Shown here: positions 1-39,949 of the stretch, piece by piece
Layout of the letters: each line of letters begins with the position of its first letter
Numbering within the stretch: position 1 is the stretch's first letter
Origin: Candidatus Nealsoniibacteriota bacterium
GTDB taxonomy: Bacteria; Patescibacteriota; Minisyncoccia; Minisyncoccales; JAUWAW01
DNA: 39,949 nucleotides
Assembly (NCBI GenBank): GCA_030601865.1
Contig: JAUWAW010000006.1
Coordinates: 1-39,949, forward strand
Direction of reading: 5' to 3'
Made by a program: the position numbers and the translations under genes
The notes under the pieces: model-generated
Database searches by the model: none
Told to the model about the DNA's origin: nothing
What the model saw: only the letters and a program-made list of their open reading frames with translations

Positions 1-1
1 A

Positions 2-136
2 ACAGAATATGGTTTCAATAGGGGATTATATAAAGTGGGCAATACAGATGTAATTGTGACCTCAGGGATTGGAATGATAGGCCTTCCTTTTAGGTTTTTG
101 ATTCCACCAGAGATTATTTTTTTGGAAATAAATTGA
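2..136 (+). CDS. Metallophosphoesterase, C-terminal fragment
   Basis: The last 44 codons of a gene that begins outside the window, ending at TGA (134-136). The residues read like the C-terminus of YkuE/YaeI-type calcineurin-like phosphoesterases: a glycine-rich VTSGIG turn, then GLPFRF and a closing IPPEI-x-FLEI strand. In that family the region follows the last metal-binding GHxH motif and closes the beta sandwich. The catalytic part is off the window, so the substrate cannot be judged. The next gene begins 7 nt downstream, suggesting co-transcription. Confidence 0.6.
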   Translation, partial: TEYGFNRGLYKVGNTDVIVTSGIGMIGLPFRFLIPPEIIFLEIN

Positions 137-143
137 AGTAAGA

Positions 144-3026
144 ATGGAGCTTAATCTTGACCAGTTAAACAAAAAGCAAAAACAGGCAGTTAGTTTTGAC
201 GACGGGCCTCTTTTGATTGTGGCTGGCGCCGGCACCGGGAAAACAACAGTTATAGCCCAACGTATTGTCTTTTTACTTTCAGAGACCAAGGCCAGCCCTG
301 AAGAAATTTTGGCGGTAACTTATACCGACAAGGCAGCCGGAGAAATGGAAGAAAGGGTAGATTGGCTGTTAAAGATTGGTTATACAGATATTTGGATATC
401 CACCTTTCATTCGTTTTGCGAAAGAGTGCTAAGGGAAGAGGGGATAGATATTGGGATTTCAACTGATTTTAAAATAGTTGACCAAACCAGTTCCTGGATA
501 CTGGCGAGAAGAAATTTCAATAAGTTTGATTTAAATTATTACAAGCCGCTTGGCAATCCTGCAAAGTTTTTACATGCCCTTTTAGCTCATTTTTCAAGGT
601 GTAAAGATCAAGGTATTTACCCGGAAGATTATTTGGACTATGCAGAGACTTTAAAAACTAATTTAACAGATTTGCCCGAGGGAAGCGAGGAGGAAAGAAT
701 AAAAGAAATCGCTTCTGCCTATCATATTTATCAAAAATTATTGTTAGACAACAATATTCTTGATTTTGGGGATTTAATCAATTACTGCTTAAAACTTTTT
801 CAAAAAAGGCCCCATATTTTAGAAAAATACAGAAAGCAATTTAAATATATTTTAGTAGATGAGTTTCAAGATGCCAACTGGGCCCAATATGAATTGGTAA
901 AGATGCTGGCATTTCCTAAAAATAATTTAACCGTATGTGGAGACCATTTACAGGCCATTTATCGGTTTAGAGGCGCATCTTTTGCCAATATCATACGATT
1001 TAAAAAAGATTTTCCTAAACTCAAAGAAGTTTCTTTAATAAAAAATTATCGCTCAACACAGAATATTTTAGACCTATCTTTTTTGTTTATAAAGGATAAT
1101 AATCCGGGCGCTTCTGAATACTTTCCAGAAAATGATTTAAAATTGTTTTCTCAAAATAAAGAAAAGGGTCTTATTGAGCATTTGCATTTTAGAACCTTGA
1201 GTGATGAAACTCAAGGGGTTGCCAATAAAATAATTGAGCTCTTGAAAACTGACAAATCTTCTACCTTCTCTGATTTTGTCGTTTTAGTTAGGGCTAACGA
1301 CTCGGCCAACGCCTTTTGCAGAACCTTTGAAAGGGCCAACATTCCTTATCAGTTTTTAGCGTCCCGAGGGCTGTATTCAAAGCCCATTGTTCTTGATATT
1401 ATTTCTTACTTTAAATTATTAGATAATTATCGTGAAAGCATCGCCCTCCATAGGGTTTTAAACCTGCCTTTCTTAAAGATTAACAATGAAAGCATTATGA
1501 AGATTAATTATGACGCCAGAAGGAAAGGCAAATCAGTTTTTGAAGTTTTAAAAGAACTTCCCTTGGTTTATGGCATTGACCAAGAATCTGCTAAAAGCAT
1601 TACTTTTCTTTTGGGCTTGATTGAAAGGCATTCTGCTTTGTCAAAAAGCAAAAATGTTTCTGAGATTCTGCTTGGCTTTATGAGGGATTCCGGCTATTTA
1701 AAATTTCTTTTAGACAAAGAAGATCGCGATGCTTTATCTAATTTAACGCAGTTCCATAGGAAGATTAAAGAATTTGAAGAGGGCTCTTTAGACCCTTTGC
1801 TAAAAAGTTTCATGGAACAGCTCAACTTAGAATTGGAGTCCGGCGAGCAAGGTAAATTGGAATTTGATTTGGAACAAGGCCCTGACCTTGTAAGAGTGAT
1901 GACAATTCATGGTTCAAAGGGCCTGGAATTCAAGTATGTTTTTATAGTAAATGCGGTAGACAGAAGATTTCCAACAACAAAAAGAAAAGAAGCCATTGAA
2001 ATTCCCGTTGAATTAATTAAAGAAGAAGCGCCAAAACGGGATGTTCACATTGAAGAGGAAAGACGGCTTTGTTATGTTGCAATGACCAGGGCCAAAAAAG
2101 GATTGTTCTTTACTTCGGCTTCTGATTATGGCGGCCAAAGAAAAAAAAGGCCTTCGCGGTTTTTGAAAGAAATGGGGTTTAAAGAACAAGACGAAAACGT
2201 TTCAAAAGGAAAAAGAATAGACGCAAAAGAAAAGAAGGCATTAAGCTTCATCCTGCCCTCCCATTTTTCTTTTTCGCAAATCGCAACTTTTTCCAGGTGC
2301 CCTTTACAGTATAAATACGCTTACCTTTTTAAGGTGCCGGTTGAGGGAAAGGCGGTTTTTTCTTTTGGCCAGACCATGCATGCAACCCTTTATGAATTTG
2401 TTAAAAGGGCCAAAAGTCCGAAAACAAAGCAAAAAGATTTATTCGGTCAGGAAAAAGAGAAAAAAGGAATTTCTCTTGAGGAGTTAAATGAAATTTTTGA
2501 AAAAAAATGGATTGATGAATGGTATGAGGATAAAAACCAGCAAAAAGAGTATCATAAGTTAGGAAAAAACATTATCAAAAGCTTTTATGAAGATTTTCAA
2601 GAAGAATCGCCTGATATTTTAAAAATTAAAGGGGAATTAGCCCTGGAATTGCCTTTTAGATTAAAAATAGGGGACTATACTATTTTAGGGAGAATTGATA
2701 GAATAGACAAAGTGGAGGGAGGAGTGAGGATAATTGACTACAAAACAGGCAAAGCAAAGGAAAAACTCTATCCTGGCGACAAACAGCAGCTTTTAATATA
2801 TCAAATAGCCCTTGAAGAGGTTTTTAAGCTAAACCCCGTTGAATTGAGCTATCATTATTTAGAGAAAGGCAAAAAGGTTTCTTTTTTGGGCTCTGGACAA
2901 GAAAAGGAAAAACAAAAGCAAGAGGTTTTAGAAAAGATTGACGAGATAAAGAAAAGTGATTTTAACGCCATGCCGGGGTTTCACTGCCAGTTTTGCGACT
3001 TTAAGGGTATTTGTGATTATGCTTAG
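144..3026 (+). CDS. UvrD/PcrA-type SF1 helicase with C-terminal PD-(D/E)XK (AddB-like) nuclease domain
   Basis: A 960-residue ATP-dependent 3'-5' DNA helicase fused to a nuclease, expected to act in recombinational or excision repair in the cytoplasm. Seen: Q motif (LNKKQKQAV, about residues 8-16), Walker A AGAGTGKT (27-34), motif II VDEFQDAN, motif III with GDHLQAIYRFRGA, motif IV with KNYRSTQNI, motif V MTIHGSKGLEF and motif VI EERRLCYVAMTRAK. After about residue 710 a RecB/AddB-type nuclease follows: a first Cys in SRCPLQYKYAY, GRIDRID, DYKTGK, and a terminal Cys cluster (C-x2-C-x5-C). The four cysteines match the iron-sulfur staple of AddB-type nucleases. No SD precedes the ATG. It is a single-chain relative of AddAB or of UvrD-nuclease fusions; which one it replaces is unknown. 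Confidence 0.9.
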   Translation: MELNLDQLNKKQKQAVSFDDGPLLIVAGAGTGKTTVIAQRIVFLLSETKASPEEILAVTYTDKAAGEMEERVDWLLKIGYTDIWISTFHSFCERVLREEGIDIGISTDFKIVDQTSSWILARRNFNKFDLNYYKPLGNPAKFLHALLAHFSRCKDQGIYPEDYLDYAETLKTNLTDLPEGSEEERIKEIASAYHIYQKLLLDNNILDFGDLINYCLKLFQKRPHILEKYRKQFKYILVDEFQDANWAQYELVKMLAFPKNNLTVCGDHLQAIYRFRGASFANIIRFKKDFPKLKEVSLIKNYRSTQNILDLSFLFIKDNNPGASEYFPENDLKLFSQNKEKGLIEHLHFRTLSDETQGVANKIIELLKTDKSSTFSDFVVLVRANDSANAFCRTFERANIPYQFLASRGLYSKPIVLDIISYFKLLDNYRESIALHRVLNLPFLKINNESIMKINYDARRKGKSVFEVLKELPLVYGIDQESAKSITFLLGLIERHSALSKSKNVSEILLGFMRDSGYLKFLLDKEDRDALSNLTQFHRKIKEFEEGSLDPLLKSFMEQLNLELESGEQGKLEFDLEQGPDLVRVMTIHGSKGLEFKYVFIVNAVDRRFPTTKRKEAIEIPVELIKEEAPKRDVHIEEERRLCYVAMTRAKKGLFFTSASDYGGQRKKRPSRFLKEMGFKEQDENVSKGKRIDAKEKKALSFILPSHFSFSQIATFSRCPLQYKYAYLFKVPVEGKAVFSFGQTMHATLYEFVKRAKSPKTKQKDLFGQEKEKKGISLEELNEIFEKKWIDEWYEDKNQQKEYHKLGKNIIKSFYEDFQEESPDILKIKGELALELPFRLKIGDYTILGRIDRIDKVEGGVRIIDYKTGKAKEKLYPGDKQQLLIYQIALEEVFKLNPVELSYHYLEKGKKVSFLGSGQEKEKQKQEVLEKIDEIKKSDFNAMPGFHCQFCDFKGICDYA

Positions 3027-3057
3027 ATATGTAATCTTGTAATTATAATCTTGAATT

Positions 3058-4650
3058 ATGCAAAATTGTAAAATTGGTTTTGACAACAACAAGTTTTTGA
3101 GAGAGCAGGCAGAACATATTTTTGAAAGAGTAGAGAAATTCGGAGGAAAGCTTTATCTGGAAATTGGAGGCAAAATAATGCACGATTATCATGCTTCAAG
3201 AGTTCTGCCCGGTTTTGACCCGGATGTTAAGATGCGCCTTTTGCAAGAGTTGAAAGATAAAGCCGACATTATTTTGTGCTTGCATGCCAACGATATCAAG
3301 GGTCGCACCATAAGGGGCGACTTCGGCATTACTTCCGACCTTTACCTTTTAAAAATGATTGACGATTTAAGGAGCTGGGACATTGATGTTTCTGCAGTTG
3401 TCATAACCCGTTTTCAGCAACAAGAAGCGGCTGAGATATTTAAGAACAAACTGGAAAGGCGGGGCATTAAAGTTTACACGCATAAAATAATGGAGGGCTA
3501 TCCGAATTTGGTTGATAAGATTGTAAGCGACAAGGGCTTTGGTCTGAACCTTTATATTGAAACCCAAAAGCCGCTGGTTATTGTGGCAGCGCCTGCCCCG
3601 GACAGCGGAAAACTGGCGACCTGCCTTTCACAGATTTACCACGATTACAAAAAAGGGATTAAATCGGGCTATGCAAAGTTTGAGACATTTCCAGTGTGGA
3701 ACCTGCCTTTGAAGCACCCTGTAAATATGGCTTACGAGGCATCAACCGCTGACATAGGCGATGTGAATCTTATTGACCCTTTCCATCTTGAAGCATACGG
3801 CAAAACAGCTGTTAATTACAACCGTGACGTTGAAATTTTTCCGGTTATTAAAAAGATTTTGCAAAAAATCAGCGCTGGCAGAGAGGTTTACAATTCGCCA
3901 ACTGATATGGGCGTGAACCGCGTGGGTTTTGCTGTTATAAACGACAACATTATTAAAGAAACATCAAGACAGGAAATAATCAGGCGGTTTTTCCGCTACT
4001 CCTGCGAATACGTAAAGGGTATAGGCGAAAAGGAAACGGTTGACAGGGTAAAACTTTTAATGGAGGAATTAAACATAATTCCTGAAAACAGGGCAGTGGT
4101 AAAACCAGCCCGAGCTGCGGCTGAAGAAGCAAAAATAAAAAAGAAAGGGCACAAAGGCGTTTTTTCAGGAGCTGCCATACAACTTGAAAACGGCAGGATA
4201 ATAACTGGTAAAAACTCTGCTTTAATGCACGCCAGCGTGAGTTTGTTTCTTAATACAATTAAAACCTTGGCTGACATTCCTGACAAAATTCATCTTTTGT
4301 CGCCTCAAATTATTAATTCAATCAGTAAGTTCAAAGGCAGTGTTTCCGGTGTTAAAAACTTAACCCAGTTAAATAATTTCGCCAAAGGCGAAATTGCTGT
4401 GGAACAGCATTTAACCGGGTTAAGTTTAAACCTTGAAGAGGCCTTAATCGCTTTGAGCATAACTGCTTCTACCAGTTCTGCTGTTGAAGTGGCTATGAGC
4501 AAAATAAAACAGTTAAAGGGCTGTGAAGTGCATTTAACCCATATTCCAAAGCCCGGCGATGAAAACAGCTGGCGAAAACTACAAGTCAATTTGACAAGCG
4601 ACCCTCAGTTTTCTTCAAAAGTTCTGTATGTCCGGCAGGATTCGAACTAG
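3058..4650 (+). CDS. DUF1846 family protein with an in-frame palindromic insertion
   Basis: A 530-residue member of the DUF1846 family (conserved bacterial proteins, known fold, function not firmly established). The N-terminus (IGFDNNKFLREQA, LEIGGKIMHDYHASRVLPGFDPD) and the C-terminal EALIALSITAS-KLKGCEVH region are typical. Compared with what I know of the family, extra residues lie between VSGVKN and LNLEEALIALSI. They are encoded by a cloverleaf palindrome (4358-4425) shared with the RRM leader and uvrB. The last codons and the TAG stop fall within the left arm of a second, larger inverted repeat (4628-4961), so the C-terminal tail may itself be repeat-derived. No SD; the ATG is 31 nt after the helicase stop, so the two may be one operon. 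Confidence 0.88.
   Translation: MQNCKIGFDNNKFLREQAEHIFERVEKFGGKLYLEIGGKIMHDYHASRVLPGFDPDVKMRLLQELKDKADIILCLHANDIKGRTIRGDFGITSDLYLLKMIDDLRSWDIDVSAVVITRFQQQEAAEIFKNKLERRGIKVYTHKIMEGYPNLVDKIVSDKGFGLNLYIETQKPLVIVAAPAPDSGKLATCLSQIYHDYKKGIKSGYAKFETFPVWNLPLKHPVNMAYEASTADIGDVNLIDPFHLEAYGKTAVNYNRDVEIFPVIKKILQKISAGREVYNSPTDMGVNRVGFAVINDNIIKETSRQEIIRRFFRYSCEYVKGIGEKETVDRVKLLMEELNIIPENRAVVKPARAAAEEAKIKKKGHKGVFSGAAIQLENGRIITGKNSALMHASVSLFLNTIKTLADIPDKIHLLSPQIINSISKFKGSVSGVKNLTQLNNFAKGEIAVEQHLTGLSLNLEEALIALSITASTSSAVEVAMSKIKQLKGCEVHLTHIPKPGDENSWRKLQVNLTSDPQFSSKVLYVRQDSN
4358..4425. repeat. Cloverleaf palindromic element, family A, copy 1 (inside DUF1846 gene)
   Basis: Outer arms 4358-4374 and 4409-4425 pair over 17 positions with one mismatch. 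They enclose a 21-nt hairpin (4375-4395, 9-bp stem, AAA loop) followed by a 13-nt hairpin (4396-4408, 5-bp stem, GGA loop). The order long-then-short is the reverse of the copies at 11396 and 25309, so this copy is inverted relative to them. It is read in-frame without a stop and adds about 22 residues to DUF1846. Confidence 0.9.
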
Positions 4651-4961
4651 CATCAATTTAGCGGAGCCAATTTGAACCATATTCAAGACGCGAGGAGTGA
4701 AGTGTGTTATCTACACACGAGCGACGAGCAACGTAGAAGATGGTTCAAATTGGCCCGCCCCAAGGGAAGCAGGAAAATAGGCCAATTTCTTCGTTACTCC
4801 TCCTCGAAGTGTGTATCCACACTCCTTCGTCGTCGTGCCTTGAACTTGACCTAATTCAAGATTATGTGATTATTCCTTAACGAATCAAGGTTCTCGAGCG
4901 AAGCGAGAGGTTCTTATTTTCCTGCTTCTAAAGCTGATGATAGTTCGAATCCTGTCGGACT
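4628..4961. repeat. Large nested inverted repeat with tRNA T-arm-like ends
   Basis: The ends (about 4632-4656 and 4936-4961) are imperfect inverted copies containing GGATTCGAACTA and TAGTTCGAATCC, which resemble a tRNA T-arm but do not form a proper 5-bp T-stem. Inside, 4669-4683 and 4740-4754 are perfect 15-nt inverted repeats. AAGCAGGAAAA near 4768 pairs with TTTTCCTGCTT near 4918, and GA-rich/TC-rich stretches at 4690-4735 and 4795-4840 are roughly complementary. The whole 330 bp could fold into a branched structure. A short open frame at 4672-4854 runs through it with no SD and is best read as a by-product of the repeat. I see no other gene here. Confidence 0.75.
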
Positions 4962-4982
4962 TAAGACATAATTTTTGAGAAT

Positions 4983-5227
4983 ATGTTAAGAAGTAATCTA
5001 AAACAAAAAAGAAATCCTTTACTGATTGCGATAATTGCAACAATTTCGTTTTTTATTGCTTTTTCGCTGGTAAAAAATACTTTCGGCGCGGACAATTTGA
5101 CGTAATAGAATCATTATTTGGCGCTTTAGTGTTTTTTGTTGTCTATTTCTTATTGCAGAGTTATTTAAATAAGAGAGCAGAAAGAAAAAAGCAAAAAAAC
5201 GAAGCACAAACCTATAACCATAAATAA
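4983..5227 (+). pseudogene. Small membrane protein with a frame break at an A-run (two-TM protein if joined)
   Basis: From ATG 4983 a 40-residue frame has one hydrophobic helix (LLIAIIATISFFIAFSLV) and stops at TAA 5103-5105. A second frame overlaps it and runs to TAA 5225-5227 with another helix (LFGALVFFVVYFLLQSYL) and a Lys-rich tail. The two frames meet near GTAAAAAAT (about 5068-5080). The heptamer A AAA AAT has the shape of a -1 slippery site, so the pair could be one protein made by programmed frameshifting, a single-base error, or a decayed gene. The downstream DUF4846 frame overlaps the end of the second piece by 8 nt, suggesting translational coupling. Function unknown. Confidence 0.5.
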
Positions 5228-6134
5228 AAAAATCAAAATTCCGATTCTCATTTTAGCAATATTTTTAGTAATATTTTTTGTTCTTTTAACATTTTACTTT
5301 TACAAACTTTCATATTGGAAAACAGAAAATATTTCTTTTTGCGCTGAAAATTGCGGCTTTGATGGAAATCCTTATTTTTGGCTGGAAAATTATAATTCAG
5401 AAAATTCGCTTTGTCATAAGACCGTTCCTCCTTATGGATATAAAAGAGTGCGTTTAGAGAAAAATTCTTTTGAGGAGTGGCTTCGATATCTTCCTTTAAA
5501 ACAGGGAAATCCGGCAATTGTTTTGCATAATGGTAAAATGGCTTATCAATTGCCCCATATCGGGATAGTAGATATTGATATTGGAGAAAAAAATCTTCAG
5601 CAATGCGCTGATGCTATAATTCGACTTCGCGCAGAATATTTATTTACTAAAAAAGAATACGAACAAATTCATTTTAATTTTGTTAGTGGTTTTGCCGCTT
5701 CTTATTTGAAATGGAGAGATGGCTTTCGGCCATTGGTAATTAGTGATTTTGTAAAAGAAGCAAAAACTGCTGTTTTTGACGATTCTTGGAAAGGTTTTCG
5801 CGAATACTTAAATATGGTTTTTAATTATGCCAATACTTTTTCTTTAGAACAAGAATTAATTCCGGTAGAAAATCTTAATGATGTCAAAGTAGGAGATGTT
5901 TTTATTTCTGGAGGATTCCCAGGACACGCTGAAATTATTGTTGATATGGCTGAGAATCAGGAAGGTAATAAAGTGTTTCTTCTTGCCCAAAGCAATAGGC
6001 CCGCCCAAGACATTCATATTTCCAAGAATTTAGATAATTTTCAGTTAGGCGCTTGGTATTGTATGGATTTTGGCGAGGTCTTGGATACCCCTGGTTGGGC
6101 GTTTAAGAAAACCGAAATTAGAAGATTTAGATAA
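5220..6134 (+). CDS. DUF4846 domain protein, membrane-anchored
   Basis: The C-terminal two thirds match DUF4846: FNFVSGFAASYLKWRDGFRP, then GDVFISGGFPGHAEIIVDMA, FLLAQSNRPAQDIHI and GAWYCMDFG. The function of the domain is not settled. The first ATG/GTG in frame is the GTG at 5448, but the open frame extends upstream through a clear membrane anchor (IPILILAIFLVIFFVLLTFY) and the conserved CAENCGFDGNP-YFW segment, which belong to the protein. The best-placed start is an ATA codon at 5220 (then NKKIKIPILIL), overlapping the previous gene by 8 nt. That means either a rare ATA start or a start codon lost by mutation. About 304 residues from 5220. Predicted to face outside the membrane. Confidence 0.75.
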   Translation: MNKKIKIPILILAIFLVIFFVLLTFYFYKLSYWKTENISFCAENCGFDGNPYFWLENYNSENSLCHKTVPPYGYKRVRLEKNSFEEWLRYLPLKQGNPAIVLHNGKMAYQLPHIGIVDIDIGEKNLQQCADAIIRLRAEYLFTKKEYEQIHFNFVSGFAASYLKWRDGFRPLVISDFVKEAKTAVFDDSWKGFREYLNMVFNYANTFSLEQELIPVENLNDVKVGDVFISGGFPGHAEIIVDMAENQEGNKVFLLAQSNRPAQDIHISKNLDNFQLGAWYCMDFGEVLDTPGWAFKKTEIRRFR

Positions 6135-6138
6135 TAAA

Positions 6139-6317
6139 ATGAGAATCACTTATAAAATTTTAATAATTTGTGTTTGTGGTATTTTAATGTTTATTGCTGG
6201 ATTTTTTGTAGCCAATCAAATGTGCCCGGCGTCCATTACTGATACACCCCTTTAGAAGAATTTCTCAAAGATCTTAATTTTGTCTACTCTTGGTATGACA
6301 TTTCTACTTTGCTTTGA
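6139..6317 (+). pseudogene. Small membrane protein, interrupted by a frame break
   Basis: The ATG at 6139 opens a 38-residue frame with one membrane helix (ILIICVCGILMFIAGFFVANQ) ending at TAG 6253-6255. One base shift at the CCCC/TTT run near 6246 restores an open frame continuing PLEEFLKDLNFVYSWYDISTLL to TGA 6315-6317, which reads like natural protein. The likely original product is about 59 residues. Its end abuts the first copy of the 6.3-8.3 kb repeat, which may have truncated it. It lies 4 nt after the DUF4846 gene. Function unknown. Confidence 0.45.
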
Positions 6318-6486
6318 CAGGGGATAACTAAGAGATTGTTAGTAGGACAAACGGTAGGACATCCAAAAGAAAAAGGCGGTGTTTAAAACATTTACACCAC
6401 CTTGGTTGGAGAAGGCGCAGGGAACTGGGCTGGGCTTCCCCAGGCTCAAAGAACTATGTATGTTGACATCCGATGTCAACAGGATT
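6310..6486 (-). repeat. Long intergenic repeat, copy A (contains minus-strand terminator)
   Basis: This is the first of three near-identical copies (also 7232-7408 and 8157-8305), each lying just 3' of a minus-strand gene. It holds a hairpin (AAGGTGGTG...CACCGCCTT type, about 6374-6406) followed on the minus strand by a T-rich run, so it is a rho-independent terminator. Further on lie a GC-rich block and a near-perfect palindrome (TGTTGACAT-CCG-ATGTCAACA, 6461-6481). Confidence 0.85.
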
Positions 6487-6492
6487 AACTAA

Positions 6493-7074
6493 CTATTTCA
6501 AGCCAAAGTGAACTCGCGCTTTTCTTTCTGACTCGTTGATTAATGCTCTGACAACTTTAAAGTTGTCATGGCTATGTGCACGCTCAAAGATACTGGGCAC
6601 AAAAAATAGTTCACGCTCAGTGATATACTCTGGAAACATTCTTTCTATGTTTCTCATGTATATACTCCCCATGCCAAGACGTTCATGCTTGAGAACACGA
6701 TAGCTGTCTGGTGTTTTTTCAATTGTAAGCACAACTGGTGTGCTTTTGCCTGATTCTTCTTTTAATTTACCGTCTTCTACAAGATATTCACCACATGTTG
6801 CCCATAGATACTCAGTAACTATTTCCCCAACCTGCTCGCTACCCATTACTGTATGAGCGCAAAACACCTGTCCGCCAAAATTTGCTGTCTGCATATATTC
6901 TGCCATGTAGTCGTTCTTAATCTTACAACGAATATCTAAGCTATCAAGACATATTGAACCATCAAACTTCTGCATCACTTCAATATACCTCTTCCGTAAA
7001 CTAATCGTAACCAGACTCGCTGTAACTAATACTCCTATTATAATCAATAAAGTCAATTTCTTGGATTTTTTCAT
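6493..7074 (-). CDS. Secreted or membrane-anchored protein of unknown function
   Basis: The start is placed at ATG 7074 (MKKSKKLTLLIIIGVLVTAS), which gives a classic N-terminal signal or anchor helix; the frame upstream crosses promoter-like and terminator-like sequence. The product has 193 residues. The mature part has several Cys (SICLDSLDIRC, FCAHTV, ATCGEYL) and a segment GKSTPVVLTIEKTPDSYRVLKHERLGMGS. This resembles a widespread uncharacterised secreted domain with a ...PV.LTI...Y.V..H....G. pattern, but I cannot name a family. No SD. An AT-rich stretch upstream contains a TATAAT (minus strand, near 7112). Downstream it ends in repeat copy A, which supplies the terminator. Confidence 0.65.
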   Translation of the reverse strand: MKKSKKLTLLIIIGVLVTASLVTISLRKRYIEVMQKFDGSICLDSLDIRCKIKNDYMAEYMQTANFGGQVFCAHTVMGSEQVGEIVTEYLWATCGEYLVEDGKLKEESGKSTPVVLTIEKTPDSYRVLKHERLGMGSIYMRNIERMFPEYITERELFFVPSIFERAHSHDNFKVVRALINESERKARVHFGLK

Positions 7075-7137
7075 GGCAGTTTTTATGCTAGTTATAGTAT
7101 ACACAAATATTATAGTGTACACAAACATTAGAAAAAG

Positions 7138-7216
7138 GAAAGGGCAGATTATGACTATGGTCTGCCCTAACCTATTGGAAACGACGGAGGGCTGCCCTTC
7201 GTCGTTTTTTAAATCC
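7138..7216. terminator. Two hairpins upstream of the 6493-7074 gene
   Basis: The first hairpin, 7139-7167 (AGGGCAGA...TCTGCCCT), is followed on the minus strand by TTCCTTTTTC. The same sequence recurs at 8020-8046. A second hairpin at about 7178-7211 (AACGACG...CGTCGTT) is followed by TTTTTT on the plus strand and resembles the one at 11056-11085. Both look like rho-independent terminators that insulate the cassette-like genes. Confidence 0.55.
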
Positions 7217-7231
7217 ATAAAAGGTCATTTT

Positions 7232-7408
7232 TGCTTTGACAGGAGATAACTAAGAGGTTGTTAGTAGGACAAACGGTGGGACATCCAAAAGAAAAAGGCG
7301 GTGTTTAAAACATTTGCACCGCCTTAGTTGAAAAGAGCGCAGGGAACCGGGCTGGGCTTCCCCACACTCAAAGAACTATGTGTGTTGACATCCGATGTCA
7401 ACAGGATT
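7232..7408 (-). repeat. Long intergenic repeat, copy B (contains minus-strand terminator)
   Basis: It is about 90% identical by eye to copy A. The terminator stem is AAGGCGGTG (7295-7303) with CACCGCCTT (7317-7325), followed on the minus strand by TTTTTCTTTT. It ends with the palindrome around 7383-7403, 14 bp before the stop codon of the next minus-strand gene. Confidence 0.85.
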
Positions 7409-7421
7409 GAAAAGACTAATT

Positions 7422-7916
7422 TCATTCAGGATGTTCTTTCATATACTCATCTATGTCCAATATGGCCTCATCTTCAGGTACGGGATTTCTAGCCTCTCCT
7501 ATTACTAGATAAAACTTACCATCAACAAATCCATCAGTCTCAATTATTTCATCAAAAGGAAGTTCTGTTCCTTTTGGGGTAATCATCTTACCAGTAATGT
7601 GTGCATTAACTCTAGCTGGTAAGAACTCTGGATATGCTTTTTTGTAAGTGACAGTGATATCCTTGAATTCATTACCACCTAATTCATCTATCTTGGCTCT
7701 AATCTCGTTGTCTGCTTTGAAGAGAGGATGTACAATACGACTAATCTTTTTAGCATTTCGTTGAGTTAAGCCTTCAAGATAGGTTGCTACGACCTCTTCT
7801 TTTGATGCTTTGCCATGTGTTATCCAGGACCATTTTCCTTGTTCTTTTGTGTACAAACAGAGCCCTCCGATAAGAGATACAAAAATGATAATTAGAATAA
7901 TAATTTTTTTAGACAT
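7422..7916 (-). CDS. Membrane-anchored paralogue 1, NTF2-like in outline
   Basis: The product has 164 residues from ATG 7916 (MSKKIIILIIIFVSLIGGL). An SD-like GGAG lies 9 nt upstream of this ATG but too close to the alternative ATG at 7922. One N-terminal helix is followed by a soluble domain: SKEEVVATYLEGLTQRN, KISRIVHP, IDELGGNEF, ITVTY, HITGKMITPKGTELPF, and DGKFYLVIGEAR. The pattern (helix with YLEGL, HP, then beta strands ending GKFYLVIGE) suggests a SnoaL/DUF4878-like NTF2 fold, but this is inference. It is a paralogue of 8366-8917 with the same leader hairpin. No enzyme residues are recognisable. Confidence 0.7.
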   Translation of the reverse strand: MSKKIIILIIIFVSLIGGLCLYTKEQGKWSWITHGKASKEEVVATYLEGLTQRNAKKISRIVHPLFKADNEIRAKIDELGGNEFKDITVTYKKAYPEFLPARVNAHITGKMITPKGTELPFDEIIETDGFVDGKFYLVIGEARNPVPEDEAILDIDEYMKEHPE

Positions 7917-7950
7917 AATCATAAGCTCCATTGGCAAGCTACCTAAAATA

Positions 7951-7980
7951 GTTGGTGACCAAGAACCTTTCTTGGCCAAC
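7951..7980 (-). promoter_or_regulatory. Leader hairpin of paralogue 1
   Basis: GTTGG-TGA-CCAAGA pairs with TCTTGG-CCAAC, just downstream of a minus-strand TATAAT (7982-7987), so it would lie at the very 5' end of the mRNA. The matching hairpin stands upstream of the paralogue (8953-8985). It may stabilise or regulate the transcript. Confidence 0.45.
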
Positions 7981-8119
7981 CATTATATTAGATAGTATAC
8001 ACAAACATTAGAAAAAGGAAAGGGCAGATTATGACTATGGTCTGCCGTATATGAAGATTGAGGTTCCTCAATTCAATTAAGTTTTATCCTTGTTGTTTAA
8101 CGTGGTGAGTCACACGAAG

Positions 8120-8144
8120 GTGTTTAATCCTTCGGATTAAACAC
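8120..8144. repeat. Perfect 11-bp hairpin with TTC loop
   Basis: GTGTTTAATCC-TTC-GGATTAAACAC lies in the gap between the two paralogue cassettes, upstream of repeat copy C. The C-UUCG-G core would form a stable tetraloop. No T-run follows on either strand; role unknown. Confidence 0.6.
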
Positions 8145-8156
8145 AATTAAACACAA

Positions 8157-8305
8157 GTTAGTAGGACAAACGGTAGGACATCCAAAAGAAAAAGGCGGTG
8201 CTTAAAACATTTACACCACCTTGGTTGGAAAGGGCGCAGGGAACTGGGCTGGGCTTCCCCACGCTCAAAGAACTATGTATGTTGACATCCGATGCCAACA
8301 GGATT
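8157..8305 (-). repeat. Long intergenic repeat, copy C (contains minus-strand terminator)
   Basis: It is shorter at its left end than copies A and B (it begins at GTTAGTAGGAC) and otherwise nearly identical, including the terminator hairpin (about 8194-8222) and the terminal TGTTGACAT palindrome. It lies 60 bp 3' of the 8366-8917 gene. Confidence 0.85.
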
Positions 8306-8365
8306 ATAGTGTTGGCACCCATATATCTTCTATGGATAAATCCTCTTGTAGGCAAAAGGCTAATT

Positions 8366-8917
8366 TCACTCAGGATGTTCTTTCATATTCTGCTCTATAT
8401 CCAATGTGGATGTGGGAGCATCTTCACATATGACTGCATCTTCAGGCATGGGATATCTAGCCTCTCCCATGACCAGATAAAACTTACCGTCACCCCCCCA
8501 TATTGCAATCTCAAGCACTTCATCAAAAGGAAGTTCTGTTCCCTTTGGGGTAATCATCTTGCCAGTAATGTGTGCCTTAAGTGGAAATGGGGTAAACTCT
8601 GGCTCTGGTTTTTCGTAGGTAACATTAATGTTCTTGAATTCATTACCACCTAATTCATCTATCTTGACTCTAATCTCTTTGTCTGCCTTGAGATTAGGAT
8701 GCACTATGCGACTAATCTTTGTAGTATTTCGTTGAGTTAAGCCCTCAAGATAGGTTGCTACGACTTCTTCTTTTGATGCTTCGCCACTAGGAAAAAGTGT
8801 CTTTCCCAATATGGATACTGTTGTCCAGAACCATTTTCCTTGTTCTTTTGTGAACAAATAAAGCCCTCCGACAAGAGATACAAAAATAACAATCAGAATA
8901 ATAACTTTTTTAGACAT
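8366..8917 (-). CDS. Membrane-anchored paralogue 2, NTF2-like in outline
   Basis: The product has 183 residues from ATG 8917 with AAGGAG 9 nt upstream. It is closely related along its whole length to the 7422-7916 product (YLEGLTQRN, KISRIVHP, IDELGGNEF, HITGKMITPKGTELPFDE, GKFYLVMGEAR). It differs by an insertion after the anchor (WTTVSILGKTLFPSG) and a longer C-terminus with two extra acidic stretches. One N-terminal membrane helix, with the remainder probably outside. The duplication includes leader hairpin, gene and downstream repeat, so the whole cassette was copied. Function unknown. Confidence 0.7.
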   Translation of the reverse strand: MSKKVIILIVIFVSLVGGLYLFTKEQGKWFWTTVSILGKTLFPSGEASKEEVVATYLEGLTQRNTTKISRIVHPNLKADKEIRVKIDELGGNEFKNINVTYEKPEPEFTPFPLKAHITGKMITPKGTELPFDEVLEIAIWGGDGKFYLVMGEARYPMPEDAVICEDAPTSTLDIEQNMKEHPE

Positions 8918-8952
8918 AATCATAAGCTCCTTGTAAGCTAACCAAAATAGCT

Positions 8953-8985
8953 GGTTGGCCAAGAATTTTTCTTTCTTGGCCAACC
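8953..8985 (-). promoter_or_regulatory. Perfect 13-bp inverted repeat between the lipoprotein gene and paralogue 2
   Basis: GGTTGGCCAAGAA (8953-8965) pairs perfectly with 8973-8985. On the minus strand it lies 24 nt after the stop of the Amidase_6 gene and 36 nt before paralogue 2. It could be the terminator of the former, though no strong T-run follows, or a leader hairpin, since the same structure precedes paralogue 1. A CATAAT abuts it at 8986-8991. Confidence 0.6.
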
Positions 8986-9008
8986 ATTATGTTAGAAGGT
9001 TCTCCTTC

Positions 9009-10061
9009 CTAGTTAGACATACGCCAGAGATAATAGATAGCTCCGGGATATCTACTGCGGAATGCGCTTAGAGCTTCTCTTCTTGTGTTGGGTGTTTGAT
9101 AGGAAATATAAATCTTCCCACGCGCATCAATGTCAGTGACAATCAAGGAGTGGTCGATTTTTGCCTTTTTTCTTTGAATTACATCCCCTTCTTTTAGCTG
9201 GCTCCAAGATGTAGCGGGAGTACCCCTTCCGCTAAAATATGTAAACCAGTAGAAGTTTCTCGCTCCTCCCCAGGTATAGCTTTGTTGATGCCATTTAAAG
9301 CCCCACCATGTCCTTATTGTATGCCACCACGCTTTGTTAGACCAGTACCAGCCATACTTCATGTTCCAGCCGCCTGCAATCATACATTGAGAGATAAAAT
9401 TGGTGCAGTTCAAGCCCAGATCAGGATAATTATCAAAGTCAGGGTTCTCTGCATGAGCCAAGGCATACCGCACCGCAGCATTTGCGTTATAGTAAGTAGC
9501 AGCAAACGCTGGAGCGAGAAGAGAAGTAACTTCCTCAGAATCAGATTCTGGTCCATCTGACAAACAGGGCATACTCCTGGGAATTGGGGGATCACCATGA
9601 GGATCATTGACTGTCTCAGAGGTTAGAAAAGGAAGGCATTCAACAACAATCCAGTCATTACCATCTTTAGCTAAACTAAGTCGGTAATTAAATGTGTAAG
9701 ATGTAGTTGTTGGTCCCTCGTCTTTGATAACGAGATCAATAATCCCTGATTCAACTGCTTTGGCTATTACACCGTCTGCGGTTTGTTCTTGGCGAACGAC
9801 TTTGAAGCTCTTGTCATGAGTTTCACCATAGATTATACCATACTGAGAGAATATTTCCTTTTTCTCAAGCATCGCTTTCTCGGTTTCGGGCAGAATCTCT
9901 GCCTTGGCATAATCTAATACTATGGTTTCTATAGTTGAATCTGACAACGACGCTTCAACTGTTGGCAGTGAGCCGTCTTCATCTCCACATCCGATGAACA
10001 ATAAACCAAGGCCAAATGTTAGGGTTAAGGCCAAAACTGCGGCAAACAATTTCTTCAACAT
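9009..10061 (-). CDS. Lipoprotein with C-terminal Amidase_6 (NlpC/P60-like) domain
   Basis: The product has 350 residues. N-terminal lipoprotein signal: MLKKLFAAVLALTLTFGLG then LFIGC, with Cys as the probable lipidation site and an acidic spacer (GDEDGS). A middle domain (about 35-160) is unassigned. From about residue 190 the sequence fits the putative amidase domain Amidase_6: YYNANAAVRYALAHAENPDF, LNCTNFISQCMIAGGW (catalytic Cys), a Trp-rich core, GDVIQ and DHSLIVTDI (catalytic His). Such papain-fold domains usually cut peptide or amide bonds, often in the cell wall. A strong SD (GGGAAGGAG) precedes the ATG, unlike the core genes here. Likely a surface-anchored wall hydrolase; possibly acquired, as the family is best known from Firmicutes. 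Confidence 0.85.
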   Translation of the reverse strand: MLKKLFAAVLALTLTFGLGLLFIGCGDEDGSLPTVEASLSDSTIETIVLDYAKAEILPETEKAMLEKKEIFSQYGIIYGETHDKSFKVVRQEQTADGVIAKAVESGIIDLVIKDEGPTTTSYTFNYRLSLAKDGNDWIVVECLPFLTSETVNDPHGDPPIPRSMPCLSDGPESDSEEVTSLLAPAFAATYYNANAAVRYALAHAENPDFDNYPDLGLNCTNFISQCMIAGGWNMKYGWYWSNKAWWHTIRTWWGFKWHQQSYTWGGARNFYWFTYFSGRGTPATSWSQLKEGDVIQRKKAKIDHSLIVTDIDARGKIYISYQTPNTRREALSAFRSRYPGAIYYLWRMSN

Positions 10062-10540
10062 TTGCGTTTCTCCTTCCCTTTTTTGGGAATTTTTCCTTTT
10101 CGAAAATTTTGGTGTTTCAGTTTAGAATCATTCGAACAAGTTTAGGGTTAAGGCCTTGCCAGACGAGCCGGCGCTAAGGTAAAAGAATCTTACCTGCCAA
10201 CAGGACGTTGTTTTAGAGCTTTTAATCACCCCCTACAGTTGCGGAAAGCAGGATTCAAAAAAAACAACTTTTTCTCTCAAAACTTTCCTTATTTAATAAT
10301 TTTTGAAAGAGCAATTATCCGAAATGGACAGGGTATTATTTGAGAATAACACCTTTTGGCTCATTGTTTTTCAGATAGGATACAATGGGCTAAAAGCTAT
10401 TATCCTGATTGCTACCGGTATCGCTCAATTTACACCAAGCAAGAATGCTTGTCAAGTTCTTTTTTACAGTGTTTGTTTTCAATCCTGAAGGCTGGTTCAG
10501 GATTTCTGAATCTCTGTAAAATCTCACATACTAATCATGC
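10062..10540. other. Gap without a supported gene
   Basis: This is the upstream region of the lipoprotein gene and the 3' side of the 10541-10888 gene. It contains a short inverted repeat (AAGGTAA...TTACCT, about 10176-10194) and two overlapping open frames (10303-10488 and 10356-10610) with no SD and no recognisable product. I saw no tRNA or known riboswitch pattern. Confidence 0.5.
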
Positions 10541-10888
10541 TCAAAATTCAATAAGTCCAAAAATCTTTTTAAATGGTTTGTTTTCTATTTTTCTTACTTG
10601 CATTCCATAACTTTCCAAAAACTTCTGAATTTCATCTATGGTAATATAACGTCTATCATAAGGCACATCAATAGTGTTCGTTTTATCATGGCCCAATATA
10701 TCGAAAGAACCATTTGGTAATTTGCCCTTGCAAAGAATTACTTCATCGCAAAAGTAGTAAACGCTATGATGATAGTTATCCCAAATTTTATCATCTTGCA
10801 TATTAAGCACCTCAAACTTAACCTGATAACTGTTTTTAGAAATAAAAAGTTTTCTGTAAATCTTCTGTAGGATTTGTTTTATTGTCAT
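10541..10888 (-). CDS. Hypothetical protein, 115 residues
   Basis: I do not recognise a family. The product is soluble and basic at the N-terminus (MTIKQILQKIYRKLF), with a central aromatic and Cys-containing stretch (VYYFCDEVILCKGKLPNGSFDILGHD) that looks like beta strands and a C-terminal helix (IDEIQKFLESYGMQV). No signal peptide. Support for a real gene: a TAGGAG SD 12 nt upstream of the ATG and a good promoter at 10912-10940. It stands alone between two gaps. Confidence 0.6.
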   Translation of the reverse strand: MTIKQILQKIYRKLFISKNSYQVKFEVLNMQDDKIWDNYHHSVYYFCDEVILCKGKLPNGSFDILGHDKTNTIDVPYDRRYITIDEIQKFLESYGMQVRKIENKPFKKIFGLIEF

Positions 10889-10911
10889 ATTCTTTACGCT
10901 CCTATAATTTT

Positions 10912-10940
10912 AGTATAAACCTGCTTTTTTCTTTTGTAAA
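10912..10940 (-). promoter_or_regulatory. Sigma70-type promoter of the 115-residue gene
   Basis: On the minus strand TTTACA (10940-10935), a 17-nt spacer, then TATACT (10917-10912), about 24 nt before the ATG at 10888. Confidence 0.65.
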
Positions 10941-11055
10941 GAACGACTAATGTGCTATGTGTCACTAACCAAAACATAGCAAAATCAAAAACCCTTGTCA
11001 AACCCCTTGTACTGGTCCATATGATATTTACCACTTAGAGGGTTTGAATTGGAAA

Positions 11056-11087
11056 CGGCGGAGGGTTGCCCTTCGGCCCTTTTTATT
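11056..11087 (+). terminator. Terminator-like hairpin
   Basis: GAAACGGCGGAGGG-TTG-CCCTTCGGCC followed by TTTTTATT. It is related to the element at 7178-7211. No gene immediately upstream on this strand is evident, so it may be a relic of the same repeat family. Confidence 0.4.
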
Positions 11088-11219
11088 AATAGTTAGAAAA
11101 CAAACTTAAAAACAAAATCTGGTTTAAAAGTAACTACTCACCCAATTGAAGTTTCAGCTTGGAAATAAAGTTTAAAACCCGATGTTAAACCCGACTATGT
11201 GTGGCATTACCACATGGGG

Positions 11220-11248
11220 TTGACACGGTTACGCTCTTGATGTATATT
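11220..11248 (+). promoter_or_regulatory. Sigma70-type promoter for the RRM gene
   Basis: TTGACA (11220-11225), a 17-nt spacer and TATATT (11243-11248), giving an untranslated leader of about 210 nt before the ATG at 11465. A palindrome ATGTGTGGCAT/TACCACAT lies just upstream (11197-11215). Confidence 0.75.
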
Positions 11249-11314
11249 TAAAATGCTAACCCCATCAAATACGGTAAAGCCATACTTGACAGGGTTAAAG
11301 CTCTCTGAAGTTCG

Positions 11315-11356
11315 CAATACGGGAACAGTTTCTTTAGGGAAGTTGTTCCCGTATTG
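11315..11356 (+). promoter_or_regulatory. Perfect 13-bp leader hairpin of the RRM gene
   Basis: CAATACGGGAACA (11315-11327) pairs with TGTTCCCGTATTG (11344-11356) around a 16-nt loop. It is transcribed from the 11220 promoter and not followed by a T-run, so it is more likely a leader structure than a terminator. Confidence 0.7.
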
Positions 11357-11395
11357 TGAGAAAGTAAGGAGTTGGTCGAAAAATTAAATAAGTTA

Positions 11396-11453
11396 ACCCA
11401 GTTAAATGCTGTGAAGCAGCAATTTCGCCTCTGGCGAAATTATTTAACTGGGT
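11396..11453. repeat. Cloverleaf palindromic element, family A, copy 2 (leader of RRM gene)
   Basis: Outer arms 11396-11407 and 11442-11453 (12 bp, perfect) enclose a 13-nt hairpin (11408-11420) and a 21-nt hairpin (11421-11441, 9-bp stem, TCT loop). The reverse complement matches copy 1 closely. It ends 11 nt before the start codon and would occupy the ribosome landing zone of the RRM mRNA. Confidence 0.9.
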
Positions 11454-11464
11454 AAAGCACAAAA

Positions 11465-11746
11465 ATGAACAAGAAACTTTACATAGGAGGTCTTTCTTAT
11501 GACACCACCGAGAACGCTCTCCAAGATTTGTTCTCACAGGCGGGTACCGTAGAATCGGCAGTGATTATTACCGACAGAGTTTCAGGCCGATCAAAAGGAT
11601 TCGGCTTTGTAGAGATGGCCACAGAAAAGGAAGCTGAAAAAGCAATAGAGATGTTTAATGGAAAAGAACTTGACGGCAGGACTATTACCGTAAACGAAGC
11701 CAGGCCAATGGAGAAGAGGTCTTTTAGCCCCCAGGGGCGGTTTTAA
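11465..11746 (+). CDS. RRM-domain RNA-binding protein
   Basis: The product has 93 residues, a single RNA recognition motif: RNP2 LYIGGL (residues 5-10) and RNP1 KGFGFVEM (about 44-51) with the usual beta-alpha-beta spacing (TTENALQDLFSQAG, EAEKAIEMFNGKELDGRTITVNEA). A short basic tail ends in SPQGRF. Bacterial single-RRM proteins (Rbp type) bind single-stranded RNA and are often cold-regulated. No SD; the ATG follows a palindromic element and a long structured leader with its own promoter, so post-transcriptional (possibly self) regulation is plausible. Monocistronic, closed by a strong terminator. Confidence 0.92.
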   Translation: MNKKLYIGGLSYDTTENALQDLFSQAGTVESAVIITDRVSGRSKGFGFVEMATEKEAEKAIEMFNGKELDGRTITVNEARPMEKRSFSPQGRF

Positions 11747-11768
11747 GCGAATGTAAAAGAAAGAACTC

Positions 11769-11803
11769 AACCCTTCACCCAACTTTGTTGGGTGAAGGGT
11801 TTT
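11769..11803 (+). terminator. Rho-independent terminator of the RRM gene
   Basis: A 13-bp stem ACCCTTCACCCAA (11770-11782) with TTGGGTGAAGGGT (11788-11800), followed by TTT. Confidence 0.85.
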
Positions 11804-11840
11804 ACTTGCAATTTTTAAGAAATAGGATTAATCTAAGAGT

Positions 11841-13634
11841 ATGAAAAAAGTTATCATCATTCCTCTTTTACTAGTCCTTGTTTTAGGAATTTATTTTGGC
11901 TACAACGTCTTAACTAAAAAAGACAAGGCAACTCGTTACCTGACAGCGGCAGTTGCCAAGGGAACACTCATTGTTTCGGTTTCTGGTTCGGGCCAGGTAA
12001 CTGTTTTGGATGAAGTTGACATTAAACCAAAAGTTTCAGGAGAGCTCATAGCACTTTATATCAATAAAGACGAGGAGGTAAAAGCGGGTCAGCTTCTGGC
12101 GAAATTAGATACTAAAAATGCTCAACAGGCAATTCGTGATGCCGAAATTGTTTTGGATAACGTCAAAGCAAACTTAGAAGAACTTCTTTCCCAACCGGAT
12201 GCCAAATCCCTGCTTCAGGCCGAGAATGCCCTGAAGCAGGCAGAGCGCGATTTGGATAAGGCAAAAGAAAACTATGAAGACATTGAGATAGACGCCGAAC
12301 GCTCTTTAGCTAATGCCTATGAAGATGGTTACAGCGCTGTTTCCACCACTTTTTTTAAGTTATCCGACTATATAAAAAATCTGCAAGATGTCTTGGGGAC
12401 AGAGCAAGACACAGAAAAGTATATTGATAATTATAAACTAATATTGGGCTCTGACTCTTCTTTTATTCAAAGATTTATTGATGATTATGACCAAGCCGAG
12501 GGTCTTTTTATCGAAAACTCTGCCTTTTTTAGAACGGTTTATAGAGAGGATGACCGTGATATTATTTACCAGCTCATAGGCGATACCTTTGAGACCACCA
12601 AGGCAATTTCGCGGACACTGGAAAGCGCTCGCCATATGTTTGATGCCATTGTAGTGGTGAGTTATGAGCATTTTACTGTGTCTTCCCATATTGATAAGAT
12701 GCGCCCTAAAATTGCCAGCGACATTTCTTCTGTTAATTCTAATATAACTTCTCTTGAGCGAATTAAGGATACTATTGATGATACCAATAAAAACACCCCC
12801 GAAAAAATTGAAGATGCTGAATGGGCTTTGCAATCTGCTCAGGAAAAATTTGATGAGAAAAAACTGGCCCTTGAGGAACTAATCGCCGGCGCTGATTCCC
12901 AAGATATTAAGTCGCAGCAAAATACTGTTTTGCAAAAAGAGGATACGCTTTTAGATGCCAAAGAGAAGTTAGCTAACTGTTCTATTCGCGCTCCCTTTAA
13001 TGGCGTCATCGCTGAGTTGAATGACAAGGTTAAAAAAGGAGATTCAGTCACCACCAACACGGTTCTGGCAACTCTTATTACTAAACAAAAAATAGCTGAG
13101 ATGACGCTCAATGAAATTGATGCAGCCAATGTAAAAGTTGGCCAGAAAGCAACTTTAGCTTTTGATGCTCTGCCGGAGCTGACTCTTTCTGGAAAAATTA
13201 TGGAAGTTGATGTAATGGGGGTAGTAACGCAGGGAGTGGTAAGTTATGGAGTTAAGATTGCTTGGGATACTGAAGAGGAACAAATTAAGCCCGGAATGAG
13301 TGTTACCGCAGATATTATTACTGATGCCAAAGAGGATGTTTTAGTTTTACCCAATAGCGCCATTAAATCAAAGAGAGATTTTTACTATGTTGAATTAATA
13401 AAAGCGCCGGAGAAAATGAGCCAGCACTTATTAGCCAATATTTCAGGAACAATTCTGCCAGAACCGCCCAAACCGCAGCCAGTAGAAATTGGGCTTTCTA
13501 ATGACCTTTCTACTGAAATTATCAGCGGCCTCAAAGAAGGCGATCTAGTGGTGGCTCAAACTATTAGCTCAAAGTCTACCCCAAAAACCGGAAGTGGGAC
13601 TCAAATGCAGGGAATGATGAAAATGATGCGTTAA
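11841..13634 (+). CDS. HlyD/MacA-type membrane fusion (adaptor) protein
   Basis: The product has 597 residues. One N-terminal membrane helix (VIIIPLLLVLVLGIYFGYNVL), then a split lipoyl-like domain (VSVSGSGQVTVLDEVDIKPKVSGELIALYINKDEEVKAGQLLAKLD). A long helical hairpin spans about residues 90-380, and the second lipoyl half follows (LANCSIRAPFNGVIAELNDKVKKGDSV), then beta-barrel and membrane-proximal domains to about 560. The helical section is longer than in E. coli MacA, with about 200 residues (DYIKNL...RHMFDAIVV) inserted into the coiled coil. It works with the ATPase and permease encoded directly downstream as an exporter; the cargo is unknown. The Met-rich tail (MQGMMKMMR) is noteworthy. 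Confidence 0.88.
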   Translation: MKKVIIIPLLLVLVLGIYFGYNVLTKKDKATRYLTAAVAKGTLIVSVSGSGQVTVLDEVDIKPKVSGELIALYINKDEEVKAGQLLAKLDTKNAQQAIRDAEIVLDNVKANLEELLSQPDAKSLLQAENALKQAERDLDKAKENYEDIEIDAERSLANAYEDGYSAVSTTFFKLSDYIKNLQDVLGTEQDTEKYIDNYKLILGSDSSFIQRFIDDYDQAEGLFIENSAFFRTVYREDDRDIIYQLIGDTFETTKAISRTLESARHMFDAIVVVSYEHFTVSSHIDKMRPKIASDISSVNSNITSLERIKDTIDDTNKNTPEKIEDAEWALQSAQEKFDEKKLALEELIAGADSQDIKSQQNTVLQKEDTLLDAKEKLANCSIRAPFNGVIAELNDKVKKGDSVTTNTVLATLITKQKIAEMTLNEIDAANVKVGQKATLAFDALPELTLSGKIMEVDVMGVVTQGVVSYGVKIAWDTEEEQIKPGMSVTADIITDAKEDVLVLPNSAIKSKRDFYYVELIKAPEKMSQHLLANISGTILPEPPKPQPVEIGLSNDLSTEIISGLKEGDLVVAQTISSKSTPKTGSGTQMQGMMKMMR

Positions 13635-13661
13635 AAATACTTGTAAAGAGTTTGTCAAACT

Positions 13662-14327
13662 ATGATTGAAGCTAAGAATATTAGCAAAATTTATAAATCA
13701 GGCAACATGGAAACCAAAGCCCTAAAGGGCATTTCTTTTTCTATTAAAGAAGGCGAATTCGTGGCTATTATGGGGCCTTCGGGTTCGGGCAAGTCAACCT
13801 TAATGCATATTTTGGGTTGTTTGGATACACCAACCAGCGGCAAATATTTTTTTGAAGGAAAAGACGTTTCTCAGCTTTCTGATGATGAATTAGCCGATAT
13901 TCGTAAAAACAGAATTGGGTTTGTATTTCAATCGTTTAACCTTTTGCCTAGAGCAACTGTGCTCCGTAATGTTGTTCTACCTCTTGTCTATGCTGGTGTC
14001 TCCAGAGATAAACGTGAAAAACAAGCAAAAACCGCGCTTCAAAATGTAGGACTTGGAGAATCTCATTTTTTTCACCTCTCTAATCAACTTTCGGGCGGCC
14101 AGATGCAAAGGGTTGCTATTGCCAGAGCTTTAGTTAACAATCCTTCATTGATTCTGGCTGATGAACCAACAGGAAACCTGGACACAAAAACAGGTGAAGT
14201 CGTTTTAGACACATTTCACAAACTCAATTCAGAGCAGAAACGCACTGTTATACTTATTACCCATGAACTATATGTCGCTAAACACGCTCAACGGATTATT
14301 CGTATTCGGGATGGCGAGATTTTATGA
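13662..14327 (+). CDS. MacB/LolD-type ABC transporter ATPase
   Basis: The product has 221 residues, the full length of the family. Walker [10 protein letters not shown] (about 39-47), Q-loop [18 protein letters not shown], signature [15 protein letters not shown], Walker [13 protein letters not shown] and switch His in VILITHE. The residues [15 protein letters not shown] and the [17 protein letters not shown] region are typical of LolD/MacB exporters rather than importers. It follows the adaptor gene by 27 nt, and its stop overlaps the permease start by 4 nt (ATGA), so the two are translationally coupled. Confidence 0.95.
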
Positions 14328-15544
14328 AGATGCGAGATTTATTACAAGAAACATATTCGGCAATATCTATGAACAAAGCCAGGTCCGGGCTGACTATTTT
14401 AGGTATTGTTATTGGAATTGGCTCGGTTATTGCTATGATTTCAATTGGGCAGGGAGCAGCTGGGTCAATTGAATCAAGGATTCAATCAATGGGGTCAAAT
14501 TTAATTACAGTTATGCCCGGATTCCAAAAAAGTTTTTCCCAGGTTAAAGCTGGTATGGGCAGCGCTCAAACCCTGACTATTGAAGATGCTGAAGCCATAG
14601 TCCAAGGAATTCCCAATGTGCAGGCCGTAGCACCAGAGCTTTCTCGAAGATATCAGGTTGTAGCAAGAGGTCAAAATACTAATACTCAAATAATAGGAAC
14701 AGTTTCTGCTTATCCATTAGTGAAAAATGTTGAAATTGGCTTGGGCTCTTTTATTTCTGACCAAAATGTCCGCAGTATGTCAAAAGTAGCAGTTTTGGGG
14801 CCGACTACCCGAGACGATCTTTTTGGCGAAAATACTAATCCTTTAGGCCAAACAGTAAGGATTAATGGTATAAATTTTAAAGTGATTGGCGTAACCCAAT
14901 CTAAGGGCGGCACTGGTTTTGGCAGTCAAGACGATATTATTTTTATTCCTTTAACAACAGCTCAGAAATTTTTGGCTGGAGCTGATTATGTTTCAACGAT
15001 TAGTATTCAAGCTGAAAACGCTCAAACAATGGCTTCAGTCCAGTCAGGTATCACCAATCTTCTTTTGCGGCTGCATAATATTGCAGAGCCCGAGCTGGCT
15101 GATTTTAATGTCTTAAGTCAGCAAGATATTCTTACGGCTGCTTCTTCAATAACCAATACAATGACCATTTTGTTGGCGGCAATTGCTGGAATTTCTCTGA
15201 TTGTCGGCGGCATTGGCATTATGAATATGATGATGACAACGGTAACCGAGAGAACCCGAGAAATCGGCCTTCGCAAAGCTATTGGGGCTAAAAGATTAGA
15301 TATTAGTTTACAATTTTTAACCGAGGCCGTAATGCTTACTTTTCTTGGCGGAGCTGTGGGAATAATTTTAGGGAGCGGCTTGGCTTACGGGATATCATTT
15401 TTTACCGCCCTGCCTACCAAAATTTCTTTATTCTCAATTATTTTAGCTTTTACCGTCTCCGCCGGTATTGGGATTGCCTTTGGCTATTGGCCCGCCCAAA
15501 AAGCAGCCAAACTCAATCCCATTGAGGCCTTGCGCTATGAGTGA
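14324..15544 (+). CDS. MacB/FtsX-type ABC transporter permease
   Basis: The product has 406 residues. N-terminal amphipathic segment and first membrane helix (SGLTILGIVIGIGSVIAMISI), a large extracytoplasmic MacB_PCD domain (about 45-275), then three C-terminal FtsX helices with the conserved GGIGIMNMMMTTVTERTREIGLRKAIGA and the terminal NPIEALRYE. Together with the preceding two genes it forms a mechanotransmission-type exporter for peptides, lipids or antibiotics. The canonical C-terminus ends exactly at TGA, which supports UGA as a normal stop in this genome. Confidence 0.95.
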   Translation: MKMRDLLQETYSAISMNKARSGLTILGIVIGIGSVIAMISIGQGAAGSIESRIQSMGSNLITVMPGFQKSFSQVKAGMGSAQTLTIEDAEAIVQGIPNVQAVAPELSRRYQVVARGQNTNTQIIGTVSAYPLVKNVEIGLGSFISDQNVRSMSKVAVLGPTTRDDLFGENTNPLGQTVRINGINFKVIGVTQSKGGTGFGSQDDIIFIPLTTAQKFLAGADYVSTISIQAENAQTMASVQSGITNLLLRLHNIAEPELADFNVLSQQDILTAASSITNTMTILLAAIAGISLIVGGIGIMNMMMTTVTERTREIGLRKAIGAKRLDISLQFLTEAVMLTFLGGAVGIILGSGLAYGISFFTALPTKISLFSIILAFTVSAGIGIAFGYWPAQKAAKLNPIEALRYE

Positions 15545-15610
15545 AAAACTCGCCTTTTAAGCGATTTTCTGGTAGAATAAAATAAAGGTCGTTAAAACTG
15601 AGATAAGATT

Positions 15611-15808
15611 ATGAAGCCACTAAATATTTTAGGATTAACAATTTTTTCTGCAGGAGTTTTAGGTTTACTTGGTTTCAGCTTGTATAAATTCTTTGAGGAT
15701 GTAGAAATTCACCCAATAATAAAATGGGGGATAGTGGCCATAATTTTAGGGGTGCTTATTATTTTAATCTCTCTCATTTCAGAGAGGTTAAAAGAAAAAA
15801 ATTTATGA
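15611..15808 (+). CDS. Small two-helix membrane protein
   Basis: The product has 65 residues with two membrane helices (ILGLTIFSAGVLGLLGFSLYKF and IIKWGIVAIILGVLIILISLI) and a charged end (SERLKEKNL). No recognised family. Its stop overlaps the start of the YbjQ-family gene (ATGA), so the two are probably translated together and may act together. Confidence 0.6.
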   Translation: MKPLNILGLTIFSAGVLGLLGFSLYKFFEDVEIHPIIKWGIVAIILGVLIILISLISERLKEKNL

Positions 15809-16131
15809 TACTAATCACGACTAATCAAATCCCCGGTAGAGAAGTAAAACAGATACTCGGCCTGGTAAAAGGCAATACTATTCGGGCCAAGCACATTGGC
15901 AAAGATATTTTGGCCGGTTTAAGAAATATTATCGGCGGAGAAGTTAAAGAATATACCGAGGCGCTGAACGAAGCCAGGGAGCAGGCCTTCAGCAGAATGA
16001 TAAAGTCAGCCGAGGAATTGGGAGCTGATGCTGTTATTGGCATCCGTTTTACCACTTCTCAAGTAATGGCTGGAGCTGCTGAATTGTTGGTCTACGGCAC
16101 GGCAGTAAAATTGGCATCCTATAACGGATAA
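15805..16131 (+). CDS. YbjQ-family (DUF74, heavy-metal-binding-like) protein
   Basis: The product has 108 residues from ATG 15805, overlapping the previous stop by 4 nt. It matches the YbjQ family across its length: ITTNQIPGREVKQILGLVKGNTIRAKHIGKDI, GLRNIIGGEVKEYTEALNEAREQAFSRM, AEELGADAVIGIRFTTSQVMAGAAELLVYGTAV. The family forms pentamers; the exact role is unknown. A start upstream at 15724 would overlap the previous gene heavily and adds residues foreign to the family. Confidence 0.92.
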   Translation: MILITTNQIPGREVKQILGLVKGNTIRAKHIGKDILAGLRNIIGGEVKEYTEALNEAREQAFSRMIKSAEELGADAVIGIRFTTSQVMAGAAELLVYGTAVKLASYNG

Positions 16132-16141
16132 AAAAAGTAAT

Positions 16142-16639
16142 ATGTCTAAAACATTAATTACCATCATTATTATAATTCTTGCCGCGGGCTTAGGTTATTG
16201 GGTTTATCAATCAACGTTAACACCCGAAGAAGAGCCCAACGGAGAAGAAACTGAAGAAATAGTTTGCGCCGGAGATGGAGAAGTATTCTCAACTGTGCAA
16301 GATGAATACCCGGACCAATGTTGTGAAGGATTAAAAGAATGGACGCCAATTCCGGATACGCGCTTTTCAATCGCCGATATATGTTATCAAATCGGACAGC
16401 CGTCTGAATCTGGCATGGGACTTTGTATAGAGTGCGGGAACGGGATTTGTGAAAACCATATGGCCTATAATGAAAATCCATGCAATTGCCCGGAAGATTG
16501 CGCGGGAAAGAACAAGTCACATTTTTCCAGCATTGAAGAATTTTGCCAGAGCAATGATTGGAAAATGTCTATTTCCGACGCATGTCAAAATCAAGAAACC
16601 ATCATAGGTTCCCCGATATGCGAGTTGTGCAGTTTTTGA
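16142..16639 (+). CDS. Membrane-anchored, cysteine-rich secreted protein
   Basis: The product has 165 residues. An N-terminal helix (LITIIIIILAAGLGYWVYQS) is followed by an acidic linker and a Cys-rich outer domain with about 15 Cys, including CGNGICENH...NPCNCPEDC, a motif typical of secreted CPR and archaeal surface proteins. The even, dense cysteines suggest disulfides or metal binding outside the cell. It lies 10 nt after the YbjQ gene and probably belongs to the same operon. Function unknown. Confidence 0.6.
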   Translation: MSKTLITIIIIILAAGLGYWVYQSTLTPEEEPNGEETEEIVCAGDGEVFSTVQDEYPDQCCEGLKEWTPIPDTRFSIADICYQIGQPSESGMGLCIECGNGICENHMAYNENPCNCPEDCAGKNKSHFSSIEEFCQSNDWKMSISDACQNQETIIGSPICELCSF

Positions 16640-16643
16640 ATAG

Positions 16644-16682
16644 GAAAATAGGGGTCAGTTCTATTTTCCGACCCCTATTTTC
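16644..16682. repeat. REP-like element X, with full inverted repeat
   Basis: GAAAATAGGGGTC (16644-16656) pairs perfectly with GACCCCTATTTTC (16670-16682). The left half is the same sequence that recurs in the 33-39 kb intergenic regions (for example 36000-36023). Here it lies 4 nt after a stop codon and may also act as a terminator. Confidence 0.7.
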
Positions 16683-16707
16683 TTCTGCAGAATAGAGAAA
16701 AAAAGAG

Positions 16708-16741
16708 AGGGCATGGTTTATGGAGAAACCATGCCCTTTTT
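16708..16741. terminator. Bidirectional terminator between convergent genes
   Basis: A 12-bp perfect stem AGGGCATGGTTT/AAACCATGCCCT with TTTTT on the plus side and TCTCTTTTTT on the minus side. It ends the plus-strand 15.6-16.6 kb genes and the minus-strand DUF5916 gene. Confidence 0.85.
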
Positions 16742-16766
16742 AGATAGATTATGGCCAGCCAGCCAG

Positions 16767-18776
16767 CTAAAACGCCATCACTACTTTCCCGATAATCCGC
16801 CTTTGAAACTCTTGAGCATTGGGGTTACCAACGATAACGAAGAACTCCGCGCCCCAGAAACCACTACGATGGAGGGCAAAATAGATATTTTTGCCCTGCT
16901 CATTCCAAACTAATCTGCTGCCGAGGCCAAACGTTTTTGTCAGCTCGTAATTCAAGTTGACAATTAATTGCTTTTGGAGTTCTTCATACCACAGGAATTG
17001 AGTGGTAATGTTTGCTCTGAGTTTCTTGAAACGATATGCAAACGACGGGTCCAACTGGTTCAGGCCTTTCCCGGTGCGGCGACCACCCGTGTAGGTGATT
17101 TTGAAAAACCGTTCCTGATTGCCGTAGTTACGCCAATGCATCAGACGGAACAGGACATCCTTATTCTCCTCATAACGTCCGCCCTCTATATTGGCATAGT
17201 ACCCGTGGTTACCGCGACGGTGCCAGAGATAAACATCAGCAGTCCGTCGAAAGATTGAACCGTCATAACGGTTCAAGAGTTCAAACATACTCCAAAGCTG
17301 GTAGTATCTTTTGCCCTCTTGCCAGACCTTTTCGTTTTTCACAGTCAAATTGCCGCCTCTAATACCTTTGAACGGGTGGAACCCTAAATCATCCTGGTAA
17401 TCCTCTCCAAAGGCATAGAGTTGCAAATCACCACGCAGGTCGGTCTTCAACAGGCATTCTTTCTTAAACAAACTGTATTGCGACCAATACTTGCGGCCCC
17501 GTGCATCTGAACTAACCCAGCTCTGGGCAAAATCAGCCTTAACTTCGTAGAAGGAGCCGGTTCGGCTATAATCAGTCCAGAAGACACTGTTTTCGGTTTC
17601 CCGATGTCTGATATAGACAGCGCCAAGATGGTCCTTTTCTGTCGGGTTACCATAACCTCTCAAGACCAAGTTATGATCGCCACCGCGATAGAAAGTGCTC
17701 AGAGCTACCAACGAAAGGCCATATATCTTGCCATAGGCACTGAGGCCAGCATCAATATCTCCTATATACCTCGAATAGAAGTTATAGGGGGACAGCTTTA
17801 GAATCTGGCGCCCTTCCTGGAAAAAATACCTATAATCCTGAAGCATTCTGGGCCCATAGATTGGGTCAATTCGTCCAACATACTGTTCAATATTGGAGAA
17901 ATCAGGATTGACCGTCAAAAAGAAATTGGTCTGGGAGGTGGGCCTCAGCCGAAAATCTAAGCCGAAATGCCGCTCCCACTTTTTTTCTACTTGGTTCCAG
18001 CCCGCAAACAGAGTCGGCGCTATCCTTGTTTCTATACCTTTCTGCGGCGGCTGGAAGCCAACGAACCGGCAGAAATTCAACCTGGTATCCGGCCCCGCGA
18101 AGGTCTTGGGGTAATGCGCAAGGCGCGCAGGCATTCCTAACTTTTTGTGCCTGCGGTCAGGTTTTAATAATATGTCATACGGCTCATCGCTCATCGGATA
18201 ATCAACAGCTGTCCAATATAGTTTTATTTCAGCTGTCCAATACCCCTCGTAGATTTTTGCCTGCCCGTAGCATTTGCCGGCAAACTCTTCTTTCGTTGCA
18301 CGTCCTACTGCTGGTCGGAACCAAAATGCACCAACTGGATTTAGTATATACCAATACTGCGTCTCCAGGTCGTAATGCTTGTTAGTATCAACCAGCAAGG
18401 CAAATCCAACAGTATCGTCAGTACCGCGGGCCAAATCTGGGGTTGACTTCTTTTGCGTATACTGATAAATAATCTCTTTGTCATAGCACTTAAAAGCTAA
18501 GAACAAGGCCTCGTCATTGTAGTAAACCCATGTTTCCGTGGGTTCATCCTGGAAGGGCTCACTGCTTAACAACTGGTCATCTATGTAGACCCTTTTGTCA
18601 TGAAAGGCCTTTTCCCAGACCTTGTCGTCTAAGATACCGTCAATCACGGCTGACTCTTGGAGTTTGATAGCAGAAATTTTTTCCTGCTCAACTTTCTGCT
18701 CTTCGGCTTTGAGAACAGACCCGAAACTAAAAACAACAACAAAACAACCCAAGATGCCAAAAATCCACTTCTTCAT
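16767..18776 (-). CDS. DUF5916 protein: CBM9-like domain plus predicted outer-membrane beta barrel
   Basis: The product has 669 residues. Cleavable signal peptide (IFGILGCFVVVFSFGSVLKA-EEQ), then a CBM9-like domain (about 35-230: AVIDGILDDKVWEKA, TETWVYYNDEALFLAFKCYDKE, AEIKLYWTAVDYP), then a DUF5916 C-terminal region of alternating beta strands ending in VVMAF, with the terminal Phe typical of outer-membrane barrels. Such proteins are known mainly from Bacteroidetes and other two-membrane bacteria. The gene is visibly richer in GC than its neighbours, has a strong SD (GGGAGG) and its own TTGACA promoter and terminator. This fits acquisition by transfer, or argues that the host has an outer membrane. 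Ligand unknown, possibly carbohydrate. Confidence 0.8.
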   Translation of the reverse strand: MKKWIFGILGCFVVVFSFGSVLKAEEQKVEQEKISAIKLQESAVIDGILDDKVWEKAFHDKRVYIDDQLLSSEPFQDEPTETWVYYNDEALFLAFKCYDKEIIYQYTQKKSTPDLARGTDDTVGFALLVDTNKHYDLETQYWYILNPVGAFWFRPAVGRATKEEFAGKCYGQAKIYEGYWTAEIKLYWTAVDYPMSDEPYDILLKPDRRHKKLGMPARLAHYPKTFAGPDTRLNFCRFVGFQPPQKGIETRIAPTLFAGWNQVEKKWERHFGLDFRLRPTSQTNFFLTVNPDFSNIEQYVGRIDPIYGPRMLQDYRYFFQEGRQILKLSPYNFYSRYIGDIDAGLSAYGKIYGLSLVALSTFYRGGDHNLVLRGYGNPTEKDHLGAVYIRHRETENSVFWTDYSRTGSFYEVKADFAQSWVSSDARGRKYWSQYSLFKKECLLKTDLRGDLQLYAFGEDYQDDLGFHPFKGIRGGNLTVKNEKVWQEGKRYYQLWSMFELLNRYDGSIFRRTADVYLWHRRGNHGYYANIEGGRYEENKDVLFRLMHWRNYGNQERFFKITYTGGRRTGKGLNQLDPSFAYRFKKLRANITTQFLWYEELQKQLIVNLNYELTKTFGLGSRLVWNEQGKNIYFALHRSGFWGAEFFVIVGNPNAQEFQRRIIGKVVMAF

Positions 18777-18860
18777 TGGTTTACCTCCCTTAAAATCCGT
18801 TGAAGTTGTGATGTCCTCTACCCCATAATCCTTTATTATGAAATGAAAGAACTGATTAAA

Positions 18861-18889
18861 ATACTACCAAAACCCCTCTCAAATGTCAA
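18861..18889 (-). promoter_or_regulatory. Promoter of the DUF5916 gene
   Basis: On the minus strand TTGACA (18889-18884), a 17-nt spacer and TAGTAT (18866-18861), giving a leader of about 75 nt. It is separate from the divergent promoter at 18933-18961. Confidence 0.7.
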
Positions 18890-18931
18890 TTGGTGCAGGG
18901 TTTTAGCTTTTATCTTTCGGGGCACAAACAA

Positions 18932-18973
18932 GTTTACAACTTCTAATTTTTGATATATAATAAAGTTGTAAAC
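18932..18973 (+). promoter_or_regulatory. Promoter with overlapping inverted-repeat operator
   Basis: TTTACA (18933-18938), a 17-nt spacer and TATAAT (18956-18961). The perfect half-sites GTTTACAAC (18932-18940) and GTTGTAAAC (18965-18973) cover the -35 and the start region. This is the arrangement expected for repression by the DNA-binding protein encoded 5 nt downstream. The transcript start would be only about 10 nt before the ATG. Confidence 0.75.
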
Positions 18974-18977
18974 AAAT

Positions 18978-20015
18978 ATGAAACAAACGGATATCAAATC
19001 GTTGATTCTGCAGTTGTTGAAAAAAAAGAAACAAATTACCGCCGCTGAAATAGTAAAACGGACGGTTTTTTCACGTGTTTACGTGAACCGATTTTTTCGT
19101 CAACTTAGAAATGAAGGAAAGATTGTGCTTATTGGCAAAACAAACAGAGCGCGGTATGTTTTGGCCGACAAAAAGGCCTTGCTAAAAGCAAAAAGCAAGT
19201 TGCTTAGTTTTCGCAAGGTATTGCCCAATAAAGGTGTCTCAGAGGATATTGTTTTAGACAGCATAAAAAGAGATAGCGGCATTTTTTTAGAACTGCCGAA
19301 CAATGTTTTGACCATAGTGGATTACGGTTTTACTGAAATGCTTAACAATGCCATTGAGCATTCGCGCTCAAAGACCATAGAGATTAAAATAAAAAGGGAT
19401 GTTGACGTTATCCGTTTTGATGTAATTGATAGGGGGGTCGGTATTTTCCAGCATATAATGAACAAAAGAAGGTTGAATAACGAGCTTGAAGCAATTCAAG
19501 ATCTTTTGAAGGGGAAGCAAACAACAGCTCCTAAAGAACATAGCGGAGAGGGTATTTTTTTCACCTCAAAAATGGCAGATATTCTAATTATCCAGAGCTC
19601 CAATAAGAAATTGACATTTAATAATATGCTGGAGGATATTTTTATTGAGGATACAAAATCAATGAAAGGCACTAAGGTAATCTTTCAAATAAAAACTAAA
19701 TCAAAAAGACAACTTGGCAGAATTTTTCGCCAGCATAGCGAGGGTTCATATGAGTTCAGTAAAACCAAGGTCAGAGTAAAACTTTATACAATAGACACTA
19801 ATTATATTTCCCGTTCCCAAGCCCGTAGAGTTTTGAGCGGGCTGGATAAGTTTAAAACAATTATACTTGATTTTAGAGGTGTTGAGACAGTTGGCCAGGC
19901 ATTTGCTGACCAGATATTTCGGGTGTGGAAATCCCGCCATCCCAATATCAAGGTTATCCCTCAAAATACCAACGAAAACATTAATTTTATGATAAAAAGA
20001 GCCATTGCTCCCTAA
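18978..20015 (+). CDS. HTH - GHKL ATPase - DUF4325 (STAS-like) regulator
   Basis: The product has 345 residues. An N-terminal winged helix (residues 1-65: ITAAEIVKRTVFSRVYVNRFFRQLRNEGKI) is followed by a histidine-kinase-like ATP-binding domain (about 100-235: N box TEMLNNAIEHS, G1 DRGVGI, G2 HSGEGIFFTSKMAD). A C-terminal DUF4325 domain (about 265-340: TIILDFRGVETVGQAFADQIFRVW) is similar in outline to STAS anti-anti-sigma proteins. No His phosphoacceptor domain is seen. The combination of DNA-binding, anti-sigma-like ATPase and STAS-like modules in one chain suggests a self-contained ligand- or partner-switching repressor. It is convergent with uvrA, the stops being separated by a single base. 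Confidence 0.85.
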   Translation: MKQTDIKSLILQLLKKKKQITAAEIVKRTVFSRVYVNRFFRQLRNEGKIVLIGKTNRARYVLADKKALLKAKSKLLSFRKVLPNKGVSEDIVLDSIKRDSGIFLELPNNVLTIVDYGFTEMLNNAIEHSRSKTIEIKIKRDVDVIRFDVIDRGVGIFQHIMNKRRLNNELEAIQDLLKGKQTTAPKEHSGEGIFFTSKMADILIIQSSNKKLTFNNMLEDIFIEDTKSMKGTKVIFQIKTKSKRQLGRIFRQHSEGSYEFSKTKVRVKLYTIDTNYISRSQARRVLSGLDKFKTIILDFRGVETVGQAFADQIFRVWKSRHPNIKVIPQNTNENINFMIKRAIAP

Positions 20016-20016
20016 T

Positions 20017-23000
20017 TTACAAAAATTTGGCTGTGGGGGTTTTGGCCTTTTTGAGTTGTGAAGGTAGCCCTTCAAAGATGAGCCGGCCGCCCTCAAGCCC
20101 TCCTTGTGGCCCTAATTCTATGAGCCAGTCGCATTCTTTTAAAACATCAGGATTGTGTTCAATGATGATGACGGTGTTGCCTTGTTCCACCAACCTTTTA
20201 AGGATATTGAGTAGCCGCTTAATATCATCAAAGTGCAGGCCAACTGTTGGCTCATCTAAAATATACAAAGTCCTTTCTTTTATATTTGAGGAAAGTTCTT
20301 TGGCTAATTTTATTCGTTGGGCTTCGCCTCCAGAAAGGGTTGGCGCGGACTGGCCCAACTGAATATAACCCAGGCCAATATCCTTGAGCAGTTTTAGTCG
20401 GTTCTGGACTGGGGTAATCTGAGAAAAGAATTTTTCTGCCTCTGCCACTTCCATTTGTAGAATTTCGGCGATGTTTTTTTGTTGCCATTTGACCTCCAAG
20501 ACCTCTGGGGTAAATCTTTTTCCTTTGCAGAGCGGGCATTCAACATAAATATCGGGCAGAAAATACATCTCTATTCTTCTGTAGCCCTCGCCCTGGCATT
20601 TGCGGCAGCGGCCGGCTGTGGTGTTAAAACTGAAATGGGAAGCAGTAAAGCCACGCAAGCGGGCTTCTTTTGTTTTGGCAAAGAATTGCCTGATGGGTGA
20701 GAAAAAGCCAACATAAGTAGCTGGATTGGAGCGGGGAGTTCTGCCAATTGGGCTTTGGTCAACCAGGATTATTCGGGTTAGGTTTTCAGTACCTGAGATT
20801 GTGCGGAACTTGCCCGCTATTATCCTTCGTCTCTGGATTTTTTGTAAAAGCGCCTTGGCCAAAGTTTCAATAATCAAGGTGCTTTTGCCCGAGCCCGAAA
20901 CTCCGGCCACGCCGACCAGCCGTGCCAAGGGGATTTTGATATTGACGTTCTTTAAGTTGAATTGCGAGGCACCGCTCAATTGGAGTTGAGGGACCCCCAC
21001 CACTTTTCTGCGGAAAGTGGTGGGGGGTAAGTTAGTCCCTACTTTCAATTTGCCCGCAAGATATTTACCTGTCAGGGTATTGGCACGGTTCAGGGTTGGA
21101 AAAGTCCCTTCAAAAACAATTCTCCCACCTTTTTTCCCAGCGCCTGGTCCAATTTCAATGAGCCAGTCCGCTTCTTTTAACACAGATAAGTCATGCTCTA
21201 CCACAATTACTGTATTGCCTAAATCTCTTAGTTTTTTCAACGAGGCAACCAGCGCCTTGATCTCTTTTTGGTGCAGGCCAATGGTTGGTTCGTCCAAAAC
21301 ATAGGTGACGCCTGATAATCCTCCGCCCAACTGGCAGGCCAGCCGAATTCTTTGGTTTTCTCCTACTGACAATGTTTGTGCCTGACGGTCTAAACTAATA
21401 TAGTCCACGCCGACATTTTCTAAAAATTCCAAACGTCTTAATATTTCTTTAATAATTGGCTGAGCAATCTTTCTGGCAGCATCTTTTAATTTTAAGTTCT
21501 CAAAGAATTTCTTTGCTTGTTTTATTGGCAGGGAGGTAACCTGGGCAATATCTTTCTTTTCTACCTTTACTGCCAAGGATTCTTTTTTCAGCCGGGCGCC
21601 TTGGCAGAGCGAGCATTCTTTTTCCTTTACATAGCGGCCGATTTCCTTTCTGATATAATTTGATTTTGTTTCCAGATAAAGCCGTTCCAGTTTAGGGATG
21701 ATGCCTTCATATTTACCCCCACACCAAACGAGGACTGGCTTTGCCAATTCAGGCGCCAAAGGCGCCTTGTCCTCGTTATGGTGTGGGGGTGAACCCCCGC
21801 CATAAAGAACAATATTGATTATGTCTTGGGGCAGGTCTTTGACAGGGGTATAAAGAGAGAAGTTTAATTCGCGGGAAAGGTCTTCTAATTGCCATCTTAA
21901 CCGAGGCACGCCCAAGGCGCGGCGGGAGAAGCGGGAGAGACGATGCCAGATGAGAACGGCGCCCTCAGCCAGCGAAAGATTGTAATTTATAATTAAACTT
22001 GGCTCAATTTCTGGTTTTTTGCCTAGTCCCTGGCACTTGGGACAGGCGCCTGCTGGGCTGTTGAAAGAAAATAGTCGTGGCTCAATCTTGGGCACAGAGA
22101 AGCCGCACTTGGCGCAGGAGAAAAGTTCTGAGAAGCTTATGTCGTAAGTTTGTTTTTTTGCTCTGGTGCGACGTCTGCCTGGCTCTACCCAACAGATTAA
22201 GAGGCCATTGCCTATTTGCAGGGCTTTTTTAACATAGTCCAAGCATTCTTCTTTTTGTTCTTTAAGATATTTTTTCTGGGCGCGGACTTTTCTCTTTTGG
22301 GCTTGTCTCTCGGTTTTTGAGATAGACCTTGCCCGCCCGCCTTGGCGGGCGGGCAAGGCAGACGCGTTGCGGGGCAAACTAATTTTCCCGACCACCACCT
22401 CGAGGCAATGTTTTTTGTTCTTGTCTAAGTTTAGTCCTCTTGCCTCCTCAATTGGATACAAAATGCCATTAATTCTTATTTCAGAGAAACCCATTCGGTA
22501 AATTTGCTCAATAGTTCCCTGATGCGCGCCCTTCTTTTGTGTTATAGCTGGGCCCAAAATTAGAATTTTTGAGCCTGCCCCCACACCACAACGGGGGCTA
22601 GCTTTGCCAATCTGGGTGCCTTTGGTACCCTGCCCCCGTTTGGTGTGGGGGCCAGCAGGCAATTCAAAAATTTTCTCAACAATCTCTTGTGGGGTTTGGG
22701 AAGAAATCAAAACATGGCAATTCGGGCAATAGGGCCTGCCCACCCGCGCAAAAAGAAGCCGTAGATAATCATAAATCTCAGTGATAGTGCCCACCGTGGA
22801 GCGCGGGTTAGAAGAAACAGTGCTTTGATTGATGGCCAGGGTAGGGGAGAGGTTGCTTATTTTTTCTGCCTCTGGCTTTTTCAGTCCACCCAAGAATTGC
22901 CGGGCATAAGAAGACAAACTTTCCAAATATCTTCGCTGGCCCTCAGCATAAATAGTGTCAAAGGCCAGAGACGACTTGCCCGAACCCGAAATACCACAAA

Positions 23001-23091
23001 TTACCACCAACTTATTCTTGGGGATTTTTACATCAATATTTTTCAAATTATGCACCCTTACCCCTTTCAACTCAATAAAGTCCTTTTCCAT
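20017..23091 (-). CDS. uvrA: UvrA, excinuclease ABC subunit A, with palindromic insertions
   Basis: The damage-recognition ATPase of nucleotide excision repair; it loads UvrB. 1024 residues from ATG 23091. The alternative ATG at 23118 lies upstream of the predicted transcript start. First Walker A GISGSGKSS (33-41), then YAEGQRRYLESLSSYARQFL, zinc-binding Cys pairs (YCPNCH, CAKCG...CPKCQ, CRKCQGEGY...ECPLCKGKRF), signatures LSVGENQRIRLA and LSGGEAQRIKLA, Walker B YVLDEPTIGLH and YILDEPTVGLH, second Walker A GVSGSGKST. The usual length is about 940. The excess maps to four palindromic inserts at 20994-21026, 21716-21789, 22327-22358 and 22577-22652, plus a Lys/Gln-rich stretch (about 22230-22330). 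No SD. Divergent from uvrC. Confidence 0.96.
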   Translation of the reverse strand: MEKDFIELKGVRVHNLKNIDVKIPKNKLVVICGISGSGKSSLAFDTIYAEGQRRYLESLSSYARQFLGGLKKPEAEKISNLSPTLAINQSTVSSNPRSTVGTITEIYDYLRLLFARVGRPYCPNCHVLISSQTPQEIVEKIFELPAGPHTKRGQGTKGTQIGKASPRCGVGAGSKILILGPAITQKKGAHQGTIEQIYRMGFSEIRINGILYPIEEARGLNLDKNKKHCLEVVVGKISLPRNASALPARQGGRARSISKTERQAQKRKVRAQKKYLKEQKEECLDYVKKALQIGNGLLICWVEPGRRRTRAKKQTYDISFSELFSCAKCGFSVPKIEPRLFSFNSPAGACPKCQGLGKKPEIEPSLIINYNLSLAEGAVLIWHRLSRFSRRALGVPRLRWQLEDLSRELNFSLYTPVKDLPQDIINIVLYGGGSPPHHNEDKAPLAPELAKPVLVWCGGKYEGIIPKLERLYLETKSNYIRKEIGRYVKEKECSLCQGARLKKESLAVKVEKKDIAQVTSLPIKQAKKFFENLKLKDAARKIAQPIIKEILRRLEFLENVGVDYISLDRQAQTLSVGENQRIRLACQLGGGLSGVTYVLDEPTIGLHQKEIKALVASLKKLRDLGNTVIVVEHDLSVLKEADWLIEIGPGAGKKGGRIVFEGTFPTLNRANTLTGKYLAGKLKVGTNLPPTTFRRKVVGVPQLQLSGASQFNLKNVNIKIPLARLVGVAGVSGSGKSTLIIETLAKALLQKIQRRRIIAGKFRTISGTENLTRIILVDQSPIGRTPRSNPATYVGFFSPIRQFFAKTKEARLRGFTASHFSFNTTAGRCRKCQGEGYRRIEMYFLPDIYVECPLCKGKRFTPEVLEVKWQQKNIAEILQMEVAEAEKFFSQITPVQNRLKLLKDIGLGYIQLGQSAPTLSGGEAQRIKLAKELSSNIKERTLYILDEPTVGLHFDDIKRLLNILKRLVEQGNTVIIIEHNPDVLKECDWLIELGPQGGLEGGRLIFEGLPSQLKKAKTPTAKFL
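20994..21026. repeat. Simple hairpin insertion 1 in uvrA
   Basis: CCCCCACCACTTTTC (20994-21008) pairs with GGAAAGTGGTGGGGG (21012-21026) with one wobble and a TGC loop. It encodes the PPTTFRRKVVGV segment before the second ATPase domain, a place where other UvrA proteins have a short variable linker. Confidence 0.75.
21716..21789. repeat. Cloverleaf palindromic element, family B, copy 1 (in uvrA)
   Basis: Arms CCCCCACACCAAACGAGGAC (21716-21735) and 21769-21789 pair with a one-base bulge. Between them lie a short hairpin TGGC-TTT-GCCA and a longer hairpin AGGCGCC-AAA-GGCGCCT. In uvrA's reading frame the arms encode SPPH and WCGG, the same residues as in uvrC. A further GGGGGT-GAA-CCCCC hairpin (21785-21798) abuts the right arm. 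Confidence 0.88.
22327..22358. repeat. Simple hairpin insertion 2 in uvrA
   Basis: CCTTGCCCGCCCGCC (22327-22341) and GGCGGGCGGGCAAGG (22344-22358) are perfect inverted repeats separated by 2 nt. Read in frame as ALPARQGGRAR in a region where UvrA is variable. Confidence 0.8.
22577..22652. repeat. Cloverleaf palindromic element, family B, copy 2 (in uvrA)
   Basis: Left arm 22577-22598 and right arm 22632-22652 (GC-rich, about 20 bp with one bulge) enclose a short GCTTTGCC-type hairpin and a longer GGGTGCC-TTT-GGTACCC hairpin. The reverse complement of the uvrC copy (23754-23827) matches it closely. It is read in a different frame from copy 1 (PHTKRGQ...RCGVGAG) and splits ELPAG from SKILILGPAI. 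Confidence 0.88.
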
Positions 23092-23109
23092 AAAAATATC
23101 TAAATATCT

Positions 23110-23151
23110 ATTATACACTAATTTGTCAAATTTTTAAAGCCGTGTTATCTT
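23110..23151. promoter_or_regulatory. Divergent uvrA/uvrC promoter region
   Basis: Plus strand: TTGTCA (23123-23128), 17-nt spacer, TATCTT (23146-23151), so the uvrC transcript would start about 5 nt before its ATG (nearly leaderless). Minus strand: TATAAT (23115-23110) with preceding TG extension, giving a uvrA leader of about 12 nt. The two promoters overlap. No SOS-like operator was recognised. Confidence 0.6.
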
Positions 23152-23162
23152 AAAAAAGCAAT

Positions 23163-24275
23163 ATGGTAAAGTTAAAACAAAAAATTAAAGAACTGCCCAA
23201 GGGGCCCGGGGTTTATGTTTTTAAGGATAGAGGCGGAGGCATTCTTTATATTGGCAAGGCAAAAGAACTGCAAAAAAGGGTCAAGTCGCATTTTCAGAGT
23301 AGGGCAGGGTTTTTTGGAAAAAATATATTGCTCAGGGCAAAAGATATTGATTGGATTGAGACCGACTCAGAAAGAGAGGCCTTGATTTTGGAACAGCAGA
23401 TGATTAAAAGATTTCAGCCGCGCTTTAACATTGAATGGCAGGATGGCAAAAATTATTTTTTTGTTGGTATAACGCAAGAGGATTTTCCACGAATTTTTAT
23501 TACACACCAAAGAAAAGCAGGCGCCCGCTATTTAGGGCCTTTTGTTCAGGGCAGGGAACTAAAAAAGTTTTTGAAAGAAATAAGAAAAATTATGCCTTAT
23601 CGTAGTTGTCGAATTCTTCCAAAACAACCTTGTCTTTATTATGATTTGGGACTTTGCCTTGCGCCCTGCCTTAATAAAAGACGAAAAAAGAAATACCAGA
23701 AAATGATTGAAACTTTCAAGGTCTTACTTGAAATATATCTTGGCAGGGACTCGCCCCCACACCAAACGGGGGCAGAGCGCCTCTGGCGCTCAAATTGGCG
23801 GAGCCGGCCCCCGTTGTGGTGTGGGGGTAAACGGATTGAGGGCTATGATATCTCAAACATCTCCGGCACAATGACGGTTGGCTCAATGGTTGTTTTTGAA
23901 AAAACCAGGCCAAAGAAATCCGACTATCGCAAATTTCGTATCAAAAGGGTTAAAGGCCAAAATGATGTTAAAGCCCTGAGAGAAGTGCTTTTGCGCCGAA
24001 TGAGGCACAGCGAGTGGAACATGCCAGATTTAATTTTGCTAGACGGGGGCAAAGGCCAGTTAAGCGCAGCGCGAAAAATTGATATTCCAGTAATTGCTTT
24101 AGCAAAACGAAAAAAGTATTCGGGAAAACTTTTCTCTCTGTTTTCCAAGAATTTTGTCTTAATTGATAACCTGCCAGAAAACATCAAAAACCTATTTTTA
24201 CAAGTGCGCGACGAAGCCCATCGCTTTGCCGTAACCTTTCACAAAAAAAGAAGAAAGAAACATTTACTCGAGTAA
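23163..24275 (+). CDS. uvrC: UvrC, short form lacking UVR and C-terminal HhH domains
   Basis: The endonuclease that makes both incisions in nucleotide excision repair. The product has 370 residues, against about 600 usual. GIY-YIG domain (residues 12-95: GPGVYVFKDRGGGILYIGKAKELQKRVKSHF, the catalytic Glu in ALILEQQMI). The Cys-rich linker (PYRSCRILPKQPCLYYDLGLCLAPC) is kept. An RNase H-like domain follows (RIEGYDISNISG, PDLILLDGGKGQL, DEAHRFAVTFH), with the catalytic Asp and His present. The UVR helical pair normally between them is missing, and a family B palindrome stands at that spot. The tandem HhH domain is also missing; the chain ends in KKRRKKHLLE. No SD. uvrB follows. Confidence 0.92.
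   Translation: MVKLKQKIKELPKGPGVYVFKDRGGGILYIGKAKELQKRVKSHFQSRAGFFGKNILLRAKDIDWIETDSEREALILEQQMIKRFQPRFNIEWQDGKNYFFVGITQEDFPRIFITHQRKAGARYLGPFVQGRELKKFLKEIRKIMPYRSCRILPKQPCLYYDLGLCLAPCLNKRRKKKYQKMIETFKVLLEIYLGRDSPPHQTGAERLWRSNWRSRPPLWCGGKRIEGYDISNISGTMTVGSMVVFEKTRPKKSDYRKFRIKRVKGQNDVKALREVLLRRMRHSEWNMPDLILLDGGKGQLSAARKIDIPVIALAKRKKYSGKLFSLFSKNFVLIDNLPENIKNLFLQVRDEAHRFAVTFHKKRRKKHLLE
23754..23827. repeat. Cloverleaf palindromic element, family B, copy 3 (in uvrC)
   Basis: Arms 23754-23773 and 23806-23827 (about 20 bp, one bulge). Inside, GAGCGCC-TCT-GGCGCTC (23775-23791) is followed by a short GGC-GGA-GCC hairpin (23797-23805). Inverted relative to the uvrA copies. It encodes about 26 residues (SPPHQTGAE...WCGG) just before the RNase H-like domain. 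Confidence 0.9.
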
Positions 24276-24277
24276 AC

Positions 24278-24315
24278 ATACTTAATAAGAAAGCCATGGC
24301 TTTCTTATTAAGTAT
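24278..24315. repeat. 38-bp perfect palindrome between uvrC and uvrB
   Basis: Every base of 24278-24315 is matched (centre GCCATGGC). The upstream ATG of the uvrB frame (24296) lies at its centre, so that start would be buried in a hairpin. It may process or attenuate the uvrC-uvrB transcript. No T-run follows. Confidence 0.85.
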
Positions 24316-24331
24316 AGAGATATGTTTAAAT

Positions 24332-26341
24332 ATGTTTAAACTGGTTTCGCCATTTAAAATAACCCCCACCCAAAAAGAAGCAGTTGATAAGTTGGCTGCT
24401 GGTCTTAAGAAAGGGTACAGGCACCAAACACTTTTGGGCATTACTGGCTGTGGTAAAACGTTTGTTATGGCTCACCTCATCAAAAAAGCAGGGAAACCGA
24501 CGCTCATAATGTCGCCGAATAAAACATTAGCTGCTCAACTTTACGAAGAATTCCGGGGCTTTTTCCCTGAAAATGCTGTGCATTACTTTGTCTCTTACTA
24601 TGATTATTATCAGCCCGAGGCATATATCCCGCAGACCGATACCTATATCAAAAAAGATGCCAAGATTAACAAAGAGATTGACCGCTTGCGGCACCAGGCA
24701 GTGCAGTCGTTGCTTACCAGGGACGATGTCATCATTATTGCCTCGGTTTCTGCTATTTACAACCTTGGCTCACCTCAAACCTTTCAGAAATTAAAATTAT
24801 TACTCAAAAAGGGCCAAAAAATAACAAAAAGAGGGATTATGGCTCGTTTAGTGGACCTGCAATATGAAAGAAATGACTACCGGTTTGAGCCGGGTATTTT
24901 TAGGATTAGGGCTGATTTTATTGATGTCTGGGAATCATCGGGTAACTATGTTTATCGCATTAAGAATGTGGCTCAAAAGATTGAACAATTACTCAAAATT
25001 GAAGCGCCCTTTGGCAAGAAAGAGCCGGTCCAATCCGTTCATTTCTGGCCGGCCAAATTCTGGCTAACCGAGAAAGAGAAACTTAATATCGCTTTGTCTA
25101 ATATTCGTTTAGAGCTTCAGGAAAGAATGCGAAAACTAAAAAAGCAGGAAAAAATTCTGGAGGCAGAACGTTTGAGACGGAGAACACTCTATGACCTTTC
25201 CTTGATTAAAGAGACCGGCTGGTGTCATGGCATTGAGAATTATTCGGCCCATCTGGAGTTCCGCAAAAAAGGGGACTCACCTTTCACCTTGTTAGATTAC
25301 TATCTTTACCCTGTTAAATCCGCCGAAGGCGGTGCTTCGCCTTTGGCGAAGCAATTTAACAGGGCGAGCGAATTCTTATTGTTTTTGGATGAATCTCATA
25401 TCGGTGTGTCGCAGGTTAGGGGAATGTATCAGGGAGACAAGGCAAGAAAACAGGTTTTGGTTGAGCATGGCTTTCGTTTGCCCTCTTGCTTGGACAACCG
25501 TCCTTTAAAGTTTGAGGAGTTTTTGAAAAAAATTCATCAGGTTGTTTATGTCTCGGCCACGCCAGCCCAGTTTGAGAAAGACAGGTCATCGCAGGTAGTT
25601 GAGCAGTTAATACGGCCCACTGGGCTTTTGGACCCGGATATTGAACTCAAAACCTCCAAGAACCAGATGCTGGATGTGGCGAGTCAAATTCAACAGAGAG
25701 TTGCCAAAGACCAGAGGGTTTTGCTAACGACCTTGACCAAGCGCTTGGCCGAGGCAGTGGCTAAGCATCTTTCAGACCAGGGGATTAAAGCAACTTTCCT
25801 ACATTCAGAAATAAAAACTTTAGAGAGGCCAGGTATTCTGGCTGACCTGCGCCGCGGCAAGTACGATGTTTTAGTAGGCATCAATCTTTTGAGGGAAGGA
25901 CTGGATTTGCCCGAGGTTTCTTTGATTTTAATCTTGGATGCCGACAAGGAAGGGTTTTTGCGCGACAAGACCAGCTTGGTTCAAGTTATGGGTAGAGCTG
26001 CTCGGCATCTTGATGGTCATATTATTATGTATGCTGATAAGGCCACTGGTTCAATGCAGCAGGCCATCAAGGAAGTGGAGCGCCGCCGCCGCATTCAAAA
26101 AGAATATAATAAAAAGCACCATATCACGCCCTCGCCAATTACCAAAAAGGTTAAATTAAGTTTAGTTTCAGAGAAACAAGAGCCAAAAGAAGAGTTTGCC
26201 AAAGAATATTTGAGAGAATTACAAGAGCGGCTGGACCTTGCCCAACGCAACCTCCAATTTGAAAAAGCCGCCCTGCTCCAAAAACAAATTAAAACAACTA
26301 ACGACCTTGAAAAATCTGCGGCAATAGGACATAATAGATAA
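24332..26341 (+). CDS. uvrB: UvrB, excinuclease ABC subunit B
   Basis: The damage-verifying helicase-like ATPase; it receives DNA from UvrA and recruits UvrC. 669 residues from ATG 24332 (MFKLVSPFKITPTQKEAV). The in-frame ATG at 24296 is inside a perfect palindrome and adds non-family residues. Walker A GITGCGKTF (Cys where Ser is usual), beta-hairpin SYYDYYQPEAYIPQTDTYI, DESHIGVSQVRGMYQGD, GFRLPSCLDNRPL, YVSATPAQFE, GINLLREGLDLPEVSL, motif VI QVMGRAARH. C-terminal UVR motif LRELQERLDLAQRNLQFEKAALLQKQI is present. A family A palindrome adds about 19 residues between LLDYY and FLLFLDESH. No SD. Confidence 0.96.
   Translation: MFKLVSPFKITPTQKEAVDKLAAGLKKGYRHQTLLGITGCGKTFVMAHLIKKAGKPTLIMSPNKTLAAQLYEEFRGFFPENAVHYFVSYYDYYQPEAYIPQTDTYIKKDAKINKEIDRLRHQAVQSLLTRDDVIIIASVSAIYNLGSPQTFQKLKLLLKKGQKITKRGIMARLVDLQYERNDYRFEPGIFRIRADFIDVWESSGNYVYRIKNVAQKIEQLLKIEAPFGKKEPVQSVHFWPAKFWLTEKEKLNIALSNIRLELQERMRKLKKQEKILEAERLRRRTLYDLSLIKETGWCHGIENYSAHLEFRKKGDSPFTLLDYYLYPVKSAEGGASPLAKQFNRASEFLLFLDESHIGVSQVRGMYQGDKARKQVLVEHGFRLPSCLDNRPLKFEEFLKKIHQVVYVSATPAQFEKDRSSQVVEQLIRPTGLLDPDIELKTSKNQMLDVASQIQQRVAKDQRVLLTTLTKRLAEAVAKHLSDQGIKATFLHSEIKTLERPGILADLRRGKYDVLVGINLLREGLDLPEVSLILILDADKEGFLRDKTSLVQVMGRAARHLDGHIIMYADKATGSMQQAIKEVERRRRIQKEYNKKHHITPSPITKKVKLSLVSEKQEPKEEFAKEYLRELQERLDLAQRNLQFEKAALLQKQIKTTNDLEKSAAIGHNR
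25309..25364. repeat. Cloverleaf palindromic element, family A, copy 3 (in uvrB)
   Basis: Perfect 11-bp arms CCCTGTTAAAT (25309-25319) and ATTTAACAGGG (25354-25364) enclose CCGCC-GAA-GGCGG (25320-25332, 13 nt) and a 21-nt hairpin with 9-bp stem and TTT loop (25333-25353). It has the same 13 + 21 layout as copy 2 but different stem bases that still pair, so the structure is conserved rather than the sequence. Confidence 0.93.
26307..26335 (+). promoter_or_regulatory. Promoter of the SPFH gene
   Basis: TTGAAA (26307-26312), a 17-nt spacer, CATAAT (26330-26335), inside the last codons of uvrB and about 40 nt before the SPFH start. It shares its hexamers with three other promoters here (28096, 30137, 39750). 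Confidence 0.6.
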
Positions 26342-26374
26342 TCAAGGTCGGAAAAAATATTTTGATTTAAGAAT

Positions 26375-27232
26375 ATGTTAAATACACTTTGGACAATTTT
26401 AGGAGTAATTGTTTTCATTATCATCATCTCCATCAGGCAGATTAGCCAGTATCAAAAGGGAGTCAAGTTTATGATGGGCAAGTACATCGGTTTGATGCAG
26501 CCGGGCTGGAGATTGGTTTTCCCCGTTTTTCAGTCCTATCGCAAAGTTGATTTAAGGGTTAAGGCAGTTGACGTTCCCAGCCAGGAGGCAATTACCAAGG
26601 ACAATATCTCGGTTTCCGTTAACGCTGTTATCTATTACAAGGTGCGCGAGGCGGAAAAAGCGATTTTAGAGGTAGAGGATTATCGCTATGCCATTTCCCA
26701 GTTAGCCCAAACAACTATGCGCAATGCTGTTGGCCAGGTTGGTTTGGACGAACTCCTGAGCCAGAGAGACAGGGTTTCAGAAAGCATCAGAGTCGTTATA
26801 GACAAAGCCAGCGACCCCTGGGGTATTAAAGTTGACAGCGTGGAGCTAAAAGACATTATCCTGCCCGAGGAAATGAAAAGAACCATTGGCAAGCAGGCAG
26901 AGGCAGAGCGGGAGAAAAGAGCCATCATTATTAAAGCCCAGGGCGAGGTGATTGCTGCTGACAATATGGCCAAAGCGGCCCAGATTTTGGCCGGTTCTCC
27001 GGGCGCTCTTCATTTAAGAACCCTGCAGTCAATTAACGATATAAGTTCTGATAAGTCAAATACCATTATCTTTGCTGTGCCTCTGGAAGTATTGAGGGCC
27101 TTTGATGGGTTGGGCAAAAAGGTTGTTGGCGCAAAACCAAAGCAGGGTTCACCCCAGCAAACCCTGCCCCCAGAAAATCCGTTGCCAGAAAATCCGTTGC
27201 CAGAGGCCCAAACAAAAATTGAACTCCAATAA
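26375..27232 (+). CDS. SPFH/Band 7 (slipin, stomatin-like) membrane protein
   Basis: The product has 285 residues. N-terminal membrane helix (LNTLWTILGVIVFIIIISI), then the SPFH domain (ISQYQKGVKFMMGKYIGLMQPGW, VDLRVKAVDVPSQEAITKDNISVSVNAVIYYKV, RNAVGQVGLDELLSQRDRV, WGIKVDSVELKDIILPEEMKRTI), an Ala/Glu-rich helix (KQAEAEREKRAIIIKAQGEVIAA) and a Pro-rich tail with NPLPE repeats. Slipins form membrane-associated oligomers, usually with an NfeD partner; none is encoded here. Own promoter in the end of uvrB; no SD. Confidence 0.93.
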   Translation: MLNTLWTILGVIVFIIIISIRQISQYQKGVKFMMGKYIGLMQPGWRLVFPVFQSYRKVDLRVKAVDVPSQEAITKDNISVSVNAVIYYKVREAEKAILEVEDYRYAISQLAQTTMRNAVGQVGLDELLSQRDRVSESIRVVIDKASDPWGIKVDSVELKDIILPEEMKRTIGKQAEAEREKRAIIIKAQGEVIAADNMAKAAQILAGSPGALHLRTLQSINDISSDKSNTIIFAVPLEVLRAFDGLGKKVVGAKPKQGSPQQTLPPENPLPENPLPEAQTKIELQ

Positions 27233-27260
27233 CTTATCCCACAAGACCGGCTTTGGCGCA

Positions 27261-27320
27261 ATGTCCGCCTGGCTCACTGTTGATGATATTAATAACATTA
27301 AAAAGGACTTGATAAAATAA
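27261..27320 (+). CDS. Possible 19-residue peptide
   Basis: ATG 27261 (MSAWLTVDDINNIKKDLIK) has no SD but a protein-like composition, and a TTGATA-16-TAAAAT promoter (27309-27336) for the next gene lies at its end. It could be the remnant C-terminus of a lost protein. Confidence 0.2.
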   Translation: MSAWLTVDDINNIKKDLIK

Positions 27321-27407
27321 GTACAGTGTGTAAAATAAACTGTCCCGGTTCAAGGGTTTTGGGTCAAAATTCGGAAGTGATTCGGAGGTCAGAAAGGAGT
27401 GTTTCTT

Positions 27408-27950
27408 ATGAAGGAAGCGGTAGGTGTTAGTGAAGGTTTGTTGCAAGGAGTGCAAAACCGTCTAAGGGAAGCCATAAAGGGTGATAGTGATTTTGACGCT
27501 GATTTCTTTTTTGAAAGGATAGTCAAGCTCTTAGCAGGCAATGCCAACAGTCAGTATCTCTTCGACGTCCTCTCATGGATGTATCTCGGTTTGGAGGTGG
27601 GGCATAAAATTCTGTCCCGGGTTCTTCCTGAAGATAAGTATCTTGAGGTTTGTGGCAGAGGGGTAAACCCAGAGCAAATAGCAGAGATAGTAGGTGGCAT
27701 AAAAACAAGCATGGCGGATTGTCATCCTTACTGCGAGAAAGTAGAGGACTGCCTGCCTGGGCAGGTAGATAGAGCATACCGGGCCATGGGCGAGGAAGAA
27801 AGGGAAGGTTTCCTCCAGTTGTTGGCTGAGATGGCAGCAGAGATAAGCAAATTAAGCATGGCGCTACCTGGAACGCCAATCATCGTAGCGAAAAAAGGAA
27901 GTGCCAATCTCGACCCGGCCGGCGAAGAAGAGGACAGGGACCCTAATTAG
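27408..27950 (+). CDS. Hypothetical soluble protein, 180 residues
   Basis: I do not recognise a family. Start at ATG 27408 with AAAGGAG 9-10 nt upstream; the in-frame GTG at 27399 is part of that SD. Mostly helical and acidic (LLQGVQNRLREAIKG, ADFFFERIVKLLAGN, SQYLFDVLSWMYLGLEVGHKIL, GFLQLLAEMAAEISKL). No signal peptide. A CPxC-like trio (DCHPYCEKVEDC) might bind metal. The DCLPGQVD codons contain a CTGCCTGGGCAG palindrome, perhaps another small insertion. Higher GC and strong SD compared with the neighbouring core genes suggest a separate origin. Confidence 0.6.
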   Translation: MKEAVGVSEGLLQGVQNRLREAIKGDSDFDADFFFERIVKLLAGNANSQYLFDVLSWMYLGLEVGHKILSRVLPEDKYLEVCGRGVNPEQIAEIVGGIKTSMADCHPYCEKVEDCLPGQVDRAYRAMGEEEREGFLQLLAEMAAEISKLSMALPGTPIIVAKKGSANLDPAGEEEDRDPN

Positions 27951-27974
27951 TACCTTAAAATAACATCTAATAGT

Positions 27975-28025
27975 AGGAGATTGGGCAATTCTTGGCCTGA
28001 AGTTGGCAGAATTGCTCAATCTCCT
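27975..28025. terminator. 17-nt inverted repeat downstream of the 27.4 kb gene
   Basis: AGGAGATTGGGCAATTC (27975-27991) pairs with 28009-28025 (one mismatch) around a 17-nt loop, 25 nt after the stop. The T-run is weak, so terminator function is tentative. Confidence 0.5.
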
Positions 28026-28095
28026 AAACCTCAAGTTTGAGACATTAAGTTTCCCCAAAAGCTCCCCTGAGCTTTTTTGTTTTCCCAAGCAAGTA

Positions 28096-28124
28096 TTGAA
28101 AAACCCCCAAAAAAGAGGCATAAT
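28096..28124 (+). promoter_or_regulatory. Repeated promoter motif, copy 1
   Basis: TTGAAA (28096-28101), a 17-nt spacer AACCCCCAAAAAAGAGG and CATAAT (28119-28124). The whole 29 nt is identical to 30137-30165. It lies 72 nt before the HTH/Doc genes, with a second TTGACT promoter (28141) between. Confidence 0.6.
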
Positions 28125-28158
28125 AAACCGAAACCCTCCCTTGACTATTCTTTTAACC

Positions 28159-28189
28159 TATGTTAACTTGTTCTGTAGTGGTTAACATA
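28159..28189 (+). promoter_or_regulatory. Operator-like inverted repeat of the HTH/Doc operon
   Basis: TATGTTAAC (28159-28167) and GTTAACATA (28181-28189) are perfect inverted half-sites overlapping the -10 region of a TTGACT (28141-28146) promoter. This is the expected layout for autorepression by the antitoxin. Confidence 0.65.
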
Positions 28190-28195
28190 AAATTT

Positions 28196-28453
28196 ATGAA
28201 AAACAAAAGATTTCTTTCAACAACTGAATTGGCAAAAATGTTGGGCATTAGCCGCATAGCCGTTTTTAAACAAATTAAAAAGGGTAAAATGAAGGCCAAA
28301 AAAGTTGGCAGGAATTACGTTATTGACAAAAAGGATTTAGGAGGCGTATTTAAAACAAAATTGAGCGCAAAAGAAAAGGCAGAAATTAAAAAAGCGGTTA
28401 AAAAGGTCGTTAAAGAATATGGTGTAACATTAAAATTGCTTGGTCGAACATGA
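28196..28453 (+). CDS. HTH (excisionase/MerR-like) antitoxin of a Doc-type pair
   Basis: The product has 85 residues from ATG 28196; the upstream ATG at 28160 lies inside the operator. N-terminal helix-turn-helix of excisionase type (FLSTTELAKMLGISRIAVFKQIKKGKMKAKKVGRNYVIDKKDL), which binds DNA, then a Lys/Glu helix (SAKEKAEIKKAVKKVVKEYG) likely to bind the toxin. The stop overlaps the toxin start (ATGA). Partner and operator make a type II toxin-antitoxin role likely. Confidence 0.75.
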   Translation: MKNKRFLSTTELAKMLGISRIAVFKQIKKGKMKAKKVGRNYVIDKKDLGGVFKTKLSAKEKAEIKKAVKKVVKEYGVTLKLLGRT

Positions 28454-28869
28454 TAAAAAAGTTGTCCGTTTTGGACGTTAAGCAGATTGCCTTCTGGTTA
28501 GCCAGAGAAGTGATGACCTATGATGAGCCAATTCCTGATTTTACCACTCGTTTTCCTAATATTTTAGAAAGTTGTCTCTTAGTGCCTTTTCAAACATTTA
28601 CCAAAAAGCCGCTTTACAAAGGACTATTGTCAAAAGCGGCAATTCTTTTTTATTTAATGATTAAAAACCATCCTTTTCAAAACGGCAACAAAAGAATTGC
28701 CATGACTACTTTATTTGTTTTTCTCTACCTAAACAAAAAATGGCTGAAAATTGACAACAAAAAACTTTACAATTTTGTTGTTTGGGTTGCTGAAAGCCCA
28801 AGAGAACTAAAAACAGAAACCGTCCAAGCCATTGAAACCTTCTTAAAAACTTATCTGGTAGGCCTGTAA
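28450..28869 (+). CDS. Doc/Fic-fold toxin
   Basis: The product has 139 residues. The Fic/Doc motif is NHPFQNGNKRIA (about residues 77-88), close to Doc HxFxxxNKR, with the catalytic His, Phe, Asn, Lys and Arg all present. Upstream, SKAAILFYLMIKNHPF and downstream TLFVFLYLNKKWL fit the Doc helical core. Doc phosphorylates EF-Tu; Fic relatives AMPylate other targets. The GNKR ending suits a Doc kinase. Translationally coupled to the HTH gene. Confidence 0.85.
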   Translation: MIKKLSVLDVKQIAFWLAREVMTYDEPIPDFTTRFPNILESCLLVPFQTFTKKPLYKGLLSKAAILFYLMIKNHPFQNGNKRIAMTTLFVFLYLNKKWLKIDNKKLYNFVVWVAESPRELKTETVQAIETFLKTYLVGL

Positions 28870-28884
28870 TAAACCCAAAAACCT

Positions 28885-28944
28885 ATGCCCAACCAATTTT
28901 ATAAACCCAAAAAAGAAGTTGAAAATAAGCTAAAAATCTGCTAA
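28885..28944 (+). pseudogene. Short relic of a MPxQFYKPKKEV-type small protein
   Basis: ATG 28885 opens MPNQFYKPKKEVENKLKIC and stops. Similar openings occur at 30791 (MPKPKKEVKKRF) and 30940 (MPKQFYKLK), suggesting decayed copies of one small gene family. Its end overlaps the promoter of the next gene. Confidence 0.3.
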
Positions 28945-28947
28945 TAT
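28919..28947 (+). promoter_or_regulatory. Promoter of the SDH_sah gene
   Basis: TTGAAA (28919-28924), a 17-nt spacer, TAATAT (28942-28947), with the ATG 13 nt further on; nearly leaderless and without SD. Confidence 0.55.
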
Positions 28948-28959
28948 ATAGTAAAAAAT

Positions 28960-29982
28960 ATGCCTAAAAAAGAATTAATAGAACAAATTGAGAAAGCGCG
29001 CAATTCAAAGGTTATTACTTACATAACCAGTGATAGAAAGGGTCCGGTTAATGCCCGGATTGCTATGGATATAATTCCAATTTTCAGCAAGCAATTACGG
29101 CAAATCGGAAAAGTGCCGCAAATTGACTTATTTTTATACTCAACCGGCGGCGATACAATGGTGCCCTGGCGTTTGGTTTCAATGATTCGCGAATACTGCG
29201 ATAAGTTTTCTGTTTTAGTGCCATATAAAGCCCATTCAGCAGCCACTATGATTGCTTTGGGCGCTGATGAAATTGTAATGAGTGATTTGTCCGAGCTTTC
29301 ACCAATTGACCCTTCAACAGCCAATATTTTCAATCCACAAGACCCAAAAAATCCTCAAAACAGGATTCCTATTTCAACCGAAGAAGTAATGTCTTATTTT
29401 GACTTAGCTAAAAAAGTGGGCATCAAAGATGAAAAAGAATTGGCAGAAATTTTCAGGAAGTTTATAGATGCCAAACCTCAAATTCATCCTCTGGCGCTCG
29501 GCAATGTCAACCGAACACACAACCTTATTCGTATTTTGGCAACCCGGCTTCTGAAATCCCACAAACAGCCAATGCCAGAAGAAGAAATTAAAAAAATTGT
29601 TGACTATTTAACTGAAAAACTTTACTCCCACCAGTATTTTATCGGTAGAAAAGAAGCAAAAAATGATTTAGGGATTAAGACAATTACTTATGCTGATGAA
29701 AATTTGGCTCAAATAATGACCCAACTTTTTGAAGAATATCAAAAAGAAATGGAACTTGGCAAACTATGGAATCCAGAAAACGAGCTTGGTGAGAACCAGG
29801 TACTTAACAAAAAGGATTATAAAATTGCCTCAATTGAGTCAACCCAGAAAGAAAACCTTTTTGAACTCGTCATTGAATACAAAAAAGGTCAAATTCAAAT
29901 CACCCAACAAACCCCCCAAGGCCCAATCCAAGTGCCGCAAGATAAGGTAATGTGGCGAGTAATTGCACAGGGGTGGAAATAA
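28960..29982 (+). CDS. SDH_sah (serine dehydrogenase proteinase family) ClpP/crotonase-fold protein
   Basis: The product has 340 residues. It matches the SDH_sah family, membrane-less relatives of SppA/ClpP serine proteases: ITSDRKGPVNARIAMDIIPIFSKQL, LFLYSTGGDTMVPWRLVSMIREY, then VPYKAHSAATMIALGADEIVM (nucleophile Ser expected in HSAAT) and LSELSPIDPS. A C-terminal half (about 165-340) with conserved PQIHPLALGNVNRTHNLIRIL and a helical tail is usual for the family. Substrate unknown; a role in protein quality control is inferred. Own promoter; followed by a REP-like element and a terminator. Confidence 0.9.
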   Translation: MPKKELIEQIEKARNSKVITYITSDRKGPVNARIAMDIIPIFSKQLRQIGKVPQIDLFLYSTGGDTMVPWRLVSMIREYCDKFSVLVPYKAHSAATMIALGADEIVMSDLSELSPIDPSTANIFNPQDPKNPQNRIPISTEEVMSYFDLAKKVGIKDEKELAEIFRKFIDAKPQIHPLALGNVNRTHNLIRILATRLLKSHKQPMPEEEIKKIVDYLTEKLYSHQYFIGRKEAKNDLGIKTITYADENLAQIMTQLFEEYQKEMELGKLWNPENELGENQVLNKKDYKIASIESTQKENLFELVIEYKKGQIQITQQTPQGPIQVPQDKVMWRVIAQGWK

Positions 29983-30025
29983 TCAAGAAAATTTGATGAC
30001 AGAAGAACACAGCAAAGCTTTAGAT

Positions 30026-30090
30026 GAAAAATGGGGACGTTTCTGATTGTAGCTTAGATCTTGAGAAAAATGAGAAACGTCCCGATTTTC
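30026..30090. repeat. REP-like element X with long inverted repeat
   Basis: GGGACGTTTCT (30034-30044) and AGAAACGTCCC (30073-30083) pair perfectly, flanked by GAAAAATG and CGATTTTC. The left side is the same type as the elements at 16644 and 34432, resembling repeats associated with REP-family (Y1) transposases. Confidence 0.6.
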
Positions 30091-30095
30091 CCCTT

Positions 30096-30122
30096 AAAGG
30101 CCCTTCTTTTGTGGGCCTTTTT
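30096..30122 (+). terminator. Rho-independent terminator
   Basis: AAAGGCCC (30096-30103) pairs with GGGCCTTT (30113-30120) and is followed by further T. It ends transcription from the SDH_sah gene. Confidence 0.85.
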
Positions 30123-30136
30123 ACTTGCTCCGTCTC

Positions 30137-30165
30137 TTGAAAAACCCCCAAAAAAGAGGCATAAT
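30137..30165 (+). promoter_or_regulatory. Repeated promoter motif, copy 2
   Basis: TTGAAA, 17-nt spacer, CATAAT, identical in all 29 positions to copy 1 at 28096. It lies 74 nt before the broken DUF3800 gene. Confidence 0.6.
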
Positions 30166-30238
30166 ACACTAAACCATCATCACCAAAACCTTTGCCTTCA
30201 GCTTCAAAGAAAACAAATTGATATAGACCTATAAAACT

Positions 30239-30606
30239 ATGCGAAAACTCTATACTTATGTTGACGAAACAGGACAAGATACAAAAGGTAATATGACACA
30301 CGTGCTTATATTGATCTCACAATCCTTACCACAGCAAAGGCAATTTTAGAAAAAGCAAAATCACCGTATCAGGCGACTGTGTTTGTAGATGGTCTCAAGC
30401 GGTCAGAGTGATACCGATTTGCTGCTGGCTTACGTAAATTAAGGGTAAAAGTTCGGAAAGTACGTGGCATCAGAGAGCAATCCGATGAATTTGCGCGCCT
30501 AGCTAATACTATAGCTGGTCTTGTTCGGGATGCTTTAGAAGGAGATGAGATAATGAAAGAATTTTACGAAAAAGCCAAGCGAAGCAAGATTATTAAAGAA
30601 GTTTAG
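30239..30606 (+). pseudogene. DUF3800 gene remnant (internal deletion, frameshift and in-frame TGA)
   Basis: DUF3800 proteins have an RNase H-like fold. The start (MRKLYTYVDETGQDTKGN) is the conserved first strand with its acidic residue. After about 20 codons the middle of the protein is missing and the frame changes near 30298. The C-terminal part then reads TILTTAKAILEKAKSPYQATVFVDGLKRSE-[TGA 30419-30421]-YRFAAGLRKLRVKVRKVRGIREQSDEFARLANTIAGLVRDAL and ends at TAG 30606. The TGA probably replaces a TGG (Trp). As UGA is a stop elsewhere in the window, this is a decayed gene rather than recoding. Confidence 0.75.
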
Positions 30607-30611
30607 GCAAA

Positions 30612-30754
30612 GAAAAACCCCCGTTTAAGGGGGAACAGCCTAGCCATTACGGCGACCAACCCAAGAGTTTTTGCTCTCCGCAGACGTGACTGCGAAAGGG
30701 AAGTATTCGGCTGCAACTTTATTCTTATATTACCAAATTACCATAACTTGTCAA
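30612..30754 (-). ncRNA. Candidate small structured RNA with own promoter and terminator
   Basis: Minus strand: TTGACA (30754-30749), 17-19 nt, AATATA/TATAAG (30731-30724), then a GC-rich stretch of about 100 nt in an AT-rich region. It ends in a strong terminator (CCCCC-TTAAAC-GGGGG, 30633-30618, then TTTTTC). Within it: GCAGCC pairs with GGCTGT (enclosing stem), CGCAG-TCACGT-CTGCG, AGAG-CAAAAA-CTCT, and GCC-GTAAT-GGC. No open frame. It does not look like 5S, tmRNA, SRP or RNase P RNA. It starts beyond the 3' end of the DUF3800 remnant; DUF3800 genes are known to have associated structured RNA motifs, but a match is not shown. Confidence 0.5.
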
Positions 30755-30790
30755 GCCCAATTATCCCCAAGTTCAAGAAATTTGAGAAAT

Positions 30791-30938
30791 ATGCCCAAAC
30801 CCAAGAAAGAAGTCAAAAAACGATTCCAAAAAACCTAAAGACCCCAAACCCTACGCCCACGCCGAATACTGGGAATGCCCCACCTGCTACTGGCATCCCA
30901 AAAACACAAAAATTCCCCCTCTAAAACTAAAAAAATAA
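30791..30938 (+). pseudogene. Small CxxC protein gene with a frame break
   Basis: ATG 30791 reads MPKPKKEVKKRFQKT and stops. In the +1 frame the text continues from the A-run near 30826 as KKPKDPKPYAHAEYWECPTCYWHPKNTK...LKLKK to TAA 30936-30938. Joined, this is a basic protein of about 49 residues with one CPTC pair. One base at the A-run decides whether it is a pseudogene, a sequencing error or a frameshift product. Confidence 0.4.
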
Positions 30939-30973
30939 AATGCCAAAGCAATTTTATAAACTAAAATAGGAAT

Positions 30974-31492
30974 ATTAAGCATCCTGAAATTATTGATTGG
31001 GTAACCGACGAATGGAAAAAGCGCACCGGCAAGGTTTTTAGGGACCCAGATAGAGGTATTCGAAAATTACATCAAGATGGATACCTGATAAAAGTTAAAA
31101 AAGGGGTTTATAAATACGATCCTAATCTTGTTAGTAAAAGAACATTAGAGGATTTTAGCCCAAAAACTAAAGAAGCAATTTTCAAAAGAGATGGGTATAA
31201 ATGCGTTATATGTGGCCGTGGTAAGGCTGAGGGAGTGGAACTTCATGCCGACCATATCAAGTCAAAAGATTTAGGTGGAAAAGCAACACTGGACAATGGT
31301 CAAACACTTTGCTCTCGTTGTAATTTTTTAAAGAAGAAGTTAGGGCAAACCGAAATTGGCAAAAAGATGTTTGTAAGATTATACAATGTGGCCAAGAAAG
31401 AGGATAATAAAGAATTATTACAATTTTGTTCTGAAGTTTTAAAAGTTTATAAAAAACATAACATCAACGGACATATAAGGTGGAAAAAATAG
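30974..31492 (+). CDS. HNH endonuclease-like protein (5' end uncertain)
   Basis: The product has about 172 residues. N-terminal domain KHPEIIDWVTDEWKKRTGKVFRDPDRGIRKLHQDGYLIKVKKGVYKYDP (winged-helix-like), then an HNH fold: TKEAIFKRDGYKCVICGRG, ELHADHIKSKDLGG (catalytic DH), DNGQTLCSRCNFLKKK, so both zinc-binding CxxC pairs and the His are present. No ATG opens this frame before the stop at 30962-30964. An ATG at 30940 (MPKQFYKLK) is in another frame and would join with a one-base shift near 30966; otherwise ATT 30974 would be the start. A GTG start at 31235 would cut the HNH domain and is rejected. The domain composition matches putative restriction-type HNH proteins; the target is unknown. 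Confidence 0.75.
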   Translation: MKHPEIIDWVTDEWKKRTGKVFRDPDRGIRKLHQDGYLIKVKKGVYKYDPNLVSKRTLEDFSPKTKEAIFKRDGYKCVICGRGKAEGVELHADHIKSKDLGGKATLDNGQTLCSRCNFLKKKLGQTEIGKKMFVRLYNVAKKEDNKELLQFCSEVLKVYKKHNINGHIRWKK

Positions 31493-31505
31493 GATAAAAA
31501 GCCAA

Positions 31506-31538
31506 ACCAAAAAGGCGCTTTGAGGGCGCCTTTTTGGT
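31506..31538. terminator. Bidirectional terminator between HNH and LexA-methyltransferase genes
   Basis: ACCAAAAAGGCGC (31506-31518) pairs with GCGCCTTTTTGGT (31526-31538); T/A-runs serve both strands of the convergent genes. Confidence 0.85.
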
Positions 31539-31555
31539 TGGTAATAACCACTAAT

Positions 31556-32914
31556 TCACCGCTTTGTCTTTTTATTTAGTCTATCCTTGGCAACCTTACA
31601 ATACTGAGGAGATATGTCAATATGTATAAAGTTTCTGCCTGTTTTTGCTGTAACTGCAGCCACTGTTCCGGTTCCTCCAAACATATCTAAAATATTGTTG
31701 CCCTTATAACTGTAAAATTTAATCAACCTGTAAATCAATTTTTCTGGAAAAGGGGCGGGGTGTCCCTTTCTTCTTGTTTCGGGCCAAATTTGCCAAAAGC
31801 CGTCAGAGAAATTCATAAATTCGTCTTTGGTAATATCAGCCATTTTACTGGTACCATCAAGACGATTTTTATCTTTTGAGAAAATCAAAACGTATTCCCA
31901 CGACGGCACAATATGGGGATTAGCAGGGCTTTTAAAACTTCCCCAGGCAGTTCTTTTGAGCATTGTTTGTTTATACCAAATAATTTCGGTTCTAAATTTC
32001 ATTCCAAGTTGCCTAAACTGGTTAGCAAAGTCATGATGAAGGGGTACAAAATCTCTTATTCCTGTAGGAGCAATATTGAGGGCAAATCTTCCACCGGGCA
32101 CTAACACTCTTTTAGTTTCTGCCCAAACCTTAAAAAGCCAATCTAAATAATCACGATAGCTCATTTTGTCGTTATGATTATCATAATTTTTACCTACATT
32201 ATAGGGTGGTGAAGTAATAGCTAAATGCATTGTATTATCTGGGATCTTTTTCATCTCATCCAAAACGTCGCCACAGATAATTTTGTTAAATTCAAATTTC
32301 TGTTTTTGTTCTATCTCTTCAATGTTTCTAAAAATACTGATTACCTTGCCTTGAATTGTGAGATTTTTAACAAAAATGGGTTTTAGGGCTGAGTTGGCTG
32401 GTTGTAGTCTATAGCGATTTTTTTCTCTATAGATTTTTTTAAGCGTTACTTCGTTTTTATTAACAAGGGCTACAGCCGTTTCTCCATTTTCAACTGTAGG
32501 TTGTTTACGGATAACCACTACAGCGCCATCAAAGATTCCTTCGTCAACCATACTGTCGCCCTGTACTCTTAGAGCAAAATGTTCGCCCGATCTTGATAAC
32601 AAACTTTTTTGCACCCTAATTTTTTCTGGAATTTCTATTGCTTCAATTGGTGAACCAGCAGCAATCATGCCGAGTAGGGGAATACTTACCAGCTCGGATT
32701 TTTTCTTTTTGTTATTCAATTCAATCGACCGCGGCTGGTTTTTTACTCTTTTTATATAACGCTTTGACACCAAATTATCTAAATGCTCATGAATCGTTGC
32801 CAGAGAGGATAAGCCGAAATGTTTTTTCATCTCTTTCAAACTCGGACCATAACCCTTTTTGTTTATGTATCTTCTTATATAATCAAATATTTCTTTTTGT
32901 TTTTTGGTAAGCAT
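31556..32914 (-). CDS. LexA repressor fused to a DNA methyltransferase
   Basis: The product has 452 residues from ATG 32914, the canonical LexA start (MLTKKQKEIFDYIRRYI); ATGs at 32938 and 32968 lie at or before the predicted transcript start. Residues 1-66: LexA winged helix. Residues 78-195: S24 peptidase domain with cleavage bond Ala86-Gly87 (IAAGSPIEA), Ser121 (GDSM) and Lys159 (EVTLKK), all intact. After a short linker (EEIEQKQKFEF), residues 210-450 form an N4/N6 DNA methylase: ICGDVLDEMKKIPDN, catalytic TSPPYN (234-239), GHPAPFPEKLIYRLIKFYS, and the AdoMet motif DMFGGTGT near the C-terminus (beta-class order). No cognate nuclease adjoins it. RecA-driven self-cleavage would separate the methylase from the DNA-binding domain. 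Confidence 0.93.
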   Translation of the reverse strand: MLTKKQKEIFDYIRRYINKKGYGPSLKEMKKHFGLSSLATIHEHLDNLVSKRYIKRVKNQPRSIELNNKKKKSELVSIPLLGMIAAGSPIEAIEIPEKIRVQKSLLSRSGEHFALRVQGDSMVDEGIFDGAVVVIRKQPTVENGETAVALVNKNEVTLKKIYREKNRYRLQPANSALKPIFVKNLTIQGKVISIFRNIEEIEQKQKFEFNKIICGDVLDEMKKIPDNTMHLAITSPPYNVGKNYDNHNDKMSYRDYLDWLFKVWAETKRVLVPGGRFALNIAPTGIRDFVPLHHDFANQFRQLGMKFRTEIIWYKQTMLKRTAWGSFKSPANPHIVPSWEYVLIFSKDKNRLDGTSKMADITKDEFMNFSDGFWQIWPETRRKGHPAPFPEKLIYRLIKFYSYKGNNILDMFGGTGTVAAVTAKTGRNFIHIDISPQYCKVAKDRLNKKTKR

Positions 32915-32923
32915 ATTAATTTT

Positions 32924-32988
32924 GTTATCCACAGCCATTTTTATTATAGCATATCCCACCCGAAACAAAACCGAAGTTATCCACAGCC
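32924..32988 (-). promoter_or_regulatory. LexA-methyltransferase promoter flanked by two TTATCCACA boxes
   Basis: Extended -10 TGC-TATAAT on the minus strand (TATAAT 32948-32943), about 30 nt before the ATG at 32914. The 13-mer GTTATCCACAGCC occurs twice in direct orientation (32924-32936, 32976-32988), 52 bp apart, one copy on each side of the -10. The core TTATCCACA equals the consensus DnaA box. No clear LexA-type dyad was seen, so these could instead be the operators of this LexA. Confidence 0.7.
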
Positions 32989-33023
32989 CGTAATTTGACT
33001 TTTCTGATAATTTCAGTCAAAAT

Positions 33024-33045
33024 AAAATAGAGTTGACACCATTTT
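33024..33045 (-). repeat. REP-like element X, inverted copy
   Basis: AAAATAGAGTTGACACCATTTT is the reverse complement of the element found at 36000-36023 and 38690-38715. The contained TTGACA could also act as a -35 for the next gene. Confidence 0.55.
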
Positions 33046-33097
33046 CACACCATTTTCATTCTTACTTAGGGTTGGGTGTTATGGGGCATATTGGAAT

Positions 33098-33658
33098 ATG
33101 AGATGTTGTCGTTTGAGGAAATTTGTCGAAGTCTATAAAAAATGGAGTCCTACTAGCAGGATATTCTTTTGGCTCGCGATACTCGGTATTATAATCAGTA
33201 TTCTTTTTGGATTGATTGGTTCAGGTGACAATATTCAAGGAGATGTAATAGAGATAGACCAGCTTAATGTGTTTGACTTAAATAATTTACAGAATGATAG
33301 TCACAGTCTTTTTTATCATGATTCAACCAGTAGGTACTATACTGCTGAGGAAAAAGATTATTTGGGATTAACGATTGGCTATTCAGCCTTGCTTATAAGT
33401 TTAACTAAATACGAAGATGCGATTAAAATTTTGGAGAAAGCAATTGACAAAAATTTTAGCTTTTATGGAATTTGGATTAACATTGGCAATGCCTATGTAG
33501 GATTAGGTTCTTATGATGAAGCATTAAATTCTTATGACCAAGCCATTATTAGAAATGAAAACTCAAAACTTGCGTGGAGAAATAAATGTTTTTTGTTAGG
33601 GTCATTGAAGAGAAGTGAAGAATACAATGAATGTTTGAAGAAAGTATCAGGGTTATAA
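33098..33658 (+). CDS. Membrane-anchored TPR protein
   Basis: The product has 186 residues. A basic N-terminus and one membrane helix (IFFWLAILGIIISILFGLIG), then two or three tetratricopeptide repeats (YSALLISLTKYEDAIKILEKAIDKN; WINIGNAYVGLGSYDEALNSYDQAIIRNENS; AWRNKCFLLGSLKRSEEYNECLKKV). TPR units bind protein partners; the partner is unknown. No SD. First gene of the accessory run. Confidence 0.75.
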   Translation: MRCCRLRKFVEVYKKWSPTSRIFFWLAILGIIISILFGLIGSGDNIQGDVIEIDQLNVFDLNNLQNDSHSLFYHDSTSRYYTAEEKDYLGLTIGYSALLISLTKYEDAIKILEKAIDKNFSFYGIWINIGNAYVGLGSYDEALNSYDQAIIRNENSKLAWRNKCFLLGSLKRSEEYNECLKKVSGL

Positions 33659-33685
33659 TTTCACTTAATTAACAGCTAGATCTCT

Positions 33686-33709
33686 GAAAATGCTGTCAAT
33701 TCTATTTTT
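33686..33709 (+). repeat. REP-like element X
   Basis: GAAAATGCTGTCAATTCTAT plus TTTT is a variant of the 36000-36023 element, 27 nt after a stop codon and 22 nt before a leader Y. Confidence 0.45.
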
Positions 33710-33730
33710 GGTAAATTAAACAAGCCAAAC

Positions 33731-33766
33731 AAAAAGTCAAAAAATTCATTGAGGAATAAAATTATG
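33731..33766 (+). promoter_or_regulatory. Portable leader Y, copy 1
   Basis: AAAAAGTCAAAAAATT-CATTGAGGAATAAAATT-ATG. The GAGGA serves as SD with an 8-nt gap to the ATG (33764). Nearly identical leaders stand before 36062, 36665 and 38256, with a degenerate copy at 34474-34508. It fixes the starts of these genes at the ATG rather than at the TTG inside the leader. Confidence 0.8.
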
Positions 33767-34423
33767 GCTAGAACGAGTTCTAATTTAGGGTCAGAATTCA
33801 AAGAGCAAATTAAAAAAATTGGAAAAGCAAGATGGTATCAAAAACCGTGGGGCATATTACTTTTAGGAATTATAGCTAGCTTTATTGCTATGATATTATT
33901 TGTTTTTACACCTCAAAAAGAGCAAATCATTGTATCAAAACCAAGTTTAGATTTTAATAATGTTGAATTTATTTATTATGATTTAAATAATCATCCAATC
34001 CAGAATAGAGAAAATACAAAATACATTATGAATTTAAATGAAGTAGCGAGTGTTGATTTTATTGGCGAAATAGAAAATAATGGAGAAGTTAATTTATTAA
34101 CTTCTTTGAAAAATGTTTCTCTTCAGTCATCTGATGGGTATATTATATATGATGAACCACCCTTTAGGGTTACTGACAACACTCCTCTTGCAAAAAAAGA
34201 AAAATATTGGATTAGAATGAAGGGCATAGATGCCAAGTGGTTTTTGGACAAATTAAAAAATAACGAAAAATTTTATTTAATTTTTAAACCCGAAATAGAA
34301 TATTTTACTGAAGATAGACCTGAAGAAAAATTTTATCTGAACATAATAATAAAATGCGGTAATGATTTTGGAGGTAATCAACTACCATTATTTACACCAG
34401 TATGTGTGCCAGAGAAGATATGA
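33764..34423 (+). CDS. Membrane protein of unknown function
   Basis: The product has 219 residues from ATG 33764, set by the leader Y SD. A soluble N-terminus (about 25 residues), one helix (WGILLLGIIASFIAMILFVF) and a C-terminal beta-rich outer domain (PSLDFNNVEFIYYDL, EVASVDFIGEIENNGEVNLL, YWIRMKGIDAKWFLDKL, FYLNIIIKCGNDFGG). No family recognised; the outer part may be an Ig-like fold. Confidence 0.6.
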   Translation: MARTSSNLGSEFKEQIKKIGKARWYQKPWGILLLGIIASFIAMILFVFTPQKEQIIVSKPSLDFNNVEFIYYDLNNHPIQNRENTKYIMNLNEVASVDFIGEIENNGEVNLLTSLKNVSLQSSDGYIIYDEPPFRVTDNTPLAKKEKYWIRMKGIDAKWFLDKLKNNEKFYLIFKPEIEYFTEDRPEEKFYLNIIIKCGNDFGGNQLPLFTPVCVPEKI

Positions 34424-34431
34424 AAGCAAGA

Positions 34432-34508
34432 GAAAACAGGGACGGTTCTGAATTTTTGCCCTGAAGTTTTTAAACAAAAGTCGTGGAATTAATTGAGGAA
34501 TAAAATTT
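34432..34508 (+). repeat. REP-like element X plus degenerate leader Y
   Basis: GAAAACAGGGACGGTTCTGA (34432-34451) begins the X variant that reads GGGACGGTTCT, similar to the 30034 element. A degenerate Y (GGAATTAATTGAGGAATAAA plus ATT) runs to 34508 but is followed by TTACAG instead of ATG; the next gene starts 32 nt later without using it. Confidence 0.55.
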
Positions 34509-34539
34509 ACAGCAAATAATTATTGTAAAGATAACAAAT

Positions 34540-34974
34540 ATGATCAATGCAAGTAATACAGAGAAAGAAAGAATTTTCCTGTATGAAGTATGGATGTGGC
34601 GTGAAACTTGTAGAAGGCTTATCCAGGGTTCCAAGCCGTCATTTGAACAAAATTTGTTAATAGAATCATTAGCTGTCCATACTAGAATATTGGTTGATTT
34701 CTTTTATATGGATCAAAAGACACACCCCGATGATTTAATAGCTCAAGATCTATTTCCGAAGGACATTGATTGGAAAAAAGTAAGACCGCTCAAAACTAAA
34801 ATGCTTGAGGAAGCAAAGAAGAAAGCAAATAAACAGCTGGCACATTTGAGCCTTCAACGTATAGAATTAGAAAAAACTAGAAAGAAGGGTTGGTCAGTGT
34901 CTGATATTTTTAAAGATATGGAAAATGTAATCAAAACGTTTATGGAACAAAGGAAGGGATCAAAAACTAGTTGA
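34540..34974 (+). CDS. Hypothetical helical protein, possibly HEPN-like
   Basis: The product has 144 residues, all helical: RIFLYEVWMWRETCRRLI, FEQNLLIESLAVHTRILVDFFYM, DDLIAQDLFPKDIDWKKV, ANKQLAHLSLQRIEL. The pattern of an N-terminal helix with ESLAVHTR-LVDFFY, a DD-acidic turn and NKQLAHL is seen in many small uncharacterised bacterial proteins that resemble HEPN folds. No strict R-x4-6-H motif. Function not assigned. Confidence 0.5.
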   Translation: MINASNTEKERIFLYEVWMWRETCRRLIQGSKPSFEQNLLIESLAVHTRILVDFFYMDQKTHPDDLIAQDLFPKDIDWKKVRPLKTKMLEEAKKKANKQLAHLSLQRIELEKTRKKGWSVSDIFKDMENVIKTFMEQRKGSKTS

Positions 34975-35053
34975 GAAACGAATTGAGAAACAAAAATTCC
35001 AAGAATTATTTGAATCCGTTCTCCATAAATCAATGAAAGGAAAAATGTAGAAT

Positions 35054-35989
35054 ATGTTAAGAATTAATAAACAAGAATTAAATAAAATAATCGATAAGAC
35101 ATTTTTTGCTAATTGTGGCGATTCACATGAACGTCAATGGTGGTCTTATTTTCAAGAGAGATTTCCTAACTGTGAAATGTTTTGGCGTTACTTTATAGTG
35201 CCACACACAAACAGAATATTACCAGAAGGAAAAATAGAAGAAGAAATAATAAGGCCGAGGAAAAGGGTAGCAAAAGAAATTCGTATAATCTCAAATGTTC
35301 ATTATTCAATGTTTATAAACATAATTTATTCCCTTGATCACTTGAAAAATTTTCAGCTTTCATCTTTTGAAGATTTTTATATCCATTTAGCTTCAGCCGG
35401 TGATTTGGCAGAGGAATTTTTACTCAAAACTTATTTTCTGATTCTTGAGTGCACAAATCAAAAAAGTGAGATTCTGCAAGAGTTAAAAAAAGAAGATTTT
35501 TTAAAGCTATGTGAGAAGTGGTATAACAATAATTATTCAGAAGTTTATGAAAATTATCTTAAAAAAGGAAAACCAGCACCGATAAAACTTCCTAGTAGAA
35601 AAAATGTATTAGATGAATATTTTCAAGACTTGGAATATTGGGGGCAATACAAAAAATTTGTTCAAAAGATTAGAGAATATAGAAACATTATTGTACACGA
35701 TGTACAAATTGGTAAAATACTTTCTGAGAAAAAAGACGTTGTTTTAGTTCCCAAAAAAGACAAAATTCAAGATTATAAAGACTGGCCAAAAGTTTTTGCT
35801 GCCGGAAAAGACACCAAAAAATTACAGAAAGATTTCATTGAAATGAGAGAGCAAATGATTCTTGATATTGGTAGAATGCAGATTTCCTTAAATAATATTT
35901 GGAACAAGCCGATTGAGGATCTCAAGATTTTATTCAAAAAAAAGAACGAGGTCTTGTTGAGAAAATTTGATATTGAAATAGTAGAATAG
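35054..35989 (+). CDS. Hypothetical protein with HEPN-like RxxxxH motif
   Basis: The product has 311 residues. Mostly helical and highly charged; no signal peptide. Residues around 220-230 read IREYRNIIVHDVQ, where RNIIVH fits the R-x4-H signature of HEPN ribonucleases, preceded by a helix (WGQYKKFVQKI). An N-terminal Cys/His/Trp-rich start (FFANCGDSHERQWWSYFQERFPNCEMFWRYFIVPH) is unusual. HEPN proteins are common in toxin and defence systems, so a stress or defence role is possible. The family is unrecognised, and the motif alone is weak evidence. Confidence 0.5.
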   Translation: MLRINKQELNKIIDKTFFANCGDSHERQWWSYFQERFPNCEMFWRYFIVPHTNRILPEGKIEEEIIRPRKRVAKEIRIISNVHYSMFINIIYSLDHLKNFQLSSFEDFYIHLASAGDLAEEFLLKTYFLILECTNQKSEILQELKKEDFLKLCEKWYNNNYSEVYENYLKKGKPAPIKLPSRKNVLDEYFQDLEYWGQYKKFVQKIREYRNIIVHDVQIGKILSEKKDVVLVPKKDKIQDYKDWPKVFAAGKDTKKLQKDFIEMREQMILDIGRMQISLNNIWNKPIEDLKILFKKKNEVLLRKFDIEIVE

Positions 35990-35999
35990 AAGAATAGTC

Positions 36000-36064
36000 A
36001 AAATAGGGGTCAACTCTATTTTCAATTCAAAAAGTCAAAAAATTAATTGAGGAATAAAATTATG
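36000..36064 (+). repeat. Element X directly followed by leader Y (reference arrangement)
   Basis: AAAATAGGGGTCAACTCTAT plus TTTC (36000-36023) is followed after 5 nt by leader Y (36029-36064) ending at ATG 36062. This is the clearest joint copy and defines the two repeats. Confidence 0.75.
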
Positions 36065-36601
36065 GGAGATGAAATTGAATTAGAATTGGCTTGGTTGATT
36101 AAGTATCTGCCAGATGATCTGAAGAAGTGTCGTTCGATTAAGATTGTTCAGGCATATATTGATCACAAAGACCCAAAAATCAAGGATATCCGCATCAGAG
36201 AAAAGGGAGGCGTTTTTACCTATACAGTTAAGCGTTTCGCCAAAAACTCGCAAGAAACAGGTTATTGCAGAGAGGAAACAAAGCAAATCTCGCAAGGTGA
36301 GTTTTTGCAATTAATGGAAAATAGCAATCAGAAAATTAGCAAAATGCGCTACTTCTATCTTTTGCCACAGGGACTGACTGCTGAAGTTGATGTTTACAAA
36401 GATAACTTAAAAGGATTGGATGTGGTTGAAGTAGAATTTCCGAGCGTTAAGGTCTGCGAAAAATTTGAAATCCCTGCTTGGTTCGGCAAAGAAGTTACTG
36501 ATTCAAAAGGTATTTACCCGCCATTCATTGCTAACCTATCTATTGATGAAGTACATAAGATAAATCGTTGTTATGAACAGAAGCCTCATGATTTTAGCTG
36601 A
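36062..36601 (+). CDS. CYTH-domain (triphosphate tunnel) protein 1
   Basis: The product has 179 residues from ATG 36062. CYTH signatures: N-terminal acidic strand EIELELAWL, then IKIVQAYI, DIRIREKGGVFTYTVKRF, EETKQIS, KMRYFYLL, GLTAEVDVYKDNLKGLDVVEVEF, and PAWFGKEVTDSKGIYPPFIA. The family binds triphosphates and divalent metal in a beta tunnel; members are triphosphatases or class IV adenylate cyclases. The D.Y...L..L..VEVEF block resembles the CYTH type seen in polyphosphatase/YgiF relatives. Preceded by X and leader Y. Confidence 0.75.
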   Translation: MGDEIELELAWLIKYLPDDLKKCRSIKIVQAYIDHKDPKIKDIRIREKGGVFTYTVKRFAKNSQETGYCREETKQISQGEFLQLMENSNQKISKMRYFYLLPQGLTAEVDVYKDNLKGLDVVEVEFPSVKVCEKFEIPAWFGKEVTDSKGIYPPFIANLSIDEVHKINRCYEQKPHDFS

Positions 36602-36631
36602 TTTTGATGTTTGGCCTATTTAATATAGAAT

Positions 36632-36667
36632 AAAAACTCAAAAAATTAATTGAGAAATAAAATTATG
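36632..36667 (+). promoter_or_regulatory. Portable leader Y, copy 3
   Basis: AAAAACTCAAAAAATTAATT then GAGAAATAAAATT-ATG; the SD is weakened to GAGAA. It leads to ATG 36665. Confidence 0.75.
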
Positions 36668-37159
36668 AAAATATATTTAGCGGGGAAAGTACCAAAGGGG
36701 AAGGATGAGGCAGAGAACTTTGATGACTGGAGAAAAAGATATCAGCAAGTATTACAAAAGTTTTTTGAGGCTGAATTTATTGATCCCTATGATCGTCAAT
36801 TGGACGAGAGTGATTTTCTGAGCGTAGTAGGGATTGATTGCAAACATATCAAAGAAAGTGATTTAGTCATTGTTAACTCGGAACAGAAATTAGGTGCAGG
36901 GACAGCCCAAGAGCTGGTTATTGCAAAATATTTTAAGAAGCCTGTTGTTGCGGTGCTTCCGAAGAACACTCATCATAGACGTTCAAACTTGGTTTTTGGC
37001 AAAAAATTAGTTGAGGATTGGATACATCCTTTCATTTTTACCTTTTCTGATTTTATCTTGGAAGAAATTGGCGAGATTGAGAAAATAAAAGATAAAATCT
37101 TTCGTTCAAAAATAAAAGACATTTCTATCATTGATGAAGTAATTAAACGGGTTAGTTGA
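36665..37159 (+). CDS. Nucleoside 2-deoxyribosyltransferase-like protein
   Basis: The product has 164 residues. Fold hallmarks: first strand IYLAGKVP, DDWRKRYQQVL, FIDPYDRQ, a central DCKHIKESDLVIVNSEQKLGAGTAQELVIAKYF with the expected catalytic Glu in AQE, and KPVVAVLPKN. The family cleaves or exchanges N-glycosidic bonds of nucleosides or nucleotides; house-cleaning members remove modified nucleotides. The neighbouring CYTH and Nudix genes support a nucleotide-related role. Confidence 0.75.
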   Translation: MKIYLAGKVPKGKDEAENFDDWRKRYQQVLQKFFEAEFIDPYDRQLDESDFLSVVGIDCKHIKESDLVIVNSEQKLGAGTAQELVIAKYFKKPVVAVLPKNTHHRRSNLVFGKKLVEDWIHPFIFTFSDFILEEIGEIEKIKDKIFRSKIKDISIIDEVIKRVS

Positions 37160-37165
37160 ATGTAG

Positions 37166-37190
37166 AGAAAATAGCGTCAACTTTATTTTT
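37166..37190 (+). repeat. REP-like element X
   Basis: GAGAAAATAGCGTCAACTTT plus ATTTT, 7 nt after a stop codon; a variant of the 36000 element. Confidence 0.5.
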
Positions 37191-37219
37191 TTGAGAAAAT
37201 CTTCTTTTTGAAAAAATTC

Positions 37220-37266
37220 TTGACAAGAGTTTTTAGTGTGTTAAACTTTAATACAACATCTATAAT
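37220..37266 (+). promoter_or_regulatory. Promoter region of the 62-residue gene
   Basis: TTGACA (37220-37225) with TAAACT (37242-37247) at 16-nt spacing, and a downstream TATAAT (37261-37266). The gene has its own strong SD (GGAAAGGTGG, about 37288-37297). Confidence 0.55.
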
Positions 37267-37305
37267 GGTGTCGTTAAGGTAGCATTAGGAAAGGTGGTGA
37301 GATAC

Positions 37306-37494
37306 ATGAAAAGTAGGCAGACCAGTGCTGATAAGGCATATGAGAAGGGTGTGAAGGCTGGTCAGTCGGCTGGCTTCGTTGAGAGGATGATACAAGGTAA
37401 CAAAGATGCCATTCCTATGCCGTCGTCCAAAGATGAGAAGACCTACGACAAAGGATTTGTTTACGGTGTCCAACATCGTGGCAAGAAGTCGTAG
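37306..37494 (+). CDS. Hypothetical small protein, 62 residues
   Basis: Start at ATG 37306; the GTG at 37294 is part of the SD. Basic, repeat-like sequence: KAYEKGVKAGQSAGFVERMIQ and KTYDKGFVYGVQHRGKK share a xY-x-KG-x-x-x-G pattern, as if two copies of a short helical unit. No family recognised. Own promoter and terminator, no leader Y, so it is independent of its neighbours. Confidence 0.55.
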   Translation: MKSRQTSADKAYEKGVKAGQSAGFVERMIQGNKDAIPMPSSKDEKTYDKGFVYGVQHRGKKS

Positions 37495-37560
37495 ATAAAC
37501 TTCAGTACGTATTTATCAAGGAGTGAAAAACGAAAAACCTCATCAAAAAATGCTACCAAA

Positions 37561-37602
37561 ACCCAAGATACAGAGTTTTTGTGTCCTGGGCTTATTTTTT
37601 TA
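37561..37602 (+). terminator. Terminator-like hairpin related to the 39.7 kb one
   Basis: ACCCAAGATACAG pairs imperfectly with TGTCCTGGGCTT and is followed by ATTTTTTT. The segment TGCTACCAAAACCCAAGA matches 39698-39715, so the two are copies of one element. Confidence 0.6.
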
Positions 37603-37646
37603 TGTTTATACTGGGACAAAGAGAAAAAGATGATATAATGGTAAAT

Positions 37647-38240
37647 ATGGAAACAGAATACGAGGCAACATTTTTAGATATTAAAAAAGATACTGTCAGG
37701 CAAAAGCTGAAAAGCATTGGCGCTAAATTGCTCAAACCCGAATATTTGCAAAAGCGGGTTGTTTTTAATTTGCCTAAGGGTTTGGAAATGCAGCATACAT
37801 GGTTAAGGGTCAGAGATGAAGGTGATAAAATCACGATGAGTTTGAAAATTACGGATGCGGGCAAAATTGAAAACCAAAAAGAAATTTGTTTGGAAGTGGA
37901 CGATTTTGAAAACGCAGTAGAGCTGCTGGAATTAGCTGGATGCCAAAAAAAGGCATATCAGGAGAATAAAAGAGAAGAATGGCAATGCGGCGAGTGTGAG
38001 ATAACTATTGATGAATGGCCGTTTTTAGAGCCGTTTGTAGAGGTTGAAGCAACAAGTGAACAGGCGGTCAAGGCAATGACTCAAAAACTGGGCTTTGATT
38101 ACTCCAAGGCGTTGTTTTGTTCTGTCACTGCCATTTACGCTAAAAAATACGGATTATCAGATGATATTATCAATAACCAGACACCAAAGATTACTTTCGA
38201 TATGGAAAATCCTTTTTTGGATAAAAACTCAAAAAATTAA
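37647..38240 (+). CDS. CYTH-domain protein 2 (class IV adenylate cyclase-like)
   Basis: The product has 197 residues from ATG 37647. A TATAAT at 37634-37639 implies a near-leaderless transcript; ATG 37638 is possible, and upstream starts fall in the terminator. CYTH features: METEYEATFL (E-x-E variant, lacking the usual Lys), RVVFNLP, HTWLRVRDEGDKITMSLK, KEICLEVDDFENAVELLELAG, KREEWQCGECEITIDEWPFLEPFVEVEA. It is closer to CyaB/class IV cyclase-like proteins than the 36062 gene is. The last codons (KNSKN) and stop lie within leader Y of the next gene. Confidence 0.75.
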   Translation: METEYEATFLDIKKDTVRQKLKSIGAKLLKPEYLQKRVVFNLPKGLEMQHTWLRVRDEGDKITMSLKITDAGKIENQKEICLEVDDFENAVELLELAGCQKKAYQENKREEWQCGECEITIDEWPFLEPFVEVEATSEQAVKAMTQKLGFDYSKALFCSVTAIYAKKYGLSDDIINNQTPKITFDMENPFLDKNSKN

Positions 38241-38258
38241 TTGAGGGATGAAATTATG
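38223..38258 (+). promoter_or_regulatory. Portable leader Y, copy 4
   Basis: AAAAACTCAAAAAATTAATT then GAGGGATGAAATT-ATG; SD GAGGG. It starts inside the coding end of the CYTH 2 gene, which uses the TAA within Y as its stop codon. Confidence 0.75.
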
Positions 38259-38684
38259 GAAAATAAAAAATATCCACGAATTGGGATAGGAGTAATGATA
38301 CAAAATAAGAAAGGAGAAGTGCTGTTAGGTTTAAGGCAAGGTGCCCACGCAGCAGGGGAATGGAGTTGTCCCGGCGGTCATTTGGAGTTTGGAGAGACAA
38401 TTTTTGAAACAGCTAAAAGAGAGGTAAAAGAAGAGACCGATTTAGATGTTGAAGAATTCAAGCTTATTTCAGTAAGTGACGATTTACGTTATATCTCAAC
38501 AGACGGTGTACATTACGTAACAATTGGTGTAAAAGCAGTTTACAAAGGTGGTAATCCCAAACTAATGGAGCCAGACAAATGTGAGAGATGGAGATGGTTT
38601 AGTTTAAACAACCTACCAGAGAAAATACTTGAAGGGACAGAAATGATTATAAAGAATTATAAGAAAGGTAGGGTTTATCATTAA
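38256..38684 (+). CDS. Nudix hydrolase
   Basis: The product has 142 residues. Nudix box GGHLEFGETIFETAKREVKEETDLD (about residues 38-62) fits G-x5-E-x7-R-E-x2-E-E with the metal-binding glutamates present. Preceding VMIQNKKGEVLLGLRQGAHAAGEWSCPGG and following YVTIGVKAVYKGG are typical of MutT/NUDT15-like enzymes, which hydrolyse nucleoside diphosphates linked to another group, often damaged or non-canonical NTPs. The exact substrate is unknown. Confidence 0.93.
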   Translation: MENKKYPRIGIGVMIQNKKGEVLLGLRQGAHAAGEWSCPGGHLEFGETIFETAKREVKEETDLDVEEFKLISVSDDLRYISTDGVHYVTIGVKAVYKGGNPKLMEPDKCERWRWFSLNNLPEKILEGTEMIIKNYKKGRVYH

Positions 38685-38689
38685 GTCGT

Positions 38690-38715
38690 GAAAAAATGGG
38701 GTCAACTCTATTCTT
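38690..38715 (+). repeat. REP-like element X
   Basis: GAAAAAATGGGGTCAACTCT plus ATTCTT lies 5 nt after the Nudix stop codon, again directly downstream of a gene. Confidence 0.6.
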
Positions 38716-38805
38716 GATAAAAAGCCGAAAAGAAATCCAATCAAGAAAATTAGAATTTGAAGGATAGGATTTTAGCCCCCTTTTTTTGGATTTTTGTTTT
38801 AGGGC

Positions 38806-39060
38806 TTGACTTTTTTTGACAATTTGCTATAGTTATAACGTAGAATTTAGGTTAGGGACGTATTGTATCCTCAAGTGTAATACCCCTAAAGTTTTTATAT
38901 TATCAACCTCTTAAAACAAAGCACGAGGAAAGTACAGGAAACTCCTATATTTTCCCCGTTCTTTGACAGAATGGGAAGTGCAAATTGTTAGTCCAATTAG
39001 GGCTAAAAATGTTGCACTTCATTTTACAATGCATTTAGGAACTCAAGGAGGACAGTAATT
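38806..39060 (+). promoter_or_regulatory. Promoter and long structured leader of the 39.06 kb gene
   Basis: TTGACT (38806-38811) with TATAGT (38828-38833) at 16 nt. An overlapping TTGACA (38816-38821) is also present. The leader of about 220 nt holds CCCGTTCT/AGAATGGG (38955-38975) and a longer arm GAAGTGCAA (38975-38983) with TTGCACTTC (39012-39020) enclosing TTAGTCC/GGGCTAA. AAGGAGG stands 9 nt before the ATG. This organisation is typical of regulated leaders, but no known riboswitch class was recognised. Confidence 0.5.
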
Positions 39061-39438
39061 ATGCTAAGCCTGCGTAAGACAAAATCATTGACCCCGAACT
39101 TTAACAAGCCGAGACCCGCCTGTCCATTCTATGGCTTTGGTATGCCATTAGGCAGGGTTATGATGGACACAGAAGGCAACCAATGCGCCCTCGTTAGGGG
39201 TTCCCATAGCCCCTGCGCAATGGAAATGAACGGGCAAACTCCTGATTGGAACAAATGTTCAAGTGAGGATAACGAGGCTCTTATTGAAGAATTCGATAAG
39301 ATGACAGAGAAGCACTTGAGGGTTGCCCCAAAAGAGTTTTGGCCAGACGGTAAAAGCTCTTGGAAGGGCTTGCCCTTCAAAACATGGAAGGAATACGTGA
39401 TGGGCAACCAGGTGGAAAGACCATCAGTCCCCATGTAA
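39061..39438 (+). CDS. Hypothetical protein, 125 residues
   Basis: Strong SD AAGGAGG. Cytoplasmic, with three or four Cys that could bind metal (PACPFYGFG, NQCALV, SPCAM, NKCSS) and conserved-looking aromatic turns (FWPDGKSSWKGLPFKTWKEYV). I cannot name a family. It has its own promoter, a long structured leader and a terminator, so it is probably a single regulated transcript. Confidence 0.6.
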   Translation: MLSLRKTKSLTPNFNKPRPACPFYGFGMPLGRVMMDTEGNQCALVRGSHSPCAMEMNGQTPDWNKCSSEDNEALIEEFDKMTEKHLRVAPKEFWPDGKSSWKGLPFKTWKEYVMGNQVERPSVPM

Positions 39439-39484
39439 TCTGTCCTTTACTCAGCCTCACATAATCTTTAGGGGTTAATCATTA

Positions 39485-39510
39485 AGCCACGGACTCGCGC
39501 CGTGGCTATT
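39485..39510 (+). terminator. Terminator of the 39.06 kb gene
   Basis: AGCCACGG-ACTCGCG-CCGTGGCT followed by ATTCTATT. Confidence 0.7.
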
Positions 39511-39566
39511 CTATTGCTAAAAGAAAAATGGAATCAGCTCAATTTTTTAAATTTTTTGATTTGTGA

Positions 39567-39743
39567 TATAATAAAATAATAGTGCCTAAGCCTTGTAGTT
39601 TTCTGCAAGATAGGGTAAAGAACCTCCGCAACACGAATGGTTGTCTGTCCATTCTCTTTGCGGAGGTCTGTGTCCGAGATGAGAAGCATATTACAGTGCT
39701 ACCAAAGCCAAGACAGAACTTTTGTGTCTTAGGCTGTTTTTTT
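39567..39743 (+). ncRNA. Candidate non-coding RNA with promoter, long hairpin and terminator
   Basis: TATAAT (39567-39572), then about 160 nt without a convincing open frame, closed by a strong terminator (AGCCAAGACA/TGTGTCTTAGGCT, 39706-39735, then TTTTTTT). The middle is a long hairpin: ACCTCCGCAA (39622-39631) with TTGCGGAGGT (39658-39667), and inside it GAATGG/CCATTC (39635-39640, 39649-39654). Another hairpin is CTTGTAG-TTTT-CTGCAAG. The 5' CCTAAG (39585-39590) can pair with CUUAGG of the terminator, giving either a closed RNA or an antiterminator. No match to a known class was recognised. An REP-like X variant lies just before it (39527-39548). Confidence 0.5.
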
Positions 39744-39749
39744 GAAACC

Positions 39750-39778
39750 TTGAAAACCCCCTGCAAAAAAGCCATAAT
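39750..39778 (+). promoter_or_regulatory. Repeated promoter motif, copy 3
   Basis: TTGAAA (39750-39755), a 17-nt spacer rich in C then A, CATAAT (39773-39778), 6 nt before the next ATG. Same hexamers and C5-A6 type spacer as 28096 and 30137. Confidence 0.6.
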
Positions 39779-39784
39779 GGAGCT

Positions 39785-39946
39785 ATGAAAGGAATTTTAG
39801 ACAAATTAAGTTATCAGAATAAAACCAGGGGTTCAAAGGGGCAAGTGAAAAAAACAAGAAAACCTTTGCGCAAGCTCCTTGGCGCCATCACCCGGCGCTG
39901 GGGTCTTGCCGCTCGGCTTGAGCGCCGCAGGATTAAAGATAAATAA
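39785..39946 (+). CDS. Small basic protein, 53 residues
   Basis: ATG 39785 to TAA 39944-39946, near-leaderless behind a CATAAT promoter. Very rich in Lys/Arg (GQVKKTRKPLRKLLGAITRRW, RLERRRIKDK), so nucleic-acid or membrane binding is possible. The second half is GC-rich with short inverted repeats (GGCGCC, CGGCGC), unlike the AT-rich start, and may contain another palindromic insertion. No family recognised. Confidence 0.45.
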   Translation: MKGILDKLSYQNKTRGSKGQVKKTRKPLRKLLGAITRRWGLAARLERRRIKDK

Positions 39947-39949
39947 AAA

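Follow-up and report, generated by a model that had tools for sequence, protein, structure and literature searches.

Fusion gene and its restriction-modification setting

We analysed a 39,949-nucleotide stretch of DNA from a Candidatus Nealsoniibacteriota bacterium (hereafter the window), in which the minus strand is open throughout positions 31556-32914 and encodes a protein of 452 amino acids from the ATG at 32914. The gene, its two halves and the features on its 3' side are as follows.

31556..32914, minus strand: LexA::DNA-methyltransferase fusion gene (LexA, residues 1-198; linker, about 199-208; methyltransferase, about 209-452)
32319..32914, minus strand: LexA half, with a winged helix (2-62) and an S24 self-cleavage domain (79-192), from Pfam
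31556..32290, minus strand: beta-class amino-methyltransferase half (PF01555) with TSPPYN and DMFGGTGT, from Pfam and the match to 2zie
31504..31541, no strand: hairpin flanked on either side by T-runs, in the gap separating the convergent genes, read from the sequence as a likely two-way terminator
30965..31492, plus strand: convergent frame of a winged-helix and HNH restriction endonuclease, from homology to intact neighbours

Pfam assigned LexA_DNA_bind (residues 2-62, 1.1e-17), Peptidase_S24 (79-192, 1.9e-29) and N6_N4_Mtase (230-443, 4.4e-45) to the protein, each well over the cut-off, and the TIGR00498 lexA profile matched residues 2-198 with 195 bits against a cut-off of 111, as for a full-length LexA. 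Likewise, the LexA half matched LexA 3k2z and the methylase half matched 2zie end to end, with a linker of ~10 residues between them. A sequence-only reading of this DNA had proposed a complete LexA and a complete N4/N6 methyltransferase in one frame, and both halves indeed proved to be full by these Pfam, TIGR00498 and PDB matches. Its residue assignments were also recovered, including the scissile bond Ala86-Gly87, the catalytic dyad Ser121/Lys159 and the intact methylase motifs TSPPYN (234-239) and DMFGGTGT (410-417). The TSPPY catalytic motif is commoner among N4-cytosine enzymes, and from this motif the window methylase may be of the N4-cytosine type. An AlphaFold2 model (8 sequences) reached a pLDDT of 57 and was set aside.

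The same protein was found in seven other assemblies (L007-L012 and L120), with 68-72% identity end to end. Since all seven are independent and share the identical junction, the frameshift or assembly join near 32300 that the sequence-only reading had asked about is ruled out. The search for the same fusion in other genomes thus returned seven close relatives and, in addition, LexA joined in-frame to unrelated methyltransferase classes; a scan of genome contigs revealed another amino-methyltransferase (L021), a D12/Dam-like enzyme (L023), a large N4/N6 type (L025, L026 and L028) and C5 enzymes (L027 and L029). A LexA profile run over 380 Patescibacteria genomes gave about a dozen LexA frames of 486-633 amino acids, and all of the long frames fetched from this sample were DNA-methyltransferase fusions (N4/N6, D12 or C5). 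With a profile of the fusion-type LexA, the 380 genomes afforded 21 fusions in 20 genomes, and the fusion LexAs outscored nearly all of the standalone LexAs. In a tree, the fusion-type LexAs stand apart from the sampled standalone LexAs, with one standalone row inside the group, and some genomes of the 380 contain a standalone LexA in addition to the fusion. No relative was found in a scan of IMG/VR, and none covering 80% of the query was found among 72,556 plasmids and 50,697 phages, so that these scans lend no support to a phage or plasmid origin of the fusion.

The cleavage residues A86, G87, S121 and K159 are invariant in all 40 modules of the fusion-type group, 33 of which are fused, and likewise in the 16 standalone LexAs compared. 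The seven unfused members are L006, L126, L127, L129 and the very divergent L003, all in restriction-modification loci, together with L022 and L024, at whose loci no methylase gene was seen. This conservation bears on the view that the LexA half is a constitutive repressor or dimeriser only, with the bulky methylase blocking cleavage. A plain DNA-binding arm does suffice for the self-repression of M.SsoII (PMC6100179), but idle catalysis would not explain a bond and a Ser-Lys dyad kept in 40 of 40 modules over many methylase classes, and the methylase is joined at the far C-terminus; we thus regard a purely constitutive role as improbable.

The neighbourhood of the window fusion is a type II restriction-modification locus, a setting absent from the sequence-only reading. 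The convergent endonuclease frame is 60-71% identical, over 168-174 residues, to the intact HNH endonucleases that adjoin the fusion in L007, L008, L009, L011 and L012. It has no ATG, GTG or TTG before 31235, follows an in-frame stop at 30962-30964 and lacks ~22 N-terminal residues, suggesting that the gene is probably damaged at its 5' end; therefore, the methylase encoded here may by now be nearly an orphan. A decayed gene remnant with a DUF3800 look (by eye), carrying stops and a frame break, lies near it at 30241-30606 (plus strand). Elsewhere, the fusion is adjoined by endonucleases of the BsaWI (L010, L120 and L079), MvaI/BcnI (L026, L028 and L117), MamI (L071 and L124), BglII (L072), EcoRV (L073), NgoFVII (L121) and ScaI (L123) kinds, while those of the unfused relatives are of the TdeIII, HindVP and AlwI kinds. 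The BsaWI-like endonuclease of L120 had no match in the PDB, although Pfam assigns it to RE_BsaWI. From the BsaWI-like partners, a target motif with CCGG in it may be guessed for the methylase.

The methylase half also occurs in DPANN archaea (L013-L020), with 73-79% identity in most, next to the same two kinds of endonuclease, HNH or BsaWI, but without the LexA half. Because these archaeal relatives have the same partners and no LexA, we read LexA as a regulatory arm added to an otherwise ordinary restriction-modification methylase. The methylase was likely transferred between Patescibacteria and DPANN archaea, with the HNH and BsaWI endonucleases being exchangeable.

Promoter and candidate operator

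The region upstream of the fusion contains the following features.

32960..32975, minus strand: candidate LexA operator TTCGGTTTTGTTTCGG, a direct repeat with an 11-bp period, 46-61 bp 5' of the ATG
32943..32948, minus strand: -10 element TATAAT (extended TGCTATAAT), adjoining the operator, read from the sequence
32977..32985, plus strand: consensus DnaA box TTATCCACA, 1 bp upstream of the operator
32925..32933, plus strand: second DnaA box, in the short leader, from a sequence scan
33098..33658, plus strand: divergent gene with one likely membrane segment (by eye) and TPR, sharing the 184-bp intergenic region

From the -10 element, transcription would start near the in-frame ATG at 32938 farther upstream, and thus the ATG at 32914 is the likelier start codon. 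The position and form of the operator recur in the relatives. With the pattern TTCKR-N6-TTCKR, defined after viewing the same sequences, 22 of 28 loci were found to have a perfect copy no more than 75 bp from the start, as compared with 0 in 5,180 bp farther upstream and 0 for other spacers of 0-14, both controls being internal, and a mean of 0.07 (maximum 3) in simple base shuffles. Among twelve loci added later (L024 and eleven more), eight carried a perfect box. In most of the fusion promoters the repeat is placed at the -35/-10 region, while about a quarter of the group is without a perfect box (L011, L012, L028, L075, L079, L120, L123, L127, L129 and the divergent L003), and some of these loci have near matches. 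Standalone lexA genes of Patescibacteria also have this form of box in some cases, several of which adjoin a uvrB-like gene. The alpha-proteobacterial LexA operator is also a direct repeat with an 11-bp period. A first operator candidate, the palindrome TTGACT...AGTCAA near 33000-33030, was rejected, as it is not seen in the relatives, most of which have the TTCKR repeat. Rfam gave no match in 27000-39949. One further exact copy of TTCGG-N6-TTCGG, and no more, is present in the window, at 27370-27385 (plus strand); it lies ~14-30 bp 5' of an ORF beginning at 27399/27408 and could be a second target or chance.

We then compared the half-sites with the recognition helix, in which the residue x of an H-x-H motif, which we take to align with Glu45 of E. 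coli LexA, is variable. Where this residue is Gln or Glu, the half-site is TTCGG (14 loci of the group, with the window counted among them, and five standalone LexAs), whereas His, Phe or Tyr goes with TTCKA in 16, with no exceptions among the loci that have a perfect box. When the tree was computed with the helix columns removed, each trait showed five changes; three of the paired changes are independent on supported branches and all are in step, although a sign test on three pairs (p = 0.25) cannot reach significance. Because there are only three independent changes, the agreement is not phylogenetically decisive, and we consider binding of the fused helices to their own promoters to have good but not decisive support.

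No LexA box was found at the promoter of the endonuclease gene. In 374 kb of loci, there are 21 other TTCKR boxes, and because these lie mostly away from gene starts, nothing here points to LexA control of the endonuclease genes.

The consensus DnaA box TTATCCACA was found in the 150 bp upstream of the gene for 24 of the 40 group members and for none of the 16 standalone lexA genes, against a background expectation of 0.5, and in the group the boxes are mostly 10-16 bp 5' of the operator. The window's genome has dnaA and 26 copies of the 9-mer, as compared with six for the reversed control, and four of these copies are upstream of its three LexA-like genes, each of which has one. Since the DnaA box adjoins the operator, this arrangement suggests that the fusion promoter may also be tied to replication.

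LexA-like genes and divergent neighbours

Besides the fusion, the window's genome (590,907 bp, 96% complete) has two unfused LexA-like genes, making three in all, and both unfused ones immediately precede a gene for a DNA methyltransferase. At the first (C2), the locus comprises an amino-methyltransferase, a convergent pair made up of a small HTH gene and a gene read as the endonuclease, and a divergent ThsB-like TIR gene; at the second (C14), the methylase is Eco57I-like and the protein after it weakly resembles Tsp45I. A fourth S24 match resembles signal peptidase by sequence. The sequence-only reading had named a separate intact lexA elsewhere, with the fusion copy lacking cleavage in assays, as a result against it; two more LexA-like genes do exist, but both are methyltransferase-linked, and no standalone LexA free of such a link was found in this genome. 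Complete or near-complete genomes of the window's order and class, such as G043, G323, G349, G089 and G118, gave no LexA match, and LexA may therefore be dispensable in this class.

Given that the fusion scores as a full LexA, that the genome gave no standalone LexA without a linked methylase and that several relatives of the same order and class are without any LexA, the LexA half could be the general SOS repressor of the organism, with the methylase as a passenger. However, exact boxes of the window's type number three genome-wide, no more than in the reversed-pattern control, and other genomes hold a standalone LexA plus the fusion. The genome has recA, but its start lies directly behind another gene and has no LexA box, and thus a multi-gene SOS regulon including recA was not found in the box scan and at the recA promoter. 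We therefore dropped a LexA regulon in this genome, and consider the role of general repressor very unlikely.

The same box count bears on two further proposals of the sequence-only reading, a repressor that methylates its own operators and a methylase aimed at LexA boxes. A single chain with two DNA-binding halves might in principle bring methylation to such sites, or mark its own operator. Against this, boxes are almost lacking across the genome, the methylase belongs to a restriction-modification system with its own partner, the archaeal relatives that are 73-79% identical have no LexA, and in M.SsoII operator binding and methylation are mutually exclusive (PMC6100179). Targeted methylation in either form thus deserves hardly any credence.

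A divergent gene starts within 200 bp in 27 of the 40 loci, which places the operator in an intergenic region that serves both directions, and recognised defence genes were found in the divergent operon of nine. These include a CBASS cyclase, with or without effector or E2 (L073, L126, L127 and L129), ThsB-like TIR genes (L006, from the window's own genome, L081 and L021), AbiTii (L072) and PD-Lambda-3_B (L075). A damage-gated backup immunity could thus be envisaged, in which the fusion controls the divergent promoter, with the divergent gene as its main target, and its cleavage, once restriction or phage attack has generated single-stranded DNA, releases second-line effectors (CBASS, TIR/Thoeris-like, AbiTii or HEPN). 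This is in keeping with the box in the common intergenic region, where one is found, and with CapK+CapS, which is reported to be sandwiched between restriction-modification and CBASS operons (PMC13373217). On the other hand, recognised defence genes are confined to these 9 of the 40 loci, a divergent gene within the same distance is common at standalone lexA genes too (about 9-10 of 16, many resembling uvrB), the box is near the methylase start, and PADLOC gave no defence match for the window's divergent gene at 33098-33658. Such a role is compatible with the explanation that we prefer below, but as the main function it is conceivable rather than likely.

Other genes in these regions also deserve mention. 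The divergent neighbours at 2839-3579 in L071 and 677-1672 in L079 resemble proteasome/HslV-type Ntn hydrolases by eye; PADLOC gave no match for the former, and a possible reading is that they are unrecognised defence genes. In the window, a 46-nt leader (AAAAAGTCAAAAAATTAATTGAGGAATAAAATTATG...) occurs in five copies on the plus strand, at 33731, 34475, 36029, 36632 and 38223, which are 0.6-1.6 kb apart, with four ending at an ORF start; the arrangement resembles a cassette-like array in which small genes have a common leader. An HTH_17 protein followed by a Fic/DOC protein, at 28160-28869 (plus strand), is likely a toxin-antitoxin-like pair.

Proposed control of methylation by DNA damage

The sequence-only reading had inferred a link between DNA damage and methylation, and this part of it stands as the leading inference because the fusion is intact, has many relatives, keeps invariant cleavage residues and has a case for an operator in its own promoter, whereas its companion ideas on the methylation of operators or LexA boxes found no support. 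We consider it probable, on the basis of these sequence comparisons, that the protein serves as modification enzyme in a type II restriction-modification system and bears a LexA arm, acting in a loop of self-repression, damage-stimulated cleavage and re-protection. The LexA arm would bind the direct-repeat operator at its own -35/-10 region and repress its own synthesis, a step that has good support from the sequence. When the chromosome is cut or replication stalls, through the partner endonuclease acting on under-methylated DNA, a phage or other damage, RecA filaments would form and stimulate cleavage at Ala86-Gly87, as the intact and invariant residues suggest. Loss of the DNA-binding arm would then free the promoter, while the C-terminal product, consisting of the LexA dimer domain and the whole methyltransferase, would presumably still methylate. 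The methylase would thus rise and the chromosome would be re-protected, in a homeostatic loop that ties its supply to the damage inflicted by restriction. The DnaA box may tie the same promoter to replication, the source of new unmethylated sites, and where CBASS, TIR or Abi genes lie at the common promoter region, the same event may release them.

Parts of this scheme have precedents. In M.SsoII, an N-terminal repressor arm shuts the enzyme's own promoter (PMC6100179, PMC12707154); the arm is a C-protein-like segment of 55 residues without a sensor, on a C5 enzyme (PMC6100179). The fusion resembles the M.SsoII/Ecl18kI type in having an N-terminal DNA-binding arm on a modification enzyme, a candidate operator in its own promoter (32960-32975, by sequence) and an endonuclease gene beside it. 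In contrast, its arm comprises an entire LexA, self-cleaving domain included, and is found on many methylase classes, the window methylase belongs to PF01555, and no operator was found at the endonuclease promoter of the fusion loci. As compared with LexA itself (TIGR00498), the winged helix, S24 domain, Ala-Gly bond and Ser-Lys dyad are shared, and the operator has the same form as that of standalone Patescibacteria lexA genes, but unlike the SOS LexA, the fusion carries an enzyme, sits in a restriction-modification locus and seems to control no gene but its own and perhaps a divergent one.

Repressors of immune operons that sense damage are also known, namely CapH+CapP, CapW/BrxR and CapK+CapS (PMC13373217). 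The fusion-type proteins would likewise be repressors released by damage next to immune genes, in some loci between restriction-modification and CBASS genes. However, CapH, CapP, CapW, CapK and CapS belong to different families, since Pfam finds only the LexA, S24 and methylase domains in the fusion; no methylase fusion is reported for the CapH, CapW and CapK types in PMC13373217, and they sense damage directly or via a partner protease or kinase, whereas the LexA of the fusion would use RecA. The DPANN BsaWI/HNH type II systems share the methylase half and the endonuclease kinds with the fusion loci and differ in the LexA half.

We found no published description of a LexA-methyltransferase fusion in a search that left most subscription journals outside, so that its absence there is not proof, and a 2025 review of restriction-modification (PMC12707154) does not mention LexA. 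Thus, self-regulating methyltransferases with a repressor arm and damage-sensing immune repressors are known, while a self-cleaving SOS repressor as the arm of a methylase, recurring within one phylum across numerous families of methylases and endonucleases, is apparently new.

Restriction-modification endangers its owner whenever methylation lags, and Patescibacteria probably use DNA damage to set the amount of the protective methylase. If this is true, a methylase that serves as a DNA-damage sensor would be, in the literature searched, the first direct feedback from self-cutting to re-methylation within one protein. More speculatively, and with less than even confidence, the LexA-methyltransferases may form a class in Patescibacteria that reads damage through LexA cleavage, replication through the DnaA box and the level of the methylase itself, and thereby sets modification against restriction, with some members switching on CBASS, TIR or Abi genes when restriction is overrun. 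LexA would thus gain a second role in the local control of defence loci, and this in tiny genomes, some of which have no standalone LexA.
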